Shown here: in pieces, positions 1 to 64,000 of the stretch
Position numbering within the stretch: the stretch's first letter is position 1
Layout of the letters: each line of letters starts with the position of its first letter
Source: Thiotrichales bacterium
Lineage (GTDB): Bacteria; Pseudomonadota; Gammaproteobacteria; HK1
Reading direction: 5' to 3'
Assembly (NCBI GenBank): GCA_026709935.1
Contig: JAPOSC010000004.1
Location: forward strand, 124,789 to 188,788
DNA length: 64,000 bases
Made by a program: the position numbers and the translations under genes
Notes under the pieces: generated by a model
What the model saw: only the letters and a program-made list of their open reading frames with translations
Told to the model about the DNA's origin: nothing
Databases searched by the model: none

Positions 1-3000
1 GCCAGACTCTTTGCCGCTTCGACCTCTGCCTCGGGCAACATCCCTTCGATGAGCCTGCGAACCTCCTGCTTCACCTTGTCCTCGAAGTCCGAACCGATCG
101 CGTAGAAGTCGGTGATCTCGGCGAACGCCCAGCGTCCATGGGTGCCGAGCTTTTTCACCCCGGGTATCCAGCAGGTCTCCATGACCTCCTTCTTGAGCTT
201 CGCGTCCTCCCCCCGATAGCCCTTGATCTCGATGACAAGGTGCAGAAAGTCTCGATCATGGTGTCGATCGCGTACGAGCACGATGAAGTCGGGAATGTAC
301 TTCCGGGTCTGCGAACCGATGCGGTATGGAACCTCGAACCCGAGGTTGTGGTTCTTGACGTAGGCCTTCACCCGGGGGTGTCCCTCGACCACCCGGCAGA
401 GCTCCGCTTCCCACTCGCTGTCGAGGATGGCCCAGTTGACGTGGGAGCGACGGGGGTCGGTCTCGTAGCGGCTCGTCTTCGACGTGTGGAAGTTGACGTG
501 CGCGGTCGAGCCTGTCGGGTTGTAGGGGTCGAGGATGACCTTGGGCGGCATGTCCTTCGCGAGCTGGGCCCGGGTAACCCCGTCGGCAATCTTCGCGCAG
601 GCGATGTCGGCAATCATCTTGTACGCCAACTGCGAGGCATTGGTTCCACCCTTGCAGACGAGGTGGTTGTTCACCCACTCGCGGACAATGCGCTTCAACT
701 GTCCGAACAGGTGCAGTTGGGGCTCCCCGTCCGCGTCCGGGTATCTGGTCATCAGGAGATACGCGGTCAGTTCGTACACGACCCGAGACCGCCGCACTGC
801 GCCGGTATGCGCGAGCGTCAGGTCCACGGACTCGCCGATGATCCCCGAATTCCTGGTCTCGGTGGCGCCGACCAGTTCCGGGGTGAGCACCAGCCCCGAG
901 TCCTCGTTGAACTCGGCGACAAGGTTGTCTTTCGGCAGCTCTACACCATAACCGGCGACTCTGGGAAAGCGGATCTCCAGATGGTCCCGTTCGGGGCGAA
1001 CGGCATGTACGTGAATCGTCTCGCGCGGAGACTTGAGCGACGGGACAACCGGCGTGGCCGTGAAGTCGAAGGGGATGCCAAGCACATCCGCGTACTCGAC
1101 ATCGAACCGATCCTGCCCATCGAGATCGTAGGACTGACGGCGCAGGGCGCGTCCGACGACCTGCTCGCACAGCAACTGGGTACCGAAGGCCCGCACCCCG
1201 AGCACGTGCGTCACGGTGTTGGCGTCCCAGCCTTCGCTCAGCATGGAGACGGAGACGACGCAGCGAATCGAGTCGCCGAGTCGTCCCGGCTTCCCGACGG
1301 TGTTCATGACCTCGCGGAGCAGTGCCTCGTCGCTGATGTTCTCGGCCTGGCGGCGATCCCCGGTCCGCTCGACGATCTCTCGTCGAAACCGTTCAATCTC
1401 GGTCGCAGCCATCTTGCGAAAGTTCGAGTCGAGCGCGTCTCCGGACTCGAGTTGTTCGCTGTCGATCAGCAGCGTGCGGGGACGGCCGAGGGGGTTCCCG
1501 TCATCGTCGAAGTTCCGGAACAGCTCCAGGCGACCGTTCTCGAGTCTCCGGGAACCATCTTCCCTCCGCCGGTAGAAACCGGAGATGTAGTCGTACACCA
1601 GCTTGGACGCAGCGGTGTTGTTGCAGACCACGATGAAGCACGGCGGCACGGAGACTCCCGCCTCACGCCAGAGCCTGAAGGTCTCCTCGTAGTGTCCGTA
1701 GAGCGCATCGAGCGCGGTACGAAGCTCGGGCGGCAGGTTCGCCGGATTGAGGGGGCCGGCCCTGCCGCGGCTCTGCTTCGGCATCCGGGTGCGGATGTAC
1801 TTCCAGAGCTCCCGGTACATGGGCATCTCGTTGCCGGGCACGTTGTCCGCGACCGGGACCCGTGGGAGCTTGACGATGCCGCATTCGATGGCATCCATGA
1901 GGGAGAAGTCGCACATCGTCCACGGAAACAGGGAGCCCTCATCGTAGCCGGACCCGCTGAGAAAGAAGGGCGTGGCGGAGAGGTCGATCACTCGTGATGT
2001 GCCGAGCTTTCGGCTCACGGCCTCGATGCCCGAGATCCAGAGCCGCGCGGCCTCCCGGTGCTTCTCGGCTTCCTTCTTCTCGTCACCCTTGAGGTCGCCC
2101 GCCCCCCCTTGTTCCGGCTTTTCGCGGTAGCAGTGGTGGGCTTCGTCGTTGAGCACCAGGATGTTCTTCATGCCCATGAGCTCGGGCATGACTCGCTGCA
2201 GCATCTGACCCTCGGACTCGCGAGTATCGAGCGGCAGGCCACGCCCCTGAAGCAGCGCCCTGCCTCCTCTCGCGATCTCGATGCGTTCCCGGCGCTGGAG
2301 GGCGTGGTAGTTGGTGACCACAATTTTCGCCCGGTCCAGGGCGGGCAGCAGGTCGGCCGGAACCAGCTCCCGATCGCGGTAGTAGCTGTCCGGGTCGTTC
2401 GGCTTCAGCACTCGCAGCCTGTCCCTGATGGTCAGGCCGGGGGTAACGATCAGGAATCCGCGGGTGAATCGACGGCTCTGCGGGCGACGCACCGAGTTGA
2501 TGGTCTGCCACGCAATCAGCATCGCCATCACCATGGTCTTGCCGGCACCGGTGGCCAGCTTGAGCGCAAGGCGTCGCAGACCCGGATTCGCGTCCTGGCT
2601 CGCGTCGTCCAGGTACTCGAGGAATCCCTGGCCGGTGTTCCCCCGTCGGGGGGCAACTTCGGTGAGCCAGATGACAGTCTCGACCGCTTCAACCTGACAG
2701 AAGAACGGCCGGATGTCCCCGAATCGGTGGTGCCGCCAGTGCTGGAGCAGGCGCTGCGTCTCGGGAGTCACCCGCCACCGGTTCGGGTCCGGCTGGCGGC
2801 GCCAGTCGTCGACCTCCTTGCGTACGCTGTTGATGATCTCGGCGTGTCGTTCGTACTGCTGCTCTCGGGTCGAGAGCCCCTTGCCCTCACCCAGGGCCAG
2901 TCGCTGCTGCTCGGCCTTGCCTCCACGCTTCCTGGACGTGGGGAAGGGCGAGATGGATTCCGAGCGGCGCCGGCGCCCGATGATCCGCTGGGTCGGTTGA

Positions 3001-3083
3001 CCGTCATCATCGAGCTCCCAGTGGCGATCCGGGCACTTGTACGGGGAGTTGAGGATCGGGTTGTCGAAGAATTGGCCGTTCAT
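1..3083 (-). CDS. Type III-like restriction endonuclease (helicase-nuclease), 3' end beyond window
   Basis: The frame is open from an ATG at 3083 to the window edge, about 1,027 residues with no stop, so the C-terminus is missing. Walker A GAGKT lies near residues 179-183 and motif II DEAHH near 313-317, giving an SF2 helicase core. Close to the edge (about residues 930-952) a PD..EIKG arrangement fits a PD-(D/E)xK nuclease. The N-terminal wording (FFDNPILNSPY, TPETQRLLQHW) resembles the BPTD_3080-type restriction endonucleases as I know them. Such proteins use ATP to move on DNA and cut it. No methyltransferase lies upstream; a partner could sit beyond the left edge. Long open frames on the opposite strand are shadows of this gene. 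Confidence 0.85.
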   Translation of the reverse strand, partial: MNGQFFDNPILNSPYKCPDRHWELDDDGQPTQRIIGRRRRSESISPFPTSRKRGGKAEQQRLALGEGKGLSTREQQYERHAEIINSVRKEVDDWRRQPDPNRWRVTPETQRLLQHWRHHRFGDIRPFFCQVEAVETVIWLTEVAPRRGNTGQGFLEYLDDASQDANPGLRRLALKLATGAGKTMVMAMLIAWQTINSVRRPQSRRFTRGFLIVTPGLTIRDRLRVLKPNDPDSYYRDRELVPADLLPALDRAKIVVTNYHALQRRERIEIARGGRALLQGRGLPLDTRESEGQMLQRVMPELMGMKNILVLNDEAHHCYREKPEQGGAGDLKGDEKKEAEKHREAARLWISGIEAVSRKLGTSRVIDLSATPFFLSGSGYDEGSLFPWTMCDFSLMDAIECGIVKLPRVPVADNVPGNEMPMYRELWKYIRTRMPKQSRGRAGPLNPANLPPELRTALDALYGHYEETFRLWREAGVSVPPCFIVVCNNTAASKLVYDYISGFYRRREDGSRRLENGRLELFRNFDDDGNPLGRPRTLLIDSEQLESGDALDSNFRKMAATEIERFRREIVERTGDRRQAENISDEALLREVMNTVGKPGRLGDSIRCVVSVSMLSEGWDANTVTHVLGVRAFGTQLLCEQVVGRALRRQSYDLDGQDRFDVEYADVLGIPFDFTATPVVPSLKSPRETIHVHAVRPERDHLEIRFPRVAGYGVELPKDNLVAEFNEDSGLVLTPELVGATETRNSGIIGESVDLTLAHTGAVRRSRVVYELTAYLLMTRYPDADGEPQLHLFGQLKRIVREWVNNHLVCKGGTNASQLAYKMIADIACAKIADGVTRAQLAKDMPPKVILDPYNPTGSTAHVNFHTSKTSRYETDPRRSHVNWAILDSEWEAELCRVVEGHPRVKAYVKNHNLGFEVPYRIGSQTRKYIPDFIVLVRDRHHDRDFLHLVIEIKGYRGEDAKLKKEVMETCWIPGVKKLGTHGRWAFAEITDFYAIGSDFEDKVKQEVRRLIEGMLPEAEVEAAKSL

Positions 3084-3287
3084 GTCGGTTACCACCCGTG
3101 AACTCTTCTCCGGAAATCAGTCGGGAATCTGCCCGTCCGGCCCACAAATACGCCGCGCCTCACGACGAACCGCAGAGCAGATTCGCAAGATCATATCCGA
3201 CTCGTCCTGAAGCACTGCGAGCAGCCGATGATTCGACCGATGTTCCTGGGACCGAGTACAACCCCGAGCCCGAACCCCGGAGCCGCG

Positions 3288-4358
3288 TCACCCCCGCAGC
3301 GTCACCCCCAGGCCCGGCGCGTCGAGGGTGCGCATCACGCCGTCCTCCAGCCGGAAGCCGCCGTCGGCCACGTCGCGGGCGAGGTCGAGGCTGCCGTCGA
3401 GGTCGATGTAGCGCGTCGCCGGCGAGGAGAAGGCGGCGTGCAGCGCGGCGGAAATGCTCACCACGCTTTCGTCCATGCAGCCCCACATGAGATCGACCCC
3501 GGCGGTCTCCGCGATGGAGGCGATGTGCTTCGCGGCGTGAATCCCGCCGCACTTCATCAGCTTGATGTTGAAGATCCCGCAGGCCCGGGGCGGTTGCACG
3601 AGCGCGAGCGCGTCCGACGGGCCGAGGAGCGTCTCGTCCGCCGCGAGCCGGTCCTTGACCGCATCGGGCAGGGCGCGCATCGCGTCGACGTTGTCCGCCT
3701 TCATCGGCTGTTCGAGGAATTCGATGCCGAGCGCCGCCGTTGCCTCCACGAACCGCGAGACCTCGTCCGCAGAATAGCCCTGGTTCGGATCGACCCGGAT
3801 CACCGTCTCCTCTCCGGTGAAATCGCGCAGCCGCCGGAGCCGGTGGATGTCGTCGTCGAGCGAATGGCCGAGCTTGACCTTGAGCACGCTGAACCCGCGG
3901 CCGAGATACTCCCCCGCCTCCTGCACGGTGGCGTCGGCATCCTTGATCCCGATGGTGATCGATGTCGGAAGCGCCGTGTGAGCGCGTCCGAGCGCGTCGG
4001 CGAGCGGCACCCCGAGTTGCTTCGCCCAGAGATCATGCAGCGCGATGTCCACCGCGGCCCGGGCGGCGGGGGCGCCGGGGAGGCGCTCGCGCAGTTCCCG
4101 GCACAGGGCGGTCAGCTCGTGGACGCTGCGGCCGACGAGCCACTGCAACGTCGGTTCGGCCAGCGCGGCACCGCATGCATCCCAGGTCTCTCCGGTCACG
4201 AACTCCTCCGGCGACGCACAGCCGAGCCCGCTCGACCCGTCGGCGGTCTCGATGCGGACGATGCCGTTGCGCACCGAATCGACGGTCCGGAACGCGATGG
4301 TGTAGGGGCGAGAGAGCTCGAAATGCTCGATCCAGGTGCTGATGCGTCGAATCTTCAT
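3288..4358 (-). CDS. Dipeptide epimerase (enolase superfamily, L-Ala-D/L-Glu epimerase type)
   Basis: A 356-residue mandelate racemase/muconate lactonizing enzyme-like protein. The acid-base lysine motif LKVK is at 159-162. Metal ligands are D190 (DPNQG), E216 (EQP) and D241 (DET), and the second catalytic lysine is K266 (NIK). A C-terminal DxD at 319-321 is the hallmark of dipeptide epimerases within the superfamily. These enzymes epimerise the second residue of dipeptides such as L-Ala-Glu, often in murein peptide recycling. The ATG at 4358 is chosen because GGAGAG sits just upstream and homology begins at MKIRR; a start at 4448 would add a low-complexity Pro/Arg leader. It stands alone, with no other murein recycling gene nearby. 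The exact substrate is not certain. Confidence 0.85.
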   Translation of the reverse strand: MKIRRISTWIEHFELSRPYTIAFRTVDSVRNGIVRIETADGSSGLGCASPEEFVTGETWDACGAALAEPTLQWLVGRSVHELTALCRELRERLPGAPAARAAVDIALHDLWAKQLGVPLADALGRAHTALPTSITIGIKDADATVQEAGEYLGRGFSVLKVKLGHSLDDDIHRLRRLRDFTGEETVIRVDPNQGYSADEVSRFVEATAALGIEFLEQPMKADNVDAMRALPDAVKDRLAADETLLGPSDALALVQPPRACGIFNIKLMKCGGIHAAKHIASIAETAGVDLMWGCMDESVVSISAALHAAFSSPATRYIDLDGSLDLARDVADGGFRLEDGVMRTLDAPGLGVTLRG

Positions 4359-4432
4359 CAATGCTCTCCGGGGCGCGGGAGGAACGGTGGCGCCGCCCAC
4401 GGCGCGACGGGCGTCAGGGGGCCTCGATCGCC

Positions 4433-4583
4433 CGGGCCATCGGCCCAATCACTGCGAGGCCGCCGACCCGATCGATCCGAAACCGCCGCCCCGATCGCTC
4501 TGAGGCCGCCAGCTCGATCGCTTCGAGGCCGCCGGCCCGATCACTTCGAGGTCACCGGCTCAATCGCTTCGAGGCCGCAGGCT
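4433..4583. repeat. 23-bp degenerate tandem repeat, about 6.5 copies
   Basis: Copies begin at 4433, 4456, 4479, 4502, 4525 and 4548, with a partial one from 4571. The unit is close to GAGGCCGCCGGCCCGATCGC plus three bases. The unit length is not a multiple of three and no recognisable protein covers it, so it is a non-coding minisatellite. It fills much of the 485-base gap (4359-4842) between the epimerase and mtfA. The rest of that gap holds the short direct repeat at 4608-4690 and nothing else I can support. Confidence 0.8.
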
Positions 4584-4607
4584 CAGTGTAGAGTGATCGT
4601 CGGCGCG

Positions 4608-4690
4608 TTTCCCCTCCCCGCGTCACCAGCACACACCACGATCGGCGACGGGTCGAACCCTCCGATCGGTTCCCCTCCCCGTGTCACCAG
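4608..4690. repeat. Imperfect direct repeat (about 21 bp, two copies)
   Basis: TTTCCCCTCCCCGCGTCACC (4608-4627) recurs as TTCCCCTCCCCGTGTCACC about 61 bases later (4670-4688). The stretch between has its own short echoes of CGATCGG. It lies directly after the 23-bp repeat block and before mtfA. Its function is unknown. Confidence 0.55.
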
Positions 4691-4842
4691 GAAGACGCTC
4701 CAGCGGTATTCTTGCGAAGGACCGGCCGCATCGCCCATGCATGACGCGATCGTGATGCGATCGAAACCGGTTCCGGCCGGATCCTCCGCCGGGAGCCGGC
4801 GAGTACCGCGCACGGGAGCCGACGGGAGCGACTTGCCCGACC

Positions 4843-5607
4843 ATGTTCCGATTCCTCAGGACCGAACAGACCGCCCCCTTCACCGACACCGCCTGGCATT
4901 CGGTGCGGCGCTCGTTGCCCCTCCTGGCCACCCTGGCCGAGCCTGACGCCGCGCGGGTGCGTTCGCTGGCCGAAGCGTTCCTGCGGACGAAGTCGCTCGA
5001 GGGGGCGGACGGTTTCGAGCTGGACGAGGAGGCGCGGGTGGTGGTGGCCGCCCAGGCGTGTGTCCCGATCCTGGAGCTCGGCATGGAGGCGTACAGCGGC
5101 TGGCGCTCGGTGATCGTCTATCCCGGCGGGTTCGTCTCGCGCGGCACGTCCATCGACGAGACCGGAGTCGAACACGAGTGGGAGGAGCCGCGCAGCGGAG
5201 AGTCCTGGTCCCATGGGCCGGTGGTCCTGTCCTGGGAAGACGTCGCGGCATCAGGCCACCTGGAGGGCTACAACGTCGTCATCCACGAGATGGCGCACAA
5301 GCTCGACATGCTCAACGGCGACGCGAACGGCTTTCCGCCCCTGCACGCCGGGATGGACGGCGCACGCTGGTACCGTGTCTTCAGCGAGGCGTTCGAGGAT
5401 CTCTGCGCTCGGGTCGACGCCGGAGAGGAGACGGACATCGACGACTACGCCACCGAGGGGCCGGATGAGTTCTTCGCGGTCGTGAGCGAGTACTTCTTCG
5501 AGGCGCCGGAGGTGCTCGACGAGTGCTATCCGAAGGTCTACTCGGAACTGCGCGCGTTCTATCGTCAGAATCCGCGGGAGCGGATCGCGGCCGCGCCGGC
5601 GCGTTGA
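4843..5607 (+). CDS. mtfA: Zinc-dependent peptidase, Mlc titration factor A family
   Basis: The 254-residue product matches the MtfA family in length and motifs. HEMAH at 148-152 is the HExxH zinc site, followed by KLDML, and the later glutamate in DEFF (E209) fits the third zinc ligand. MtfA in enterobacteria binds and sequesters the Mlc repressor and has aminopeptidase activity in the cytosol. No signal peptide is visible. The start MFRFLR is family-typical. It is transcribed alone and converges on phoU. Its 3' flank (5608-5837) contains a palindromic element but no gene. Confidence 0.9.
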   Translation: MFRFLRTEQTAPFTDTAWHSVRRSLPLLATLAEPDAARVRSLAEAFLRTKSLEGADGFELDEEARVVVAAQACVPILELGMEAYSGWRSVIVYPGGFVSRGTSIDETGVEHEWEEPRSGESWSHGPVVLSWEDVAASGHLEGYNVVIHEMAHKLDMLNGDANGFPPLHAGMDGARWYRVFSEAFEDLCARVDAGEETDIDDYATEGPDEFFAVVSEYFFEAPEVLDECYPKVYSELRAFYRQNPRERIAAAPAR

Positions 5608-5793
5608 GCGGAATCGACTGTTTCCTGTTCGAGTCCGCCTTGCGCCGGAATTCCGGCCTCGGCGGCTCGTGATCGTGAAGGTGAGGCGCGAACGTGCTGC
5701 ACGGATGCGGGCACGGCCCGACCCGGGCGAAGCGGCAATACCCCGCGACGCGCCGGCCGGACGCTCGGGGAGCTTGCGTCGCCGGATCCCTAA

Positions 5794-5836
5794 CCCGGAA
5801 ATTTCACCGATTCGCGAATCGGCCGAAATTTCCGGG
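5794..5836. repeat. Nested palindromic element, copy 1 (3' of phoU and mtfA)
   Basis: The outer arms CCCGGAAATTTC and GAAATTTCCGGG are perfect 12-bp complements. Inside them CGATTCG pairs with CGAATCG. It begins one base after the phoU stop, between two converging genes, so it could end both transcripts, but no T-run follows on either strand. A second, related copy lies at 46937-46988. Confidence 0.8.
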
Positions 5837-5837
5837 T

Positions 5838-6554
5838 CTACCGGTTCAGCTCTTCGGGGTCGATCGACTCCGGGCTGATGTGCCGCACATCCTTGCCCTT
5901 CACCAGGAAGACCACGTACTCGGCGATGTTCTTGGAGTGGTCGCCGATCCGCTCCAGCGATTTGACGATGAACGTCACGTTGATGATGTGCCCGACGTTG
6001 CGGGCATCCTGCATGATGTACGTGGACAGGCGGCGGAGCGCCGCCTGGAACTCGCTGTCGAGTTCGATGTCGCCGCGGGCGACCTGAATCGCCTTGTCCA
6101 CGTCCAGCCGGGCCAGAGCGTCGAGCACGTCGTGCAGCATGCGCGTGGCGAGCCTGGACATGCGGAACGCGTCGCTGAGAAGGAGCGGGTCCGGTGGCGG
6201 GTTGTCCGAGCCATGGATATCGAGGGTCATGCGGGCGATGCGCTCGGCCTCGTCGCCGATGCGCTCCAGGTCCGTCACCGTCTTGCCGAGCGAGAGGATC
6301 ATGCGGAGATCCCGGCCCACCGGCTGGCGGAGCGCAAGAAGGTTGACGATCTGCTCGTCGGCCTGCACATCGAGGAAGTTCACGACATGGTCGCGGGTGA
6401 CCACGTTGCGGGCGATCTCCGAATCCGCCTCGCGCAGAGCGTGCATCGCCTTCGCGATCTGGTCCTCGACCAGGCCGCCCATGCGGAGCACGATACCGTT
6501 GAGGTCCGCGAGCTCCTGGTCGAAGCGCCGGAAGATGTGCTCTTCGGAGCTCAT
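5838..6554 (-). CDS. phoU: Phosphate-specific transport system accessory protein PhoU
   Basis: The 238-residue product has the two-repeat all-helical PhoU architecture, with the family metal-binding motif in the first half (DLERIGDEAERIA) and again in the second (SLERIGDHSKNIAEY). PhoU links the Pst transporter to the PhoR/PhoB two-component system and prevents excess phosphate uptake. It is the last gene of the pst operon, 57 bases after pstB. The phoR and phoB genes are not in the window. Confidence 0.96.
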   Translation of the reverse strand: MSSEEHIFRRFDQELADLNGIVLRMGGLVEDQIAKAMHALREADSEIARNVVTRDHVVNFLDVQADEQIVNLLALRQPVGRDLRMILSLGKTVTDLERIGDEAERIARMTLDIHGSDNPPPDPLLLSDAFRMSRLATRMLHDVLDALARLDVDKAIQVARGDIELDSEFQAALRRLSTYIMQDARNVGHIINVTFIVKSLERIGDHSKNIAEYVVFLVKGKDVRHISPESIDPEELNR

Positions 6555-6611
6555 GGTGTTCGCCCCTGTGTCCTCGTGGTCCGTGGCCGGTGTCCGACGC
6601 CGGGGCGGGGC

Positions 6612-7586
<975 letters not shown>

Positions 7587-7674
7587 CTGCGTCTCCTGAA
7601 GCAACTGATTGCGGGGTCCCCGGTGCAGCCTTGACCCGACCAACGACCGGCGGGCGCTCTTTTGCTCACGCCGA

Positions 7675-8961
7675 CTACCACCGGCGCTCGAACCGCCGGC
7701 GCAGGACGACCGCGAGCGCGTTCATCGTGATCAGGAACGCGAGCAGCACCATGATGGCGGCGGACGTGCGTTCCACGAACGCCCGTTCCGGGCTGTCCGC
7801 CCACAGGAAAATCTGGACCGGCAGCACCGTCGAAGGATCGAGCGGGCCGCCGGGGATGTCGACGATGAACGCCACCATGCCGATCATCAGCAGCGGCGCC
7901 GATTCCCCGAGCGCCTGGGCCATGCCGATGATGGTCCCGGTCAGCATCCCAGGCATCGCGAGCGGCAGAACGTGGTGGGTGATCGTCTGCATCTTCGATG
8001 CGCCCATCCCGAGCGCCGCCTCGCGGATGGAGGGTGGGACGGATTTCAGCGCGGCGCGACTCGCGATGATGATGGTGGGCAGGGTCATCAGGGTCAGGAC
8101 CAGCCCCCCGACCAGCGGCGCGGAGCGCGGCAGCCCGAAGAAGTTGATGAATATCGAGAGACCGAGCAGCCCGAAGATGATGGACGGCACCGCGGCGAGG
8201 TTGTTGATGTTCACCTCGATGAGGTCCGTCAGGCGGTTGGTGGGCGCGAACTCCTCCAGATAGACGGCGGCCGCGACCCCGATGGGGAACGACAGCGCCA
8301 GGGTGACCAGCAGGGCATAGAGCGAGCCGACCGCGGCGCCCCGGATCCCCGCGAGTTCCGGCTCGCGCGAGTCGCCGGCGGTGAAGAACGCGGTGTTGAA
8401 CCGCCTCTCGATCCGTCCCGCCTCTTCGAGCGTCTCGACCCACCCGATCTGGTTGTCCTTGACCCGCCGCTCGGCCTCCGGCACCTGGCGATCGATGTGG
8501 CCCTTGACGAGCATGTCGATGTCGTCGTCCGCGGGCACCCGGATGCGCTCCGTGCGGCCGACGAGCCCCGGGTCGGCGAGCAGACGTTCGCGGATCATGA
8601 ACGCCGCGCCCGAGCTCACGATGCCGTACAGGGCGCGCTTGTCCTTGCGGCCCTTCACGTCCGGGAACATGTCCCGCATCGTCTTCTTGACCAGCCCGGG
8701 ATAGTTCGCACCCGACAGCGCCTTCGGGTCCCGGGCTTCGCCGAGGCCGAGCACCTCCGGATCGTAGGTGACCTCCAGCGCGATGTACGTCTGCTGGAAC
8801 GCGGTGTAGCCGTTGCCGACGATGCTCGTGAACAGGGTCGCGAGGGCGAGGATCGCGAGGGTGATCGCGACGATCCCGTACGCCCGGAATCGGCGCTCCG
8901 CCGCGCGCCGCTTCGCGAGGCGCCGCGCCATCGCTTCGCTGGTGTGTACGCTCGTGCGCAT
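7675..8961 (-). CDS. pstA: Phosphate ABC transporter permease PstA
   Basis: The 428-residue permease has one N-terminal membrane segment (near residues 30-50), then a large soluble region (about 150 residues), then the conserved multi-helix domain with the EAA-type loop ([21 protein letters not shown]). The extended form with a big periplasmic insert is seen in many proteobacterial PstA proteins. It pairs with PstC to form the phosphate channel. It starts 31 bases after the pstC stop, within the pst operon. Confidence 0.94.
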
Positions 8962-8992
8962 CGGTGTCGTTCGTGGTCGCTGAAACCGGCCC

Positions 8993-10381
8993 TCAGTCGT
9001 ACTGTTCGCGGTACTTGCGTACCACCCGCAACGCGATGACGTTGAGGCAGAGCGTGACCACGAACAGGACGAGCCCGAGCGCGAACGCGACGAGCGTCTT
9101 GGGGCTGTCGAATTCCTGGTCGCCCACCAGCAGGGTGACGATCTGCACCGTCACCGTGGTCACCGCCTGGAGCGGGTTGGCGGTCAGGTTGGCGGCGAGA
9201 CCGGCCGCCATGACCACGATCATCGTCTCGCCGATGGCGCGCGAGATCGCCAGCAGCAACCCGCCCACGATGCCGGGCAGGGCGGCCGGCAACACCACCT
9301 GCCGGATCGTCTCCGACCGTGTCGCCCCGAGCGCGTACGAGCCGTCGCGCAGCGCCTGCGGCACCGCGTTGATGACGTCGTCGGACAGCGACGAGACGAA
9401 GGGGATGATCATCACCCCCATGACCAGACCGGCCGCGAGCGCGCTCTCGCTCGCCACGTCCAGCCCGATGATCGCGCCCGTGTCCCGGATGGCCGGGGCC
9501 ACGATCAGGGCCGCGAAGAAGCCGTACACGACAGTCGGGATACCGGCAAGGATCTCCAGGACCGGCTTCGCGACCGAACGGAACGCCGATGTCGCGTACT
9601 CGGCGAGGTAGATGGCCGCGAACAGCCCGATGGGCGCCGCGACGGTCATCGCGATGAACGAGATGAGCAGGGTGCCGGCAAACAGGGGAATGGCACCGAA
9701 CGCGCCGGACGACCCCACCTGATCCTCCCGGATCGCCATCTGCGGGCTCCAGTCGAGACCGAACAGGAAGTCCGCGATGGGGACGTGGCCGAAGAAGCGA
9801 ATCGCCTCGAACAACACTGAGAGCACGATGCCGAGGGTGCTGAAGATCGCGACCGTCGAGCTTGCGATGAGCAGAACCCGGACGATCTGCTCCACCTGGT
9901 TCCGCGCACGGAGCGACGGCGACACCCGCCGCCACGCGAGGCTCGCGCCGACGATCGCGACGCAGAGCACCACGACCGCGGACGCGGCGGCCGCGGTGCG
10001 CCTCAGCTCCAGGTAGTGGTCGGCGGCGGCGCGCATCTCGGGGACTACCTCGCCGGAGACGATGTTGCCTTCCGCCAGGTTCCGGATGTCGTTGACCACA
10101 AGGTTCAGGCGCTCGGGCGGCAGCGCCCGGGTCTCTTCCGGCAGGCCGGCCACCACGAGGTTTTCGACGATCGACGACTCGAACGACACCCACAGTCCGA
10201 GCACGACCACCGCCGGAAGCGCGCACCACAGCGCGGTGAGGCCTCCGTAGTAGCTCGGCAGCGAATGCAGGTTCTTCACGCCGCCGGCCGAAGCCGAGAC
10301 GGCGAAGGCGCGCCGCCGGCCCAGATGGAACGCGACGGCGCTGAACGCGAGAAGTACGAGGATGAGAGCGGGGCCGGACAT
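8993..10381 (-). CDS. pstC: Phosphate ABC transporter permease PstC
   Basis: The 462-residue inner-membrane protein has several N-terminal hydrophobic segments and a soluble insert (about residues 75-115). The C-terminal permease domain has an EAA loop (RDGSYALGATRSETIRQVVL) and GIPTVVYGFFA, a PstC signature. It forms the transport pore with PstA. It begins 21 bases after the pstS stop, so the operon is compact. Confidence 0.94.
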   Translation of the reverse strand: MSGPALILVLLAFSAVAFHLGRRRAFAVSASAGGVKNLHSLPSYYGGLTALWCALPAVVVLGLWVSFESSIVENLVVAGLPEETRALPPERLNLVVNDIRNLAEGNIVSGEVVPEMRAAADHYLELRRTAAAASAVVVLCVAIVGASLAWRRVSPSLRARNQVEQIVRVLLIASSTVAIFSTLGIVLSVLFEAIRFFGHVPIADFLFGLDWSPQMAIREDQVGSSGAFGAIPLFAGTLLISFIAMTVAAPIGLFAAIYLAEYATSAFRSVAKPVLEILAGIPTVVYGFFAALIVAPAIRDTGAIIGLDVASESALAAGLVMGVMIIPFVSSLSDDVINAVPQALRDGSYALGATRSETIRQVVLPAALPGIVGGLLLAISRAIGETMIVVMAAGLAANLTANPLQAVTTVTVQIVTLLVGDQEFDSPKTLVAFALGLVLFVVTLCLNVIALRVVRKYREQYD

Positions 10382-10402
10382 GGTCCTTCCCGCCCGCGAG
10401 GC

Positions 10403-11434
10403 TCAGAGGCTCAGGTTCGCGAGGTTCTTCACGTCGTCGGCGAACTTCATCCGCTCGTCATCCGGCATGGGGATCATCCCCTTGTCGGCGAGGTAGCCTT
10501 CTTCACCCCACGCCTTGTCGCTGGTGAACTCGGCCAGGAACTCCTCGACGCCGGGAATCGCGCCGACATGCGCCTTCTTCACATAGAAGTAGAGGGCGCG
10601 AGAGATCGGGTAATCCTGCGCGGCGATGTTCTCGAACGTCGGCTCCATCCCGTCGACCACGGACCCCTGGATCCGGTCGGAGTTCTGGTCGAGGAAGCTG
10701 TAGCCGAACACGCCGAACGCGGCCGGGTTGGCGTCGAGCTTCTGCACGATGAGGTTGTCGTTCTCGCCCGCCTCGACGTAGCCGCCGTCCTCGCGCACGG
10801 TGTGGCAGGTCGCCCTGTACTTCCTGCGGTCCGACTTCTTCATCGCCCGGATCCAGTCGATCGCCTTGCAGCCGCCCTCAAGGCCGAGCTCGGCGAAGGC
10901 GTCGCGGGTACCGGAGGTCGGCGGAGGACCGAGCACCTCGATCTTCGTGTCGGGCAGGGAGGGGTCGATCTCGCTCCACTTCATGTACGGGTTGGGGACC
11001 AGGGTCTCGCCGCCGTTCGGGTCCGGCACATCCTTGGCGAGCGCGAGGAAGATCTGCTCGCGGGTAATCCGTACCGGATCGGATTTCCGGGAGTTCGCGA
11101 ACACGATACCGTCGTAGCCGATCTTGACCTCGATGACTTCGTTCACCCCGTTGCTGGCACACTTCTCGACCTCGCTCGCCTTGATGCGCCGCGAGGCGTT
11201 GGCGACGTCGGGGTGCTCCACCCCCACCCCGGCGCAGAACAGCTTGAGGCCGCCGCCGGAGCCGGTGGATTCGATCTTCGGGGTCTTGAAGTCGGTGGTC
11301 TTGCCGAACTGTTCCGCGACCACGGTGACGAAGGGGTAGACGGTCGAGGAGCCGACGATGCTGATGTAGTCGCGGGCCTGGACCGGGGCCGCGAAGGCGG
11401 TCGCCACCGCCGCCAGGATGATCGTACGCTTCAT
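10403..11434 (-). CDS. pstS: Periplasmic phosphate-binding protein PstS
   Basis: The 343-residue protein begins with a cleavable signal peptide (MKRTIILAAVATAFAAPVQA, likely cut after QA). The mature start DYISIVGSSTVYPF and the TSGTRDAF loop are phosphate-contacting motifs of the PstS family. It captures phosphate in the periplasm and hands it to PstCA. The ATG at 11434 has GGAGA just upstream. A much longer frame running upstream to 14575 is only antisense to hrpA. It is first in the operon and lies downstream of the Pho boxes. Confidence 0.95.
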   Translation of the reverse strand: MKRTIILAAVATAFAAPVQARDYISIVGSSTVYPFVTVVAEQFGKTTDFKTPKIESTGSGGGLKLFCAGVGVEHPDVANASRRIKASEVEKCASNGVNEVIEVKIGYDGIVFANSRKSDPVRITREQIFLALAKDVPDPNGGETLVPNPYMKWSEIDPSLPDTKIEVLGPPPTSGTRDAFAELGLEGGCKAIDWIRAMKKSDRRKYRATCHTVREDGGYVEAGENDNLIVQKLDANPAAFGVFGYSFLDQNSDRIQGSVVDGMEPTFENIAAQDYPISRALYFYVKKAHVGAIPGVEEFLAEFTSDKAWGEEGYLADKGMIPMPDDERMKFADDVKNLANLSL

Positions 11435-11560
11435 GGATGGTTCTCCAGGGGCTGAAGGGGTCGGGAAGAAAAGTCTTGCGACTCGGAAGGCTGAAGCGCC
11501 CGGGCGGCCACTGCCGCCGCGCCGCTTCAGCCCTCTCGCGAAGCCTTGTACCCACCCCTC

Positions 11561-11600
11561 GTGACAACCATCGGTCATGAATTTGACATGAATGTGACAG
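11561..11600 (-). promoter_or_regulatory. Pho boxes (four direct-repeat half sites) for the pst operon
   Basis: Read on the minus strand there are four 7-base units, CTGTCAC, ATGTCAA, ATGACCG and TTGTCAC, at exact 11-base spacing (11594, 11583, 11572 and 11561 on the plus strand). This matches two adjacent PhoB-binding Pho boxes. A TACAAG element at 11545-11550 could serve as the -10, putting the start of transcription roughly 100 bases before pstS. The array overlaps the likely ATG of hrpA (11588). Confidence 0.85.
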
Positions 11601-14600
11601 CGATTCCGGCCGACCTTCCGATCGCCGCGCACGCGCCGCGCATCGCCCGCGCGGTCGCCGAGCATCCGGTCACGCTGGTGGTCGGGGCGACCGGCTCGGG
11701 CAAGAGCACCCAGCTCGCGAAGATCTGCCTCGCGGCGGGGCGCGGCGCGGGCGCGATGATCGGTCACACGCAGCCCCGGAGGATTGCCGCGCGCAGCGTG
11801 GCGGCCCGCATCGCGGCGGAGCTTGGTACGGACCTCGGCCGACTCGTCGGCTGGCAGGTGCGGTTTCGCCGGCACACCGCACCGGAGACCCGCATCAAGC
11901 TGATGACCGACGGCATCCTGCTCGCCGAGATCCAGGGCGACCGCAACCTGCGCGCCTACGACACCCTCATCATCGACGAAGCGCACGAGCGGACGCTCAA
12001 CGTCGACTTCGTCCTCGGCTACCTGAGCGGGCTCGTGCGCCGGCGTTCGGACCTGCGGGTCGTGGTGGCCTCGGCCACCCTGGAGGTGGAGAAGCTGCGC
12101 GCGTTCTTCGACCAGGCACCGGTCATCGAGGTGGAGGGCCGCACTCATCCGATCGAGATCCGCTATCGGCCCGGCGCGGAGGACGACGATGTCCCCGGGA
12201 AGGTCGCGGGGGCGCTCCAGGAGATCGGCGACGCGCCGGGCGACGTGCTCGTATTCCTGTCCGGCGAGCGCGAGATCCGGGAGACCGAGGCCCGGTTGCG
12301 AGGCCTCGCGTGGCCGGATACGGAGCTCTTTCCCCTCCACGCCCGGATGTCGGCGGCACGCCAGCAGACGCTGTTCGCGCCCGCGGCCGGTCGCCGGGTG
12401 GTGCTCGCGACGAACATCGCCGAGACCTCGCTGACCGTCCCCGGCATCCGCTTCGTCGTCGATGCGGGCACCGCCCGGGTGAGCCGGTACGCGCACCGCA
12501 CCGGCGTGCAGCGGCTGCCGGTGGAGCCGATTTCGCAGGCATCGGCCGACCAGCGGGCCGGACGGTGCGGGCGGATCGGCCCCGGAACGTGCATCCGACT
12601 GTACGAAGAGGCGGACTTCGAGACCCGGCCCGCGCATCCCGAGCCCGAGATCCGGCGCTCCGACCTCGCGGCGGTGCTGCTGCGCATGCTCTCGCTCGGC
12701 CTGCGCGACGTGGAGCGGTTCCCGTTCATCGACTCTCCCGACCGGCGCCACGTCAACGACGGCCTGCGGCTGCTGCGCGAGCTGGGGGCGCTCGACGCCG
12801 ACGGCCGGCTGACGAAGATCGGCCGGCGGCTGGCGCGACTGCCGCTCGACCCGAGAATCGGGCGGATGCTGCTCGAAGCGGATGCGCTCGGTTGCGTGGC
12901 CGACGTGCTGGTCATCGCGAGCTTCCTGAGCGTGCCCGATCCCCGCGAATGGACCCCCGGGCGCAAGTCGGCGGCGCAGGCGGCCCAAAGCCGATTCGCC
13001 GATCCGCGGTCCGACTTTCTCGGAATCGTCAATCTCTGGCGCCGCTTCCGCTCGGTCGCGAAAGATCCGGGCGAGTCGATGCGCCGATTCTGCCGGCGGC
13101 ATGCCCTCGCGCCGGCCCGGATGCGGGACTGGCTGGACGTGCACGGCCAGATCCTCGACCTCTGCCGCGAGCTCGGAATCCGGCCCCGCGCGTTCGGAGC
13201 GCCCCCGGGGCGGATCCATCGGGCGCTCCTTGCGGGACTGCTGCGCTGCGTCGGCGCCCGCACCCCGGAAGGCGGGTACTCCGGGCTGCGGGGGACCGCG
13301 TTCCGACTGGCCTCGGGCTCGGTGCTCCACCCGGCCGTCGCGCCGTGGATCGTCGCGGCCGAGATCGTGGAGACGGAACGCGCGTACGCATTCACGGCCG
13401 GCCGGATCCGGGCGGAGTGGGTGGAGAGGGCGGCCGGCGATCTGGTACGTCGCACCCACTTCGACGCGCACTGGGATGCGCGGCGCGCCGAGCCCATGGT
13501 GTTCGAGCAGGTCGCGCTCTACGGTCTGACCCTCATCGCGCGCCGCCGGGTGCGGTTCGCACCGGTGAGCCGGGAGGGCGCGCGCGAGGTGTTCGTGCGT
13601 TCCGGGCTGGTGGAGGGCGGGTACGAATGCGCCCATCCCTTCCTGGAGCACAATGCCCGCGCACTCGCCCGGTTGCGCGTGGCGGAGCACAAGCTCCGCA
13701 GCCCGGGGGCGATGGTGAGCGAGGAGGCGGTGTTCGCGTTCTACGATGCCCGCATCCCGTCGCAGGTGGTGGACGGACGCACCTTCGAGGAGTGGTTCGC
13801 GGGACTCGGCGAGGCGGGACTCGGCAAGAATGGAGCCGGCGTCCTGGAGCTTGGCCGCGAGGACCTCGCGTCCGGCGTGCGTTCTCTCCGCGAGGCGGAT
13901 TTTCCCGACGGGCTCGGGGTCGGGGACCAGGGGTTGCCACTCTCCTACCGGTTCGCGCCCGGCGAGGACGACGACGGACTGACGGTGACCATCCCGCACA
14001 ATCTGCTGATACACCTCGATCCCGGTCGGTTCGAGTGGCTCGTACCCGGAATGCTGGAGGAGAAGGTACTCGCGCTCCTGCGCGCCCTGCCGAAGAGCGT
14101 GCGACGCACGGTGATGCCGCTGGCCGATCTGGGGAGGGAATTCGTCGCCGGGGCGCAATTCGGGGACGGCTCGCTCAACGAGTCGCTGGCCCGCTTTCTC
14201 GATCGCACACGCGGGGTCACCGTGCCGCGCGACGCCTGGTCGCCGGCGCGGCTGCGGCGGGTGCTGCCGGCCCATCTGCTCATGCGCTTCGAAGTCACGG
14301 ACGGAGAAGGCGCGGTGCTGAGCCGGGGCCGTCAGCTCGACGTGATGGAGAGGCGGCTGGTCGGACGCTCCGAGTCGGCCGAACCGCGCCCGGGCCCGAG
14401 GTCCGGACCGAACGAGCGCGGGCATGCGTCGTGGACGTTCGGGGCGGTGCCGGTCGAGGCCGAGGATCGGTCCGGAGACCATCACGGCGTCGTCTATCCG
14501 GCCCTGTACGACATCGGTCCGGGGGTGATTGTCGAGCACTTCCAGGCGCGCGGCGCGGCCGAGCGCAGCCACCACCGCGGGCTCGTGCGGCTGTTCTCGC

Positions 14601-15352
14601 TCGCGGTGCGGCGCGAAGCCCGGGAGTGCCTGCGGGCGCTTCCCGGCATCGACGAGCTGAGTCTGCTCTACGCGATGATCGCACCTCCCCCGGACTGGGT
14701 GGACCCGCCCTCACGGGGGGCGGGGCAGCCCGAACCCGGCACCGGCGCCGAAGCTCGCCGCGACCTCGTCGACCGCACCGTCGCTCGCGTCTTCGTCGCC
14801 CCCGCCTTCTTCGCCCCCGCCGGCCCGATTCGCGAGCGCCACCGGTTCGAGGAGGTGCTGGCCTCGGGGCGGAGCGAGTTTGCCGACGAGCTTGCAAGGG
14901 CGCTTCAGGACGGGCTCGTGGCTCTGCGGGCCGCGCGGAAGGTACGGGGGCTCATGGACAGTCCAGACCTGCACGCACCGCCGGAATCGCTGGCCGACGC
15001 CCGGCGCCAGCTCGACGGACTCGTGCACCACGGCTTCCTCGCCGCCACCCCGGACGACGCGTTCACGTCTCTGCCGCGGTATCTTGAGGCATTGCGGGTG
15101 CGCCTGGACAAGCTCCGCCGCGGCGGGGCGAACGATGCCCGCCGGCTCACGGAGATCCTCCCGCTGCAGCACCGTCTCGAATCGAAGGCGCGCGCCGCCC
15201 GCGCGCGAGGGCGCAGCGACGCGGAGCTTGCCCGCCACCGCTGGATGCTGGAGGAGTACCGAGTGTCGGTCTTCGCCCAGGAGCTCGGCACCGCATTCAG
15301 CGTGTCGCGAAAGAAGCTGGACCAGCAGTGGTCACGGGTCGCGGCGTTCTGA
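11588..15352 (+). CDS. hrpA: ATP-dependent RNA helicase HrpA (DEAH-box)
   Basis: The roughly 1,254-residue protein is about the usual HrpA length. Walker A GATGSGKST is near residue 33, motif II DEAH near 130, motif III SATL, and motif VI QRAGRCGR follows. The long C-terminal region with the DUF3418-type segment is present, ending SRKKLDQQWSRVAAF. HrpA in Escherichia coli resolves stalled ribosomes and processes mRNA. I prefer the ATG at 11588; a TTG at 11546 is in frame, but neither has a clear ribosome-binding site. The start lies inside the Pho boxes of the divergent pst operon. Confidence 0.92.
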   Translation: MNVTAIPADLPIAAHAPRIARAVAEHPVTLVVGATGSGKSTQLAKICLAAGRGAGAMIGHTQPRRIAARSVAARIAAELGTDLGRLVGWQVRFRRHTAPETRIKLMTDGILLAEIQGDRNLRAYDTLIIDEAHERTLNVDFVLGYLSGLVRRRSDLRVVVASATLEVEKLRAFFDQAPVIEVEGRTHPIEIRYRPGAEDDDVPGKVAGALQEIGDAPGDVLVFLSGEREIRETEARLRGLAWPDTELFPLHARMSAARQQTLFAPAAGRRVVLATNIAETSLTVPGIRFVVDAGTARVSRYAHRTGVQRLPVEPISQASADQRAGRCGRIGPGTCIRLYEEADFETRPAHPEPEIRRSDLAAVLLRMLSLGLRDVERFPFIDSPDRRHVNDGLRLLRELGALDADGRLTKIGRRLARLPLDPRIGRMLLEADALGCVADVLVIASFLSVPDPREWTPGRKSAAQAAQSRFADPRSDFLGIVNLWRRFRSVAKDPGESMRRFCRRHALAPARMRDWLDVHGQILDLCRELGIRPRAFGAPPGRIHRALLAGLLRCVGARTPEGGYSGLRGTAFRLASGSVLHPAVAPWIVAAEIVETERAYAFTAGRIRAEWVERAAGDLVRRTHFDAHWDARRAEPMVFEQVALYGLTLIARRRVRFAPVSREGAREVFVRSGLVEGGYECAHPFLEHNARALARLRVAEHKLRSPGAMVSEEAVFAFYDARIPSQVVDGRTFEEWFAGLGEAGLGKNGAGVLELGREDLASGVRSLREADFPDGLGVGDQGLPLSYRFAPGEDDDGLTVTIPHNLLIHLDPGRFEWLVPGMLEEKVLALLRALPKSVRRTVMPLADLGREFVAGAQFGDGSLNESLARFLDRTRGVTVPRDAWSPARLRRVLPAHLLMRFEVTDGEGAVLSRGRQLDVMERRLVGRSESAEPRPGPRSGPNERGHASWTFGAVPVEAEDRSGDHHGVVYPALYDIGPGVIVEHFQARGAAERSHHRGLVRLFSLAVRREARECLRALPGIDELSLLYAMIAPPPDWVDPPSRGAGQPEPGTGAEARRDLVDRTVARVFVAPAFFAPAGPIRERHRFEEVLASGRSEFADELARALQDGLVALRAARKVRGLMDSPDLHAPPESLADARRQLDGLVHHGFLAATPDDAFTSLPRYLEALRVRLDKLRRGGANDARRLTEILPLQHRLESKARAARARGRSDAELARHRWMLEEYRVSVFAQELGTAFSVSRKKLDQQWSRVAAF

Positions 15353-15575
15353 ACCGCTCGTCGACTCGGCGCCGATCGGCCGCGGTCGCGCGCGGCGCCT
15401 CCGGCGCATCGCTCCGATGATGGAGCCATGCATCATGCGTGATGAAGTCATCGACCCGATCTTCGGGCCCGTAGTCGCTCACGAGTTCGAGAGCCCGCAC
15501 GAACACATCCGCCAAAACGCGCAGCCGTAGACGGCCTTGCGGCATCGGTATCGGTCGGGATGCCCTCCTCCTTCC

Positions 15576-16358
15576 TCAGTCCGTCGGCAATGGCCTCAGC
15601 ACTTTCCTGTCAATCAAACCCTGAAAGTGGCTCGTCACACTCGCGGCCAGTGCCCGATCACGGATCAGGACGCCGAGTTCGATGTTGCGGTCGAGGGCGG
15701 CGTCGGTGAGGTTCGCGGAGGTTGTGAAAACCGATTCGCCATCCGCCACGACCGCCTTGGCATGAAGCACGCCAGCGGGACCGTCGATCTCGAGCGACCG
15801 GGGGTCGTAGAAGACGCGAGGCCGCGTCTCGCCGGGCCAGTCCGCGGTCCAGAGCCGATCGGCGAACCGGCGCACGAGCTGATCGGCAGCGGTGGTGTCG
15901 CCTCGTCCTCGCTGGATGTTCAGCAGCATCGTGACCCGGAGTTCGGGTATTGCATCCATCCGACGCGCCAGAGTGGCGAATGCCCGTGGGCCGTCGAAGT
16001 AGACGTAAGTGCTTACCCACACAGACCGCCTGGCGTTCCCCAGAAGCTCTTCGTATACCCGCCGGGTGTCGCGGGCGTGGAGGCCCGGCACCTCGGGACC
16101 GGACCACACGAGGTCCGGACTCGACGAGCGAGCGCGGGCCTGCTCGACGGCGCGAAGCCATGCGGCTGCCGCCCTCCCGGAGACTTCCATGCGCTCCAGC
16201 GCGTTCAGCTCCGCGAGCAACGCATCGGCGCCGTCGTGCAATCCCAGGACGGAGCCGACCGTCGCCGCAGACGAAGAAGCCGAAATGAGTCCCGTATCAA
16301 GCGCACCCTCCAACCGTCGGCGCAGGTGCGGCGGGAGGTTCACCAGAGCGTCGGTCAT
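15576..16358 (-). CDS. drmC: DISARM component DrmC (phospholipase D-like)
   Basis: The 260-residue protein has a C-terminal PLD-type HxK motif, LHAKAVVADGESVF, followed by the SANLTDAAL..N.E.G segment of one HKD half site. DrmC is the PLD-family member of DISARM and in studied systems is often dispensable for defence. The ATG at 16358 overlaps the drmB stop (ATGA), showing tight translational coupling. The 223-base gap to the converging hrpA holds only a weak possible frame (15297-15545, minus strand) that I do not call. Confidence 0.88.
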   Translation of the reverse strand: MTDALVNLPPHLRRRLEGALDTGLISASSSAATVGSVLGLHDGADALLAELNALERMEVSGRAAAAWLRAVEQARARSSSPDLVWSGPEVPGLHARDTRRVYEELLGNARRSVWVSTYVYFDGPRAFATLARRMDAIPELRVTMLLNIQRGRGDTTAADQLVRRFADRLWTADWPGETRPRVFYDPRSLEIDGPAGVLHAKAVVADGESVFTTSANLTDAALDRNIELGVLIRDRALAASVTSHFQGLIDRKVLRPLPTD

Positions 16359-18157
16359 TGGGACGCGGGGAAGAACGCAGCACCGTCGAGCCCGAGCACC
16401 GGTACGACCAGAGCGCGATCGAGATAGTCGTTGCGCATCTCGCACGAGGTCTCGGCGATAAGCGCGCAGCCGTGGCAGGCGGACCCGTGCAGCCACCGCC
16501 CTTCCATGCTGGTGCCCGGTGCATGCTGCGCACAGATCGGGTCGTTCGAGCACAGCGCCCCCATCCGCAGCGCATCTGCGAGATGGTCTTCGAAGTGCCG
16601 GGCCTGCTGCACCAAGCCCCCGAGCGTGCCTTCGGCATCGGGCGTGCCGGTATAGAGGAGGATTCCGTAACGCGTCCCTTCCGCCCCTTCTTCCACGTAG
16701 ATCCGCTCCCGAATCGAACTCGCGGGGTAGCCGCAACGCATGGAGAGCGACCGAATCAGCAGGTGCGAGAGGGTATGCAGCAGCACGTAGGGGCCACCCG
16801 GAAATGGGCGTTGGACCTTGCGACTCTCCCCCCAGGCCTGATGGCCTTGCCGCAGATCATCAAGGCGTTGCTGCACCGCGGGGCGTTGCAGCCAGTCCGC
16901 AACCGCATCCGCTCCGATCTGGACGAACACGCCTTCGCCGCGGTTCTCGACGGCGGGGAACCACTGCGGCTCCAGGGCGATGTCCGCGCGTTCGACATCG
17001 GTCTCGTACTCACCGTGGATGTCCGGTACCACCGCTTCGAAGCGAGTGAATCCGACCAGGGCAAGGACTTCGCGCAGACGATGGAGCTGAACCACCGATG
17101 CGATACCGGCGCTGATGGGGCCGGGCCGGCGCCACGCGGCATCGGGCAGGCGCCGGGCGTGGAAGTCCGGGTCGATGGGTACGTCATCCCCGAACCCCTC
17201 CTTCGCCCCGAGCAACGCCTCCAGCTCGACCTGCTTGACCGGCCGCTCCCCGCCCTGACCAAGCCTGATCGCGCCGATGGCTTCAAGTACCTCGCCGTCC
17301 TCGAATGTCGCGAGCACCTCTGCGATCTTCGGTTTCTTCTTGATGAATGCGAGCCCAGCCGGGTCATCCACGATCTGGAGGTCATCCCAGATCTCGCGGA
17401 CGGCGCCCTCGACCGCCGAGCCGCGATCGGGCAGCGAGAGCGCGCTCACGATCTGCGGAAAGTACGCGTTGGAGGCGGTGCGGATGAGCAGCCGACTGCG
17501 ATGGTTGCAGTCTTCGTTGGTGTTGATTCCGAGCCAGGGTCGGGCGCCGCGACAGATGCCGAGCGGATTCTGGTCAAGTTCCGCCGCTTCGTAGAGACGC
17601 CGAGATCGACCGCACTCGCAGCGCACCACCAGGTCGGCCAGATCTCCGGTGATTCCAGTCTCGTCGAGCCAGAGCTGACGCCGGCATCGATTTTCAGGAC
17701 CGTGGACGAACCCGACCCAGTCGAGGTCATCCACGTGTCCCCGCGGACAGGCACGGACGAAGCGGGTGGGCACCACGGGGAGGCGGTCGAATCGTCCCCT
17801 CTCATCGAGCGCCTTGCGGTGCACGAGACGTCGCGAGCGATCGGAACGGCCGCCACCACCTGTTTCCTGCACCACGAACCACTCCGGGAATCGCCACGCC
17901 CCGATGCCCTTCGCCCTGGCCCAGGGCTCGCCGGGTTCCGGCGGCGGCGCGTAGAGTCGCGGGGCGGGGACGCCGGTCATAGCCCCGAGCTTGCGGGTCA
18001 GTCGCGGCTCGATGATCTCGTCGAGGTGGCCCGGGTTCGGCCAGGTATCGAGCCCGCCGACAATCGCCGAGTGCCGGGGGAGATCGATCAGGGCCCCCGG
18101 TCCGTAGGTGGTGATCACCTGGCTCTGGCGGATCTGACCATGGCCCTTGCGTGTCAT
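16355..18157 (-). CDS. drmB: DISARM component DrmB (DUF1998 protein)
   Basis: The 600-residue protein starts RQSQVITTYGPGALIDLP, the typical DrmB opening. A Cys cluster (VVRCECGRS) lies in the middle. A second Cys-rich segment near the C-terminus (CSNDPICAQH, ACHGCALIAETSCE) suits the zinc-binding DUF1998 region. DrmB forms a complex with the helicase DrmA that engages incoming DNA. It overlaps drmC by four bases (ATGA) and follows a 24-codon mini frame after drmA. Many Cys residues and the operon position make the call firm. Confidence 0.92.
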   Translation of the reverse strand: MTRKGHGQIRQSQVITTYGPGALIDLPRHSAIVGGLDTWPNPGHLDEIIEPRLTRKLGAMTGVPAPRLYAPPPEPGEPWARAKGIGAWRFPEWFVVQETGGGGRSDRSRRLVHRKALDERGRFDRLPVVPTRFVRACPRGHVDDLDWVGFVHGPENRCRRQLWLDETGITGDLADLVVRCECGRSRRLYEAAELDQNPLGICRGARPWLGINTNEDCNHRSRLLIRTASNAYFPQIVSALSLPDRGSAVEGAVREIWDDLQIVDDPAGLAFIKKKPKIAEVLATFEDGEVLEAIGAIRLGQGGERPVKQVELEALLGAKEGFGDDVPIDPDFHARRLPDAAWRRPGPISAGIASVVQLHRLREVLALVGFTRFEAVVPDIHGEYETDVERADIALEPQWFPAVENRGEGVFVQIGADAVADWLQRPAVQQRLDDLRQGHQAWGESRKVQRPFPGGPYVLLHTLSHLLIRSLSMRCGYPASSIRERIYVEEGAEGTRYGILLYTGTPDAEGTLGGLVQQARHFEDHLADALRMGALCSNDPICAQHAPGTSMEGRWLHGSACHGCALIAETSCEMRNDYLDRALVVPVLGLDGAAFFPASQ

Positions 18158-18228
18158 GCCTCGTCCTCCACCTGCTGCTCGGCCTGCTCACCGGACGGGT
18201 CGCGGGAACCGTGCGCCTTGCGGTTCAT
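18154..18228 (-). other. 24-codon mini frame made by a junction duplication between drmA and drmB
   Basis: Between drmA and drmB there is an ATG-to-TGA frame of 24 codons (start MNRKAHG, end QQVEDEA). Its start overlaps the drmA stop (ATGA) and its stop overlaps the drmB start (ATGA). Its first codons resemble the DrmB start (MTRKGHG) and its last resemble the DrmA end (RQVEDGA). The simplest reading is a 71-bp tandem duplication of the drmA/drmB junction. It probably relays ribosomes rather than making a functional peptide. Confidence 0.7.
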
Positions 18229-21200
18229 GCCCCATCCTCCACCTGCCGCCCGGTGAGATCCCGGAGAAAGAGATCAACCACCGGCTCGACATCGCGCAGG
18301 GACCGGTTGACGCGAAATTTCCGGTGGTGCGGGGATTCGAAGTCCTTGTCGAGCATCTCGCGGAGCAGCGGCGCGGGAGACCCGAGCTCGTAGCGCTGGT
18401 ACTGCACCGCGACCCCGGTCTGGCGGTAGTCGTCCACCACCTTGTGCCACGCATCGAGCAGGTCCACGACCCGGTTCTGCACACTGCGCAGGCGCTCTTC
18501 CCGTTCGGCCTCGTCGGTGAACGACTGCTGGTTGATCCGTTCGCGGAACGTATCGAGAAGCCGGTGCTCCATGGTGGCGCGCACCACTTCGATCTGCTCC
18601 ACGCCCCGCGGCGGTGTCAGCGCGGGATCCGCGTGGCGGGCCAGCCCCACGAGGGCGCCGGAGAATCCGCGATCGAGGGCGCGGGCGGAGAACGGGGTCA
18701 CGCTCGCCACCTCCACCGAGCGGTAGAAGGTCTCGTGATAGTGACGGAAACGCTCGTAGTGCGAACGATCCCGCGGCTTGTGCGCGTTCAGCAAGGTGAC
18801 GACGAGCCCGGGTCGCCGGTCGTCGCGCCCCACCCGGCTCGTCGCCTGGATGTACTCGGCGTGAGTTTTCGGTTGGCTCAGCACCACCATGAGCCCGAGC
18901 CGGGGGATGTCGAGACCCACCGAGATCATGTTGGTGGCGATCGCGCAGTCCACGCGCTGCGCCTCATGGAACGGACGCTCCAGGCGCCGGCGGGCGTCGG
19001 CGACCTGACTGGTCGAGACGCGCGAGGTCAGCTCCACCACCTCCGAGAACGTCCGGCGGTCCTGGAAGAGTCCGCGTGGCTCATTCGTCCGCTTCCGGGT
19101 GCCGTACTGCTTGATGGTGTTCCGCACCTCCTCTTCGAGGATGCGGCGCGCGCCGCCCAGTTCGCGCAGGCTGTTGAAGTAGCCGAGTACGGTCATGTAC
19201 GGGTCCGCGGGATTCGACGCGTTGCGGTGCCCTCCGGCATCGCGGTAGGCCCGCTCGGCCGCGCCCATGAGCGCGAGCCACACCTTGCGCATGAGCACCT
19301 TGGGGTTCCGGCCCGGGGAGGTGATGCCGAGGTAGAGTCGTCCCGCCGTCCTCTCGACTGGCACCGAGCGTGCGAAGAAGGAGTTATGCCGGTTCGGCCC
19401 CGGTGGGGGAAAGACCTCCGTCAGCGGTCGCGCGAACAGAGCCTGAACCTGATTCTGCGCGAGGCGAACGGTCGCGGTGGAGGCGACGATTTTGGGCCGT
19501 ATCTCGCGTCCGTCGGTCTCCCGCAGGCACAAGGCTTCGATTGCGGCTTCGTACAGGCCGACCATGGTGCCGAGTGGCCCGGAAATGAGATGCAGCTCGT
19601 CCTGGATGATGAGGTCGGGCGGAAGTAGCGGCCGGCCGAGCCGTTGTCCTCCGGAGGGCTCCGATGCACCCAGGAATCCGGTTTCGTCGAAACGTCGGGC
19701 GCCTCCAAGGAGCTTGCCGGTCTCGGCCACCCAGGGGAGCGAGGCGAACTTGTCCGCGGTCGCGATGAGGAAGGCCGGCAGGCGGCGGTAGATGGGCTCG
19801 TCCACGGCCAGGATGGGTAGGGGCCGGTCGCCGCTGAAGTCGCACTCGAAGTTGGCGCAGACGATACGGAGCTCCCGGGGGCGATCGTCGTCCGGCAGCA
19901 GGGTGAAAGACTCGGGTTCGAATCGGGTCCCGCACCACGGACAGCTCTCGAGCGGGATCGGAGAGGGGTTGCCCTTGGGATTCGCCTTGAACTGACGGGT
20001 CTTCGCCCGAGCGGAGTCGCTGCGTTTCTCGCCCTTGTGTCCCATGAGGTTGGGCGTCGCCGCCTTGCCGACCCACAACCCGATCTCGAACGGCCACGCA
20101 CCGTACCGCGCGGCGTCCGCTTCGCGTTCGAGCTCCAGTGCGCAGACCAGCCCGGAGGCGCGGGCAAGCTGGTCCAGGGTGAGCAGGCGCAGGGTGTAGC
20201 GCATGATGATGCTCACCCCGGCGCCCTGCACTCCGTGCTGCCCGGGATTGTGCAGGCGCCGGAGCACCATCGTGAAGGCCGCAAGGCCCAGGTAGGCTTC
20301 CGTCTTGCCGCCTCCGGTCGGGAAGAAGAGGAGATCGACGATCTCGCGGTTCGGATCGAGCGGATCGGCAAGGCCCGGGAGGTTCAGCAGGATGAACGCG
20401 AGCTGGAAGGCGCGCCATTGCGGCGACTCCCCGTCGCCGAACTGCGCGCCGAGCCGCTGGCGGAGCGCGCGCGAGACCGCCCGGTTCGCCACCCGGAATG
20501 CGTCGAGCGCGTCCTCGTCCGACCCGAGAAGCGTGATGCCCTGTTCGATGCGGTCCGCCGCGTGTCCGGCACGGAGCAGCAATCCTTCCGCCGTGTCACG
20601 TCGGGCGCCCTGAAGGGGTTTCGTGGTTTCGCGCTGATCTGCGATCCACTCGCGGTACTCGCCGACCAGAGGGCGGAGTGCAGCGGTGGCCGCCACACCA
20701 TCATTCAGGGCGCCGAGGGCATCCATCGAGAGCTCGACGGCGGGGACGGCCCGCGTCTCGGTCTTCTCGACCGAGGCGCGTGGAATCCAGGCCGTGCGCA
20801 GGCACCGGCAGGCGTCGTCGACGATCTCCCAGTCCGCCGACACCCCGTGACCGGTCGCGTACTCGGGAGTGTCCGCATAATGAAGGTCGGCCACCCGATC
20901 GTCCCAGGTTTCGGCCTGTGCGCCGCGGGGGTCCGGTCGGGCGACGAAGGCACGACCGCTCCGCACTTCAATCCCGGCCTGGAAGGCGTAGGCGAGGTCG
21001 GGGTTGTCTCCGTCCGTCCGGCGCCGGTTCACGAGGAAGACCGAGACCGAGCGGGTCCCTGTCGGGATGCCCGCGATCCCGGCGGCTTCGATGGGCCGTA
21101 CCTCCGCATGGAGCGAGAGGCCGTCGCTGTCTGCGATGGAGTAGTGATCCGCGTGCGCCGTCGAGACCGGGACCGTGCGCTCGTGCTGTTCCCGTTGCCA

Positions 21201-21635
21201 CACGGAGGACGACTTGGCGTCGGCATCCTCACTCGGTATCAGTGCGTAGTCCGCCCATCGAACGGTGACGTCGACCGTGCCCGCGTCCTCCGGGACCAGG
21301 AAGCTCAGACCCATGGACGATGGGAAGAAGCCCTTCTTCGCGGACTTGCGCTCCTCCGTCGACTCCTCCGCGAGCCCGGCCGCGTCCGGGGTCTCGTCGA
21401 GATCGTCCTCCTCGTCGGCGTCGGCGCTCTGCTCCGGTGGTGCACCAGCGGGGATCAGAAAGCCCGTGAGGTACCAGTTCGAGGGACGCACCCGTCCGGG
21501 CAGGCACTCGGAGGCGAGCGCGTGGCCGGCGCCGGGGCCGATCAGGTCGAGGTTCAGAGCCTCGACGAGGCGTTCGCGGACTTCGAGGGAAGTGGTGGGA
21601 GCGCCTGGCGCCGAAGCTGCAGGATCACTGTCCAT
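18225..21635 (-). CDS. drmA: DISARM helicase DrmA
   Basis: The 1,136-residue SF2-like helicase has Walker A FPTGGGKTEAY, a DEXH motif in QDELHLISGPLG, motif III STATV, and a C-terminal helicase part with ATNMISVGLDIPR and QATSRVGR. A Cys pair (CPWCG, later C..FEC) suggests a zinc insert. DrmA is the core DISARM ATPase and acts with DrmB. The ATG at 21635 is chosen because the family-like region starts at MDSDP; an earlier start at 21779 would overlap the PIN gene. All motifs look intact. It lies 74 bases after the PIN gene on the same strand, so it may share that transcript. Confidence 0.93.
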   Translation of the reverse strand: MDSDPAASAPGAPTTSLEVRERLVEALNLDLIGPGAGHALASECLPGRVRPSNWYLTGFLIPAGAPPEQSADADEEDDLDETPDAAGLAEESTEERKSAKKGFFPSSMGLSFLVPEDAGTVDVTVRWADYALIPSEDADAKSSSVWQREQHERTVPVSTAHADHYSIADSDGLSLHAEVRPIEAAGIAGIPTGTRSVSVFLVNRRRTDGDNPDLAYAFQAGIEVRSGRAFVARPDPRGAQAETWDDRVADLHYADTPEYATGHGVSADWEIVDDACRCLRTAWIPRASVEKTETRAVPAVELSMDALGALNDGVAATAALRPLVGEYREWIADQRETTKPLQGARRDTAEGLLLRAGHAADRIEQGITLLGSDEDALDAFRVANRAVSRALRQRLGAQFGDGESPQWRAFQLAFILLNLPGLADPLDPNREIVDLLFFPTGGGKTEAYLGLAAFTMVLRRLHNPGQHGVQGAGVSIIMRYTLRLLTLDQLARASGLVCALELEREADAARYGAWPFEIGLWVGKAATPNLMGHKGEKRSDSARAKTRQFKANPKGNPSPIPLESCPWCGTRFEPESFTLLPDDDRPRELRIVCANFECDFSGDRPLPILAVDEPIYRRLPAFLIATADKFASLPWVAETGKLLGGARRFDETGFLGASEPSGGQRLGRPLLPPDLIIQDELHLISGPLGTMVGLYEAAIEALCLRETDGREIRPKIVASTATVRLAQNQVQALFARPLTEVFPPPGPNRHNSFFARSVPVERTAGRLYLGITSPGRNPKVLMRKVWLALMGAAERAYRDAGGHRNASNPADPYMTVLGYFNSLRELGGARRILEEEVRNTIKQYGTRKRTNEPRGLFQDRRTFSEVVELTSRVSTSQVADARRRLERPFHEAQRVDCAIATNMISVGLDIPRLGLMVVLSQPKTHAEYIQATSRVGRDDRRPGLVVTLLNAHKPRDRSHYERFRHYHETFYRSVEVASVTPFSARALDRGFSGALVGLARHADPALTPPRGVEQIEVVRATMEHRLLDTFRERINQQSFTDEAEREERLRSVQNRVVDLLDAWHKVVDDYRQTGVAVQYQRYELGSPAPLLREMLDKDFESPHHRKFRVNRSLRDVEPVVDLFLRDLTGRQVEDGA

Positions 21636-21709
21636 TTCTCGAACCTCTGTCGCCTTGTCACTGCCACCTGGCCGGACACGGGTGCCAATGGAGGCGCTCG
21701 GGGCGCTGG

Positions 21710-22216
21710 TTACTCGTTTTCCACAAGCGCGGCGTAGCGTGTCAAGCGAGCCTGGACGTCTGCCTTCGGCAGCCTGCATCTCGGATGCACGATGATCGCT
21801 TCGAGACCGTCACGTAACTGCCGGGCCGACGCGCTGGCAGTCTCGAGCATCATGTCCATCAGCCACAAGACACCGTGGCACTTCACGTGCTCGGAAACCG
21901 CGAGTCTGCGCAATTCGCGGTCGCCGGTAAGGAGTATCCAATCACCGCTTGCGGCGAGAGTGAATGCGAAACAGTCGGGCAGGGAGAGTGCCGGATGCTG
22001 GTGCCGATACTCCAATGCCTGCATTACTCCATCCCCGTCCAATTCCGCGATGCGCAGTCCCAGAGCGCAGAGCCTGTCGCCGCCGTGGTTCTTCAACTCC
22101 CGGTCGTAGAGCAAATCCGGGACGGTAAACTGGAACGGCATACGGAACGTGGCGTCGAGTAGCGAACCACGCTCCAGATCGACAAGCGCCGAGGTATCGG
22201 AGACCAGTACTCTCAT
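21710..22216 (-). CDS. PIN-domain protein, partner of the HTH-ImmA regulator
   Basis: The 168-residue protein starts MRVLVSDTSALVDLERG, with the first PIN aspartate in DTSALVD. Further acidic residues appear in LSLPDCFAF and LLTGDRELRRLA, the usual PIN metal site order. PIN proteins are RNases, often toxins. Here it sits 19 bases after the HTH-metallopeptidase gene, a common toxin-antitoxin-like pairing, and 74 bases before drmA. Whether it acts as a toxin, a defence effector or a helper is not shown. Specific substrate unknown. Confidence 0.8.
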   Translation of the reverse strand: MRVLVSDTSALVDLERGSLLDATFRMPFQFTVPDLLYDRELKNHGGDRLCALGLRIAELDGDGVMQALEYRHQHPALSLPDCFAFTLAASGDWILLTGDRELRRLAVSEHVKCHGVLWLMDMMLETASASARQLRDGLEAIIVHPRCRLPKADVQARLTRYAALVENE

Positions 22217-22235
22217 GTCTACGGCGCATTCGACT

Positions 22236-23318
22236 TCATGCCGTTACGCTCTCCGGCGGTTCATTCATGCGACGGTCCAGCTCTCGGACCGAGATACCCA
22301 GCAACTCGGCCGCCTTGGGTTCGGAGATCGCGCCCTCGGCCAGGGCACGCAGGCACAGGCGCTTGAATCGTCTCGGTTTCTCTCCCTTCCTGATGGCGAG
22401 CGGTTCTTCATAAGGCGGGTCGCGCCAGCCGAGTCGCTTGTATTCGTCAAATAATCGACCGAAGAGCGCCCGGCTGAAGATGCCAAGGTCCTTGCACCGG
22501 TACGTGAGGGCTTGCACGCTCACCCCGAACAACTGCTTGAGCTCGAAGAGCTCCCGCCAGCCAACCGACGTCCGACGTTTGCCGACCTCGGACCACAGCG
22601 CTTCGGCCGGCATGAGGAACGCGCCCGCAAAACGGTGCGCGGCCTTCTCTCCATCCACTCTCTTGCCGACTACCGAGAGGACCATGTGGCCGAGTTCGTG
22701 CGCGATCGTGAATCGCTGCCGCTCGACCCAGTGGGTGCTGTTCATGACGATGACCGGTAGCGTATCTCCGCGCGTTCGGCGCACACGCGCCGTCAAGCCG
22801 TCGATACTGTCCGCGAGAGCAACGGACAGCACCTTCACTCCACGCCCCTCCAGCACCTCCACCAGATCGGGGACCGGCTCGATGCCGAGACCCCAATGGT
22901 CGCGCAGAGCACGAGCTCCTCGATCGGCCTCCCCGAGATCATTCACAACGGGGTAGGGAGCATCGCGGGGCTTGTCCCAGTCGACGCTGGGTAGGCCGAG
23001 CAACTCCTCGACCTGGAGATACCCTTCGAGCATGCGCAATACCTGTGCCTCGACTTGCGCTTCGTCGCGTTTGCTCGTGGACGCCTTCTTCCTGAAGTCG
23101 ACGGCCTCGAGCACCATCTCCTCGTCGCCGACCAGATAGTCAACCGAGACACCCAGTGCATCGGCCAGCGTGATCAGAACGCTGGAGCCCGGCATGGACT
23201 CATCGCGCTCGTACTTGCCGATCGCCTGTGCCGTGACGAGGTTTCCGATTGCCCCCTCCAACCCTCTGAGTGACAACCCTGCAGCGGTACGAGCGAGCTT
23301 CAGTCGTCGTCCGATCAT
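22236..23318 (-). CDS. Fused XRE-type HTH and ImmA/IrrE metallopeptidase regulator
   Basis: In this 360-residue protein, residues 1-65 form an XRE helix-turn-helix (LKLARTAAGLSLRGLEGAIG, then AIGKYERD). HELGH at 207-211 is the zinc-binding HExxH motif of the ImmA/IrrE family, with a likely third ligand in GEKAAHRF near 224. The C-terminal 50 residues resemble a second small DNA-binding helix pair (AEGAISEPKAAELLGIS). ImmA/IrrE peptidases relieve repression after damage or infection by cleaving a repressor. In CBASS loci, separate CapH (HTH) and CapP (peptidase) proteins play this part; here the two activities are in one chain. It diverges from the CD-NTase gene across an AT-rich operator. Confidence 0.88.
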   Translation of the reverse strand: MIGRRLKLARTAAGLSLRGLEGAIGNLVTAQAIGKYERDESMPGSSVLITLADALGVSVDYLVGDEEMVLEAVDFRKKASTSKRDEAQVEAQVLRMLEGYLQVEELLGLPSVDWDKPRDAPYPVVNDLGEADRGARALRDHWGLGIEPVPDLVEVLEGRGVKVLSVALADSIDGLTARVRRTRGDTLPVIVMNSTHWVERQRFTIAHELGHMVLSVVGKRVDGEKAAHRFAGAFLMPAEALWSEVGKRRTSVGWRELFELKQLFGVSVQALTYRCKDLGIFSRALFGRLFDEYKRLGWRDPPYEEPLAIRKGEKPRRFKRLCLRALAEGAISEPKAAELLGISVRELDRRMNEPPESVTA

Positions 23319-23361
23319 CGGCTATTCCTCCAGAATTGGACAGTTTTCGAGTTTGACGGAG

Positions 23362-23400
23362 AGTTTACAGAAATATATTATTAATGGAATATCGTAAACT
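23362..23400. promoter_or_regulatory. AT-rich divergent promoter/operator with inverted repeat
   Basis: The arms AGTTTAC (23362-23368) and GTAAACT (23394-23400) are perfect complements flanking a 25-base AT-rich core (ATATATTATTAAT). It lies between the divergent HTH-ImmA gene (start 23318) and the CD-NTase gene (start 23479). The base content is strikingly unlike the GC-rich surroundings. The arms are the natural candidate site for the adjacent XRE regulator. No DNA-binding evidence exists; this is inference from position and symmetry. Confidence 0.65.
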
Positions 23401-23478
23401 AATGCCCCTTCAAGCGCGAAAGCGACCTTTGGAGGATCCAGCCACGTGCACAAGGAGCATACGTCAGAGGAAATACCG

Positions 23479-24747
23479 ATGAGCAAATTCATTTCGCGGC
23501 CCGGATCGCCGTTCGATGGCGTACTCGACTCCCTCCTGGCCGACATTTCCATACGCATCCAGCTCAGTCAGACCGACTACGCGAAGGCCGTTGACCGTTA
23601 CGAGGCAGTCAACAGTTGGATCGACCGCAAGGGCAGTCCGCTAGAGGACCGCGTGGTCGTGTTCTATCCGCAGGGCTCGATGGCGATCGGCGCCGTGATC
23701 GCGACGAGGGCGACCAGCGATGAGTTCGACCTCGACGTGGTGGCGCAGCTCGATCTGCCGAGCTGGGTGACGCCACAGCAGGTACTGGATCTGCTCTTCA
23801 AGGCGATCAATGGCGAGACGGGCTCCCGATACCACGGAAAGGTACGGCGTCGGACACGGTGCGTAACCGTCGAGTACGCCGACAACATGCACATCGACGT
23901 GACGCCTGCTATCCGTCGGACACATACGCCGGAGCGTGAGAGCTGGATATTCCACCACCGGGCGGAGGCTTCAGAGGAGCAGAGCTTCCTCTACATCGCC
24001 AATCCGTACGGATTTGCCGAGTGGTTCGAGACCAGCACGCCGCTGGACGCACATTTCTCCGACGCGTACATCGAGCGGGCTACCGCGTACGAGCAGATGG
24101 CGTTCGCGGCGGCGGAAAGCGAACCCGTGCCGACACAGCAGCCTGTCTCTCGGAAGTCGAAAGCCGTGATCGTGCTCCAACTCCTGAAACGGTGGCGGAA
24201 CCTTTGCTACGGAGACCGGGCCGGTCGGCGGCCACCCTCGATTCTGCTCTCGCGGCTGATCGCGGACGCTGCGAACCACACGGACAGCTTGTCGGAAGAA
24301 CTGCTGCACCAGGCGCGGAACTTGCTGGCGGTGTTCCAGGCGGCCGACCGCGATGGCCGTCTCGTCCACGTCACGAATCCTGTATGTGATGAGGATGTCC
24401 TGACGGATCGCTGGCCAGAGTCATCGCAGTGCCAGCGGCAGTTCCTGCACGACCTCGAGCACCTCATTCTCCAACTGGAGCGTCTCGACAGCGATTGCGA
24501 CCTTCCGGGGATGAAGGAAATCCTGGTGAATCTGTTTGGAGAGGCGCCGGCCGCGTCGGCAGTGACGGCGTTCGGCGAGGGGATGGGCCAGGCAATACAA
24601 GCAGGGCAGAGCCAGCATCGTCCGGGTTTTGGTGGTCTGGTCATTCCTGCAATCGGCCTGGGAGCACCAGCCGTGACGGCCGGATCTGTACGCACGACAC
24701 CGGCCCACACGTTCTACGGCGAAGAACGCACGAAGCAGCCGTGCTGA
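23479..24747 (+). CDS. CBASS cyclic nucleotide synthase (CD-NTase)
   Basis: The 422-residue nucleotidyltransferase has the CD-NTase active site: GS at 66-67 (YPQGSMAIG), DxD as D84 and D86 (DEFDLDVV), and a third Asp at 140 (HIDVTPA). On phage infection such enzymes make cyclic di- or trinucleotides that switch on an effector. The ATG at 23479 has GAGGAA nine bases upstream; the in-frame start at 23446 lacks one. The protein ends GEERTKQPC, without the terminal glycine that many E2-conjugated synthases have. The E2-like gene overlaps its stop. The clade (CdnA-H) cannot be set by eye. Confidence 0.9.
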   Translation: MSKFISRPGSPFDGVLDSLLADISIRIQLSQTDYAKAVDRYEAVNSWIDRKGSPLEDRVVVFYPQGSMAIGAVIATRATSDEFDLDVVAQLDLPSWVTPQQVLDLLFKAINGETGSRYHGKVRRRTRCVTVEYADNMHIDVTPAIRRTHTPERESWIFHHRAEASEEQSFLYIANPYGFAEWFETSTPLDAHFSDAYIERATAYEQMAFAAAESEPVPTQQPVSRKSKAVIVLQLLKRWRNLCYGDRAGRRPPSILLSRLIADAANHTDSLSEELLHQARNLLAVFQAADRDGRLVHVTNPVCDEDVLTDRWPESSQCQRQFLHDLEHLILQLERLDSDCDLPGMKEILVNLFGEAPAASAVTAFGEGMGQAIQAGQSQHRPGFGGLVIPAIGLGAPAVTAGSVRTTPAHTFYGEERTKQPC

Positions 24748-25211
24748 CGACCCATGCCCAGTCGGAACGCATGCGGATTGCATGGCCCGGATTTCGTGCC
24801 ATCTATACGTCAGACCGCTGGATCGGGTGGACGGGGCGACTTCGGCCACTCCGCCAATCCTATCGAATCCGGATCATCCTCAGCCTGGACCGGGATGTCT
24901 TGTGGTCCGCGATTCTGCCGTGCAATCCGCGTGTCACCGTGGAAGCCCCACTGCTGCGCGGAAGACCGGAGTCTCCTGGAGAGCCTATCCCGCACCACTA
25001 CCCGAACCGGCTCTGTTCCGAGCAACCCGTCCTCTGTCTCCATGATCCATTGAAGTTCGAGTGGCTTCCGGTTTATGCCATAGCGGACACCATTGTTCCG
25101 TGGACCATCGACTGGCTGGCCTGTTACGAGGTATGGCTCGCTCTCGGGACCTGGACGGGTGGCGGACGGCATCCTGAGCCAAGTCCGCGTCGCCATGTCC
25201 GGCGGAGGTAG
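24741..25211 (+). CDS. E2-like protein of a short type II CBASS
   Basis: The 156-residue protein (146 from the ATG at 24771) is a stand-alone bacterial E2-like (ubiquitin-conjugating fold) protein. A likely active-site cysteine lies in PVLCLHDP, followed by the family-typical ADTIVPWTIDWLACYEVW and the GTWTGGGRHPE tail. No E1 or JAB partner is encoded, which defines the short form of type II CBASS. The E2 is thought to conjugate the CD-NTase and so prime it. The GTG at 24741 overlaps the CD-NTase stop by seven bases; the ATG at 24771 is an alternative. The gene overlaps capV by 17 bases, so the three are coupled. Confidence 0.85.
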   Translation: MLTTHAQSERMRIAWPGFRAIYTSDRWIGWTGRLRPLRQSYRIRIILSLDRDVLWSAILPCNPRVTVEAPLLRGRPESPGEPIPHHYPNRLCSEQPVLCLHDPLKFEWLPVYAIADTIVPWTIDWLACYEVWLALGTWTGGGRHPEPSPRRHVRRR

Positions 25212-26319
25212 CCGACTACCGCCAAGACGCTCGTCCGGTGCCCTCGAGCATCACCGAGTGCCGCTTCCCTGGCCTAAGGACCGCCCCTTCCGCATCCTTG
25301 CCATTGACGGAGGTGGAATCCGGGGAGTGTTCCCGGCCACGTTCCTCGCGGCGCTGGAGAACCTTCATCTCGGCGGTCGTTCCGTCGCGCGGCACTTCGA
25401 TCTTATCGCCGGAACGTCGACAGGCGGCATCATTGCGCTGGGATTGGGCGCAAGGCTCCAGACCGACGAAATACGCGATCTCTATGTCAAGCGCGGTTGC
25501 GAGGTCTTTCCGCCCATCGGGGATGGGGTACTCAGCCGGGTCAAGCGTAGATGGCACGATTCACGACAGCTCTTCACGTATCGCTACAACCGTGCGGCGC
25601 TCGAGCGCGTGCTGAGCGAGTGTTTCGGACACACAATACTCGGAGACGCACAAACGCGGTTGTGCATCCCGTCAGTCGATGGCCGATACGGAGAGACATA
25701 TATCTTCAAGACACCTCACCATCCGGACTTCACCAAGGATGCAGCGGAAAGCATGACGAAGGTCGCCATGGCCACAGCGGCGGCGCCAACGTACTTTCGA
25801 CCGTTCGAGGACGCTGGATACACCTTTATCGACGGCGGCTTGTTTGCCAACAACCCCATCATGGTCGCCTTGGCCGAGGCACTGTCATGCTTCTCGGTGC
25901 CTCGCGAATGTATCCGTATTTTGAATATCGGATGTGGAACCGGAGAGTTCGTCGTTGATCGACAGCGGATGCGTGGCGGCGCCATTGCCTGGCGGAGAGT
26001 CATCGATGTGGCTATGCAGCTTCAGTCCCTTGATTCCCGCGGCCAGGCAGGTTTGCTCATTGGTGCGGAGCACATGCTCAGAATCGATCCGCACGTCGCG
26101 GGAGCAGCGATTGAACTTGATGACTGGAGACGCGCCGTACGCGAATTGGTACCTGCCGCAGAGAACGCGTCCGACGAGTGGGGCGAGACGGTGGCCGAGA
26201 TGTTTCTGACGGATGAGGTGGAGCCGTATGCTCCATGCCGATCGGACGCGGGTTCCCCGCGGCGAGTCGATGCAGCATCAAGTGCTGATGCCGGGGGAAG
26301 CCTGCACCTCGGTATATGA
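25195..26319 (+). CDS. capV: Patatin-like phospholipase CapV (CBASS effector)
   Basis: The 374-residue protein has the patatin signature: oxyanion motif DGGGIRG at 38-44, nucleophile Ser75 in GTSTG, and the catalytic Asp213 in DGGLFANNP. CapV enzymes degrade the inner membrane lipids when bound by the CBASS second messenger, killing the infected cell. Its length is close to known CapV proteins. The ATG at 25195 lies within the last codons of the E2 gene. Its 3' end overlaps the converging broken ATPase gene by about 42 bases. The C-terminal tail after SDEWGETV looks low in conservation. Confidence 0.9.
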   Translation: MSGGGSRLPPRRSSGALEHHRVPLPWPKDRPFRILAIDGGGIRGVFPATFLAALENLHLGGRSVARHFDLIAGTSTGGIIALGLGARLQTDEIRDLYVKRGCEVFPPIGDGVLSRVKRRWHDSRQLFTYRYNRAALERVLSECFGHTILGDAQTRLCIPSVDGRYGETYIFKTPHHPDFTKDAAESMTKVAMATAAAPTYFRPFEDAGYTFIDGGLFANNPIMVALAEALSCFSVPRECIRILNIGCGTGEFVVDRQRMRGGAIAWRRVIDVAMQLQSLDSRGQAGLLIGAEHMLRIDPHVAGAAIELDDWRRAVRELVPAAENASDEWGETVAEMFLTDEVEPYAPCRSDAGSPRRVDAASSADAGGSLHLGI

Positions 26320-27140
26320 AGGTTCAGACAAAGCTCCGTGTGTCCTTCCTCGTTGCCGCCTCGCTTTCTCGCGGCGTCTCGCCGCTTTCAGGTGTTCGAT
26401 GCGCAGCCGCAGTTCGCTGCCCTGGAGCACCATCTCCTTCAGTGCTCGACGCAGCACGCGCTCCACTTCCGCGTGCGTGGCGTCCTTGAACCAATCCTGC
26501 CCCGCAACATCGTCGATGGAGAACTCGCGGTGCACGCCCCGAAGCTTGACGCTCAGCAGCCGTTTCAGTTGGGGGACAGTGGGCGGTTTGAGGAACAACA
26601 CTTCCTCGAATCGCCGCCAGATGGCCGTGTCCAGCATGCTCTCGTGATTGGTCGCGGCGATGATCAGGCTTCGGCCTTCGTAAGCGTCGAGCATCTGGAG
26701 GACGGCGTTGACGACTCGGCGAAGCTCCCCATGCTCCGACGCATCCTCACGCTCCTTGCCCAGAGCGTCGAACTCGTCGAAGAGCGCAACCATGGGGGAT
26801 GCAGTCACGAAATCGAACACCTTGCGGAGGTTGGCGGCGGTCTCACCGAGGAAGGACGACACCACACGATGTCCTCGAGTCCTCGAACCGGCTCGCGGAC
26901 CGACAGCAGGGGGATGCCCCGCTCCCGGTCCTCCGGGATGGTGGCGGTCAGGTTCCGCAGCGCCGGAGAGGACGGGGGGTGGGAGCGGCCGTACAGAATG
27001 GATTCGAGGTCGCTGGCGAGCAGATGGTGCTGCTTCTGTCGCTCGTCGGCGATCACCTGCTTCGCCACGCCGCGAAAGGCATCAAGATCCCCTTCCGCGC
27101 CGGAGCGGATGAGCTGTCGAAGCAACTTGCCGTTCGACAC
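26278..27140 (-). pseudogene. Broken AAA family ATPase lacking its Walker A segment
   Basis: The 5' part (27140 to about 26867, GTG start, MSNGKLLRQLI) encodes the N-terminal region of a single-domain AAA ATPase and reads up to GLEDIV. The 3' part, in another frame (from about 26866 to 26278), continues with SSFLGETAANLRKVFDF, the Walker B region ALFDEFDALGK, and IIAATNH. In intact relatives about 60-70 residues with Walker A lie between LEDIV and the xxLGETAAxLR segment. They are missing here, and the frame shifts at the junction. A deletion with frameshift at about 26867 is the simplest reading. Such ATPases often partner a subtilisin-like peptidase; none follows here. Confidence 0.8.
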
Positions 27141-27204
27141 GATTCGGATCCCTATCCGTTTTCCGCTGTGGACCTGTTGCCATCGGCGGTGCCGATATGG
27201 CGGT

Positions 27205-27534
27205 TCATGGCAGTGAGCCGGTTGCCGGGCTGATGGTGAAGGCTCCGTGGCGCTCTACGCGCCATGGAATTGTCCGCGTGGATTGTTGATCGAAACCGCG
27301 ATGGCAACCATCGGGAGGAGCACCCGCGAGTCCGGACATGTCGATGCGTTGCGTCGCTGGAATGACGACGGTCTTCGATTCGGCGTCCGTGAGAACGAAG
27401 TTGGCTATCGACGTTCGCCAGCCGCACCCCCGTATCGTCAAATGTTCGACCGTGCGGGAGCAGAAGTCGTCCATGCATAGCAGGTCGTAGGTGGGGGCGG
27501 TTGGCTGCAGTCGCGATGGGTTGGATGTGCTCAT
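27205..27534 (-). CDS. Hypothetical protein coupled to the drmMI 3' end
   Basis: The 109-residue frame starts with an ATG that overlaps the methyltransferase stop (ATGA) and begins MSTSNPSRLQPTAP. It has two nearby cysteines (LLCMDDFCS) and no motif I recognise. Its coupling to the methyltransferase gene suggests it is translated. It could be a small accessory gene or the front end of a gene cut short by the rearrangement that broke the next ATPase gene. No function is proposed. Confidence 0.45.
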   Translation of the reverse strand: MSTSNPSRLQPTAPTYDLLCMDDFCSRTVEHLTIRGCGWRTSIANFVLTDAESKTVVIPATQRIDMSGLAGAPPDGCHRGFDQQSTRTIPWRVERHGAFTISPATGSLP

Positions 27535-30032
27535 GCTTCGTTTCCATCGGCATCGTCTCCGATGTCGGATTCACGAGAGACGGCTGCGTCCCACAGGGCA
27601 CGCGATTCGACGACGGCATGGGTTCGTCCGGAACGTTGTCGGCCCGAAAGGCGGGTTCTCCTTGGGCCACGGACTCCGGGGGGCGATGCGGTCGGGTCGG
27701 TCCCGGCGCGGGACTCTTCGGTGGCGCGTTCGGCGTTGAGGGCGAGGAGCCGGGCAAGGACTTCGTCCCGGATCTCGTCGGGCCAGCGGTAGCGCCAGGG
27801 TTTCTTCCGGGTGCCCCATGTTTCCTCGTCGATCGCGTAGTCGAGGAGGAATTCGCAGTCGGTGGGGATGTCGGTCCAGCCGTAGGCGTCGAGGACGGCG
27901 CGATCCATGGCGACGTGCAGTTCGCGGAGCCTGGTGATTTCAGGGTCGGTTTCGTCGGGGTCGTGGAAGCGGTTGTAGGTTCTGGTCATGCCCTCGTCGT
28001 GCCGGACCATGAGATCCGCCCGGTAGCCATAGTAGTCGGCGCCGACGCGTTCGAGATCGGGATGGGTGTGCCAGTCATCGGGAAACGGGAACGTCTCGAA
28101 GCAGTCGGAGGGGGTGTAGCGGAGATCGTCCTTCATCGACGATCCGAGGAATCGCGCCCATATTTCGTGGGGGCGGGATTGGAGGGTGCAGAGGGCGGCG
28201 TGGGTTTCGAAGGGGAAGATGACGAGTTGTTCGCTGTACGCCATGCCGGTGGGAAGGAAAGCAAACGCAGCACTCTGGCCAACGCGGGAAATCACCAACA
28301 CACGATCGATTTCGGTAATGTCAGCGTGCAATCCTTGACGATAGGCCAAGAAACGCCACCATCTCAGTGAGGCATCGCGGTTTATATTGTTCTTTTGAGG
28401 AAGCGCAAGCCGCTGTGGTTTCACCCTCTGCTCAACGATGGCCAGAAGCTCCGACCAATCTGCTGCCACCGGTCCCGGATAGTCCACCGGCACGACGCCA
28501 CCTCGCAGCCACTCACGACGCCGGTTTTCCTCCGCCTCCGCCCACAGTTCCCCCAACTCCTCCCGCCGCAACGGCCAGTCCCGGAAGTTGATGACGTACC
28601 GGTGGTGGGCATGGGTCGGGCTCGTGTTCACCTCCTCACCGCCGATGTAGGGAAAGATCACATCTTGGTTGCTGGGATCTTCTGCGATGAGCTGGTGCAT
28701 CTCGGCGAGCGGCGATGCGACGCCCTTCTTGTCGGTGTCGTCGAACGTGAAGCCCATCCCCAGAACGATGCTGCCCTGAAAGCTCTTGCCCGCATTCGCC
28801 TCGAGCCGCGCCGGATCGTCGTGCCCGCCCCGGTGGAAGAGAAACGCGGTAATCGTGTCCACCGCCTCCCCATCAAGGCGCTTCACCCCCGGAAAGCGCC
28901 CCTTGTGTACATGCAGCACGCTCACCACCACCGCCGCGAGACCCGGCCACTTCACACGCCGTTGCGCCCCGTAGATCTCCCCGCCGTTCTTGCAGATCCA
29001 CCGCAGCCCCGTCGAACGTGTATCTCCTTGCGCGATGGTGTTGGTCGCGATCAGCCCGGCCGTGCCGCCGGTGCGCAGCAGTCCGAATGCACGGCGGAAG
29101 AAGTGGGCAACAAGGTCGGCGTTGCCGTGGCTCTCCTCGTGCATCTGCTTGAGCCAATCCGGATAGCCGGCGACGTTTGCAGCCGCGACGGTGTTCTTGC
29201 CGGCGAACGGCGGATTCCCCACCACCGCATCGAACCCCGGGTTCTCCCGTTCGAACACCTCCGGGAACTCGATCTCCCAGTGGAACGGCGCGAGCGGTGG
29301 CTCCTTGCGTCGCAGGTCCTCCAACCAGCCCACGTAGCTGCGCATCTCGCCGCGCTGCACCGCATCCCCGAACTGTCGGCGAAAGTCCTCGCGCTGCTTA
29401 GGCTTCGCTCCCTCGAAGAATGTGGCCAGCGCCAAATCGCCGAGCAGACGCACATTGCCGGTCTCGCGATCCGCATCGTCGTAGAGCTGGCGCAGTTCCA
29501 GCTCCGACACGGAGTCGTCCGCCTCCCGGATGCGTCGGCGCAGTTCCCGCGCCCTTGCCAACTGCTCGCGCGCCCGCATCGCCTCGAATCCGGCCTGGAA
29601 CGGCTGGGCGTCGTCCTTCCAGTGGAACGCTTCGAGTTGCCGTCGCGAGAGCCCGACCAGAGCGTCTCCGGGACGCAGCGCATGATCCAGGAAGGTGAGA
29701 GGGTGGTCCCTGGCCAGGGTAACGAGCCAGAGCGAGAGCTTGGCGAGGTCGACCGCCTTGGGGTTGCGGTCCACGCCGTAGAGGCAGCGTTGCGCGACCT
29801 GGCGGCGGGCGAAGACGATCTCGTTCTCATCCGGCGGAATCTCGGGCACCGCGTCGTGCGCCTGCCACGCCTCCACCAGCGCATCCCCGAGCTGGCGGCA
29901 GGCTTCGACCAGGAAGGCGCCGGAGCCCATGGCGGGGTCGCACACCTTGAGGTCGAGTATCTGCTCGGGGTGGGGCGGCCCGCCCGCTTCGGTGCGCAGG
30001 CGGTCGAAGATCGGCGTGAGCGCGGTGCGCAC
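27531..30032 (-). CDS. drmMI: DISARM methyltransferase DrmMI, C-terminal part (after in-frame TAG)
   Basis: This holds the catalytic half. SAM-binding motif I DPAMGSGAFL is near residues 33-42 and the adenine methyltransferase motif IV NPPF follows (VVGNPPFAGKN). The frame is open from 30086, directly after the TAG at 30087, and reads RRRSGSHYTPRELT before the GTG used here at 30032. It is in the same frame as the upstream part, so the two halves are one gene with one stop codon between them. DrmMI marks host DNA so DISARM spares it. If translation restarts at 30032, the YTP region just before would be lost. The C-terminal 60 residues are Arg/Ser-rich. Confidence 0.85.
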   Translation of the reverse strand: MRTALTPIFDRLRTEAGGPPHPEQILDLKVCDPAMGSGAFLVEACRQLGDALVEAWQAHDAVPEIPPDENEIVFARRQVAQRCLYGVDRNPKAVDLAKLSLWLVTLARDHPLTFLDHALRPGDALVGLSRRQLEAFHWKDDAQPFQAGFEAMRAREQLARARELRRRIREADDSVSELELRQLYDDADRETGNVRLLGDLALATFFEGAKPKQREDFRRQFGDAVQRGEMRSYVGWLEDLRRKEPPLAPFHWEIEFPEVFERENPGFDAVVGNPPFAGKNTVAAANVAGYPDWLKQMHEESHGNADLVAHFFRRAFGLLRTGGTAGLIATNTIAQGDTRSTGLRWICKNGGEIYGAQRRVKWPGLAAVVVSVLHVHKGRFPGVKRLDGEAVDTITAFLFHRGGHDDPARLEANAGKSFQGSIVLGMGFTFDDTDKKGVASPLAEMHQLIAEDPSNQDVIFPYIGGEEVNTSPTHAHHRYVINFRDWPLRREELGELWAEAEENRRREWLRGGVVPVDYPGPVAADWSELLAIVEQRVKPQRLALPQKNNINRDASLRWWRFLAYRQGLHADITEIDRVLVISRVGQSAAFAFLPTGMAYSEQLVIFPFETHAALCTLQSRPHEIWARFLGSSMKDDLRYTPSDCFETFPFPDDWHTHPDLERVGADYYGYRADLMVRHDEGMTRTYNRFHDPDETDPEITRLRELHVAMDRAVLDAYGWTDIPTDCEFLLDYAIDEETWGTRKKPWRYRWPDEIRDEVLARLLALNAERATEESRAGTDPTASPPGVRGPRRTRLSGRQRSGRTHAVVESRALWDAAVSRESDIGDDADGNEA

Positions 30033-30086
30033 GATCGGCTCGGTGAGTTCACGGGGGGTGTAGTGCGAGCCGGACCGGCGTCGCTC

Positions 30087-31853
30087 CTAGCTCGGCTGCA
30101 GCACCATCGCACCCCTGGGCACGAGGTCCGGGGTCGCATTCCGATCGACGACGGGATCGAGGGCGGCGTGCAGCGCTTCGATGCTGTCGGCGTCGCGCGC
30201 CGCCCGCCTCAGCCGATCCGTCAGCTTGCGATCGGTGCGGTCCTGCAACCGCCTCGCTCGACTGGCGGGCGGCTGGTCGAACAGCGCATTCAGGTCGACC
30301 GCGGCCGGAGCGCCCTGCTTCTTCGCCGCCTTGATGGCGACGGTGAGACCCATGGCCGTCTCCAGGCGGAAGCCCATCATCGTCTCGTAGACGGAGCCGA
30401 CATGCTCGACGTCCAGGGCCCGGTAGGAGATGCGTTCGCCGTCGAGCACGATGAGCTTCTCCAGCACCCGGTAGATGGTGCCGTCGGGGACGAGGGGCGG
30501 ATCGATGCGCTCGTCGATCTGGCGCGCGCCACCCTCGCCGCGGCCTTCGAGGAACCGGTACCGGTCGGGGTCGAAGAGGGCGCCGTGACGCGGGGGGAGC
30601 CGCATCGCGCCCGCCCCGGCGCCGTCGTGCACCATGCGGAACAGGGCGAGGAGCTGGGCGTATCCGCCGAAGCGCTGATCCATGGTGTCCGGGTGGAGCG
30701 CCGCGTCTTCGCGCAGCCGCTCGTGGAGCCCGGCGAGCGAGTAGGCGCCGAGGAAGGTCTCGTCCTGCGGCAGCATGTCCCGCTCCTCGGCGTAGAGCAG
30801 GAACACGAGCCGCAGCACCACGGTAAGCAGCCCGCGGTAGACCTCGTCGGGGTTCTCCGCGAGCGGTTCGCGCAGAAGCGTCCCCCGGGAGGTGTCATGC
30901 GCGGCCTGGAATCCGCGCAGCAACTCGTAGAGCGCGTGCAGGACCTGCTCGGCGAGGTGCTCGCTCACCTCGTTCTGGTACTTGCGGCTGTCCTCGAGCA
31001 GGGCGGCGAGGCGTTTCTCGCGCGGCACGCTCAGGAGCCGAGTCTGGCCGAGGAGCAGGCGCATGGCGGTCGAGATCGGCCGCCCCGCGGTGGGCAACAT
31101 GTCAGCGACGCGAAAGTCGAGCCACCCGGAACTCTCGCCCCGCGGCGCGGAGATGAGACGCAGGGCGGCGCCGTTGAAGAGCAGTCCCGCGGCCACGCCG
31201 GTGTGGCGCAGGAGGCGTTCCATGCGGCCGTGGGGCGAGGCTTCGAGGCCACCGTTTGCCCGTGACCGGCCGCGCGTCACGTGGTCGAAGTTCTCGCCCG
31301 GCTCGCACACGCGTACGAGAAGCTGCCAGGACGAGGCACCGTTCGGGGCGCTGCTTCGCGTTCTGCGTCCGGACCGTCCGCGGATCCGCCCGGATCGGTG
31401 GCGCCGTAAGCCGGCCGCATCCTCTCGCACCGCGGAGGCTGGTCGTTGCGAGGAAACCGGCGGTCTCGCGGCGGAACGTCGTACCGGTTCCACCCGGACC
31501 GCAAAATCCGGGCGCAGAACCTCGCCTCCGTCGGGAAGCACCGTTTCCAGTTCGGCCGGAATCGGAGCCTCCTCCGTGCCCGCGTAGCCGGCCGGCGAGA
31601 AATTCCACCCCAGCACCGAGCGTGCGAACGAGCGAAAGTCCGTCAATCGGGGCTCGGCGTCCGGGACGCCTTCCGCTGCATCGCGTCCCCGATCCTCCAC
31701 GCACCCGCGGAGCAACTGCTGGCCTTCGGCGTCGCGCCGATTCAGCAGCGCGCCCGCCTTGACGAGGGCCGGGGCGGAGACGACCAGTCCGGTGGGATGG
31801 ACGAATCCGAGCCACTCCAGGTGGGCGGCGATTTGCGGATCGAGTCGGGCCAT
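30087..31853 (-). CDS. drmMI: DISARM methyltransferase DrmMI, N-terminal part (ends at in-frame TAG)
   Basis: The 588-residue frame holds the N-terminal region of the large Eco57I-like methyltransferase: HLEWLGFVHPTGLVVS, then WQLLVRVCEPGE, then a helical region with LLYAEERDMLPQ and YETMMGFRLE. It ends GAMVLQPS followed by TAG; the next codons continue ERRRSGSHYTPRELT in the same frame. A GAG-to-TAG change would explain the stop. Without readthrough it has no SAM or catalytic motif and would be non-functional alone. The 5' end lies 3 bases after the VapC-like gene stop. Confidence 0.82.
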   Translation of the reverse strand: MARLDPQIAAHLEWLGFVHPTGLVVSAPALVKAGALLNRRDAEGQQLLRGCVEDRGRDAAEGVPDAEPRLTDFRSFARSVLGWNFSPAGYAGTEEAPIPAELETVLPDGGEVLRPDFAVRVEPVRRSAARPPVSSQRPASAVREDAAGLRRHRSGRIRGRSGRRTRSSAPNGASSWQLLVRVCEPGENFDHVTRGRSRANGGLEASPHGRMERLLRHTGVAAGLLFNGAALRLISAPRGESSGWLDFRVADMLPTAGRPISTAMRLLLGQTRLLSVPREKRLAALLEDSRKYQNEVSEHLAEQVLHALYELLRGFQAAHDTSRGTLLREPLAENPDEVYRGLLTVVLRLVFLLYAEERDMLPQDETFLGAYSLAGLHERLREDAALHPDTMDQRFGGYAQLLALFRMVHDGAGAGAMRLPPRHGALFDPDRYRFLEGRGEGGARQIDERIDPPLVPDGTIYRVLEKLIVLDGERISYRALDVEHVGSVYETMMGFRLETAMGLTVAIKAAKKQGAPAAVDLNALFDQPPASRARRLQDRTDRKLTDRLRRAARDADSIEALHAALDPVVDRNATPDLVPRGAMVLQPS

Positions 31854-31856
31854 CGT

Positions 31857-32282
31857 CTACGCCGGGGTGAGCAGGGGGATCACCCGCCGCCGCGCCTGCC
31901 GATAAATGTGGAAGTCGGAATCGAGGGTCATGATCGATGCGTGGTCCGTCCGTTCGACAAGCCTGACCAGGCAGGCGTCGGCGAACGACATCGGGACATC
32001 GTGGTAGCGACGCATCAGCCGGCCGATTGCGGCCGCGTCATCACTGGAATTCAGGAGCCGAACGATGCGCAGCACGCCGCGTTCGACGAACCTCACCGGA
32101 AGACTGGGGTCCGCGCCGCTACGTTGCAGCAGAAATGATGCTTCCGAAAGCACGGCCTCGCAGGTAAGCAGAGGTGCCGCCAGCATGTCGAACTGTCGCC
32201 GAGCCCAGTCGTGGTGCGCCTCGTCCGCATCGAGCAGCGCGACGATAGGACCCGTATCAACGACGACGGTCGGCAATGCCAC
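31857..32282 (-). CDS. VapC-like PIN-domain toxin
   Basis: The 141-residue PIN protein starts (GTG at 32282) with VALPTVVVDTGPIVALLDADEAHHDWA. The acidic site is formed by D in VVVDTG, E in CEAVLSE, and the D pair in SFADACLVRL and LTLDSDF, the usual PIN order. VapC toxins are RNases that cut tRNA or rRNA. The gene overlaps the antitoxin 3' end by 26 bases, as is typical of vapBC operons. It sits directly before drmMI on the same strand. Confidence 0.82.
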   Translation of the reverse strand: MALPTVVVDTGPIVALLDADEAHHDWARRQFDMLAAPLLTCEAVLSEASFLLQRSGADPSLPVRFVERGVLRIVRLLNSSDDAAAIGRLMRRYHDVPMSFADACLVRLVERTDHASIMTLDSDFHIYRQARRRVIPLLTPA

Positions 32283-32535
32283 GATGCGCGTCCTGGTAGA
32301 CGGCCTCGTCGAGCAGATGCCGATTCGTCGCCAGATCCGGGCGTCCGCTGCGGACCGCACCAACGAGATCGCCTGCCAGTCCGGCACAGCTCGGCGGCGC
32401 AGCATCCGCGTCGCGGGTCAACGCTCTCTCGATGATCTCTCGCACTAGGGAAGATCGGGTCACGTTGCGTCGCCGCGCCTCGCTCGTGAGCGTGGCGTGG
32501 AGTTCGGTCGGCAGCTTGACGGTGAGGATTTTCAT
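32257..32535 (-). CDS. Ribbon-helix-helix (CopG-type) antitoxin
   Basis: The 92-residue protein starts MKILTVKLPTELHATLTSEA, a ribbon-helix-helix strand and first helix, followed by TRSSLVREIIERAL. This fold is common in VapB- and CopG-type antitoxins that bind and repress their own promoter. The remainder is a flexible tail that would bind the toxin. It overlaps the PIN toxin gene by 26 bases. The ATG at 32535 lacks a good ribosome-binding site. The 258-base gap upstream (32536-32793) holds only divergent promoter space. Confidence 0.8.
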   Translation of the reverse strand: MKILTVKLPTELHATLTSEARRRNVTRSSLVREIIERALTRDADAAPPSCAGLAGDLVGAVRSGRPDLATNRHLLDEAVYQDAHRGIADRRR

Positions 32536-32793
32536 GGGAGGATGGTAATACGTTCGGTTGCAGATCGCTATACAAAAATCAGTCTCGATACGCCAGTCAT
32601 CTCGTGAGACCACCCGAACCGGAGCGAGTTGGAGTCGCCCTGGATTCCGCTCCAGAAATCCGCCCTTGCGTCGTACCGGTGCTGGAGCGTGCTCACCCTT
32701 GGCGCTGAGCGTCCCGCGATCGCTCCCGATGCCGTGGATGGTGATTTGCCATAACATGGCAGAGTCGGTAGTCAGCAACGGACGAGGAACGGG

Positions 32794-33903
32794 ATGCTAC
32801 AGACGCTTGCAATTCGCGGATTCCGTGCGTTCGAGTCGTACCGGTTGACCGATTTGGCCAGAGTGAACCTCGTGGTCGGCCGGAACAACTGCGGGAAGAC
32901 ATCGGTTCTCGAGGCCATTGAGCTCCTCGTCTCCGGGGGGCATCCCGCCGTCTTCTACGACTCGGCCCGACGACGTGGTGAGATGGGTGTGCCGTACGCT
33001 CGCCGAGTACGCGAGCGCCCGACCGATGTTTCGCATGTCTTCTTCGGCCATAAATTCGACCTCGGCACGCATTTCGAACTGTCTTCGGACGGCGGCAAGT
33101 ACACGTTGTCGGTCAGGGTGCAGTCGCTGGACGAGGTCGGCGAAGACTCCGAGTACTGGGACCGGAGAAGAAAGCAGTGGCTACAACGAGGGTTGTTCGA
33201 CCAAGATGAAGAAGCTGTGCCAGTGCTCGGTCTGAGCATTGATGGAAGGCCGTCGGGGAGGCAGGTGGACTTGCCCGTCATGGACGACGGTACCGTACTG
33301 TTCGAGCCTTACCCTCGCTCGATACGCAATGGGGCGTACGGAACACCGGTTCACTTTCTGACGTTGGACTCATTCGATCCAGCCTCCATGGGGGGAATGT
33401 GGGACACGGTCCTGGCCGAGGGCCGCGAGGCAGAGATCGTCGATGACATGCGGCTTCTCGAACCCGATCTCGATTCAATCCATTTCTTGACGAGCGGCAG
33501 GTTAAGTAGCGGCATTCTCGTCGGTCTCCGCCATGGGGGTCGCCGACTGCCAATCGGCACGTATGGCGACGGTATGCGGCGCCTGCTGGCGCTCAGGCTT
33601 TCCTTTGTCGGAACGGCAAACGGCTTCCTCTTGATCGACGAGATCGATACGGGCCTGCATTGGACGATCATGGAAGAGATGTGGCAGTTCGTGGTTGAAG
33701 TGGCGCGAAAGTCGAATGTTCAGATCTTCGCGACCACGCATAGCTACGACTGTATCCAGGGGCTCGGTTCGTTGATCAAGTCCCGACCTGATCTCAAGGA
33801 AGAAGTGTCCATCCAAAAGGTGGATACGTCACTGAAGCAGGCAGTGTGTCTCCGAAGCGATCAGATCAGGATCGCTATGGAGCAGGACATCGAGGTCCGC
33901 TGA
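32794..33903 (+). CDS. AAA ATPase (OLD/ABC-like) of a two-gene ATPase-TOPRIM module
   Basis: In this 369-residue protein, Walker A GRNNCGKTSVLEAI is at about 29-42. Walker B LLIDEIDTGLHW and the switch-like ATTHSYDC lie in the C-terminal part, with a signature-like GDGMRRLLAL before them. This is the SMC/Rad50-like ATPase fold of the OLD family. It overlaps the next gene by one base (TGATG), which encodes a TOPRIM protein, so the pair resembles an OLD nuclease split into ATPase and TOPRIM chains. Its strand is opposite to the drm genes that flank it. A defence role is likely from context but unproven. Confidence 0.8.
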   Translation: MLQTLAIRGFRAFESYRLTDLARVNLVVGRNNCGKTSVLEAIELLVSGGHPAVFYDSARRRGEMGVPYARRVRERPTDVSHVFFGHKFDLGTHFELSSDGGKYTLSVRVQSLDEVGEDSEYWDRRRKQWLQRGLFDQDEEAVPVLGLSIDGRPSGRQVDLPVMDDGTVLFEPYPRSIRNGAYGTPVHFLTLDSFDPASMGGMWDTVLAEGREAEIVDDMRLLEPDLDSIHFLTSGRLSSGILVGLRHGGRRLPIGTYGDGMRRLLALRLSFVGTANGFLLIDEIDTGLHWTIMEEMWQFVVEVARKSNVQIFATTHSYDCIQGLGSLIKSRPDLKEEVSIQKVDTSLKQAVCLRSDQIRIAMEQDIEVR

Positions 33904-34568
33904 TGCCGACTGTCGAACGCTCCACGCTGCACGTCGAAGGCACGGACGATGTCCATGTCGTCAAGCATCTCTTGCTCCGGCACCAAATCGACTGTCCGCT
34001 TGAGAGGGATCCGCGTCCGGGATGCGAATTCGCCCCGAATGCTCCCGAAATACGAGGAGCCGGCGACCGGAATAAGGTACTCGACAGGATCGAGCCGGCC
34101 GTTCGTTTGAGTAACGGCCGGTCAGTGGGGTTCGTTCTGGACGCGGATGCGGAACCCCAAGATCGATGGCGCGCTGTTTGCGGCCGACTTCAAGGGTTCG
34201 GACTCGATCTGCCGGATCGGATTCCGCTCGGTGGGTTTGTTCACGACGTCGCGGAATTCGGAGCGCGGCTCGGCGTCTGGCTAATGCCGGACAATCAACG
34301 AGAAGGCGCTGTGGAGCAATTCCTGGCGGATCTCGTCGACGACAATGACACTCTGTTCCCGATCGCCACAAGATCCACGGAGGAGGCCGTGGAAAGTGGC
34401 GCCGAGTTTCCCGAAGTCGATCGCGAGAAGGCTGTTCTACACACATGGCTTGCGTGGCGGAAAGAACCTGGACGTCCCTACGGCACAGCCATCAAGGCGC
34501 GATATTTTCGCGACGACAGCCCCTCCGCCCTGGCTTTCGTCGACTGGTACAAGCGCGTTTTCCCGTAA
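33903..34568 (+). CDS. TOPRIM-domain protein (DUF3226-like), partner of the AAA ATPase
   Basis: The 221-residue protein starts at the ATG in the TGATG overlap (33903). HVEGTDDVHVV at 10-20 supplies the TOPRIM glutamate (E12) and FVLDADAE at 77-84 supplies the DxD pair (D80, D82). These form a metal site for phosphoryl transfer on nucleic acid. The arrangement resembles other split ATPase plus TOPRIM defence pairs such as PARIS, though the TOPRIM family here looks like DUF3226. It ends 40 bases from the converging drmD stop. Confidence 0.78.
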   Translation: MPTVERSTLHVEGTDDVHVVKHLLLRHQIDCPLERDPRPGCEFAPNAPEIRGAGDRNKVLDRIEPAVRLSNGRSVGFVLDADAEPQDRWRAVCGRLQGFGLDLPDRIPLGGFVHDVAEFGARLGVWLMPDNQREGAVEQFLADLVDDNDTLFPIATRSTEEAVESGAEFPEVDREKAVLHTWLAWRKEPGRPYGTAIKARYFRDDSPSALAFVDWYKRVFP

Positions 34569-34607
34569 CGACTGGCGAGCGATTCGACTACCGCTCCTAC
34601 CCCACCC

Positions 34608-37600
34608 TCAATTCGACTCCGGCCACAGATACACGAGCCCCACCGGTTCCACCCGCGTCCGCTGGATGTCGTAGAAGCGCCGGATGCGCTCCGGCTCCTG
34701 CTCGATGTCCGCGTCGAATTGCTCAAGGCGCCGTTCCCAGTGACGCATGTTGGCTTCGAGCTGCTGCCGTGCGTCCCGGTCGTCGCCGAAATCCATGGCG
34801 ATCTGCCTGAATTCACGCCGGTGCCTCTCGATCTCCACCATCACCCGGCCACGCTGCCGCTCCAGCGTCTCGTGGAGCAGTTTCGATTCGCGCTCACCGC
34901 GTTCGATCAGCGCTTCGGCCGCGGCGTGGGCGGACTCCTTCGCCCGTGGTTCGAGGTAGCGCAGCAACTCTTCGATGTCGCGCGGAGCGGCGTCCAGCAG
35001 CCGGCGCTGCACGACCTCGTCGGGGGCTGAACCACCGCCGCCCAGCGACTCTTCGAGCAATGCCAGCGAGCGTGTCTCCGCCTCGCGGGCATAGGCCCGC
35101 AGTGGTTCCCGGCGAAGCGCGGGTTCGGTCCACCGGGCGGTGATCGGCACCAGCTCTTCGTGCAGGCGTTCGGCGCGACGACCGTAGAGCGAGAGGCGAC
35201 CGAGCAGCACCACTCGCGGAACCGAGTCCCTTGTCTGCGCGAGGCACGCTCGCGAGAGGTCGTGGTGGATGAACCCCTGAGCGCGGAACCGGGCCAGCAA
35301 CCGTTGCGCGACCCGTTGCTCCAGGTGAAGGTGCACGGTGTCCTCGCTGAGCATCCCGGAATCCTCGAAGATCACCGGCCGAATCGGTGCGTCGCGGCGC
35401 CAGTCCGCGAGCTTCTGGTCGGTCTTGCGAGGCTCGCGCAGCGTATCCAGGGTCGCGGCCCAGCTCGCATCGGTCGCTGCCCGCCGGTCGAGGGCGGGGA
35501 AGGTCCAGATCGTGCGGCCGTCCTCGTCCCGACCCTCTTCGAGTGGTGGTGCGCCCAGCAGCTCGAGGGAGCACGAGAGCGCCTCGCGAAACGGCACGGC
35601 GTCGAACTTCGCCCAGTTCCGGGAGCGCTCGAGAAGCGTCTGACAGCGATCGATCTGGACGAGCAGGTCTTTCCGGCGCTCGCGGGCGGATTCCAGCTCC
35701 TCGCTCGTCGCTCGCTTGCGGCCATCGTCGAGGTCCAGCGCCCGGATGGCGTCTCTGAGCGCATCGGCGTCTTCGTGACGGATGCCGCCGCGGAGCCTGT
35801 GCTCCACGTTGTCGTCGATGACCTTCGACAGGCTACCGAGCTCCCGCCTGATGGTCTCGGTCTTGCGGACGAGCACCTCCAGCACCCGGTCCTCGGCCCG
35901 CTGCGGGAGGACGAAGTAGTGGCAGTTGACCTCCGCGGCCGGCTGGAGCTTGCGGTCGATGCGGCCGTTGCGCTGCTCGATGCGGCCCGGATTCCAGGGC
36001 AGATCGAAGTGGAAGAGGTCGGCGCAGTGGGCCTGGAAGTTCAGGCCCTCCCGGGCGGCGTCGGTGGCGATCAGGATGCGCAGAGGGTCCTTCGCGGGGT
36101 CCGCGTTGAACCGGCGCTGGATCGTCTTGCGCCGGCTCCCGCTCGTCAGGCCGTCGATGACCTCGATACGCTCGTCGGCGCGATCGGTGTCTTCGATGGC
36201 CTGCTCCAGAATGTTCTTCAGGTAACGTTTCGTCCCCTCGCGGTTCTCCGTGAAGATCAGGACGCGACGCAGGTTCCAAGCGGGAGGATCCCCGGCCGGC
36301 GCTTGCCCGAAGGGCGGCAGCTCGGGACATTGATGCTCGCGGATCCAGTCGATGAGCCGGCGGGTCTTGGCGTCCGGACGATGGCGGGACGCCTCGGCCA
36401 CCGCCTGCATACGGTCCAGGAGCAGTTGCTCGTGCGCCCGAAGGGCCGCGACAGCATCGCGAGCAGAGTTGGCTCCGGCGTCCTCTCCGGGGTCCGACGC
36501 GACACCGCGCCCCCACCCGGCTCCCGTCTCGCCGCCGAAGTCCGCTCCGCCATCGCCCGCGGACTGCGTTCCGGCGCCAGGTCGGTGGTCCGCCTCGGTG
36601 GCGGTCAGGGCCTCGATCTGCCGACTCTCCTCCGCTTCACCCTCCTCTCCCGTCCACTCTCCGCGTTCGTCGTCGGCATCCGGCGGCGTCACGAAGAGTG
36701 CGGCATCGCGTTCGCCGATATCCGGCAGTCCGGCGGTGTCCGTTTCCACCGTTCCATCCGCCTTCGCCCAGTGGCGTTCGACCGTCTTGCGGTGTACCGC
36801 CAGGCTGCGTGCGAACGCCTCGATGGACGACAGCAGCCGCTGTTGCAGCCCCACCACCAGCAGGCCCGCCGCGGCTCGAACCTTGTTCGAGGCGTGCTCG
36901 TGCCGGCGTTCCCGAACGGTGCGGTATTCGTCGAGCAGCGTCGAAAGCACCAGTTCCGGGGCGTCCGGTGGCAGACCGTCGATGATCATCGGTTCGACAT
37001 TGCGCCGCGGGAAGCCGCCGCGAACCTCGCGGATGTCCTCCTTGAGCCGGCGCACCATCACATCGTCCAGCACCCCCTTGCCCCGCACCTTGACCCCGCG
37101 CGTGAAACGGTACGGATCGAGCAGTTCCAACAGGGTCGAGAAGCTGTTCGAGTGGCCGTTGTGCGGGGTCGCGGACAGGAACAGGCGGTGCTCGAAACGC
37201 CCGGCCAGGTCGCGGATCGCGCGGGTGAATTTTGTCTCGATCCCGTAGCGCCCTCCGCTCGCGGGGGCGGCGTGATGGGCCTCGTCGAAGATGAGCATGC
37301 TCCCCGGCAGCATCAGCCCCAGCCACTCGCGCAGCGGGTCCGCGTAACCCGGGTCGATCAGGAGGTTGTGCGAAACCAGGAAGCGGCTGTGGGTGCGCCA
37401 GGGGTTGACCCCGAACCCGCGCTCCCGGCGCATGCGCGAGAGATACGCCCGATCCAGAATCTCGAACAGAAGCCCGAAACGGTCTTCCAGCTCCCCCTTC
37501 CACTGCTCCAGCACCGAGGGCGGAGCCGCGACCACAATCGTGTTCACTTTCCGGCGCAGCAGCAACTCGCGGGCGATGAGACCCGCCTCGATGGTCTTGC

Positions 37601-38051
37601 CGAGCCCGGTGTCGTCGGCGATGAAGAGGTTGACGCGCGGCAACCGGAGCGCCTTGCGCAACGGTTCCATCTGGTAGGCGTCGATGCGGATTCCGGCCCG
37701 GAACGGTGACTGGAAGAGGCTCGGGTCGGTCGCGGTCACGCAGTGCCAGCGCAGCGTGTGCAGGAAGGCCGCGAACTGCCGAGGCGAGTCGAAGCCTCTG
37801 GCCGCGAGGTCGGTCCAGCCTTCATCCGCCAGAATTCGGCGGTCGAGCTCGTAGTCCCAGAAGACCGAGAGCGCCTGCCCCTGCGAGTCGTCCTCGGCGC
37901 AGGCGAGCCTCACGACAGCGGATTCCCCGGGTGCCAGCGGCTCGACGACCCCCTCGACGAGCCACCGCCGGGAGCGCACATGGACCAGCTCACCTTCGGT
38001 CGGCGGCCGCGCGGGAAGTTTGGCGGATTTGCCGTTCACACGCCCGATCAC
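34608..38051 (-). CDS. drmD: DISARM component DrmD (SNF2-like helicase)
   Basis: The 1,147-residue helicase has Walker A DDTGLGKTIEAG at about 146-157 and motif II DEAHH near 256-260. SATPHNGHS follows (motif III), and the C-terminal helicase domain has ILIATDAAREGLNFQ and RIEQRNGRIDR. A long coiled region near the C-terminus (HETLERQRGRVMVEIERHR) is present. DrmD defines class 1 DISARM together with DrmMI. The GTG at 38051 overlaps the DUF4387 stop (GTGA); a GTG four codons later is possible. The gene is intact. It is separated from drmMI by the ATPase-TOPRIM and VapBC modules. Confidence 0.9.
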   Translation of the reverse strand: MIGRVNGKSAKLPARPPTEGELVHVRSRRWLVEGVVEPLAPGESAVVRLACAEDDSQGQALSVFWDYELDRRILADEGWTDLAARGFDSPRQFAAFLHTLRWHCVTATDPSLFQSPFRAGIRIDAYQMEPLRKALRLPRVNLFIADDTGLGKTIEAGLIARELLLRRKVNTIVVAAPPSVLEQWKGELEDRFGLLFEILDRAYLSRMRRERGFGVNPWRTHSRFLVSHNLLIDPGYADPLREWLGLMLPGSMLIFDEAHHAAPASGGRYGIETKFTRAIRDLAGRFEHRLFLSATPHNGHSNSFSTLLELLDPYRFTRGVKVRGKGVLDDVMVRRLKEDIREVRGGFPRRNVEPMIIDGLPPDAPELVLSTLLDEYRTVRERRHEHASNKVRAAAGLLVVGLQQRLLSSIEAFARSLAVHRKTVERHWAKADGTVETDTAGLPDIGERDAALFVTPPDADDERGEWTGEEGEAEESRQIEALTATEADHRPGAGTQSAGDGGADFGGETGAGWGRGVASDPGEDAGANSARDAVAALRAHEQLLLDRMQAVAEASRHRPDAKTRRLIDWIREHQCPELPPFGQAPAGDPPAWNLRRVLIFTENREGTKRYLKNILEQAIEDTDRADERIEVIDGLTSGSRRKTIQRRFNADPAKDPLRILIATDAAREGLNFQAHCADLFHFDLPWNPGRIEQRNGRIDRKLQPAAEVNCHYFVLPQRAEDRVLEVLVRKTETIRRELGSLSKVIDDNVEHRLRGGIRHEDADALRDAIRALDLDDGRKRATSEELESARERRKDLLVQIDRCQTLLERSRNWAKFDAVPFREALSCSLELLGAPPLEEGRDEDGRTIWTFPALDRRAATDASWAATLDTLREPRKTDQKLADWRRDAPIRPVIFEDSGMLSEDTVHLHLEQRVAQRLLARFRAQGFIHHDLSRACLAQTRDSVPRVVLLGRLSLYGRRAERLHEELVPITARWTEPALRREPLRAYAREAETRSLALLEESLGGGGSAPDEVVQRRLLDAAPRDIEELLRYLEPRAKESAHAAAEALIERGERESKLLHETLERQRGRVMVEIERHRREFRQIAMDFGDDRDARQQLEANMRHWERRLEQFDADIEQEPERIRRFYDIQRTRVEPVGLVYLWPESN

Positions 38052-38350
38052 CCGAGTTCGAGCTCTTCCAGCAGCACTGCGAACTGGGCGGCGTGCATGT
38101 CGCGGTCGAGACGGCTGCCCTGGCGGACGGGTCTCGGGAAGCTGAACTTGAGCACGTGGAGGTCGGGCAGCTCGAAGCGGCGGACCGATGCCGCGTCCAC
38201 CCGGTAGAGATCGGCGACGCGCGGCCGCGTCAGCTTCTCGCCAATCTCCGCGTAAGCCGCGGCCGAGCCGCAGAAGATGTCCACCGTGGCCGTGAACGGA
38301 CCGGCGTTCTTCGAGCGGACGCTTCGCGCGAGATCACCGAGGCGCGCCAT
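38048..38350 (-). CDS. DUF4387 family protein
   Basis: The 100-residue protein (MARLGDLARSVRSKNAGPF) matches the small DUF4387 proteins that accompany AtuA/DUF1446 proteins, sometimes as one fused chain. The ATG at 38350 overlaps the end of the AtuA gene by 17 bases. Its stop overlaps the drmD start by four bases, although drmD belongs to an unrelated defence locus. Function is not established; the pair is thought to act on an acyl or terpenoid-type substrate. Confidence 0.85.
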   Translation of the reverse strand: MARLGDLARSVRSKNAGPFTATVDIFCGSAAAYAEIGEKLTRPRVADLYRVDAASVRRFELPDLHVLKFSFPRPVRQGSRLDRDMHAAQFAVLLEELELG

Positions 38351-39812
38351 GGCCGAGCTCCAGGGTGTCGAGGGTGAACGCGGACATCGGATCGTCGAGG
38401 ACCAGGGCATGGTTCAGCCGGAATTCGTAGAGCGGCCCCCGGTCGGTCTCCGCCGGTGAGTACGGGAAGGCGAAGGTCGGAAGCTCCTCGTCCTCGGTGA
38501 GCGGGAAGTGGAGCAGGAACGGGTTCGCGAGCTTGGCGATCTCGTGGGCCGTTTCCTGGGTGTCGGCGGTCACCGTGCAGAGGATGCCGACTTCGTTGGC
38601 GTCGCCCCCGCGCTTCTCCAGCGCGCCGAGCGCCGCGTCCCGGCCGATGATGCGGAAGTCCAGCGCGAAGTCCCGGGCGGCGACGCCGGTACGGGCCGGG
38701 ATCTCGTCGGCCAGGAACCGTCCGAGCCGCTCGACCCAGCGCCCGGCGTTCTCGACGTAGCGCCGGTTGCGGAGCAGCACCAGGGCCGTGGTCTGGAATC
38801 CCGCGAACCCCGCGCCTTCGAGCTTCACCGTGTAGGGGTCCGAAGGGAGCCACTCCGAGCCGGTCACCCGCACCGAGCGGTCGTCGATGGGCCGGTAGCG
38901 GGCGTGCGTGACGTCGAGCGCGCCGCCGGGCTCGGCCAGGACGAAGGGGTCGGCGTTCTCGTAGAGCATGTGGGCCGAGACCGAGTGGGGGGTGCAGCGG
39001 GCGCCGACGGCCTGCGGCTCCACCGTGAAGCCGGATTCGTCGACGGTCACCAGCACCACCCCGCTCATCGGGCGGGTCGAGCAGAGCGCGCCGCATTCGG
39101 CAACCTTGGCGCCGTGCCAGGCCGCGCCGGGATGTTCACCATTCATGAGCGGCAGCGCGGCGATGCCCGCGGTGTCGGTGGCACGGCCCGCGATCACGAT
39201 GTCCGCACCGGTCGCCAGCGCCTCTCGGAACGGCTCGGCGCCCGCCAGGGCCACGATGTGGCGGCACGACTCGATGTCGCCCCGGCCGATCTCCGGCGCA
39301 TCCGGAAGCGCGACGAGGCGACCGGCGTCGAACGCAGCGGCAATCGCGTCCGGCGACTGGGAGGACCGGACGGTGGCGACCCGCACCCGCTGGCCAAGCT
39401 CACCCGCCACCTCGTCGGTGATCGCGACCATCCAGTCGACCATCGCGTCGGTGCCGCAGGTCCCGGCGGATCCGATGACGAGCGGCACGCCGGCCTCGGC
39501 CCGGGCCTCCATCAGCGCCCGCCACTCGGCTTTCGTGGAAGCGCGCGAATACTTCGAGACCCCCGCGCCGAGATAGAAGGGACCGCTGTCGGTCGAACCG
39601 CCGTCGATGACGATGGCGTGCGGCGCGCGGGCGAGGCCGCGGCGCAGCGCGTCGCGCTCGAAGCCGAACCCGAGCACGCCGGACGGGATCAGGACCCGAG
39701 TGGGCAAGGTGGTGTGGTGAGGCTGCGCCTCGGGCCGACGAGGCGCGGGTGGCGTCTTCCCCGGGAGGGGCATCTGCGAGGCCCGGCATCGGATCTCCGG
39801 GGGCGAGGACAT
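38334..39812 (-). CDS. AtuA/DUF1446 family protein (acyclic terpene utilisation-like)
   Basis: The 492-residue protein has conserved blocks of the DUF1446 family: RVLIPSGVLGFGF, IVIDGGSTDSGPFYLG, GSAGTCGTD, IAGRATDTAG. AtuA of Pseudomonas is linked to citronellol and other acyclic terpene breakdown, but most homologues have no tested function. The first 40 residues (Pro/Arg-rich) may not be part of the native protein. It lies 141 bases after tctA, and the whole set tctCBA-AtuA-DUF4387 runs in one direction, suggesting the transporter imports its substrate, likely a carboxylate. Confidence 0.85.
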   Translation of the reverse strand: MSSPPEIRCRASQMPLPGKTPPAPRRPEAQPHHTTLPTRVLIPSGVLGFGFERDALRRGLARAPHAIVIDGGSTDSGPFYLGAGVSKYSRASTKAEWRALMEARAEAGVPLVIGSAGTCGTDAMVDWMVAITDEVAGELGQRVRVATVRSSQSPDAIAAAFDAGRLVALPDAPEIGRGDIESCRHIVALAGAEPFREALATGADIVIAGRATDTAGIAALPLMNGEHPGAAWHGAKVAECGALCSTRPMSGVVLVTVDESGFTVEPQAVGARCTPHSVSAHMLYENADPFVLAEPGGALDVTHARYRPIDDRSVRVTGSEWLPSDPYTVKLEGAGFAGFQTTALVLLRNRRYVENAGRWVERLGRFLADEIPARTGVAARDFALDFRIIGRDAALGALEKRGGDANEVGILCTVTADTQETAHEIAKLANPFLLHFPLTEDEELPTFAFPYSPAETDRGPLYEFRLNHALVLDDPMSAFTLDTLELGHGAPR

Positions 39813-39953
39813 CTTTCATGCCTGAAGAACCGCGAGCCTCCGGCAGGCCGTCCATTGCGGGCTTCCGATCCGGGCGGACGGGATGCGCACAATCCCGGGA
39901 CAGGCGGCGCCGGGACCTGGCTCAACGGCAGGGATGACGGGGCCTCGACGCGT

Positions 39954-41459
39954 CTAGCCATGGATTCGCCCCGGTCTCGTGAGCAGGTTGCGCAGGAACA
40001 GGGGGGCGACGAACCCCGCGATCGCCGCCACCCACAGCCCGATCGAGATCCCCGACGAGAACAGGTAGGTCCAGTCGCCGTCGGAGATGACCATGGCGCG
40101 GCGCAGGCTGTCCTCCATGTTGTTGCCGAGCAGGATGCCGAGAATGATGGGCACGGTCGGCACTCCGATCTTGCGGAACAGGTAGCCGAAGATCCCGAAG
40201 ATGATCATCAGGATGAGGTCGAAGGCGCTCCCCGAGAGCGAGTAGATGCCGCCGAAGGAGACCATCGCGATCCCGGGGAGCAGGATCCACGGCGGCACCG
40301 AGAGGATGCGCACGAACAGCTTCACCATCGGCACGTTCATCACCAGCAGCACGAAGTTCGCGATGAGCAGGGCAGCAATGAGGCCCCACACCACCTCCGG
40401 GCGCTCGCTGAACAGGAGCGGACCCGGGGTGATGTTGAGGGTGAGCAGCAGCGCGAGCAGCACTGCGGTGGTGCCGGAGCCCGGCACGCCGAGGGTCAAC
40501 ATCGGTACCAGCGCGCCGCCCGCGGCGGCGTTGTTGCCCGCCTCCGGGGCCGCCACCCCGCGCGGATTGCCAGTGCCGAAGGTGGCGCCGTCGCGCGCCA
40601 CCGACTTCTCCGCCATGTAGGCGAGAAAGCTGCCGAGCGAGGCGCCCGCTCCCGGCAGCAGGCCGGCCACGAAGCCGATGGCGGTCGAGCGCAGCATCGT
40701 GAACGTGCTGTTCGCGATGTCGCGCACCGGCACCGTGATCCGCTCCAGCTTGACCCCGATGGCCGAATTCCGGCCGTGGCTCTCCATGTAGATGAAGATC
40801 TCGGCCACCGCGAACAGCCCCACGATCGCGACCAGGAAGTCGATTCCGTCCATGAGGTGGATCTCGCCGAAGGTGAGCCGCGGGATCCCGGTCTGATTGT
40901 CGAGCCCGATCATGGCGAGCCCGAGCCCGATGGCCGCCGCGAGCGCCGCCTTGGCCTGATTCTTCGAGGCGAGCCCGCCGAGGGTGCAGAACGCGAGGAG
41001 ATAGAGGGCGAAGTACTCGGCCGGCCCGAACAGGAAGGCGATGCGGGCGAGGATGGGGGCCAGCAGCATGAGACCGATGGTGGCGAGCAGGGCGCCGACG
41101 AAAGACGCGACCCCGGACAGCACCAGCGCGTCGCCGGCCCGGCCCTTGCGCGCCATCGGGTATCCGTCCAGGGTGGTCATCAGCGCCGGCTCGTCGCCGG
41201 GGATGTTCAGCAGGATCGACGAGATCCGCCCCCCGTACATGGCGCCGTAGTAGACCGAGGTCATGAGCACCAGGGCCTCGGTGGCGTCGAGCCCGAGGGA
41301 GAACGCGAGCGGAATCAGGATCGCCACCCCGTTGGAGGGGCCGAGCCCGGGCAGCGAGCCGATGACGGTGCCGATGAAGCAACCGCCCACTGCCAGCATC
41401 AGGGTGGAGAACGTCAGCGCGACGGCAAAGCCCTGCGCGAGGTTGGCCCACAGATCCAT
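39954..41459 (-). CDS. tctA: Tripartite tricarboxylate transporter large membrane subunit TctA
   Basis: The 501-residue, very hydrophobic protein has about 12 membrane helices. Two TctA signature loops are present: GSLPGLGPSNGVAILIPL near residue 35 and GLLPGAGASLGSFLAY near residue 267. It forms the ion-coupled channel of the TTT transporter in the inner membrane. It starts 15 bases after tctB. The substrate is not evident; citrate is the classic one but most homologues move other carboxylates. Confidence 0.94.
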   Translation of the reverse strand: MDLWANLAQGFAVALTFSTLMLAVGGCFIGTVIGSLPGLGPSNGVAILIPLAFSLGLDATEALVLMTSVYYGAMYGGRISSILLNIPGDEPALMTTLDGYPMARKGRAGDALVLSGVASFVGALLATIGLMLLAPILARIAFLFGPAEYFALYLLAFCTLGGLASKNQAKAALAAAIGLGLAMIGLDNQTGIPRLTFGEIHLMDGIDFLVAIVGLFAVAEIFIYMESHGRNSAIGVKLERITVPVRDIANSTFTMLRSTAIGFVAGLLPGAGASLGSFLAYMAEKSVARDGATFGTGNPRGVAAPEAGNNAAAGGALVPMLTLGVPGSGTTAVLLALLLTLNITPGPLLFSERPEVVWGLIAALLIANFVLLVMNVPMVKLFVRILSVPPWILLPGIAMVSFGGIYSLSGSAFDLILMIIFGIFGYLFRKIGVPTVPIILGILLGNNMEDSLRRAMVISDGDWTYLFSSGISIGLWVAAIAGFVAPLFLRNLLTRPGRIHG

Positions 41460-41474
41460 GCGGTGGCGCCCGGT

Positions 41475-41915
41475 TCAGCCCGCGAAGAGGCGGCCGAACG
41501 GCGCGAGGCTCAGGCCCAGCGCGAACTTGAAGATGGCAAACAGGAGGCTCGAGATCCCGATCCCGCAGAGCACCGCGGCCACCGGCCGCGGTGAGATCAG
41601 GTAGCTGATGGCAGCCGACGCGACCGCGGCCGGGATCAGGAAGCCGAGCGGCCGGAGCGCGACCGCGAATCCGTAGAGGACGACGAGCGCGATGGCGATG
41701 CGCCCGAAGGTCGCGAGCGGCGGCCACCCCGGCTCCTCGTCGGGCCGGAGCACGATCACGAGCGCGCACGCCAGCGCGACGCCGCCCACGAGATAGGGGA
41801 AGGTGCGCGACCCGACCGGATCGGAGAGAAAGCCGACCTGGATCTGCGCCGCGCTCGCGATGTAGGCGAGCGCGACGCCGATGACGCAGAGACCGAAGAT
41901 CCGGTCGGTCTTCAC
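41475..41915 (-). CDS. tctB: Tripartite tricarboxylate transporter small membrane subunit TctB
   Basis: The 146-residue protein has four predicted membrane helices (starting GLCVIGVALAYIA) and the usual TctB size. It is the small membrane partner of TctA. It lies between tctC (49-base gap) and tctA (15-base gap) in the same direction. Sequence conservation in this subunit is low, so the call rests on hydrophobic pattern, size and position. Confidence 0.88.
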   Translation of the reverse strand: MKTDRIFGLCVIGVALAYIASAAQIQVGFLSDPVGSRTFPYLVGGVALACALVIVLRPDEEPGWPPLATFGRIAIALVVLYGFAVALRPLGFLIPAAVASAAISYLISPRPVAAVLCGIGISSLLFAIFKFALGLSLAPFGRLFAG

Positions 41916-41964
41916 GGCCGGGTTGCCGGACGTCCGGGGCCGCAGCCGGGGTACGCGGCCGGGG

Positions 41965-42936
41965 TTACTGGATGACGCCGATGTCGCGCGACAGCATCTC
42001 GATCTCGCCGATCACGCCGTCGAGCCAACCCTGGAACTCGTCTCCGACCAGCGTGAACGGGGCGAGGCCGTTGGCGACCATCGCTTCGGCCCACTCGGGC
42101 GAGGTTGCGACCCGGGCGAGCCCGTCGGACCACTTCCGGTAGTCGGCGTCCGAGACTCCCTTCGGCACGTAGAGCCCGCGCCAGTTGACGGACACGATGT
42201 CGATGCCCTGCTCCTTCGCGGTGGGGATGTCCTCGAAGCCGGGCACGCGCTCGTCGGTGAACACCGCCACGACCCGGATATCGCCGGACTTCAGGAAGCC
42301 GACCACCTCCGACATGTCGCCGGTCATCGCCTGGGTGTGGCCGCCGATGGTCTGGGTGATGGCGTCCGCGCCGCCGTCGACGCCGATGTACTTGACCCTG
42401 GTGATGTCGGTGAACCCGGTGCGCCCGAGCGCCATTAGGACCTTGAGGTGATCGAAGCCACCGGCCGCCGAACCACCGGCGAAGGTCACCGAGGACGGGT
42501 CCGCCTTGACCGCGTCGAGCAGCTCGACGAGAGAAGCGTGCGGAGAGTCCGCCGCGACCGCGATGATGCCCGGGTCGGCGCCGATGGCGCCGAGGAACCG
42601 GACCTGGTCGGCGGTGTGCCCGGCGTAGGCGTTCTGGGCGAGACGGGTCGCGGTGGCCGAGGAGGCGGCGACGATCACATCCCCGTCCTCGTTGCGATCG
42701 TTCACGACGTGGCTGAAGGCAAGGCCCCCGCCGCCGCCGGCCATGTTGGTGACCTGGATCGGTTTGTCGACCACCCCGATGTCGTACATGATCTTGCCGA
42801 TGGTTCGGCAGGTGAAGTCCCAGCCGCCGCCGGGGTTGGCGGGCGCGATGCACTCGGCCGCGAGCGCCACCCCGGACAGGCTCATTGCCCCGGCCAGCAC
42901 GCCGGCGGCGATACCCTTCTCGAATCCTGATTTCAT
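41965..42936 (-). CDS. tctC: Tripartite tricarboxylate transporter periplasmic binding protein TctC
   Basis: The 323-residue protein has an N-terminal signal peptide (about residues 1-27, ending VALAA). PANPGGGWDFTCR is the typical TctC/Bug-family ligand loop and GGGGGLAF a second family feature. It binds a carboxylate in the periplasm for TctAB. The ATG at 42936 is preceded by GGAGGA. It is the first gene of the operon tctCBA-AtuA-DUF4387. Confidence 0.93.
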   Translation of the reverse strand: MKSGFEKGIAAGVLAGAMSLSGVALAAECIAPANPGGGWDFTCRTIGKIMYDIGVVDKPIQVTNMAGGGGGLAFSHVVNDRNEDGDVIVAASSATATRLAQNAYAGHTADQVRFLGAIGADPGIIAVAADSPHASLVELLDAVKADPSSVTFAGGSAAGGFDHLKVLMALGRTGFTDITRVKYIGVDGGADAITQTIGGHTQAMTGDMSEVVGFLKSGDIRVVAVFTDERVPGFEDIPTAKEQGIDIVSVNWRGLYVPKGVSDADYRKWSDGLARVATSPEWAEAMVANGLAPFTLVGDEFQGWLDGVIGEIEMLSRDIGVIQ

Positions 42937-43422
42937 GTTGTCCTCCGACCGCAGCGGGTCTGAATTCGGTATCGTGGATTTCCGGCCGACGGTGTCGCCG
43001 GGCTCCCGGCGGGATCGCCGGATTCGCGACGCCGCCAGCGACGGCGGGATGCCCTGCCCGGCGCGGCCGACCGACCGGTGGCGGTAACCATACGATATTC
43101 GGGCCGCGATTCAACCGGAGCCGGGGCGGAACCACCGGCACAGAACCGGCGCGGCCATTCCCGCCGGCGCTTCGGGGGGCCGTCACGCGATGCGATGGCA
43201 ACGAGAAGTCGATCCTCAGCTCCGGCAGCATCTCCTTCAGCCGCCCGAGGCCGTCATAGCGATCTCCGCCACGTCCATTGCGGGCAATGTCGGGAACATA
43301 TCCTGGCTTGGCGAGAATGGCCGGAAGCGGAGCCCATCGACCGATCGCGGTAGCGGTGGCGCGTAGAATGCGGGCCCCCGTGTCCGCGCCCCCGTGCGGC
43401 TGAACTCTTCGAGGAGAAACCG
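42937..43422. other. Intergenic region between tctC and the antiporter gene
   Basis: These 486 bases separate two divergent units. The part next to tctC should hold its promoter, and GAGGAG just before 43423 is the ribosome-binding site of the antiporter. A minus-strand stretch at about 43190-43330 reads ILAKPGYVPDIARNGRGG and looks protein-like, but it has no start or family I recognise; it may be a gene remnant. Nothing else can be supported. Confidence 0.4.
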
Positions 43423-44436
43423 GTGGATTCGGATCTGGCCCTGCTGTGGCTGCAACTCGTGGCGGCGGCGGCAATCATCCTGTTGGCGTCGACCCGACTC
43501 GCGCGATCCGCGGACGTCATCTCCGAGAAGACGGGTCTCGGGCGTTCGTTCGTCGGGGTGGTGCTGCTCGCCACCGCCACTTCGCTCCCGGAGCTCGGGA
43601 CCGGCGTGAGCGCGATCACGGTCGTGGGCGCACCGGACCTGGCCGCGGGCGATGCGCTCGGGAGCTGTCTCGTCAATCTCCTGATCGTCGCGCTGGCGGA
43701 CCTCTACTGGGGGCGCGGACCCGTTCTCACCCGGTTGACCACGGCCCCGGCGGTGGTGGGGGTACTGGGAATGGCGGTGATCGCCATCACCGTCATCGCG
43801 ATGTTCGTCCACCCCTCGACGCAGTGGTTCTCCGGATGGCATGTCAGTCCGTTCACGGTGGTGCTGGCGGCTGCCTTCATGGCGGCGATGTATCTGCTCT
43901 ACCGGGTCGACCGCTCCGACGGCGGCTCGGACGGGAGCCCGGAACAGTACACCTCGACGAGTCTGGCCCGGGCCGTGGTCGTCTACACGGCCTCCGCGTC
44001 CGTGGTCATCGCCTCCTCGGTGTGGCTCGCGCACACGGGTGAGGGCCTCACGCACGCGATGGGGTGGAACGCGAGCTTCGTCGGCACCCAGTTCCTGGCC
44101 ATCAGCACGTCACTGCCGGAACTGGCCACCTCGTTCGCAGCGTTGCGGCTCGGGGCGCCGGAACTCGCGATCAGCAACCTGCTCGGCTCCAATCTCTTCA
44201 ACGTGGGCCTGGTGCTGAGCGTCGACGATCTCGTCCTGATGGACACGCCCCTGTGGTCCGCCATCGCACCGGTCCACGCCGTGACCGCAGTGTTCGCGAT
44301 CCTGATGACCTCGGTGGTGGTGATCGCTCTCGTGGTCCGTCGGGCGGAGCCCCGCGGGCAGCTCCTGACGCTGGAATCCGGCGCGCTCATCGTGCTGTAC
44401 GCAGTAGCGAGCGTGATGGTGTTCGCACTGGGGTGA
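43423..44436 (+). CDS. Sodium/calcium antiporter family membrane protein
   Basis: The 337-residue protein has about ten membrane helices in two inverted repeats. The alpha repeats are visible as VVLLATATSLPELGTGVSAI followed by GDALGSCLVN, and TQFLAISTSLPELATSFAAL followed by SNLLGSNLFN. These are CaCA superfamily ion-binding motifs. It exchanges Ca2+ for Na+ or H+ at the inner membrane. The GTG start has GAGGAG upstream. The middle loop (DRSDGGSDGSPEQY) is short. It stands alone. Confidence 0.88.
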   Translation: MDSDLALLWLQLVAAAAIILLASTRLARSADVISEKTGLGRSFVGVVLLATATSLPELGTGVSAITVVGAPDLAAGDALGSCLVNLLIVALADLYWGRGPVLTRLTTAPAVVGVLGMAVIAITVIAMFVHPSTQWFSGWHVSPFTVVLAAAFMAAMYLLYRVDRSDGGSDGSPEQYTSTSLARAVVVYTASASVVIASSVWLAHTGEGLTHAMGWNASFVGTQFLAISTSLPELATSFAALRLGAPELAISNLLGSNLFNVGLVLSVDDLVLMDTPLWSAIAPVHAVTAVFAILMTSVVVIALVVRRAEPRGQLLTLESGALIVLYAVASVMVFALG

Positions 44437-44618
44437 GGCGCGCCCGCCATCACGGTATCCGACGCGCCGGCGAGGACAGTCGTCAGGTGCGGACCGCACT
44501 GGAGTCGGAGACCAGGAGATCATGTCATCCGATGCGGCACCAGGTGCGGCACTAGGGGTAGGGGCCGGTTGCGTCAGGTTATGATGCAGTTCTTCCGCCC
44601 GACGAACTCGACCCGACC

Positions 44619-45593
44619 ATGCCTGATCCCCGGCGGCAAACGGAGCGGAGCGACCGCCCGCGGCTTCTCATCGCGGTCGGCGGCAACGCACTCCATCCCG
44701 GGCGCGGCCCCGGCACCGTCGAGGAGCAGCGCGAGTACGCGGCCCGCACCGGTCGTTCGCTGCTCCCCATCATGCGCGCGGACAACGAGCTCGTCATCAC
44801 CCACGGCAACGGGCCGGTCATCGGGAAGATCCTGATGCGCCAGGTGCTGAGCCGCGAGCGGGTGCCGCCCATGAGCATGGATGTCTGCGTCGCCCACAGT
44901 CAGGGCGGAATCGCGTACCTGCTGATGCAGAGCCTGGAGAACACGCTGCGCGAAGCCGGAGACGACCGCCACGTGGTATGTCTGCTGACCCAGGTCGAGG
45001 TGGACCCCGACGATCCGGCATTCGGGAACCCGACCAAGCCGATCGGGTTCTTCTACGAGGAGGCCGAAGCGCGGGCGATCGGGAAGAGCCTCGGCTGGAC
45101 GATGCGCGACGACGCGGGACGCGGCTGGCGCTGCGTGGTGCCGTCGCCGCGCCCCAAGCACATCGTCGACATCTCGCTCATCGAGGCGGTGGCCAAGAGC
45201 GGGGCGGTGGTCATCGCCGGGGGCGGCGGCGGGATCCCGGTGATACGGGACGACAACGGCGTCCGGCGGGGCGTCGATGGAGTCATCGACAAGGACCTGA
45301 GTTCCGCGCATATGGCCGAGGTGCTGGGGATCGAGGAGTTCATGATCCTGACCGCGGTGGAGCAGGTGCAGGTCGGGTTCGGCACCCCGCGAGCCCGAAG
45401 CCTCGGCACGGTGCGATCCGAGGAACTCCGGCGCCACTTCGAAGCCGGCGAGTTCCCCGCGGGGAGCATGGGGCCCAAGGTGGAGGCGGCGCTGCGCTTC
45501 ATCGACGCCGGCGGGCAGCGGGCGGTGATTGCCCACCTCGACGCGGCCGAGGCGGCGCTCGCAGGAGAAGCGGGGACGCAAATCCTTCCGTGA
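44619..45593 (+). CDS. arcC: Carbamate kinase
   Basis: The 324-residue amino acid kinase family protein has the nucleotide loop LIAVGGNALHPG, then VITHGNGPVIG, and later AGGGGGIPVI and DGVIDKDLSSAHMAE, all typical of carbamate kinase. The enzyme converts carbamoyl phosphate and ADP to ATP, CO2 and ammonia in the arginine deiminase and related pathways. No arcA, arcB or ureidoglycine gene is next to it, so the source of carbamoyl phosphate is unclear. Confidence 0.92.
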   Translation: MPDPRRQTERSDRPRLLIAVGGNALHPGRGPGTVEEQREYAARTGRSLLPIMRADNELVITHGNGPVIGKILMRQVLSRERVPPMSMDVCVAHSQGGIAYLLMQSLENTLREAGDDRHVVCLLTQVEVDPDDPAFGNPTKPIGFFYEEAEARAIGKSLGWTMRDDAGRGWRCVVPSPRPKHIVDISLIEAVAKSGAVVIAGGGGGIPVIRDDNGVRRGVDGVIDKDLSSAHMAEVLGIEEFMILTAVEQVQVGFGTPRARSLGTVRSEELRRHFEAGEFPAGSMGPKVEAALRFIDAGGQRAVIAHLDAAEAALAGEAGTQILP

Positions 45594-45712
45594 GTGCGGG
45601 TCGGAAATTCCCGTCAGGCCGGAACCTGCGATCGAAATCGTCGCGAGTGGACGCTCCGGAGGTCGAAATCCCGCCGGAACCGCACGACGGGCCGGCTTCC
45701 CGGCGTGCGAGC

Positions 45713-46768
45713 CTATGCGTCTGGCGCCATCTCCCCCGAGACCCCGAGCCGCTCGTGCATGACGGGACTGGTGGTGGTGTACTGGAGGAACTGCCGCGCG
45801 TTCGGGTCGAGGTGCCTCTGCACTGCGAACGCGACCAGGGCCGCCTCGTGGAAGCCGCTCAGGATGAGCTTCTTCTTCCCGGGGTAGGTGTTGATGTCGC
45901 CGATCGCGAAGATGCCGGGGACGCTGGTCTGGAATTTCTCCGTGTCCACCGGGATCTGGCGTTTTTCCACACCGAGCCCCCATTCGGCGATCGGGCCGAG
46001 GTTCGGCGAGAGGCCGTAGAAGACGAGCAGCTCGTCGAAACGCACCGAAGTCCCCGCCGCGTCCTTCTCGAACGGCTCGACCTCGATGCCCGTCAGGGTG
46101 TCGCCTTCCTCGATGAGGCCGGTGGTGCGGCCGATGAGGATGCGGACGCGGTCCGGCTCCGCCTGCGCCATCGCTCGCAGCCGCTCCACCGACACCGGTT
46201 GGGCGCGAAAGCCCTCCCGCCGATGCACCAGAGTGAGACTCTTCGCGGCCGGCGCAAGCTCCAGCGCCCAGTCGAGCGCCGAGTCGCCGCCACCGAGAAT
46301 CGTCACCACCTGGCCGCGGTATCGGGCCTTGTCGAGCACCTTGTGATCGACGTTGACCCCGACATGGCGTTCCACCCCGGCCACCCGCAACGGCCGCGGC
46401 TGAAAGGAGCCGAGCCCCCCCGCGACCACCACCGTGCGCGTCAGGAACCGGGTGCCGGCCGAGGTTTCGAGCGAGAACGCGCCGTCGGCCTCGCGCGCGA
46501 GCTTCACCACCATCTCGCCCAGGTGAAGCTCGGGTTCGAACGGCCTGATCTGCTCCTCGAGGCGCTCGACCAGCTCCTGTGCGCCCACCACCGGAAGCGC
46601 GGGAATGTCGTAGATGGGCTTGTCCGGGTAAAGCGCGGCGCACTGCCCGCCGATCTCCGGCAGCGTGTCCACGACATGCGCGCGGATCCCGAGCAGCCCG
46701 AGCTCGAAGACCTGGAACAGGCCGCACGGGCCGGCGCCGATGATGACCACGTCGGTCTTGATGCTCAT
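45713..46768 (-). CDS. Ferredoxin-NADP reductase (thioredoxin reductase-like)
   Basis: The 351-residue flavoprotein has an FAD-binding loop IIGAGPCGLFQ near the start and an NAD(P)H loop ILGGGDSALDWA in the middle. GIFAIGDINTYPGKKKLILS at the C-terminus is the FAD-contacting region. It lacks the CxxC redox pair of true thioredoxin reductases, which fits the TrxR-like ferredoxin/flavodoxin-NADP reductase group. The ATG at 46768 is preceded by GGAGGG; the upstream 56 codons look non-coding. It converges on arcC. Confidence 0.9.
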   Translation of the reverse strand: MSIKTDVVIIGAGPCGLFQVFELGLLGIRAHVVDTLPEIGGQCAALYPDKPIYDIPALPVVGAQELVERLEEQIRPFEPELHLGEMVVKLAREADGAFSLETSAGTRFLTRTVVVAGGLGSFQPRPLRVAGVERHVGVNVDHKVLDKARYRGQVVTILGGGDSALDWALELAPAAKSLTLVHRREGFRAQPVSVERLRAMAQAEPDRVRILIGRTTGLIEEGDTLTGIEVEPFEKDAAGTSVRFDELLVFYGLSPNLGPIAEWGLGVEKRQIPVDTEKFQTSVPGIFAIGDINTYPGKKKLILSGFHEAALVAFAVQRHLDPNARQFLQYTTTSPVMHERLGVSGEMAPDA

Positions 46769-46936
46769 GGTGGTGCAACCCTCCGGAGCGAAGACGGATT
46801 GAGCGACCCCGCCGCGGCCCTTGGGGTCCGGCCGCGCGGCTCGTATCGTCGATCCTGGAGCCGTCAGGGTCCCGAAGGCGTGGCTCGGCGGGATGACGGC
46901 ATGCATTCGACTTGCGGGCGGTGATCGTACACCCAA

Positions 46937-46988
46937 CCCGGAAATTCACTGATTCGCAGCGGCGGGCGCGAATCGGCGAATTTCCGGG
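46937..46988. repeat. Nested palindromic element, copy 2
   Basis: The outer arms CCCGGAAATTC and GAATTTCCGGG are perfect complements, and inner GATTCGC pairs with GCGAATC around a GC-rich loop. It is the same design as the element at 5794-5836, with a longer loop. It lies in the 442-base gap between the divergent reductase and antitoxin genes (46769-47210), which otherwise holds only the TA promoter region. Confidence 0.75.
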
Positions 46989-47151
46989 CCACACTCTTCC
47001 CGCGCAGATTCCATGCAGGAGAATCGTCGCGGACACGCTCGGCGATAGGGGTGCAATCGGCGATCCGGTGACCGGCGCCCGGCGTGGAGTGCGGCCCGGA
47101 ATCCGGATGGTCTCGACATCCGGACGATCCCGAGCATTGCCTGAATACCTC

Positions 47152-47163
47152 TTTTAGCTAAAA
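47152..47163. promoter_or_regulatory. Palindrome upstream of the Phd-RelE pair (likely operator/-10 region)
   Basis: TTTTAGCTAAAA is a perfect 12-bp palindrome, AT-rich in a GC-rich setting, 47 bases before the antitoxin ATG. Phd/YefM antitoxins bind such short palindromes to repress their own operon. Position and symmetry are the only evidence. Confidence 0.5.
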
Positions 47164-47210
47164 TGTCCATCCGAGACTCACCCGGAAGCGATCGCGGGGG
47201 ACAACGAATC

Positions 47211-47444
47211 ATGCACATCACCGCCACCGAGTTGAAGAATCGGCTGGGCCGATATCTGGAGGCGGCCCAGGTAGAGCCGGTCATTGTCGAAAAGTCCGGC
47301 CGAACGAGCAGTGTGGTCCTGTCCAAGCGCCGCTACGACCAGCTTTGCCGGCTGGAGGACATGCTCTGGGACATGAAAGCCCGAAATGCCGAGCAGGAGG
47401 GGTTTCTGAGCGACGAGGAACTCCGCGCATTGGTGGGACAATGA
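47211..47444 (+). CDS. Phd/YefM family antitoxin
   Basis: The 77-residue protein starts MHITATELKNRLGRYLEAA, the Phd/YefM DNA-binding fold, then PVIVEKSGRTSSVVLS. The tail (DMLWDMKARNAEQEGFLSDE) would wrap the toxin. The ATG at 47211 is preceded by GGGGGA; an upstream in-frame ATG at 47163 overlaps the palindrome and is less likely. The toxin gene follows after 4 bases. Confidence 0.85.
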   Translation: MHITATELKNRLGRYLEAAQVEPVIVEKSGRTSSVVLSKRRYDQLCRLEDMLWDMKARNAEQEGFLSDEELRALVGQ

Positions 47445-47448
47445 ATCG

Positions 47449-47724
47449 GTGGCCCTTGCATTGCAACTGTCTCGTCAGGCCGGACGCTTCATAAAGACGC
47501 TTCCCCCCAAGCAGTACAAGCAGGTCGTCGCCACCATGCTCGCCCTGCTGAAAAATCCCGAGCCCCACGACAGTCGATTGCTGAAGGGAAGCGCAGCGGT
47601 CAATCGCCGTGTCGACATCGGCGAGTATCGGGTGGTGTATCGGGCGGAGGACGAAAACCTGCTGGTCCTCGTGATCGGCAAACGTAACGACGCAGAGATC
47701 TACAGATTGCTTGACCGGCGTTAG
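47449..47724 (+). CDS. RelE/ParE superfamily toxin
   Basis: The 91-residue protein (GTG start) has the RelE-type pattern AGRFIKTLPPKQYKQVV, DSRLLKG, then GEYRVVYRAEDENLLVLVIGKRNDAEIY. Such toxins cut mRNA on the ribosome or inhibit gyrase. The basic and aromatic residues near the C-terminus (RVVYR, KRNDAEIYR) fit the RelE side. It is coupled to the antitoxin gene by a 4-base gap. Confidence 0.87.
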   Translation: MALALQLSRQAGRFIKTLPPKQYKQVVATMLALLKNPEPHDSRLLKGSAAVNRRVDIGEYRVVYRAEDENLLVLVIGKRNDAEIYRLLDRR

Positions 47725-47814
47725 CCGCAGTGGCTACGTCATCGATGCTCGGCGCCGCCGAGCATCGAAGTCCTGACCGACAGAATTTTCCTCACAACGA
47801 GCAAGGAACCACGC

Positions 47815-50094
47815 ATGTCCCAGTCGCAGCAGGCCTTCAAGTGGGTCGGCACCCGGCCGGTGCGCCCCGACGGGGTGCCGAAGGTCACGGGAGCCGCCAA
47901 GTTCGGCGCCGACTACCATCTGCCCGGAATGCTGTACGGAAAGGTGCTGCGCAGCCCGCATGCGCATGCCCGCATCCGGTCCATCGATACCTCGCGGGCC
48001 GAGGCGCTGCCCGGGGTGAAGGCGGTGATGACCGGCGCGGATCTGCCCGACCATCCGTTCGAGTACGTCGGCCCGGAGCGGCTCGCGGTCAACTTCTGGC
48101 ATGTCACCCGGAACGTCATGGCGCGGGAGAAGGCGCTCTACGAGGGGCACGCGGTGGCGGCGGTGGCCGCGATCAGCAGCGTGGTCGCGAACCGGGCGCT
48201 CGCGCTCATCGACGTCGACTACGAGGTGCTCCCCCACGTCATCGACGTGGAAGCGGCGATGGCCGAGGACGCACCACTGCTGTTCGAGGACATGACCACG
48301 CGCGGGGTGGAGCCGGTGCCGGAACGCCCGTCGAACATCGCCAAGCGCGTCGGCTTCGAGATCGGCGATCTCGACGCGGGCTTCGCCGAGGCCGACGCGA
48401 TCGTCGAGAAGCACTACCGGACCGCGCCCATCCACCAGGGGTACATCGAGCCGCAGGCCTGTCTCGCGCACTGGGAGGGCGGCGGCAAGGCGGAGCTGTG
48501 GAGCTCAAGTCAGGGGCACTTCGCCGTGCGCAACCTCACCGCGAAGCTCACCGGCATGACCATCGGGGATCTGAAGGTCAATCCGGCCGAGATCGGCGGC
48601 GGGTTCGGCGGCAAGACCGTCGTATACCTGGAGCCGGTGGCGCTCACGCTGTCGAAGATGTCCGGCCATCCGGTGCGGATGCACATGTCGCGCGAGGAGG
48701 TGTTCAAGGGGACCGGGCCCACCTCCGGCGCGTCGATGACGGTGAAGATCGGGGTGAAGCGCGACGGCGCCATGACCGCCGCGGAAGCGGTGCTCAAGTA
48801 TCAGGCCGGCGCGTTCCCCGGTTCTCCGGTGATGAACGGCTGCATGTGCGCGTTCGCGCCCTACGCCATCGCGAACCAGCGCACCGTCGGCTACGACGTG
48901 GTCAGCAACCGGCCGAAGGCGGCCGCGTATCGCGCCCCCGGGTCGCCCATTTCGGCGTTCGCGGTGGAGAGCACGCTCGACATCGTGGCCAAGACCGTCG
49001 GCATGGACCCGCTCGAGTTCCGGCTGAAGAATGCCGCCACCCCGGGCACGCAGATGGTCTACGGCCCGAAGCTCGCGCACGGCGGCTACGTCGAAACGGT
49101 GCGGGCGCTGCTCGAACATCCCGGCTATCGCGCGCCGCTCGGGCCGAACCAGGGGCGCGGGTCGGCGTCCGGCTTCTGGTTCAACGGCGCGGGGGACTCC
49201 GGCGCCAATGTTGCGGTCAACGCCGACGGCACCGTGACCATCGCTACCGGCAGCCCCGATATCGGCGGCACGCGGGCGTCGATGGCGATCATGGCGGCCG
49301 AGACGCTCGGCATCGACTACGGCCTCATTCAGTCGAACGTGGTCGATACCGAGACGGTGCCGTACTGCCACGTCACCGGCGGGTCGCGCGTGACCTATGC
49401 GACCGGCCTCGCCGTCATCCGGGCCTGCGAGCAGATCATCGACGATCTCCGGGCGCGGGCGGCGCTGATGTGGGACGTGGACGTCGAGGCGGTGGTGTGG
49501 GAGGACGGGCACGCGAAGCCTGCGAGCAGCAACGCGGGGGACTTCGAGCCGCTCTCGCTGAAGGACATCGCCTCGAAGTTCAGCGCCACCGGCGGCCCGA
49601 TCGGAGCGACCGGGACCGTGAACGCGGGCGGTCAGGCGCCCGGCTTCTCGACCCAGTTCTGCGATGTGGAGGTCGACCCGGAGACCGGGCGGGTGGAGAT
49701 TCTGCGCTTTGTCGCGGCGCAGGACGCGGGGCGCGCAATCCATCCGAGCTACGTCGAGGGCCAGATTCAGGGCGGCGTAGTGCAGGGCATCGGCTGGGCG
49801 CTCAACGAGGAGTACATCTACGACGAGGACGGCCGGATGAGCAATGCAGGCTTCCTCGACTACCGGGTGCCGGTGGCGTCGGACGTGCCGATGATCGAGT
49901 CCATCGTGGTCGAGGTGCCGAACCCGAACCATCCGTTCGGCGTGAAGGGCGTGGGCGAGGTGAGCATCTGCCCGCCGATGGCGGCGATTGCGAACGCGGT
50001 GGCCGACGCGGTCGGGCGGCGGATGCAGGCGCTGCCGATGTCGCCGCCGAGAATGCTCGAAGCGCTCGACCATCGCGACGGCCCGGAACTGTGA
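47815..50094 (+). CDS. Xanthine dehydrogenase family molybdopterin-binding subunit
   Basis: The 759-residue large subunit of a molybdenum hydroxylase has the cofactor loop EIGGGFGGKT near residue 261, AAYRAPGSP near 370, and the conserved glutamate in KGVGEVSICPP near the C-terminus, the catalytic base. The N-terminus lacks [2Fe-2S] domains, so it is a CoxL-type subunit that needs separate FAD and iron-sulfur subunits. Neither lies nearby. The next gene overlaps its stop (GTGA) and encodes a MoaD-like protein. Substrate unknown (purine, aldehyde or N-heterocycle). Confidence 0.9.
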   Translation: MSQSQQAFKWVGTRPVRPDGVPKVTGAAKFGADYHLPGMLYGKVLRSPHAHARIRSIDTSRAEALPGVKAVMTGADLPDHPFEYVGPERLAVNFWHVTRNVMAREKALYEGHAVAAVAAISSVVANRALALIDVDYEVLPHVIDVEAAMAEDAPLLFEDMTTRGVEPVPERPSNIAKRVGFEIGDLDAGFAEADAIVEKHYRTAPIHQGYIEPQACLAHWEGGGKAELWSSSQGHFAVRNLTAKLTGMTIGDLKVNPAEIGGGFGGKTVVYLEPVALTLSKMSGHPVRMHMSREEVFKGTGPTSGASMTVKIGVKRDGAMTAAEAVLKYQAGAFPGSPVMNGCMCAFAPYAIANQRTVGYDVVSNRPKAAAYRAPGSPISAFAVESTLDIVAKTVGMDPLEFRLKNAATPGTQMVYGPKLAHGGYVETVRALLEHPGYRAPLGPNQGRGSASGFWFNGAGDSGANVAVNADGTVTIATGSPDIGGTRASMAIMAAETLGIDYGLIQSNVVDTETVPYCHVTGGSRVTYATGLAVIRACEQIIDDLRARAALMWDVDVEAVVWEDGHAKPASSNAGDFEPLSLKDIASKFSATGGPIGATGTVNAGGQAPGFSTQFCDVEVDPETGRVEILRFVAAQDAGRAIHPSYVEGQIQGGVVQGIGWALNEEYIYDEDGRMSNAGFLDYRVPVASDVPMIESIVVEVPNPNHPFGVKGVGEVSICPPMAAIANAVADAVGRRMQALPMSPPRMLEALDHRDGPEL

Positions 50095-50522
50095 CCACCG
50101 AGGCTCCCACCTCAGAGACTGCCGCCGCCGGAACTGTGACCGCGCGGACTGCCACCACGGAGGCTGCCACCACGGAGGCTGCCACCGCGGGGACTGCCAC
50201 CACGGAGGCTGCCACCGCGGGGACTGCCACCGCGGGGACTGCCGCCGCCGACACTACCACCGCCGGGGTTGTCACCGTCAAGATCGTTCTCTCCACCGGA
50301 ACGAGCGTCTCGCACACCGGTGGAGAGAAGGAATTCGAAGTCGAGGCCCGCAACCTGCGCGGCGTGATCAAGGCGATGGACGCCCGCTTCCCGGGTCTCG
50401 GGGCGTATCTGGAGGAGGAGACCACGGTCGCCATCGACGGGCAGATCCACGAGACCGCGTACTTCCAACGCCTGAACGAGGGCGCGGAGGTGTACTTCCT
50501 CCCGAAGATCGAGGCGGGGTGA
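50091..50522 (+). CDS. MoaD/ThiS-like protein with repeat-encoded N-terminus
   Basis: The 143-residue protein has two parts. Residues 60-143 form a beta-grasp, MoaD-like domain (VTVKIVLSTGTSVSHTGG, then GVIKAMDARFPGL and EVYFLPKIEAG). Residues 1-59 are Thr/Ala/Glu-rich and encoded by a 15-bp tandem repeat. MoaD donates sulphur to molybdopterin through a C-terminal Gly-Gly, but this chain ends EAG. The start (GTG at 50091) overlaps the hydroxylase stop; a later GTG at 50136 is in frame. It may serve the adjacent molybdoenzyme or have another beta-grasp role. Confidence 0.72.
   Translation: MTTEAPTSETAAAGTVTARTATTEAATTEAATAGTATTEAATAGTATAGTAAADTTTAGVVTVKIVLSTGTSVSHTGGEKEFEVEARNLRGVIKAMDARFPGLGAYLEEETTVAIDGQIHETAYFQRLNEGAEVYFLPKIEAG
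50118..50267 (+). repeat. 15-bp coding minisatellite, about ten units
   Basis: Units of the type ACTGCCACCGCGGGG or GCTGCCACCACGGAG follow each other at 15-base steps from 50118 to 50267. The last eight (from 50148) are the best conserved. Each unit encodes five residues (such as TATTE or AATAG), so copy-number change would keep the frame. It lies in the N-terminal part of the MoaD-like gene. Confidence 0.88.
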
Positions 50523-50798
50523 GGACGGGCCGCTCCCCGAGTCGGGACCACGGCCTGTAGACCGCGTTCGCAGGTGCGGGCGTTCAGGCCTGTTGCAGGT
50601 GCCCGAAGTCGCCATCGCGTTTCCCCCGCAGCCTACGCCCGATGTACCCTGTGCCTATTCCCTCACGCAGGCGTTTTCGGCCATTCTCGACGATGCCAAT
50701 ATGGAACCAAGCGCGGGATCGCGATCGTGAAGGTGCATTCCGACATCAAACAAGCTCGCAAAGCGAGCGGAACCGTCCAACCAGTGCGGAGAGTCGTG

Positions 50799-52259
50799 AT
50801 GGCTCGCCTCTCGCAGAAGCAGGCTGGCGCCTACTACACACCGGACCGCGTTGTCTCCAGTCTTGTTCGGTGGGCCGTCCGCGACAAGAACGACCGGTTG
50901 CTCGACCCGTCCTGCGGCGATGGCCGTTTCATCGCCTCTCACTGGAACAGCGTCGGTGTCGAGCAGGATACCGTAGCTGTGACGGCGGCGAAGGAACGAA
51001 CTCCTGGCGCAGTGGTTCACGAAGCGGAATTCTTCGCGTGGGCAGCACGCACGCGCGAACGATTCGAGTGCGCGGCGGGTAATCCGCCGTTCATTCGTTA
51101 CCAGACGTTCAAGGGCGACGTGCGCAGGCGTGCGCTCGAGTTGTGTGCGAGCCTCGGTACGAAGTTCTCCGCCCTCACTGCGTCGTGGGCGCCATTCCTC
51201 GTGGCGACGGCGAGTCTGCTGAAGCCCGGCGGACGCATGGCGTTCGTCGTACCGGCGTCCATCGGCCACGCCCCCTATGCTGCACCGTTGCTCGACTATC
51301 TCGTCGGACACTTCGACGAAGTCTGGATCACGGCCATCCGCACGAAGCTGTTTCCAAGGCTCTCCGAGGACTGCTGGCTGCTCCACGCGGGCGGATTCGG
51401 GGGAAGTACAATGGAGTTCCGATTCTCCGCGCTCGACCATTTCAAACCCGCCACGACGCCTTGCGAGGCCACCCGGATCCCGGTCAACGAGTGGCGCAAA
51501 TCGTGGGATCGCCGCATACGCCCGTATCTCCTCCCTGCAAAGGTTCGCGAGACCTACCGCGCCGCCGCCTTGGATACCCGCTCGTTGCGTTTCGGTGACA
51601 TCGCCTCGATCGGAATCGGTTATGTCAGCGGTGCCAACGATTTCTTCCACTTCCGGCCATCGGAAGCGGATGCGTGGAGCATCCCGAAGCGGCTTCTGCA
51701 TCCGACCGTACGAAACAGCAGGGTACTGCCGGCCGGCGACCTCACGGCCCAGACAGTCGACGGGTGGCGGCGTTGCGATGAACCGATGATGCTGCTGCGG
51801 ATTCCGAAGGACGCCGAATTGCCAAGCAGCGTTTCGCGATACCTGCAAACCGATAGGGGAAGACAAGTGCGTAGTGGATACAAGTGCCGAATGCGCACTC
51901 CGTGGTACTCGGTTCCCGACGTACAGGTGCCCGATTTCTTCCTGACCTACATGTCCGGTCGCGCGCCGAGCCTGGTACGAAACTCCGCGGAAGCCACCTG
52001 CACCAACGCCGTGCACAGCGTTCGCGTCCGCGAAAGGAAAGCCGTGCGCCGAATCATTGATGGCTGGGACACGCCATTCGTTCGGCTGAGCTGCGAGCTG
52101 GAAGGACATCCGCTCGGCGGTGGCATGCTGAAACTCGAACCGCGTGAGGCGACAAAAATCGTGTTCCCGGTCCCCGTCATGGCATCCGAGCTGTCCGAGG
52201 CGGAGGTGAAGGAAGCGGTTTCGACGATGCGTATGTGGAGGCACTATGCCGTCCAGTAG
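50799..52259 (+). CDS. Adenine-specific DNA methyltransferase of a restriction-modification system
   Basis: The 486-residue protein opens QKQAGAYYTPDRVVSSLV, followed by SAM motif I LLDPSCGDGRF at about 41-51 and motif IV NPPFIRYQ, the amino-methyltransferase active site. It resembles type II gamma-class N6-adenine methyltransferases with a C-terminal target-recognition region. The ATG at 50799 is preceded by GGAGAG; a longer start at 50574 is in frame but low in coding character. It overlaps the next gene by 14 bases, consistent with a two-gene R-M operon. Confidence 0.88.
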   Translation: MARLSQKQAGAYYTPDRVVSSLVRWAVRDKNDRLLDPSCGDGRFIASHWNSVGVEQDTVAVTAAKERTPGAVVHEAEFFAWAARTRERFECAAGNPPFIRYQTFKGDVRRRALELCASLGTKFSALTASWAPFLVATASLLKPGGRMAFVVPASIGHAPYAAPLLDYLVGHFDEVWITAIRTKLFPRLSEDCWLLHAGGFGGSTMEFRFSALDHFKPATTPCEATRIPVNEWRKSWDRRIRPYLLPAKVRETYRAAALDTRSLRFGDIASIGIGYVSGANDFFHFRPSEADAWSIPKRLLHPTVRNSRVLPAGDLTAQTVDGWRRCDEPMMLLRIPKDAELPSSVSRYLQTDRGRQVRSGYKCRMRTPWYSVPDVQVPDFFLTYMSGRAPSLVRNSAEATCTNAVHSVRVRERKAVRRIIDGWDTPFVRLSCELEGHPLGGGMLKLEPREATKIVFPVPVMASELSEAEVKEAVSTMRMWRHYAVQ

Positions 52260-53187
52260 CGGCCAACGAACGGCTGCAACGCCGCGCGTGTGCCAATGGG
52301 TCAACCAGGGCGACGCACTCAAACATTTCGTCTGCTACGACGGCCCTACTCAAAGCCAACAGCACATCAAGCCGCTCCACTGGTATGTTGCCTGCCGACT
52401 TGTCCTGGAAGGCGGATTTCACCCGGATGAGGTAAAGCCCCGGCCGCCGTTCACCGTCAGCAGGCGGCGCGACCAGCATCTCCTCCACTTTGATCAGGGC
52501 GCTGCGACCGGAGGCGAAGCGACCGTACTCGGCGGCTTGAAGACGAAGAACGTCGACGTCGTGATCAGCAAGGACGGACTCGGACCCGTCCTCGCCGTCT
52601 CCTGCAAGGGTATGACAGGCGCGTTCCGGAACCTCACCAACCGCATGGAGGAGACAATTGGCGAGTGCACGAACCTGCACATTACCTATCCGGCTCTCGT
52701 GTTCGGATACCTGTTCGTCATTCGGACTAACGAAGCTGGCGACGGCGTGGCGGCAGCGCATCGTCATCCGAGCCAGGGTCCGGTACGGCCTGTCGGTCCC
52801 AACGATGTTGCGGTCACGGAATCCCGCAGGCCTGTGGAGCCGATTGTCCGGTTCCACACAGCGCTCGGCGCGTTGACTGGACGTGACGGTATCCGGGAGG
52901 ACGCCAGTCGATACGAGGCCATTGCCCTTGCGCTGATTGAGACGCACAGCGGCGCCATCGGCCGACCGATGTCGGAGTTCCCGCCACTGAACAGTCCGCT
53001 GCGTCTTGAACATTTCTTCGAAACTCTGTACCGGCGCTACGATGAGCGCTACGTCTATAGTGCACCGGATCTCAAGTCGAGAACTCGACGGCTTGAGTGG
53101 TCTCCGGATTCCACTGCCCTCAAGTCCGACGCAAGCATGAATCTCGAATATGAAATCAGGCGCGCTGGTGATCAGACCAGGAGCTGA
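52246..53187 (+). CDS. Probable restriction endonuclease partner
   Basis: The 313-residue protein starts inside the methyltransferase gene. A core VDVVISKDGLGPVLAVSCKG has the spacing of a PD-(D/E)xK nuclease, with D in VDVV and a lysine in SCK, though a serine stands where Asp or Glu is usual. HWYVACRLVLEGGFHP precedes it and a helical C-terminus follows. Context (overlap with an adenine methyltransferase) is the main reason for the restriction call. I do not recognise a named family. It converges on the flavoprotein operon, leaving 67 bases. Confidence 0.72.
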   Translation: MPSSSGQRTAATPRVCQWVNQGDALKHFVCYDGPTQSQQHIKPLHWYVACRLVLEGGFHPDEVKPRPPFTVSRRRDQHLLHFDQGAATGGEATVLGGLKTKNVDVVISKDGLGPVLAVSCKGMTGAFRNLTNRMEETIGECTNLHITYPALVFGYLFVIRTNEAGDGVAAAHRHPSQGPVRPVGPNDVAVTESRRPVEPIVRFHTALGALTGRDGIREDASRYEAIALALIETHSGAIGRPMSEFPPLNSPLRLEHFFETLYRRYDERYVYSAPDLKSRTRRLEWSPDSTALKSDASMNLEYEIRRAGDQTRS

Positions 53188-53254
53188 TTACGGTCGCCCG
53201 TCGTAAACTTTCGAATGTTCCGGGCACTCTCTTCGCTGAATCGATATCCGGGAT

Positions 53255-54730
53255 TCACGCCGGAGCCTGTTTCGGCCGAGTCAGCGTGTCCGGATGGTCG
53301 ACCGGGGCCACCCCGATTCCCTCCAGCCCCGCCAGTTCCCCCACGGTGACGAGCTTCACCGGAGGTCGGATGCGATAGTGTCCTACCGCGCCGACCCCGA
53401 TGTGCTGACGGTCGGCGAAGAGCTCGCTCACCACCGTTGCGCACATCCGGCCCTGGCATGGGCCCATGCCGCAGCGGGTGAACGCCTTGGCCTGGTTGGG
53501 GCCCGGGCATCCGTCGGCGATCACGCGCTCGAGCTCCGCGACCGTTACCTCTTCGCAGCGGCATACCGTCACCGTCGGATCCGACGGGCGACGCGACGCC
53601 GGTCCGGGCTCGAACGTCAGATCCAGGAATTCCCGAAAGCGCCGGTGACGGGCAAGCGCCGCGCAGTGCGGTCCGGCGAGCGCGTCCCGCTGGTGCGCAC
53701 CAATCCTGCCCAGGCGATACACCGCATCGAGCGCCGCGATGCGTCCGGTTTCCACCGCGGCTTCGGCGCCGAGGATGCGTGCGCCGTCCCCCGCAACCAG
53801 CACCGCGGGCTCGCTCGTCCTTCCCCATTCATCGACCACGGGACGGAAGGCATGCTGGCGGCCGTCCCAGGCGTGATCGAGACCCGCCGCGAGGGTGAGA
53901 TGCACGTTGGGGATGACGCCCTCGTGCAGAAGCACGAGTGAAGCCTGCACCGAACGCGTCCGACCACGGTGCCGGAACCGCACCGATTCGACCCGACTCC
54001 GGCCCTCGATCACGAGATCGCGAGCCGACATGACCGGCACGCCCCGGGCCGCCAGCGCGCGGCGCCAGCCAACACCTTTCAACAGGGCGCCCGGCATCGC
54101 GAGCGCCTCCGGCAGACTGCCGACCGCACGGCCCATCCATCCGTTGGGCATGGTGAGCAGCACCGCGCGCACCGGCGCCCCCGCGCGCACGAGCTGCCAC
54201 ACGACGAGATAGACCAGAGGCCCCGAGCCCGCGATGACCACCGGGACATCCGGCACGAGTCCCGCGCCCTTGAGCAGCGACTGCGCGCCGCCCGCGCCCA
54301 TCACTCCAGGCAGGGTGGCTCCTGGCCCCGGCACCGCCCGCTCCTGCGCGCCGCTCGCGACGATCACGCAGCGCGCCCGGACGATCTCGGCGACGCCGCC
54401 GCGCAGGATGCCGATCTCCAGCGGCGCCGTTGCATCCTCGCGACGCGCCACCGTACTCACTTCCCACACCGAGGTATGCGGTGAGTACTCCGCACCGCAT
54501 TTGCGGAACGCACGCACCAACGCCGCGCCGGCGGTGTAATCCCCGCCCAGCACCCGCGCCGTCTCCGGCCGCTCGGTGGTGACGGTCTCGACGTTGCGGT
54601 AAATCTGACCACCGGGCGCCGCCTGCTCGTCGAGTACCAGCACATCGGCCCCATGCGCGCGCGCGGCAATCGCGGCGGACATGCCGGCCGGCCCCGCGCC
54701 GATGATCGCCAGCCCGACGGTCCTGCTCAT
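53255..54730 (-). CDS. FAD/NAD(P)-dependent oxidoreductase with BFD-like [2Fe-2S] domain
   Basis: The 491-residue protein has an N-terminal FAD loop IIGAGPAGMSAAIAA, a second nucleotide loop near VVIAGSGPLVYLVV, and a C-terminal Cys cluster: CRCEE, then CGMGPCQGRMC. This fits the BFD-type iron-sulfur domain. It corresponds to the large subunit of opine oxidases, the HcnB subunit of cyanide synthase, and hydroxyproline or similar amine dehydrogenases. It overlaps the small [2Fe-2S] gene (ATGA), the middle gene of the set. Substrate is not evident. Confidence 0.88.
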   Translation of the reverse strand: MSRTVGLAIIGAGPAGMSAAIAARAHGADVLVLDEQAAPGGQIYRNVETVTTERPETARVLGGDYTAGAALVRAFRKCGAEYSPHTSVWEVSTVARREDATAPLEIGILRGGVAEIVRARCVIVASGAQERAVPGPGATLPGVMGAGGAQSLLKGAGLVPDVPVVIAGSGPLVYLVVWQLVRAGAPVRAVLLTMPNGWMGRAVGSLPEALAMPGALLKGVGWRRALAARGVPVMSARDLVIEGRSRVESVRFRHRGRTRSVQASLVLLHEGVIPNVHLTLAAGLDHAWDGRQHAFRPVVDEWGRTSEPAVLVAGDGARILGAEAAVETGRIAALDAVYRLGRIGAHQRDALAGPHCAALARHRRFREFLDLTFEPGPASRRPSDPTVTVCRCEEVTVAELERVIADGCPGPNQAKAFTRCGMGPCQGRMCATVVSELFADRQHIGVGAVGHYRIRPPVKLVTVGELAGLEGIGVAPVDHPDTLTRPKQAPA

Positions 54731-55020
54731 CGGGGTATCACCCGCGCCCCGTGCTGGCGCCGCACCTGCATGCCCGCCCGCGCCTCGACCATGCAGGCCT
54801 GCCGGTTGGGCTCGCCGTCGATCTCCACCAGGCATTCGTGACAGTTGCCGATGAGGCACCAGGGGCCGCGCGGCGCGCCGGAGGCGGGGGTGGTACGGAA
54901 CCCGAGGACGCCGTTGGCGAGCAGGGCCGCCGCCACGGAATCCCCCTCGCACGCCTCGAAGGTCGTCCCCTCGAAGTCGAACGCGATGGTGCCGGTGGGG
55001 TCAGGCAGCCTGCGGAACAT
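54727..55020 (-). CDS. Small (2Fe-2S)-binding subunit of the dehydrogenase
   Basis: The 97-residue ferredoxin-like protein has plant-type cluster ligands: C in FEACEGDSVAAAL, C in PWCLIGNCHECLVEI, and C in NRQACMVEA. It matches HcnA/OoxA-type gamma subunits. Its ATG at 55020 overlaps the end of the DAO-type gene by 20 bases and its stop overlaps the next gene (ATGA). It carries electrons between the FAD subunits. Confidence 0.88.
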   Translation of the reverse strand: MFRRLPDPTGTIAFDFEGTTFEACEGDSVAAALLANGVLGFRTTPASGAPRGPWCLIGNCHECLVEIDGEPNRQACMVEARAGMQVRRQHGARVIPR

Positions 55021-56125
55021 CGAAGCGATCCGGCGCGAAGCAGGCCATCCCCTCGGGGATCTCGCCGTCGATCACCCAGCGACTCGCCTCGAGCGCGTGG
55101 TTCGCGGCCAGGGTGACACCACTGTGGCAGGTGAAGACGAAGGCGCCGGGATGGGCCCGCGACTGCGCGTAGATGGGAAACCCGTCCGGGGTCATCACCC
55201 GGAGCGCGCCCCAGGTGCGCACCACGCGGAGCGACGCGAGGCCCGGAAAGACGCGCACCGCGCGGTGGGCAATGTCGCGGCTCGTGCGGGCGAGCACCGA
55301 GGTGTCGAAGCCGCGGTCCTCGTGCGATGCACCGAACAGCATCGAGCCCTCGTCGGTCTGGCGTATTCCGAGGGTCGGGTGACCGAGCCACGGTGCGGTG
55401 CGCTCGGTGACGACGATCTGCCCGTGTTCGGGATGCACCGGCACGTCGAGTCCCACCATGGCGCCGAGCGCCTTCGAGCCGTGGCCGGCCGCGATGACCA
55501 CCTTGCCGCCGGTGATGGTTCCGCGTTCGGTGCGGAGGTCGAATCCGCCACCGTCAAGGGGCCGGATGGCGTCGACGCGCGCCCCCGCGAGATAGTCCGC
55601 GCCGAGGCCCGCGAGCGATGCGTGCAGGCCGCGCATGAGCTTCAGCGGGTTCGCGTGGCCGTCATACGGGCTGTAGGCGCCGCCGACGACTTCCGGCCCG
55701 CACGCCGGCAGCAGTTCCCGCACGCGGGCGGCGTCCAGAATCTCGTACTCGTAGCCGGCGTTGCCGACCGCGCGCTTCAGGCCCGCGAGCATCGAATCCA
55801 GCGCGGAGAGCTCCTCTTCGGACAGCGCCGCAATCACGCCGCCCGGGCGGGTGTAGTTCGGAGCAAGCCCGCCGTTTTCCGTCAGCGCTTCGGAGAGCTC
55901 GAACCAGCGCTCGGACGAGGCGCGCGACCACAGCGCGTACTCCGGCCGCCCCACGCCCTTGCCCTGCACCCACACGAGCCCGAAGTTGCCGCGGCTCGCG
56001 CGGTACGTCGCGTCCTCCTCGTCGAGCACCGCCACCCGCTGCCCGGCGCGCGCGAGGCCGTAGGCGACCGCGCCGCCGACCAAGCCGGCGCCGATCACCA
56101 CCACGTCGTAGCCGTCACCATGCAT
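55001..56125 (-). CDS. FAD-dependent oxidoreductase (DAO family), beta subunit
   Basis: The 374-residue protein has the GxGxxG loop VVIGAGLVGGAVAYGLA near residue 8. The C-terminal FAD region VRTWGALRVMTPDGFPI and HSGVTLAANHALEA are typical of the DAO family (HcnC, OoxB, D-hydroxyproline dehydrogenase). I chose the ATG at 56125 because GGAG sits seven bases upstream; ATGs at 56143 and 56233 are in frame. Together the three genes would make an alpha-beta-gamma dehydrogenase for an amine, imino acid or opine. Confidence 0.88.
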   Translation of the reverse strand: MHGDGYDVVVIGAGLVGGAVAYGLARAGQRVAVLDEEDATYRASRGNFGLVWVQGKGVGRPEYALWSRASSERWFELSEALTENGGLAPNYTRPGGVIAALSEEELSALDSMLAGLKRAVGNAGYEYEILDAARVRELLPACGPEVVGGAYSPYDGHANPLKLMRGLHASLAGLGADYLAGARVDAIRPLDGGGFDLRTERGTITGGKVVIAAGHGSKALGAMVGLDVPVHPEHGQIVVTERTAPWLGHPTLGIRQTDEGSMLFGASHEDRGFDTSVLARTSRDIAHRAVRVFPGLASLRVVRTWGALRVMTPDGFPIYAQSRAHPGAFVFTCHSGVTLAANHALEASRWVIDGEIPEGMACFAPDRFDVPQAA

Positions 56126-56542
56126 CGCAACGCTCCGGGACATGGAAGACACCCCGAGGATACCCCGGCCTGGCGTGCGGCCAGACCCTGCCGCATCCTC
56201 GACTCGTCTCAAGGGTAAGGCGATGATACCCACCCGAGCCAGTCGCGGCGGGGGTAGTGATGGACGAGGTCATCTCGACCGATTCCCGCGGGCGGGAGTC
56301 TCCCGGGATCTTCGAGCCCCTCCCTAAGTCTCTCCGCCACCGCGCGCTACCTCGCCGCCGACGGACGGTATCCCGGTGGTCTGACATCATGTGGGGCAAC
56401 ACGACCCGCACCCACGGATGGACACCTGATCCGCCGGTCCTGAAACGGGACGAGAGCGAAGACGAGTGCCCCGGGCTTTCACCGCGCAAGACCCGTATCA
56501 CGCGCTCGAAACCAGCGACCGCAACCGAGGGGATACACGGAA
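56126..56542. other. Divergent intergenic region between the dehydrogenase operon and the M20 peptidase gene
   Basis: These 417 bases hold the two promoters. They contain a GC-rich imperfect palindrome around 56281-56310 (CCCGCGGGCGGGAGTCTCCC) and an AT-poor stretch with no open frame that resembles a protein. No transporter or regulator gene is present. Nothing further can be supported. Confidence 0.4.
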
Positions 56543-57790
56543 ATGGACGCAACGAAACAGGCCCTGCTCGACCGCATCGAGGCCGATCGCGACATGCTGA
56601 TCGATTTCTTCTCGAAGTTCGTGCAGGCGAAGAGCCCGAACCCGCCCGGCGACACCCGCGAGGCGGTCGCGCACATCACCGGCTTTCTCGACGCCCGCGC
56701 GCTCCCCTACCGGATCATCGACCCCCGTCGCGAATTTCCCAATGTCGTCGGCACATTCGAGGGCGCGCGCCCGGGGCGCCATCTGGTGCTGAACGGGCAT
56801 ATCGATGTCTTTCCCGCCGGCGAGCACGAGACCTGGACCCACGGCGGCCCCTGGAGCGGCGCGATCGCGGACGGCAAGGTGTGGGGGCGCGGCTCCGCCG
56901 ACATGAAGTGCGGAACGAGTGCATCCATCTTCACGTTCATGTACCTGCACGCGCTGCGCGACCGGCTCAACGGCCGGCTCACCCTCACCGCGGTCTCCGA
57001 CGAGGAGACGTTCGGGCCGTGGGGTGCGCGCTACCTCATCGAGCACCACCCCGAGGCGCACGGCGACTGCTGCCTGAACGGCGAGCCGAGCAGCCCCTAC
57101 AGCATCCGCTTCGGCGAGAAGGGCCCGCTGTGGGTCGAGTTCACGGTGAAGACACAGGGGGCACACGGCGCCTACACCCACGCGACGGAGAGCGCGAGCA
57201 AGATCGGCGCCCGCCTCATCGCGGATCTGGAACGTATCGCGGAGCTGGATACGCCCGCCCCCGGCAATGTCGGCCCCCTGCTCGAGCGCGTGGCCGCAAC
57301 CACGGATCGGGCTCAGGGCGCGGGGGCGGCCGGGATCGTGCAGAAGGTCACCGTCAACATCGGCGTGATACGGGCCGGGCTCAAGGTGAACATGATCCCG
57401 AGCGAGTGCGTGATCGAGGCCGACTTCCGCCTGCCGATGGGGGTCGACAAGGACCGGGTGCTGACCGAGGTCGAGCGCATCGTCGCCGGCTATCCGCAGG
57501 TGCGCTGGTCCGTCATCAACCACTCGCCACCCGCATGGTGCGACCCCGAGCACGAGATGGTCGGCATCATCCAGGCCAACGTGCGGGCGCTGCGTGGCTT
57601 CGAGCCGCAACCGACGGCGAGTCTCGGCGGCACCGATGCGCGGCTGTGGCGCTACATCGACGTCCCCGCCTACGTCTACGGCCCCTTCCCTGCCGGCATG
57701 GGCAGCGGCGACGAGCACGTGCCGGTGGAGGATTTCCTGCACGTGGTGAGGACGCACGTGCTCTCCGCGTACGACTACCTCTCGCGCTGA
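56543..57790 (+). CDS. M20 family metallopeptidase/deacylase (ArgE/DapE-like)
   Basis: The 415-residue protein has the M20 metal-site motifs: LNGHIDVFPAG (His and Asp), GRGSADMKCG with the bridging Asp, SDEETFG (Glu base and ligand) and a final His in GDEHVPVEDFL. The middle lid domain is present (KGPLWVEFTVKTQGAHGAY). M20 enzymes remove an acyl or amino acid from N-acylated amino acids or dipeptides. Its neighbours are an amine-type dehydrogenase and a peptide-type binding protein, suggesting uptake and breakdown of an N-linked amino acid compound. The exact substrate is unknown. Confidence 0.9.
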   Translation: MDATKQALLDRIEADRDMLIDFFSKFVQAKSPNPPGDTREAVAHITGFLDARALPYRIIDPRREFPNVVGTFEGARPGRHLVLNGHIDVFPAGEHETWTHGGPWSGAIADGKVWGRGSADMKCGTSASIFTFMYLHALRDRLNGRLTLTAVSDEETFGPWGARYLIEHHPEAHGDCCLNGEPSSPYSIRFGEKGPLWVEFTVKTQGAHGAYTHATESASKIGARLIADLERIAELDTPAPGNVGPLLERVAATTDRAQGAGAAGIVQKVTVNIGVIRAGLKVNMIPSECVIEADFRLPMGVDKDRVLTEVERIVAGYPQVRWSVINHSPPAWCDPEHEMVGIIQANVRALRGFEPQPTASLGGTDARLWRYIDVPAYVYGPFPAGMGSGDEHVPVEDFLHVVRTHVLSAYDYLSR

Positions 57791-58089
57791 TCGGAGCGGG
57801 CGCCACGCGACTGCGGGCTCCGCTCGTATCGCCATGGGCGCACAGCGCCCGGCCCGACGATCTCACCGGCGATCTCACCGGTGATCCTGGCGGCGCGGCG
57901 CCCCACCCCACCTCGCCTCGACCGATCATCTCCTCGCGCACGGTGATGGCGCGCGACGCATCGTCGGAGTCCCGTCCGCCGTTTATCGCCATTTATCGCC
58001 GATTCGGCATCCTCGATGGTGCCGTGATAGGGTCGAAGGTCCAGCCAAGCTCAATCGAGCCCGGTCATCAAGACGAGAGAGGACAAATA

Positions 58090-59688
58090 ATGGTGAAGAA
58101 ACGAATCGAGCTCCAGCGCATGCTCGGAGACAAGCACCTCACGAGGCGCGAATTCCTCGGCTACACGAGTGCCATGGGTCTGTCGTTGTCGGCGGCGAGC
58201 GCCCTGTGGTCCGAGCGGGCGCTGGCCGACGCGCCCAGGGTCGGCGGTCACCTGCGTTGCGGCCTGAACGACGCGAACACGATCGACTCGCTGGACTCCA
58301 CCCAGTACAACGCGACCACGATGATCGTCATCAGCCGGGCCATCCGCGACAGCCTCGTCGATGTCGGCATCGACGGGCGGCCAGCTCCGAACCTCGCGGA
58401 AAGCTGGGAAGCCAGTCCCGACGCGAAGGTCTGGCGCTTCAGGCTCCGCCAGGGTGTCGAGTTCTCCAACGGGAAAAGCCTGACCACGGAAGACGTCGTC
58501 AACTCCATCAACGTGCACCGCGGCGAGGAGACCAAGTCCGCGGCCAAGGGTGTGTTCGCGGGAATCAGCGATGTCCGCGTCGAGGGTAACGACACCGTGG
58601 TGGTGGAAGTCACCGACGCCAACGCCGACCTGCCGTTCCTCTTCACCGACTACCACTTCAGCGTGGTGCCGACGGTGGACGGCCAGGCGGACCTGCATTC
58701 CCGGGAAGGGACGGGCTGCTACTTCCTGCGCGAGTTCGACCCCGGGGTGCGTACGACCCTGGAGCGCAACCCGAACTCCTGGCAGGCGGGCGAAGCCGGC
58801 TTCGTGGACTCGGTCGAGATCCTCGCGATTCTCGACGACACCTCGCGCGTGAACGCGCTTGTCAGTGGCTCCGTCGACGTCATCAACCGTCCCGACCTGA
58901 AGACCATCGCACGGCTGCAGCGCGTCCCCGGCGTGCAGATCGTCGACGTGCCGAGCAACCTCGCGTTCACGCACCCGATGCGCACCAACGTGCCGCCGTT
59001 CGACAACAACGACTTCCGGCTCGCGCTCAAGTACTCCACGCCGCGCCAGGAATTCGTCGACAAGATCCTCTTCGGCTATGGCGTCGCCGGCAACGATCAG
59101 CCCCTCGGCCCGCAGTTCACGAGCTACAACCCGGATCTGACCGTCGCCTACGATCTCGACAAGGCGCGGCACCACCTGAAGAAGTCGGGTCTCGAAGGCG
59201 CGAAGTTCGACATGAGCACCTCGGACACCGCCTACGGTGGGGCAGTGCTGGCGGCGCAGCTCTTCGCCGAGCACTGGCAGAAGATCGGCCTGCAGCCGAA
59301 CATCGTGCGCGAACCCAAGGATGGCTACTGGAGCGAGGTCTGGAACAAGAAGCCGTTCTGCAGTTGCTACTGGGGTCCCCGTCCGGTGGAGGACCTGATC
59401 CTGTCCATCGCGTACCTGTCCGACTCGCCGTGGAACGACACGGTGATCAACATTCCGCGCGTGGACGAGCTGGTGGTCAAGGCCCGCGGCGAGCTCGATC
59501 AGGCCAAACGCGTCACGATGTACCAGGAAGTCCAGCATCTCATCAGCGGCGAGGGCGGAACCATCATCCCCGCCTTCGGCAGCGACGTCGCCGCGGTCAA
59601 CGACAAGGTCGGCGTGCCCTCGCAGCTCGGTGGCGGCTGGGAGATGGACGGCGGCCATTTCGTCAAGCGCTGGTGGATGAAGGGCTGA
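58090..59688 (+). CDS. ABC transporter substrate-binding protein, family 5 (dipeptide/oligopeptide type), Tat-exported
   Basis: The 532-residue protein has a Tat signal (LTRREFLGYTSAM, then a hydrophobic stretch to ALA) and then the family 5 solute-binding fold (APNLAESWEASPDAKVWRFR, RQGVEFSNGKSLTTEDVV). The ATG at 58090 has GAGAGAGG upstream. No permease or ATPase follows; the next gene is on the other strand. It is thus an orphan binding protein, or its transporter lies elsewhere. The ligand may be a dipeptide or the compound handled by the M20 enzyme. Confidence 0.9.
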   Translation: MVKKRIELQRMLGDKHLTRREFLGYTSAMGLSLSAASALWSERALADAPRVGGHLRCGLNDANTIDSLDSTQYNATTMIVISRAIRDSLVDVGIDGRPAPNLAESWEASPDAKVWRFRLRQGVEFSNGKSLTTEDVVNSINVHRGEETKSAAKGVFAGISDVRVEGNDTVVVEVTDANADLPFLFTDYHFSVVPTVDGQADLHSREGTGCYFLREFDPGVRTTLERNPNSWQAGEAGFVDSVEILAILDDTSRVNALVSGSVDVINRPDLKTIARLQRVPGVQIVDVPSNLAFTHPMRTNVPPFDNNDFRLALKYSTPRQEFVDKILFGYGVAGNDQPLGPQFTSYNPDLTVAYDLDKARHHLKKSGLEGAKFDMSTSDTAYGGAVLAAQLFAEHWQKIGLQPNIVREPKDGYWSEVWNKKPFCSCYWGPRPVEDLILSIAYLSDSPWNDTVINIPRVDELVVKARGELDQAKRVTMYQEVQHLISGEGGTIIPAFGSDVAAVNDKVGVPSQLGGGWEMDGGHFVKRWWMKG

Positions 59689-59760
59689 CGCCAAGACCGG
59701 CAAGTGTCGAACGGGGGGCGGTACTCCGGCCGCCCCCTCCCCTCCGAGGCGATGGTGCGT

Positions 59761-60807
59761 TCAGTCGTGCCGGCCGTCGATGATCGCGGCGGCGAAGTCC
59801 AGCAGTCCTGCCGCCACATCCCCGAAACTCGCGAATTCAGGGCTGGTGCGTGCTCCGCGTCGGTACAGGTTGACGAGCTGGCGGAACACGATCGCGAGCC
59901 GGAACACCGACAGCACGCGGTAGAAGTGGAAGTTTCCGATGTCGATGCCCGAACGCCGGGCGTAGGCGTCGAGGACCTCGGCCCGGCTCGGAAACCCCGG
60001 CGCCGCGCTCGGCATCTGCCGGAGCTGGTGCATGGCGGGATGATCGTCGGGTTCGGTCCAGTAGCTCAGCAGGATGGCGAGGTCGTAGAGCGGACACCCG
60101 CGCGTGCACATGTCCCAGTCGACCACCGCAACCGGGGTGAAGCGGTCGGGGTCGAGGAGCACGTTGTCGAGCTTGAAGTCGTTGTGCACGAGCGCCACCG
60201 CGCGCTCGGGCTCGATGTGGTCCCCGAGCCACCTGACGATGCGCTGCACCGCGCGTCCCGGGTTGCCGTCGAAGGCGAGATGCGCGCGCTTCGCCCAACC
60301 CGCGACCTGGCGCGCGAGGAATCCGTGCGGGCGACCGAGCATGTCGAGCCCGACCGCGGCGGGTTCGACGCGATGCAGGTCGGCGAGCACCTCCACGAGA
60401 TCCGCCGCGATCCGCGCCGCCTGATCGGATCGGCCGGTGAGCGCCGGCGGAAGCTCCGCCCCGACCGCGATGCCCGCACGATACTCCATGAGGAAGAAGG
60501 GGGCGCCCAGGACCGCGGGGTCCTCGCACAGGTGGAACGCGCGCGGCGCGAGCGGAAACGCCCGCCACAACTGCGAGAGCACCCGATGCTCGCGCACCAT
60601 ATCGTGCGCCCCGGGCGGCAGCGGCCCCGGCGGCGGCCGACGCAGCACGCACGGCGCCCCGTCCACATCCAGCCGGTAGTTGAGGTTGGCGAATCCCGAC
60701 GAGAACTGGCGCGGCGGCGCGTCCAGCCCGAGCCGATGGCCGTGGGCTTCCAGGTGGCGGGCGAGGCGCGGCCAGTCCTGATCGATGGCGTCGGGGCGGA
60801 AATTCAT
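59761..60807 (-). CDS. Phosphotransferase family protein (APH/choline kinase fold)
   Basis: The 348-residue protein has the APH catalytic loop LVHNDFKLDNVLLD and the metal-binding AVVDWDMCTRG. The N-terminus has the ATP-binding glycine-rich region FSSGFANLNYRL and the lysine-position equivalent in LRRPP. This group resembles ACAD10/11-like kinases linked with acyl-CoA dehydrogenases, which phosphorylate 4-hydroxyacyl-CoA compounds. No acyl-CoA dehydrogenase gene is next to it. The 270-base gap upstream to the HlyU gene shows nothing I can call. Confidence 0.87.
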   Translation of the reverse strand: MNFRPDAIDQDWPRLARHLEAHGHRLGLDAPPRQFSSGFANLNYRLDVDGAPCVLRRPPPGPLPPGAHDMVREHRVLSQLWRAFPLAPRAFHLCEDPAVLGAPFFLMEYRAGIAVGAELPPALTGRSDQAARIAADLVEVLADLHRVEPAAVGLDMLGRPHGFLARQVAGWAKRAHLAFDGNPGRAVQRIVRWLGDHIEPERAVALVHNDFKLDNVLLDPDRFTPVAVVDWDMCTRGCPLYDLAILLSYWTEPDDHPAMHQLRQMPSAAPGFPSRAEVLDAYARRSGIDIGNFHFYRVLSVFRLAIVFRQLVNLYRRGARTSPEFASFGDVAAGLLDFAAAIIDGRHD

Positions 60808-61077
60808 CTCGATCGCGGAGCGGTGATTCCTTCAGGCCCATTGAAGCTGACGAAGATGGGAAGCCTCACGCCCCGATCCAACCATTCCCGCTGGCGACCC
60901 GAAAGGCCGGCCCGTCGTGTGATACCGGCGAGATTCAGCCCTCCGAACCGTCCGAATGGAGTCATTTCGAGATCGGGTTCCACCCGGTCGGAAACTGCTG
61001 ATCTCGACTGGACGGAGCCAGGGGAATCGCCGGTTCCGGCGGTCGCCTCTTGCCTGGAGCCGTCCGAGGGCCGCGGT

Positions 61078-61380
61078 TCAGGCGCGTGGAGCGCGAAACA
61101 CCCGCTCCCCCTGCTCGTCGATGATCTTGCGGGCCTTGCTCACCGACAGGCTGATCGCCGCCTCCCGCGACGTCGACGTGTCGGCGCGAATGAAGTGCGC
61201 TTCCTTCGTCTCCCCGTCGATGTCCTTGCGGATACGCCCTTCCGTCGACCAGCCTCCGCTCGCCTTGCGCGGGGTGGCGATGATGGTGAAGCCCTCATGC
61301 TCCACCGGCTCCGCACCTTCCGGTTCGCGTTCGCCCCCGTCGCCACCGCCGCCGAGCACGTTCTTCAGAAATCCGAGCAT
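61078..61380 (-). CDS. HlyU family protein
   Basis: The 100-residue protein starts MLGFLKNVLGGG and has the HlyU core YEGF-like HEGFTIIATPRKASGGWSTEGRI and KEAHFIRADTSTSREAAISLSVSKARKIIDEQG. Despite the name, this small family differs from the ArsR-type HlyU activator; its role is not established. The ATG at 61380 has GAGGGG upstream. An earlier in-frame start would add an arginine-rich non-family leader. Confidence 0.83.
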   Translation of the reverse strand: MLGFLKNVLGGGGDGGEREPEGAEPVEHEGFTIIATPRKASGGWSTEGRIRKDIDGETKEAHFIRADTSTSREAAISLSVSKARKIIDEQGERVFRAPRA

Positions 61381-61534
61381 TGTTCCGTTCCCCTCTTCGG
61401 CTCGATATGGAGCGTGTCGGCGGGGAAGTGTAGCCTGCGTAGTCCACCGGCTCGAACGCGACCCCGCGCGATGCGGAGACCGGCCGTGACCGGCAGGACA
61501 CGGCGCGAGAGCAACGACCCGGGAAACCGAAGCG

Positions 61535-62326
61535 ATGACTGAAACCGTCGGGCGCGACCTCGTCGAGTTCGCGCACCTCCTCGCCGATGCCGCGGGCGGG
61601 ATCGTGCGTCCTGCAGCGCGCGCACGGCGCACCGTGCACCGCAAGGCGGATGCCTCACCGGTGACCGAAGTCGACCGCGCGGTGGAGACCCGGCTGCGCG
61701 AGATGATCGCGGCCCGCTTTCCCGATCACGGGGTCATGGGCGAGGAGTTCGGCGGCGAACGGCTCGACGCCGAACACGTCTGGGTGCTCGACCCCATCGA
61801 CGGCACCAAGGCGTTCATGGCCGGACTGCCGATGTACGCCACCCTGATCGGTCTCGCACGAGGCGGCCGCCCCGTGCTCGGCGTCATCGACCAACCGGCG
61901 ACGCGCGAGCGCTGGACGGGCATCGACGGAAGCAGAGCCCGGCGCAACGGTGAGCGAGTGCACACTAACGCGTGCGAGCGGCTCGGCGATGCGCTGGTGT
62001 GCACGACCTCGCACGAGTACTACGAGGGCGAGGATGCGCACGCCCTGCGTCGCATCATCTCCGGTTCCGCGTGGATGGTGTACGGCGCGAACGGCCTCGC
62101 ATTCGCCCAAGTGGCCGGCGGATTCGTCGACGTTGCGCTCGAAGCCGGAGTCGGCGTGTACGACTACTGCGCCCTCGTTCCGGTGGTCGAGAACGCCGGC
62201 GGGGTGATGACCGGGTGGCGGGGAGAGCCTCTGACCCTCGATCCCGCGCCCGGCGGGAGAATCCTGGCGAGCGGCAACCGGGTGATGCACGAGGCCGCGA
62301 TGAACTGTCTGGCCGGAGCGGGCTGA
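61535..62326 (+). CDS. hisN: Histidinol-phosphatase (inositol monophosphatase family)
   Basis: The 263-residue protein has the FIG-superfamily metal site: GEEFG (E70-E71 region), DPIDGTKAF, and YDYCALVPVVENAGG at the C-terminus. The TYRKADxSPVTEVDRAVE segment (here HRKADASPVTEVDRAVE) matches HisN-type enzymes better than plain inositol monophosphatases. It would dephosphorylate histidinol phosphate in histidine synthesis. No other his gene is nearby. Inositol or another sugar phosphatase remains possible. Confidence 0.82.
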   Translation: MTETVGRDLVEFAHLLADAAGGIVRPAARARRTVHRKADASPVTEVDRAVETRLREMIAARFPDHGVMGEEFGGERLDAEHVWVLDPIDGTKAFMAGLPMYATLIGLARGGRPVLGVIDQPATRERWTGIDGSRARRNGERVHTNACERLGDALVCTTSHEYYEGEDAHALRRIISGSAWMVYGANGLAFAQVAGGFVDVALEAGVGVYDYCALVPVVENAGGVMTGWRGEPLTLDPAPGGRILASGNRVMHEAAMNCLAGAG

Positions 62327-62519
62327 GGCGCATCTCCGCCGGATCCACCATCTCCGCGCCAGCCATTCCCGCCGAGACGCCGGCCCCGAGCATTCCGCGG
62401 TGGCGATGACCCCATCGAAGCGGTAGGGTGGCGGCATCTCACCGGAACGCAATCCGGGACGGACTGCCGGAGCACGCCGTCGTCGTCCCGGCGCCGGTTT
62501 GCCGGATGCGGGGACTGAC

Positions 62520-62948
62520 ATGATGCAAAGCGAAGAACTGAAGGATGTGGGCCTCAAGGCGACCCAGCCGCGGTTGAAGATCCTGTCCGTGCTGGAGCAG
62601 CACCGCGACCGGCACATGAGCGCGGAGGATGTCTACCGGGCACTGATGGCCACGGACGACGACCTCGGTCTCGCGACGATCTACCGCGTGCTGACGCAGT
62701 TCGAATCCGCCGGACTCGTCATCCGGCACCACTTCGCGGGGGGGCATGCGGTGTTCGAGCTCGACTCGGGCGAGCACCACGACCACATCGTATGCATCGA
62801 CTGCGGCAAGGTGACCGAGTTCGTGGACAACACCATCGAGCGCCGGCAGATCACGATCGCCAAAAGGCACGGCTTCCGCCTCGCCGACCACTCGCTGGTG
62901 ATGCACGGCCACTGCGATCGCAAGGACTGCGAGCACCGCGAGTGCTGA
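62520..62948 (+). CDS. fur: Ferric uptake regulator Fur
   Basis: The 142-residue protein has a winged-helix N-terminus (LKATQPRLKILSVLE) with the DNA-recognition segment LGLATIYRVLTQFESAGLV, and the metal region HHDHIVCIDCGKVTEF with CxxC. A further C-terminal pair (HCDRKDCEHREC) is present. Fur binds Fe2+ and represses iron-uptake genes. The start is the first of two adjacent ATGs at 62520; GGGG lies upstream. The next gene encodes an iron-type permease. Confidence 0.94.
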   Translation: MMQSEELKDVGLKATQPRLKILSVLEQHRDRHMSAEDVYRALMATDDDLGLATIYRVLTQFESAGLVIRHHFAGGHAVFELDSGEHHDHIVCIDCGKVTEFVDNTIERRQITIAKRHGFRLADHSLVMHGHCDRKDCEHREC

Positions 62949-62953
62949 TGTAT

Positions 62954-63000
62954 CCGGTCCGTGAGGACCGGTATGCCTGTATCCGGTCCTTCAGGACCGG
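62954..63000 (+). terminator. Twin hairpins after fur
   Basis: Two hairpins with the same 7-bp stem, CCGGTCC and GGACCGG, stand 29 bases apart (62954-62971 with loop GTGA, 62983-63000 with loop TTCA). They start six bases after the fur stop. There is no T-run, so they may act as RNA stabilisers or a Rho-linked stop rather than a simple terminator. Confidence 0.65.
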
Positions 63001-63100
63001 TGTGCTCGAACCGTTCCGTCCACTTGCAGCCTCCCCCAACTCTTCACTCGCAGACCCTGCCGAGTCCCATCGGCGCCCGGGCCCGGGACGCTGAACGCAG

Positions 63101-64000
63101 ATGAGAACGCGGCGGTTGTCGAGACGGATCCCCTGGCTGACTTGGGCGGCGCTGGTGGTGGCGGCGCTGGTCGCGGTGCCCATTCTCAGCGTCCTCTCCA
63201 GTGTCTTTCAGTCCGGTCAGGGAAACTGGCCGCATCTTGTCGAGACGGTCCTCCCCCACTACATCGCGAACAGCCTGAGCCTGATGGCGGGCGTCTCCGT
63301 CGGCGTGGTGGTCGCGGGGGTCGGTCCCGCCTGGCTCGTGGTCATGTGCGAGTTTCCCGGCCGCCGGCTGTTCGAATGGACGCTGATCCTGCCGCTCGCG
63401 GTGCCGGCCTATGTGGTCGCCTATGCGTATACGGACTTTCTTCAGGCCGCCGGCCCGTTGCAGACCTGGATTCGCGACCTGACGGGTTGGGGGGTGCGCG
63501 ATTACTGGTTTCCGCAAATTCGCAGCCTGGAAGGCGCCATCATCATCTTTTCCGCGGTGTTGATGCCCTATACCTATCTGCTTGCTCGCACCGCTTTTCT
63601 GGAGCAATCCATCAGCGTGCTGGGGGCCGCCTCGACCCTGGGGAAATCACCGTGGAACCGATTCCGCACCGTCGCGGTCCCGTTGGCCCGCCCGGCCATC
63701 GTTACCGGGACGGCGCTGGCCCTGATGGAAACCCTGGCCGACTTCGGCACGGTCGCGCATTTCGGCATCAGCACGTTCACGACCGGCATCTACAGGACCT
63801 GGTTCTCCATGGGCGACCGCGTGGCGGCGGCCCAGCTATCGAGCATCCTCGTGGCCTTCGTGTTCGCGTTGCTGCTGCTCGAGCGCTACAGCCGCCACCG
63901 GGCTCGCTTCTATCGAATCGGCGGTACGTACGAGCAGATCGAACCCGCCCGGCTGCATGGATGGCGGGCGTGGAGCGCGGCTCTGTTCTGTGCCGCACCC
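63101..64000 (+). CDS. Iron(III) ABC transporter permease (FbpB-like), 3' end beyond window
   Basis: The frame is open from the ATG at 63101 to the right edge, 300 codons. The protein starts MRTRRLSRRIPWLTWAALVV with membrane helices. It has an EAA loop AASTLGKSPWNRFRTVAVPL and then METLADFGTVAHFG, both typical of the fused two-domain FbpB/AfuB iron permeases (about 520-550 residues). Only the first permease domain is visible. Position after fur suggests iron control, but I found no clear Fur box in the 152-base gap. Confidence 0.88.
   Translation, partial: MRTRRLSRRIPWLTWAALVVAALVAVPILSVLSSVFQSGQGNWPHLVETVLPHYIANSLSLMAGVSVGVVVAGVGPAWLVVMCEFPGRRLFEWTLILPLAVPAYVVAYAYTDFLQAAGPLQTWIRDLTGWGVRDYWFPQIRSLEGAIIIFSAVLMPYTYLLARTAFLEQSISVLGAASTLGKSPWNRFRTVAVPLARPAIVTGTALALMETLADFGTVAHFGISTFTTGIYRTWFSMGDRVAAAQLSSILVAFVFALLLLERYSRHRARFYRIGGTYEQIEPARLHGWRAWSAALFCAAP

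Follow-up and report, generated by a model that had tools for sequence, protein, structure and literature searches.

A probable loss-of-function allele of drmMI, cut by one in-frame stop codon, in an otherwise ordinary class 1 DISARM locus

Does a DISARM locus whose methyltransferase gene is interrupted by a stop codon still encode that enzyme, and, if it does not, what restrains the remaining proteins from acting on the host's own DNA? This question is raised by drmMI in the window, that is, the whole 64,000-nucleotide stretch analysed here (Thiotrichales bacterium, contig JAPOSC010000004.1, positions 124,789 to 188,788). PADLOC matches in the window comprise DrmD, DrmMI, DrmA, DrmB and DrmC; DrmE was absent from the matches for the subset of window ORFs that was scanned. 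The features of the locus are collected in Table 1.

The frames 31853-30087 and 30086-27531 belong to a single minus-strand reading frame, in which the one interruption is a TAG read at 30089-30087 (CTA on the plus strand, 30087-30089). Apart from this codon, the frame is open throughout from 31853 to 27531 (1,440 codons). The DNA at the lesion is AGCTAGGAGCG, and the protein around the stop reads ...DLVPRGAMVLQPS, stop, ERRRSGSHYTPRELTEP.... The PADLOC DrmMI model PDLC02643 (1,347 positions) matches both halves consecutively, which supports the identity of the gene as the DrmMI methyltransferase. The 3′ half also gives Eco57I/MmeI-type methyltransferase and target-recognition matches, and aligns weakly with the solved type IIL enzyme MmeI (5hr4). 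Numbered on the read-through protein, the stop falls at residue 589, just before methyltransferase motif X, which starts at residue 595; motifs I and IV start at 639 and 880, respectively. The earlier note had described a single in-frame TAG that splits DrmMI and separates its N-terminal part from the SAM and NPPF motifs, and this description holds in each respect. The locus therefore lacks the intact DrmMI methyltransferase expected of class 1 DISARM, since codon 589 is a stop ahead of motif X. A candidate frameshift in the N-terminal part of drmMI was rejected; the insert of about 45 residues (residues ~120-165) is in frame and lies in a linker that is variable across all relatives. No second copy of the drmMI junction was found by exact DNA search of viral contigs.

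Table 1. Features of the DISARM locus and its neighbours, in positions of the window.
Feature	Position	Strand	Remarks
drmD, SNF2-type helicase	34608..38051	-	1147 aa; uninterrupted
PDC-M38A (AAA ATPase) and PDC-M38B (DUF3226) pair	32794..34568	+	between drmD and the PIN-drmMI unit
PIN-domain gene	31857..32405	-	directly upstream of drmMI; own stop TAG, 3 nt before the drmMI ATG
drmMI, 5′ part	30090..31853	-	588 aa from ATG 31853; N-terminal domain, lacks motifs for SAM binding and catalysis; PDLC02643 8-510; weak MmeI_N match
In-frame TAG in drmMI	30087..30089	-	homologous codon encodes Glu or Asp in 71/79 relatives
drmMI, 3′ part	27531..30086	-	851 codons; motif X GSHYTP, motif I DPAMGSGAF, motif IV NPPF, target-recognition region; PDLC02643 551-1326
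IetA-like AAA ATPase remnant	26389..27140	-	lies just downstream of drmMI; deletion of the Walker A region, frameshift
CBASS cassette	22236..26319	.	four genes, between drmMI and drmA
CBASS patatin-type effector	25093-26319	+	
CBASS E2	within 24429-25211	+	
CBASS cyclase	23446-24747	+	
CBASS HTH-M78 regulator	22236-23318	-	
drmA, helicase	18225..21779	-	1184 aa; uninterrupted; matches Serratia DrmA 7s9v_A over 1046 residues
drmB (MZB/DUF1998)	16355..18157	-	600 aa; uninterrupted; matches 7s9v_B
drmC, PLD-type nuclease	15576..16736	-	model match begins at ORF residue 129

The homologous codon is a sense codon in all 79 relatives that could be read at this site, encoding Glu in 52, Asp in 19 and other residues in 8 (GAG in 34, GAA in 18, GAC or GAT in 19, others in 8). 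The TAG has thus replaced a conserved acidic codon. None of the 79 has a TAG here. Homologues that are naturally two proteins at this point had been named as evidence that would overturn the claim of a lesion; they were looked for, and none of the 79 is split there. The drmMI copies of the same genus and family are uninterrupted. Outside the stop, the window DrmMI deviates at none of 220 near-invariant columns (at least 97% conserved), which is the joint lowest number among 61 sequences, thus indicating that the gene was under full constraint until very recently. The lesion would then have arisen very recently or be polymorphic or, less likely, reflect a consensus error. Judged from the alignment, such clean conservation would be expected of a lesion that is young or polymorphic, of a consensus error or minority allele, and of a stop that is read through.

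We consider it probable that a recent nonsense mutation inactivated the adenine methyltransferase of this class 1 DISARM locus. Translation of drmMI would stop after 588 residues and yield a product in which the motifs for SAM binding and catalysis are missing. The downstream half would have no usable start before motif X; the only start codon listed near its beginning is the GTG at 30032, downstream of that motif. No active methyltransferase would thus be expected, and DrmD, DrmA, DrmB and DrmC would remain coded.

A less likely explanation is that the TAG arose artificially, through sequencing, assembly or a mixture of strains, and that drmMI is intact in living cells. A single-base error would be enough, the assembly is fragmented (88 contigs) and 95.9% complete, and the remainder of drmMI is perfectly conserved. 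However, consensus substitution errors are rare, drmMI has been lost recurrently elsewhere, finished isolate plasmids included, and the neighbouring gene carries a real deletion and frameshift. Read from its sequence, this neighbour, the IetA-like ATPase remnant, is a definite pseudogene, which indicates that decay at this locus is real and not merely a matter of base calling. No ietS stands beside it in the window; the relative L052 has an intact counterpart of this ATPase gene, adjoining ietS. An ORF at 26338-27216 (+) was rejected as a gene, being the shadow of the IetA remnant on the opposite strand.

Suppression or recoding could instead allow the TAG to be read through and full-length DrmMI to be made, perhaps at a low level. 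This would be consistent with the wholly conserved downstream half and with TAG being a rarer stop in the genome, where it ends 20 of 127 long open frames, some of which may be spurious. Against it, the check for amber-suppressor tRNAs proposed in the earlier note revealed no CUA anticodon among the 45 tRNA genes of the assembly (95.9% complete), and release factor 1 is present, intact and above the curated cut-off, which together indicate that the TAG acts as a stop. The PIN gene adjacent to drmMI itself terminates with TAG, and the codon is not shared by any relative at the drmMI site; read-through is therefore very improbable. A 102-base gene for a Leu-like class II tRNA, missed by ARAGORN (G000:C27:1225-1326, L125), was rejected as a suppressor, as its anticodon loop is TTCCCAA and not CTA; no Leu(TAA) tRNA was found in the assembly that carries it. 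A genome-wide count of stop-split genes (400 kb, codon-usage score) was dropped, as real and shadow ORFs were not separated in this GC-rich genome.

It is scarcely credible that DrmMI functions as two polypeptides, with a C-terminal half produced by re-initiation complementing the N-terminal half: the stop does fall between the N-terminal domain and the methyltransferase core and the frame is open in both halves, but the nearest listed start excludes motif X, no relative is broken at the same point, and the breaks in L012 and L039, approximately 150 residues upstream, resemble slippage or phase variation rather than a conserved split.

The rest of the operon bears out the earlier statement that drmA, drmB and drmD are intact, and drmC is uninterrupted as well. 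Compared with relatives, DrmD, DrmA and DrmB have their full length and show no lesion, and DrmA and DrmB match their solved Serratia counterparts in phmmer searches (E = 3.3e-176 against 7s9v_A and E = 2.3e-95 against 7s9v_B). As in class 1 DISARM systems such as that of Serratia sp. SCBI, the five core genes lie on one strand in the canonical order drmD-drmMI-drmA-drmB-drmC; the window differs from these systems in the in-frame TAG of drmMI and in that two opposite-strand defence cassettes split the operon. In 27 of 63 loci, 1.5 kb or more separates drmMI from drmA, and the defence genes found in this gap differ by locus: CBASS in the window, and in relatives DRT reverse transcriptase, short Argonaute-associated, IetS, HEC-01/PDC-M28, NsnB-like and cytosine methyltransferase genes. 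A second slot for defence genes lies between drmD and drmMI. Nested operons of this kind occur at 15576-38051 of the window and in the relatives L003, L021, L025, L032, L052, L054, L149, L150 and L154.

The combination of a lost methyltransferase with intact DrmA, DrmB and DrmD had been presented as a puzzle of self-attack. The in-frame TAG and the intact partners are supported, but the puzzle is weaker than it was made out to be. In a 2021 preprint on class 1 DISARM, both methylase genes were reportedly removed without autoimmunity. A trigger loop keeps DrmAB inactive; DrmAB binds ssDNA and 5′-overhang DNA, which displace this loop, but not blunt dsDNA, and its ATPase activity on methylated DNA is lowered rather than abolished (Bravo et al., PMC9142583). 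With DrmAB gated by DNA structure and methylation only damping its activity, loss of the methyltransferase would remove a brake, not the main lock. Under the preferred reading of a recent nonsense mutation, restraint toward host DNA would be provided by this structure gate (the trigger loop and the requirement for a 5′ overhang or ssDNA) and not by methylation. We infer a genuine allele in the population, an inactive protein and a DrmAB that is still active and harmless. Natural drmMI-broken loci with intact partners occur in isolates.

Analysis of other loci revealed broken drmMI in 17 of 110 (window excluded), compared with 9 of 242 copies of drmD, drmA and drmB, in a sample that is anchored on drmMI, consists mostly of draft and metagenome assemblies and leaves outright gene losses uncounted. 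Disruptions were scored against trimmed panels of intact proteins, and the partner denominators were tallied by hand: drmD is broken in 6/98, drmA in 3/78 and drmB in 0/66 (drmA and drmB together, 3/144). Fisher tests of drmMI gave p = 2e-4 against the three pooled partners, 9e-5 against drmA and drmB, 0.045 against drmD and 0.006 per residue. Of the 80 loci that 84,980 genomes yielded, 11 have a broken drmMI, as do 3 of 17 non-redundant plasmid loci and 3 of 12 loci sampled from the phylum, class and family of the window (frameshifts in G239 and G600, an IS66-like insertion in G648); drmMI is intact in one viral contig, and G295 was counted as intact, its two TAA codons falling outside the aligned gene. 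At least five lesions are impossible as base-call errors, namely IS4 in L183, an IS66-like element in L154, truncation beside IS1380 in L180, ISAs1 in L178 and a 500-residue deletion in L038. Five of the 17 loci have a broken drmD or drmA as well. These counts suggest that, with the attack helicases preserved, drmMI is the component of DISARM that is lost most frequently. In Sinorhizobium meliloti LMB1 pC (L187), drmD carries breaks in several frames, whereas drmMI and drmA are whole and drmB is lesion-free over the covered part, thus indicating that drmD can be the lost gene as well. A second, degenerate DISARM locus was seen in a same-family genome (L153; G012:C1:1958000-1977900), with two TGA and one TAG in its drmMI fragment and a TAG in its drmA fragment.

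Small changes are known to switch off a defence methyltransferase in the Streptomyces Pgl system, where pglX, encoding the methyltransferase PglX, is phase-variable. In the window, a PglX-like defence methyltransferase is likewise probably switched off through a small change, but the lesion is a substitution without a repeat tract, and so not a reversible slippage switch; no tract for phase variation was found at the lesion, and the window drmMI has no homopolymer of nine or more. The relative L039 does have a C16 run inside drmMI (7556-7571), with the two gene parts out of frame, and by its sequence this run looks like a slippage (phase-variation) switch of a DISARM methyltransferase. As in the window, drmMI is broken with drmD, drmA, drmB and drmC complete in Nostoc sp. 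C057 plasmid p057_A (NZ_CP040282, L183), where the break is an IS4-family insertion instead of a TAG. The remnant in Cutibacterium acnes DSM 16379 also has a broken drmMI in a defence island, but there a 32.5-kb island has split the gene into three parts (PMC7365801), whereas the window has one nonsense codon and uninterrupted other core genes.

Taken alone, a probable loss-of-function drmMI allele in an otherwise ordinary class 1 DISARM locus is a modest finding; recurrent loss of drmMI with retention of drmA and drmB is the part worth pursuing. We propose only tentatively that class 1 DISARM in nature often lacks its adenine methyltransferase, with drmMI as the most dispensable of the core genes, either lost or switched off (by IS, deletion, nonsense mutation, frameshift and one C16 tract) while drmA and drmB are kept. 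The tally provides a list of natural methylase-minus DISARM loci, finished isolate plasmids included, for direct testing. If the allele is real, the organism offers a natural test case for whether methylation is required for DrmAB to distinguish self from non-self, and if methylation is indeed optional, DISARM would be a structure sensor on which methylation acts as an optional brake, and not an obligate restriction-modification system.
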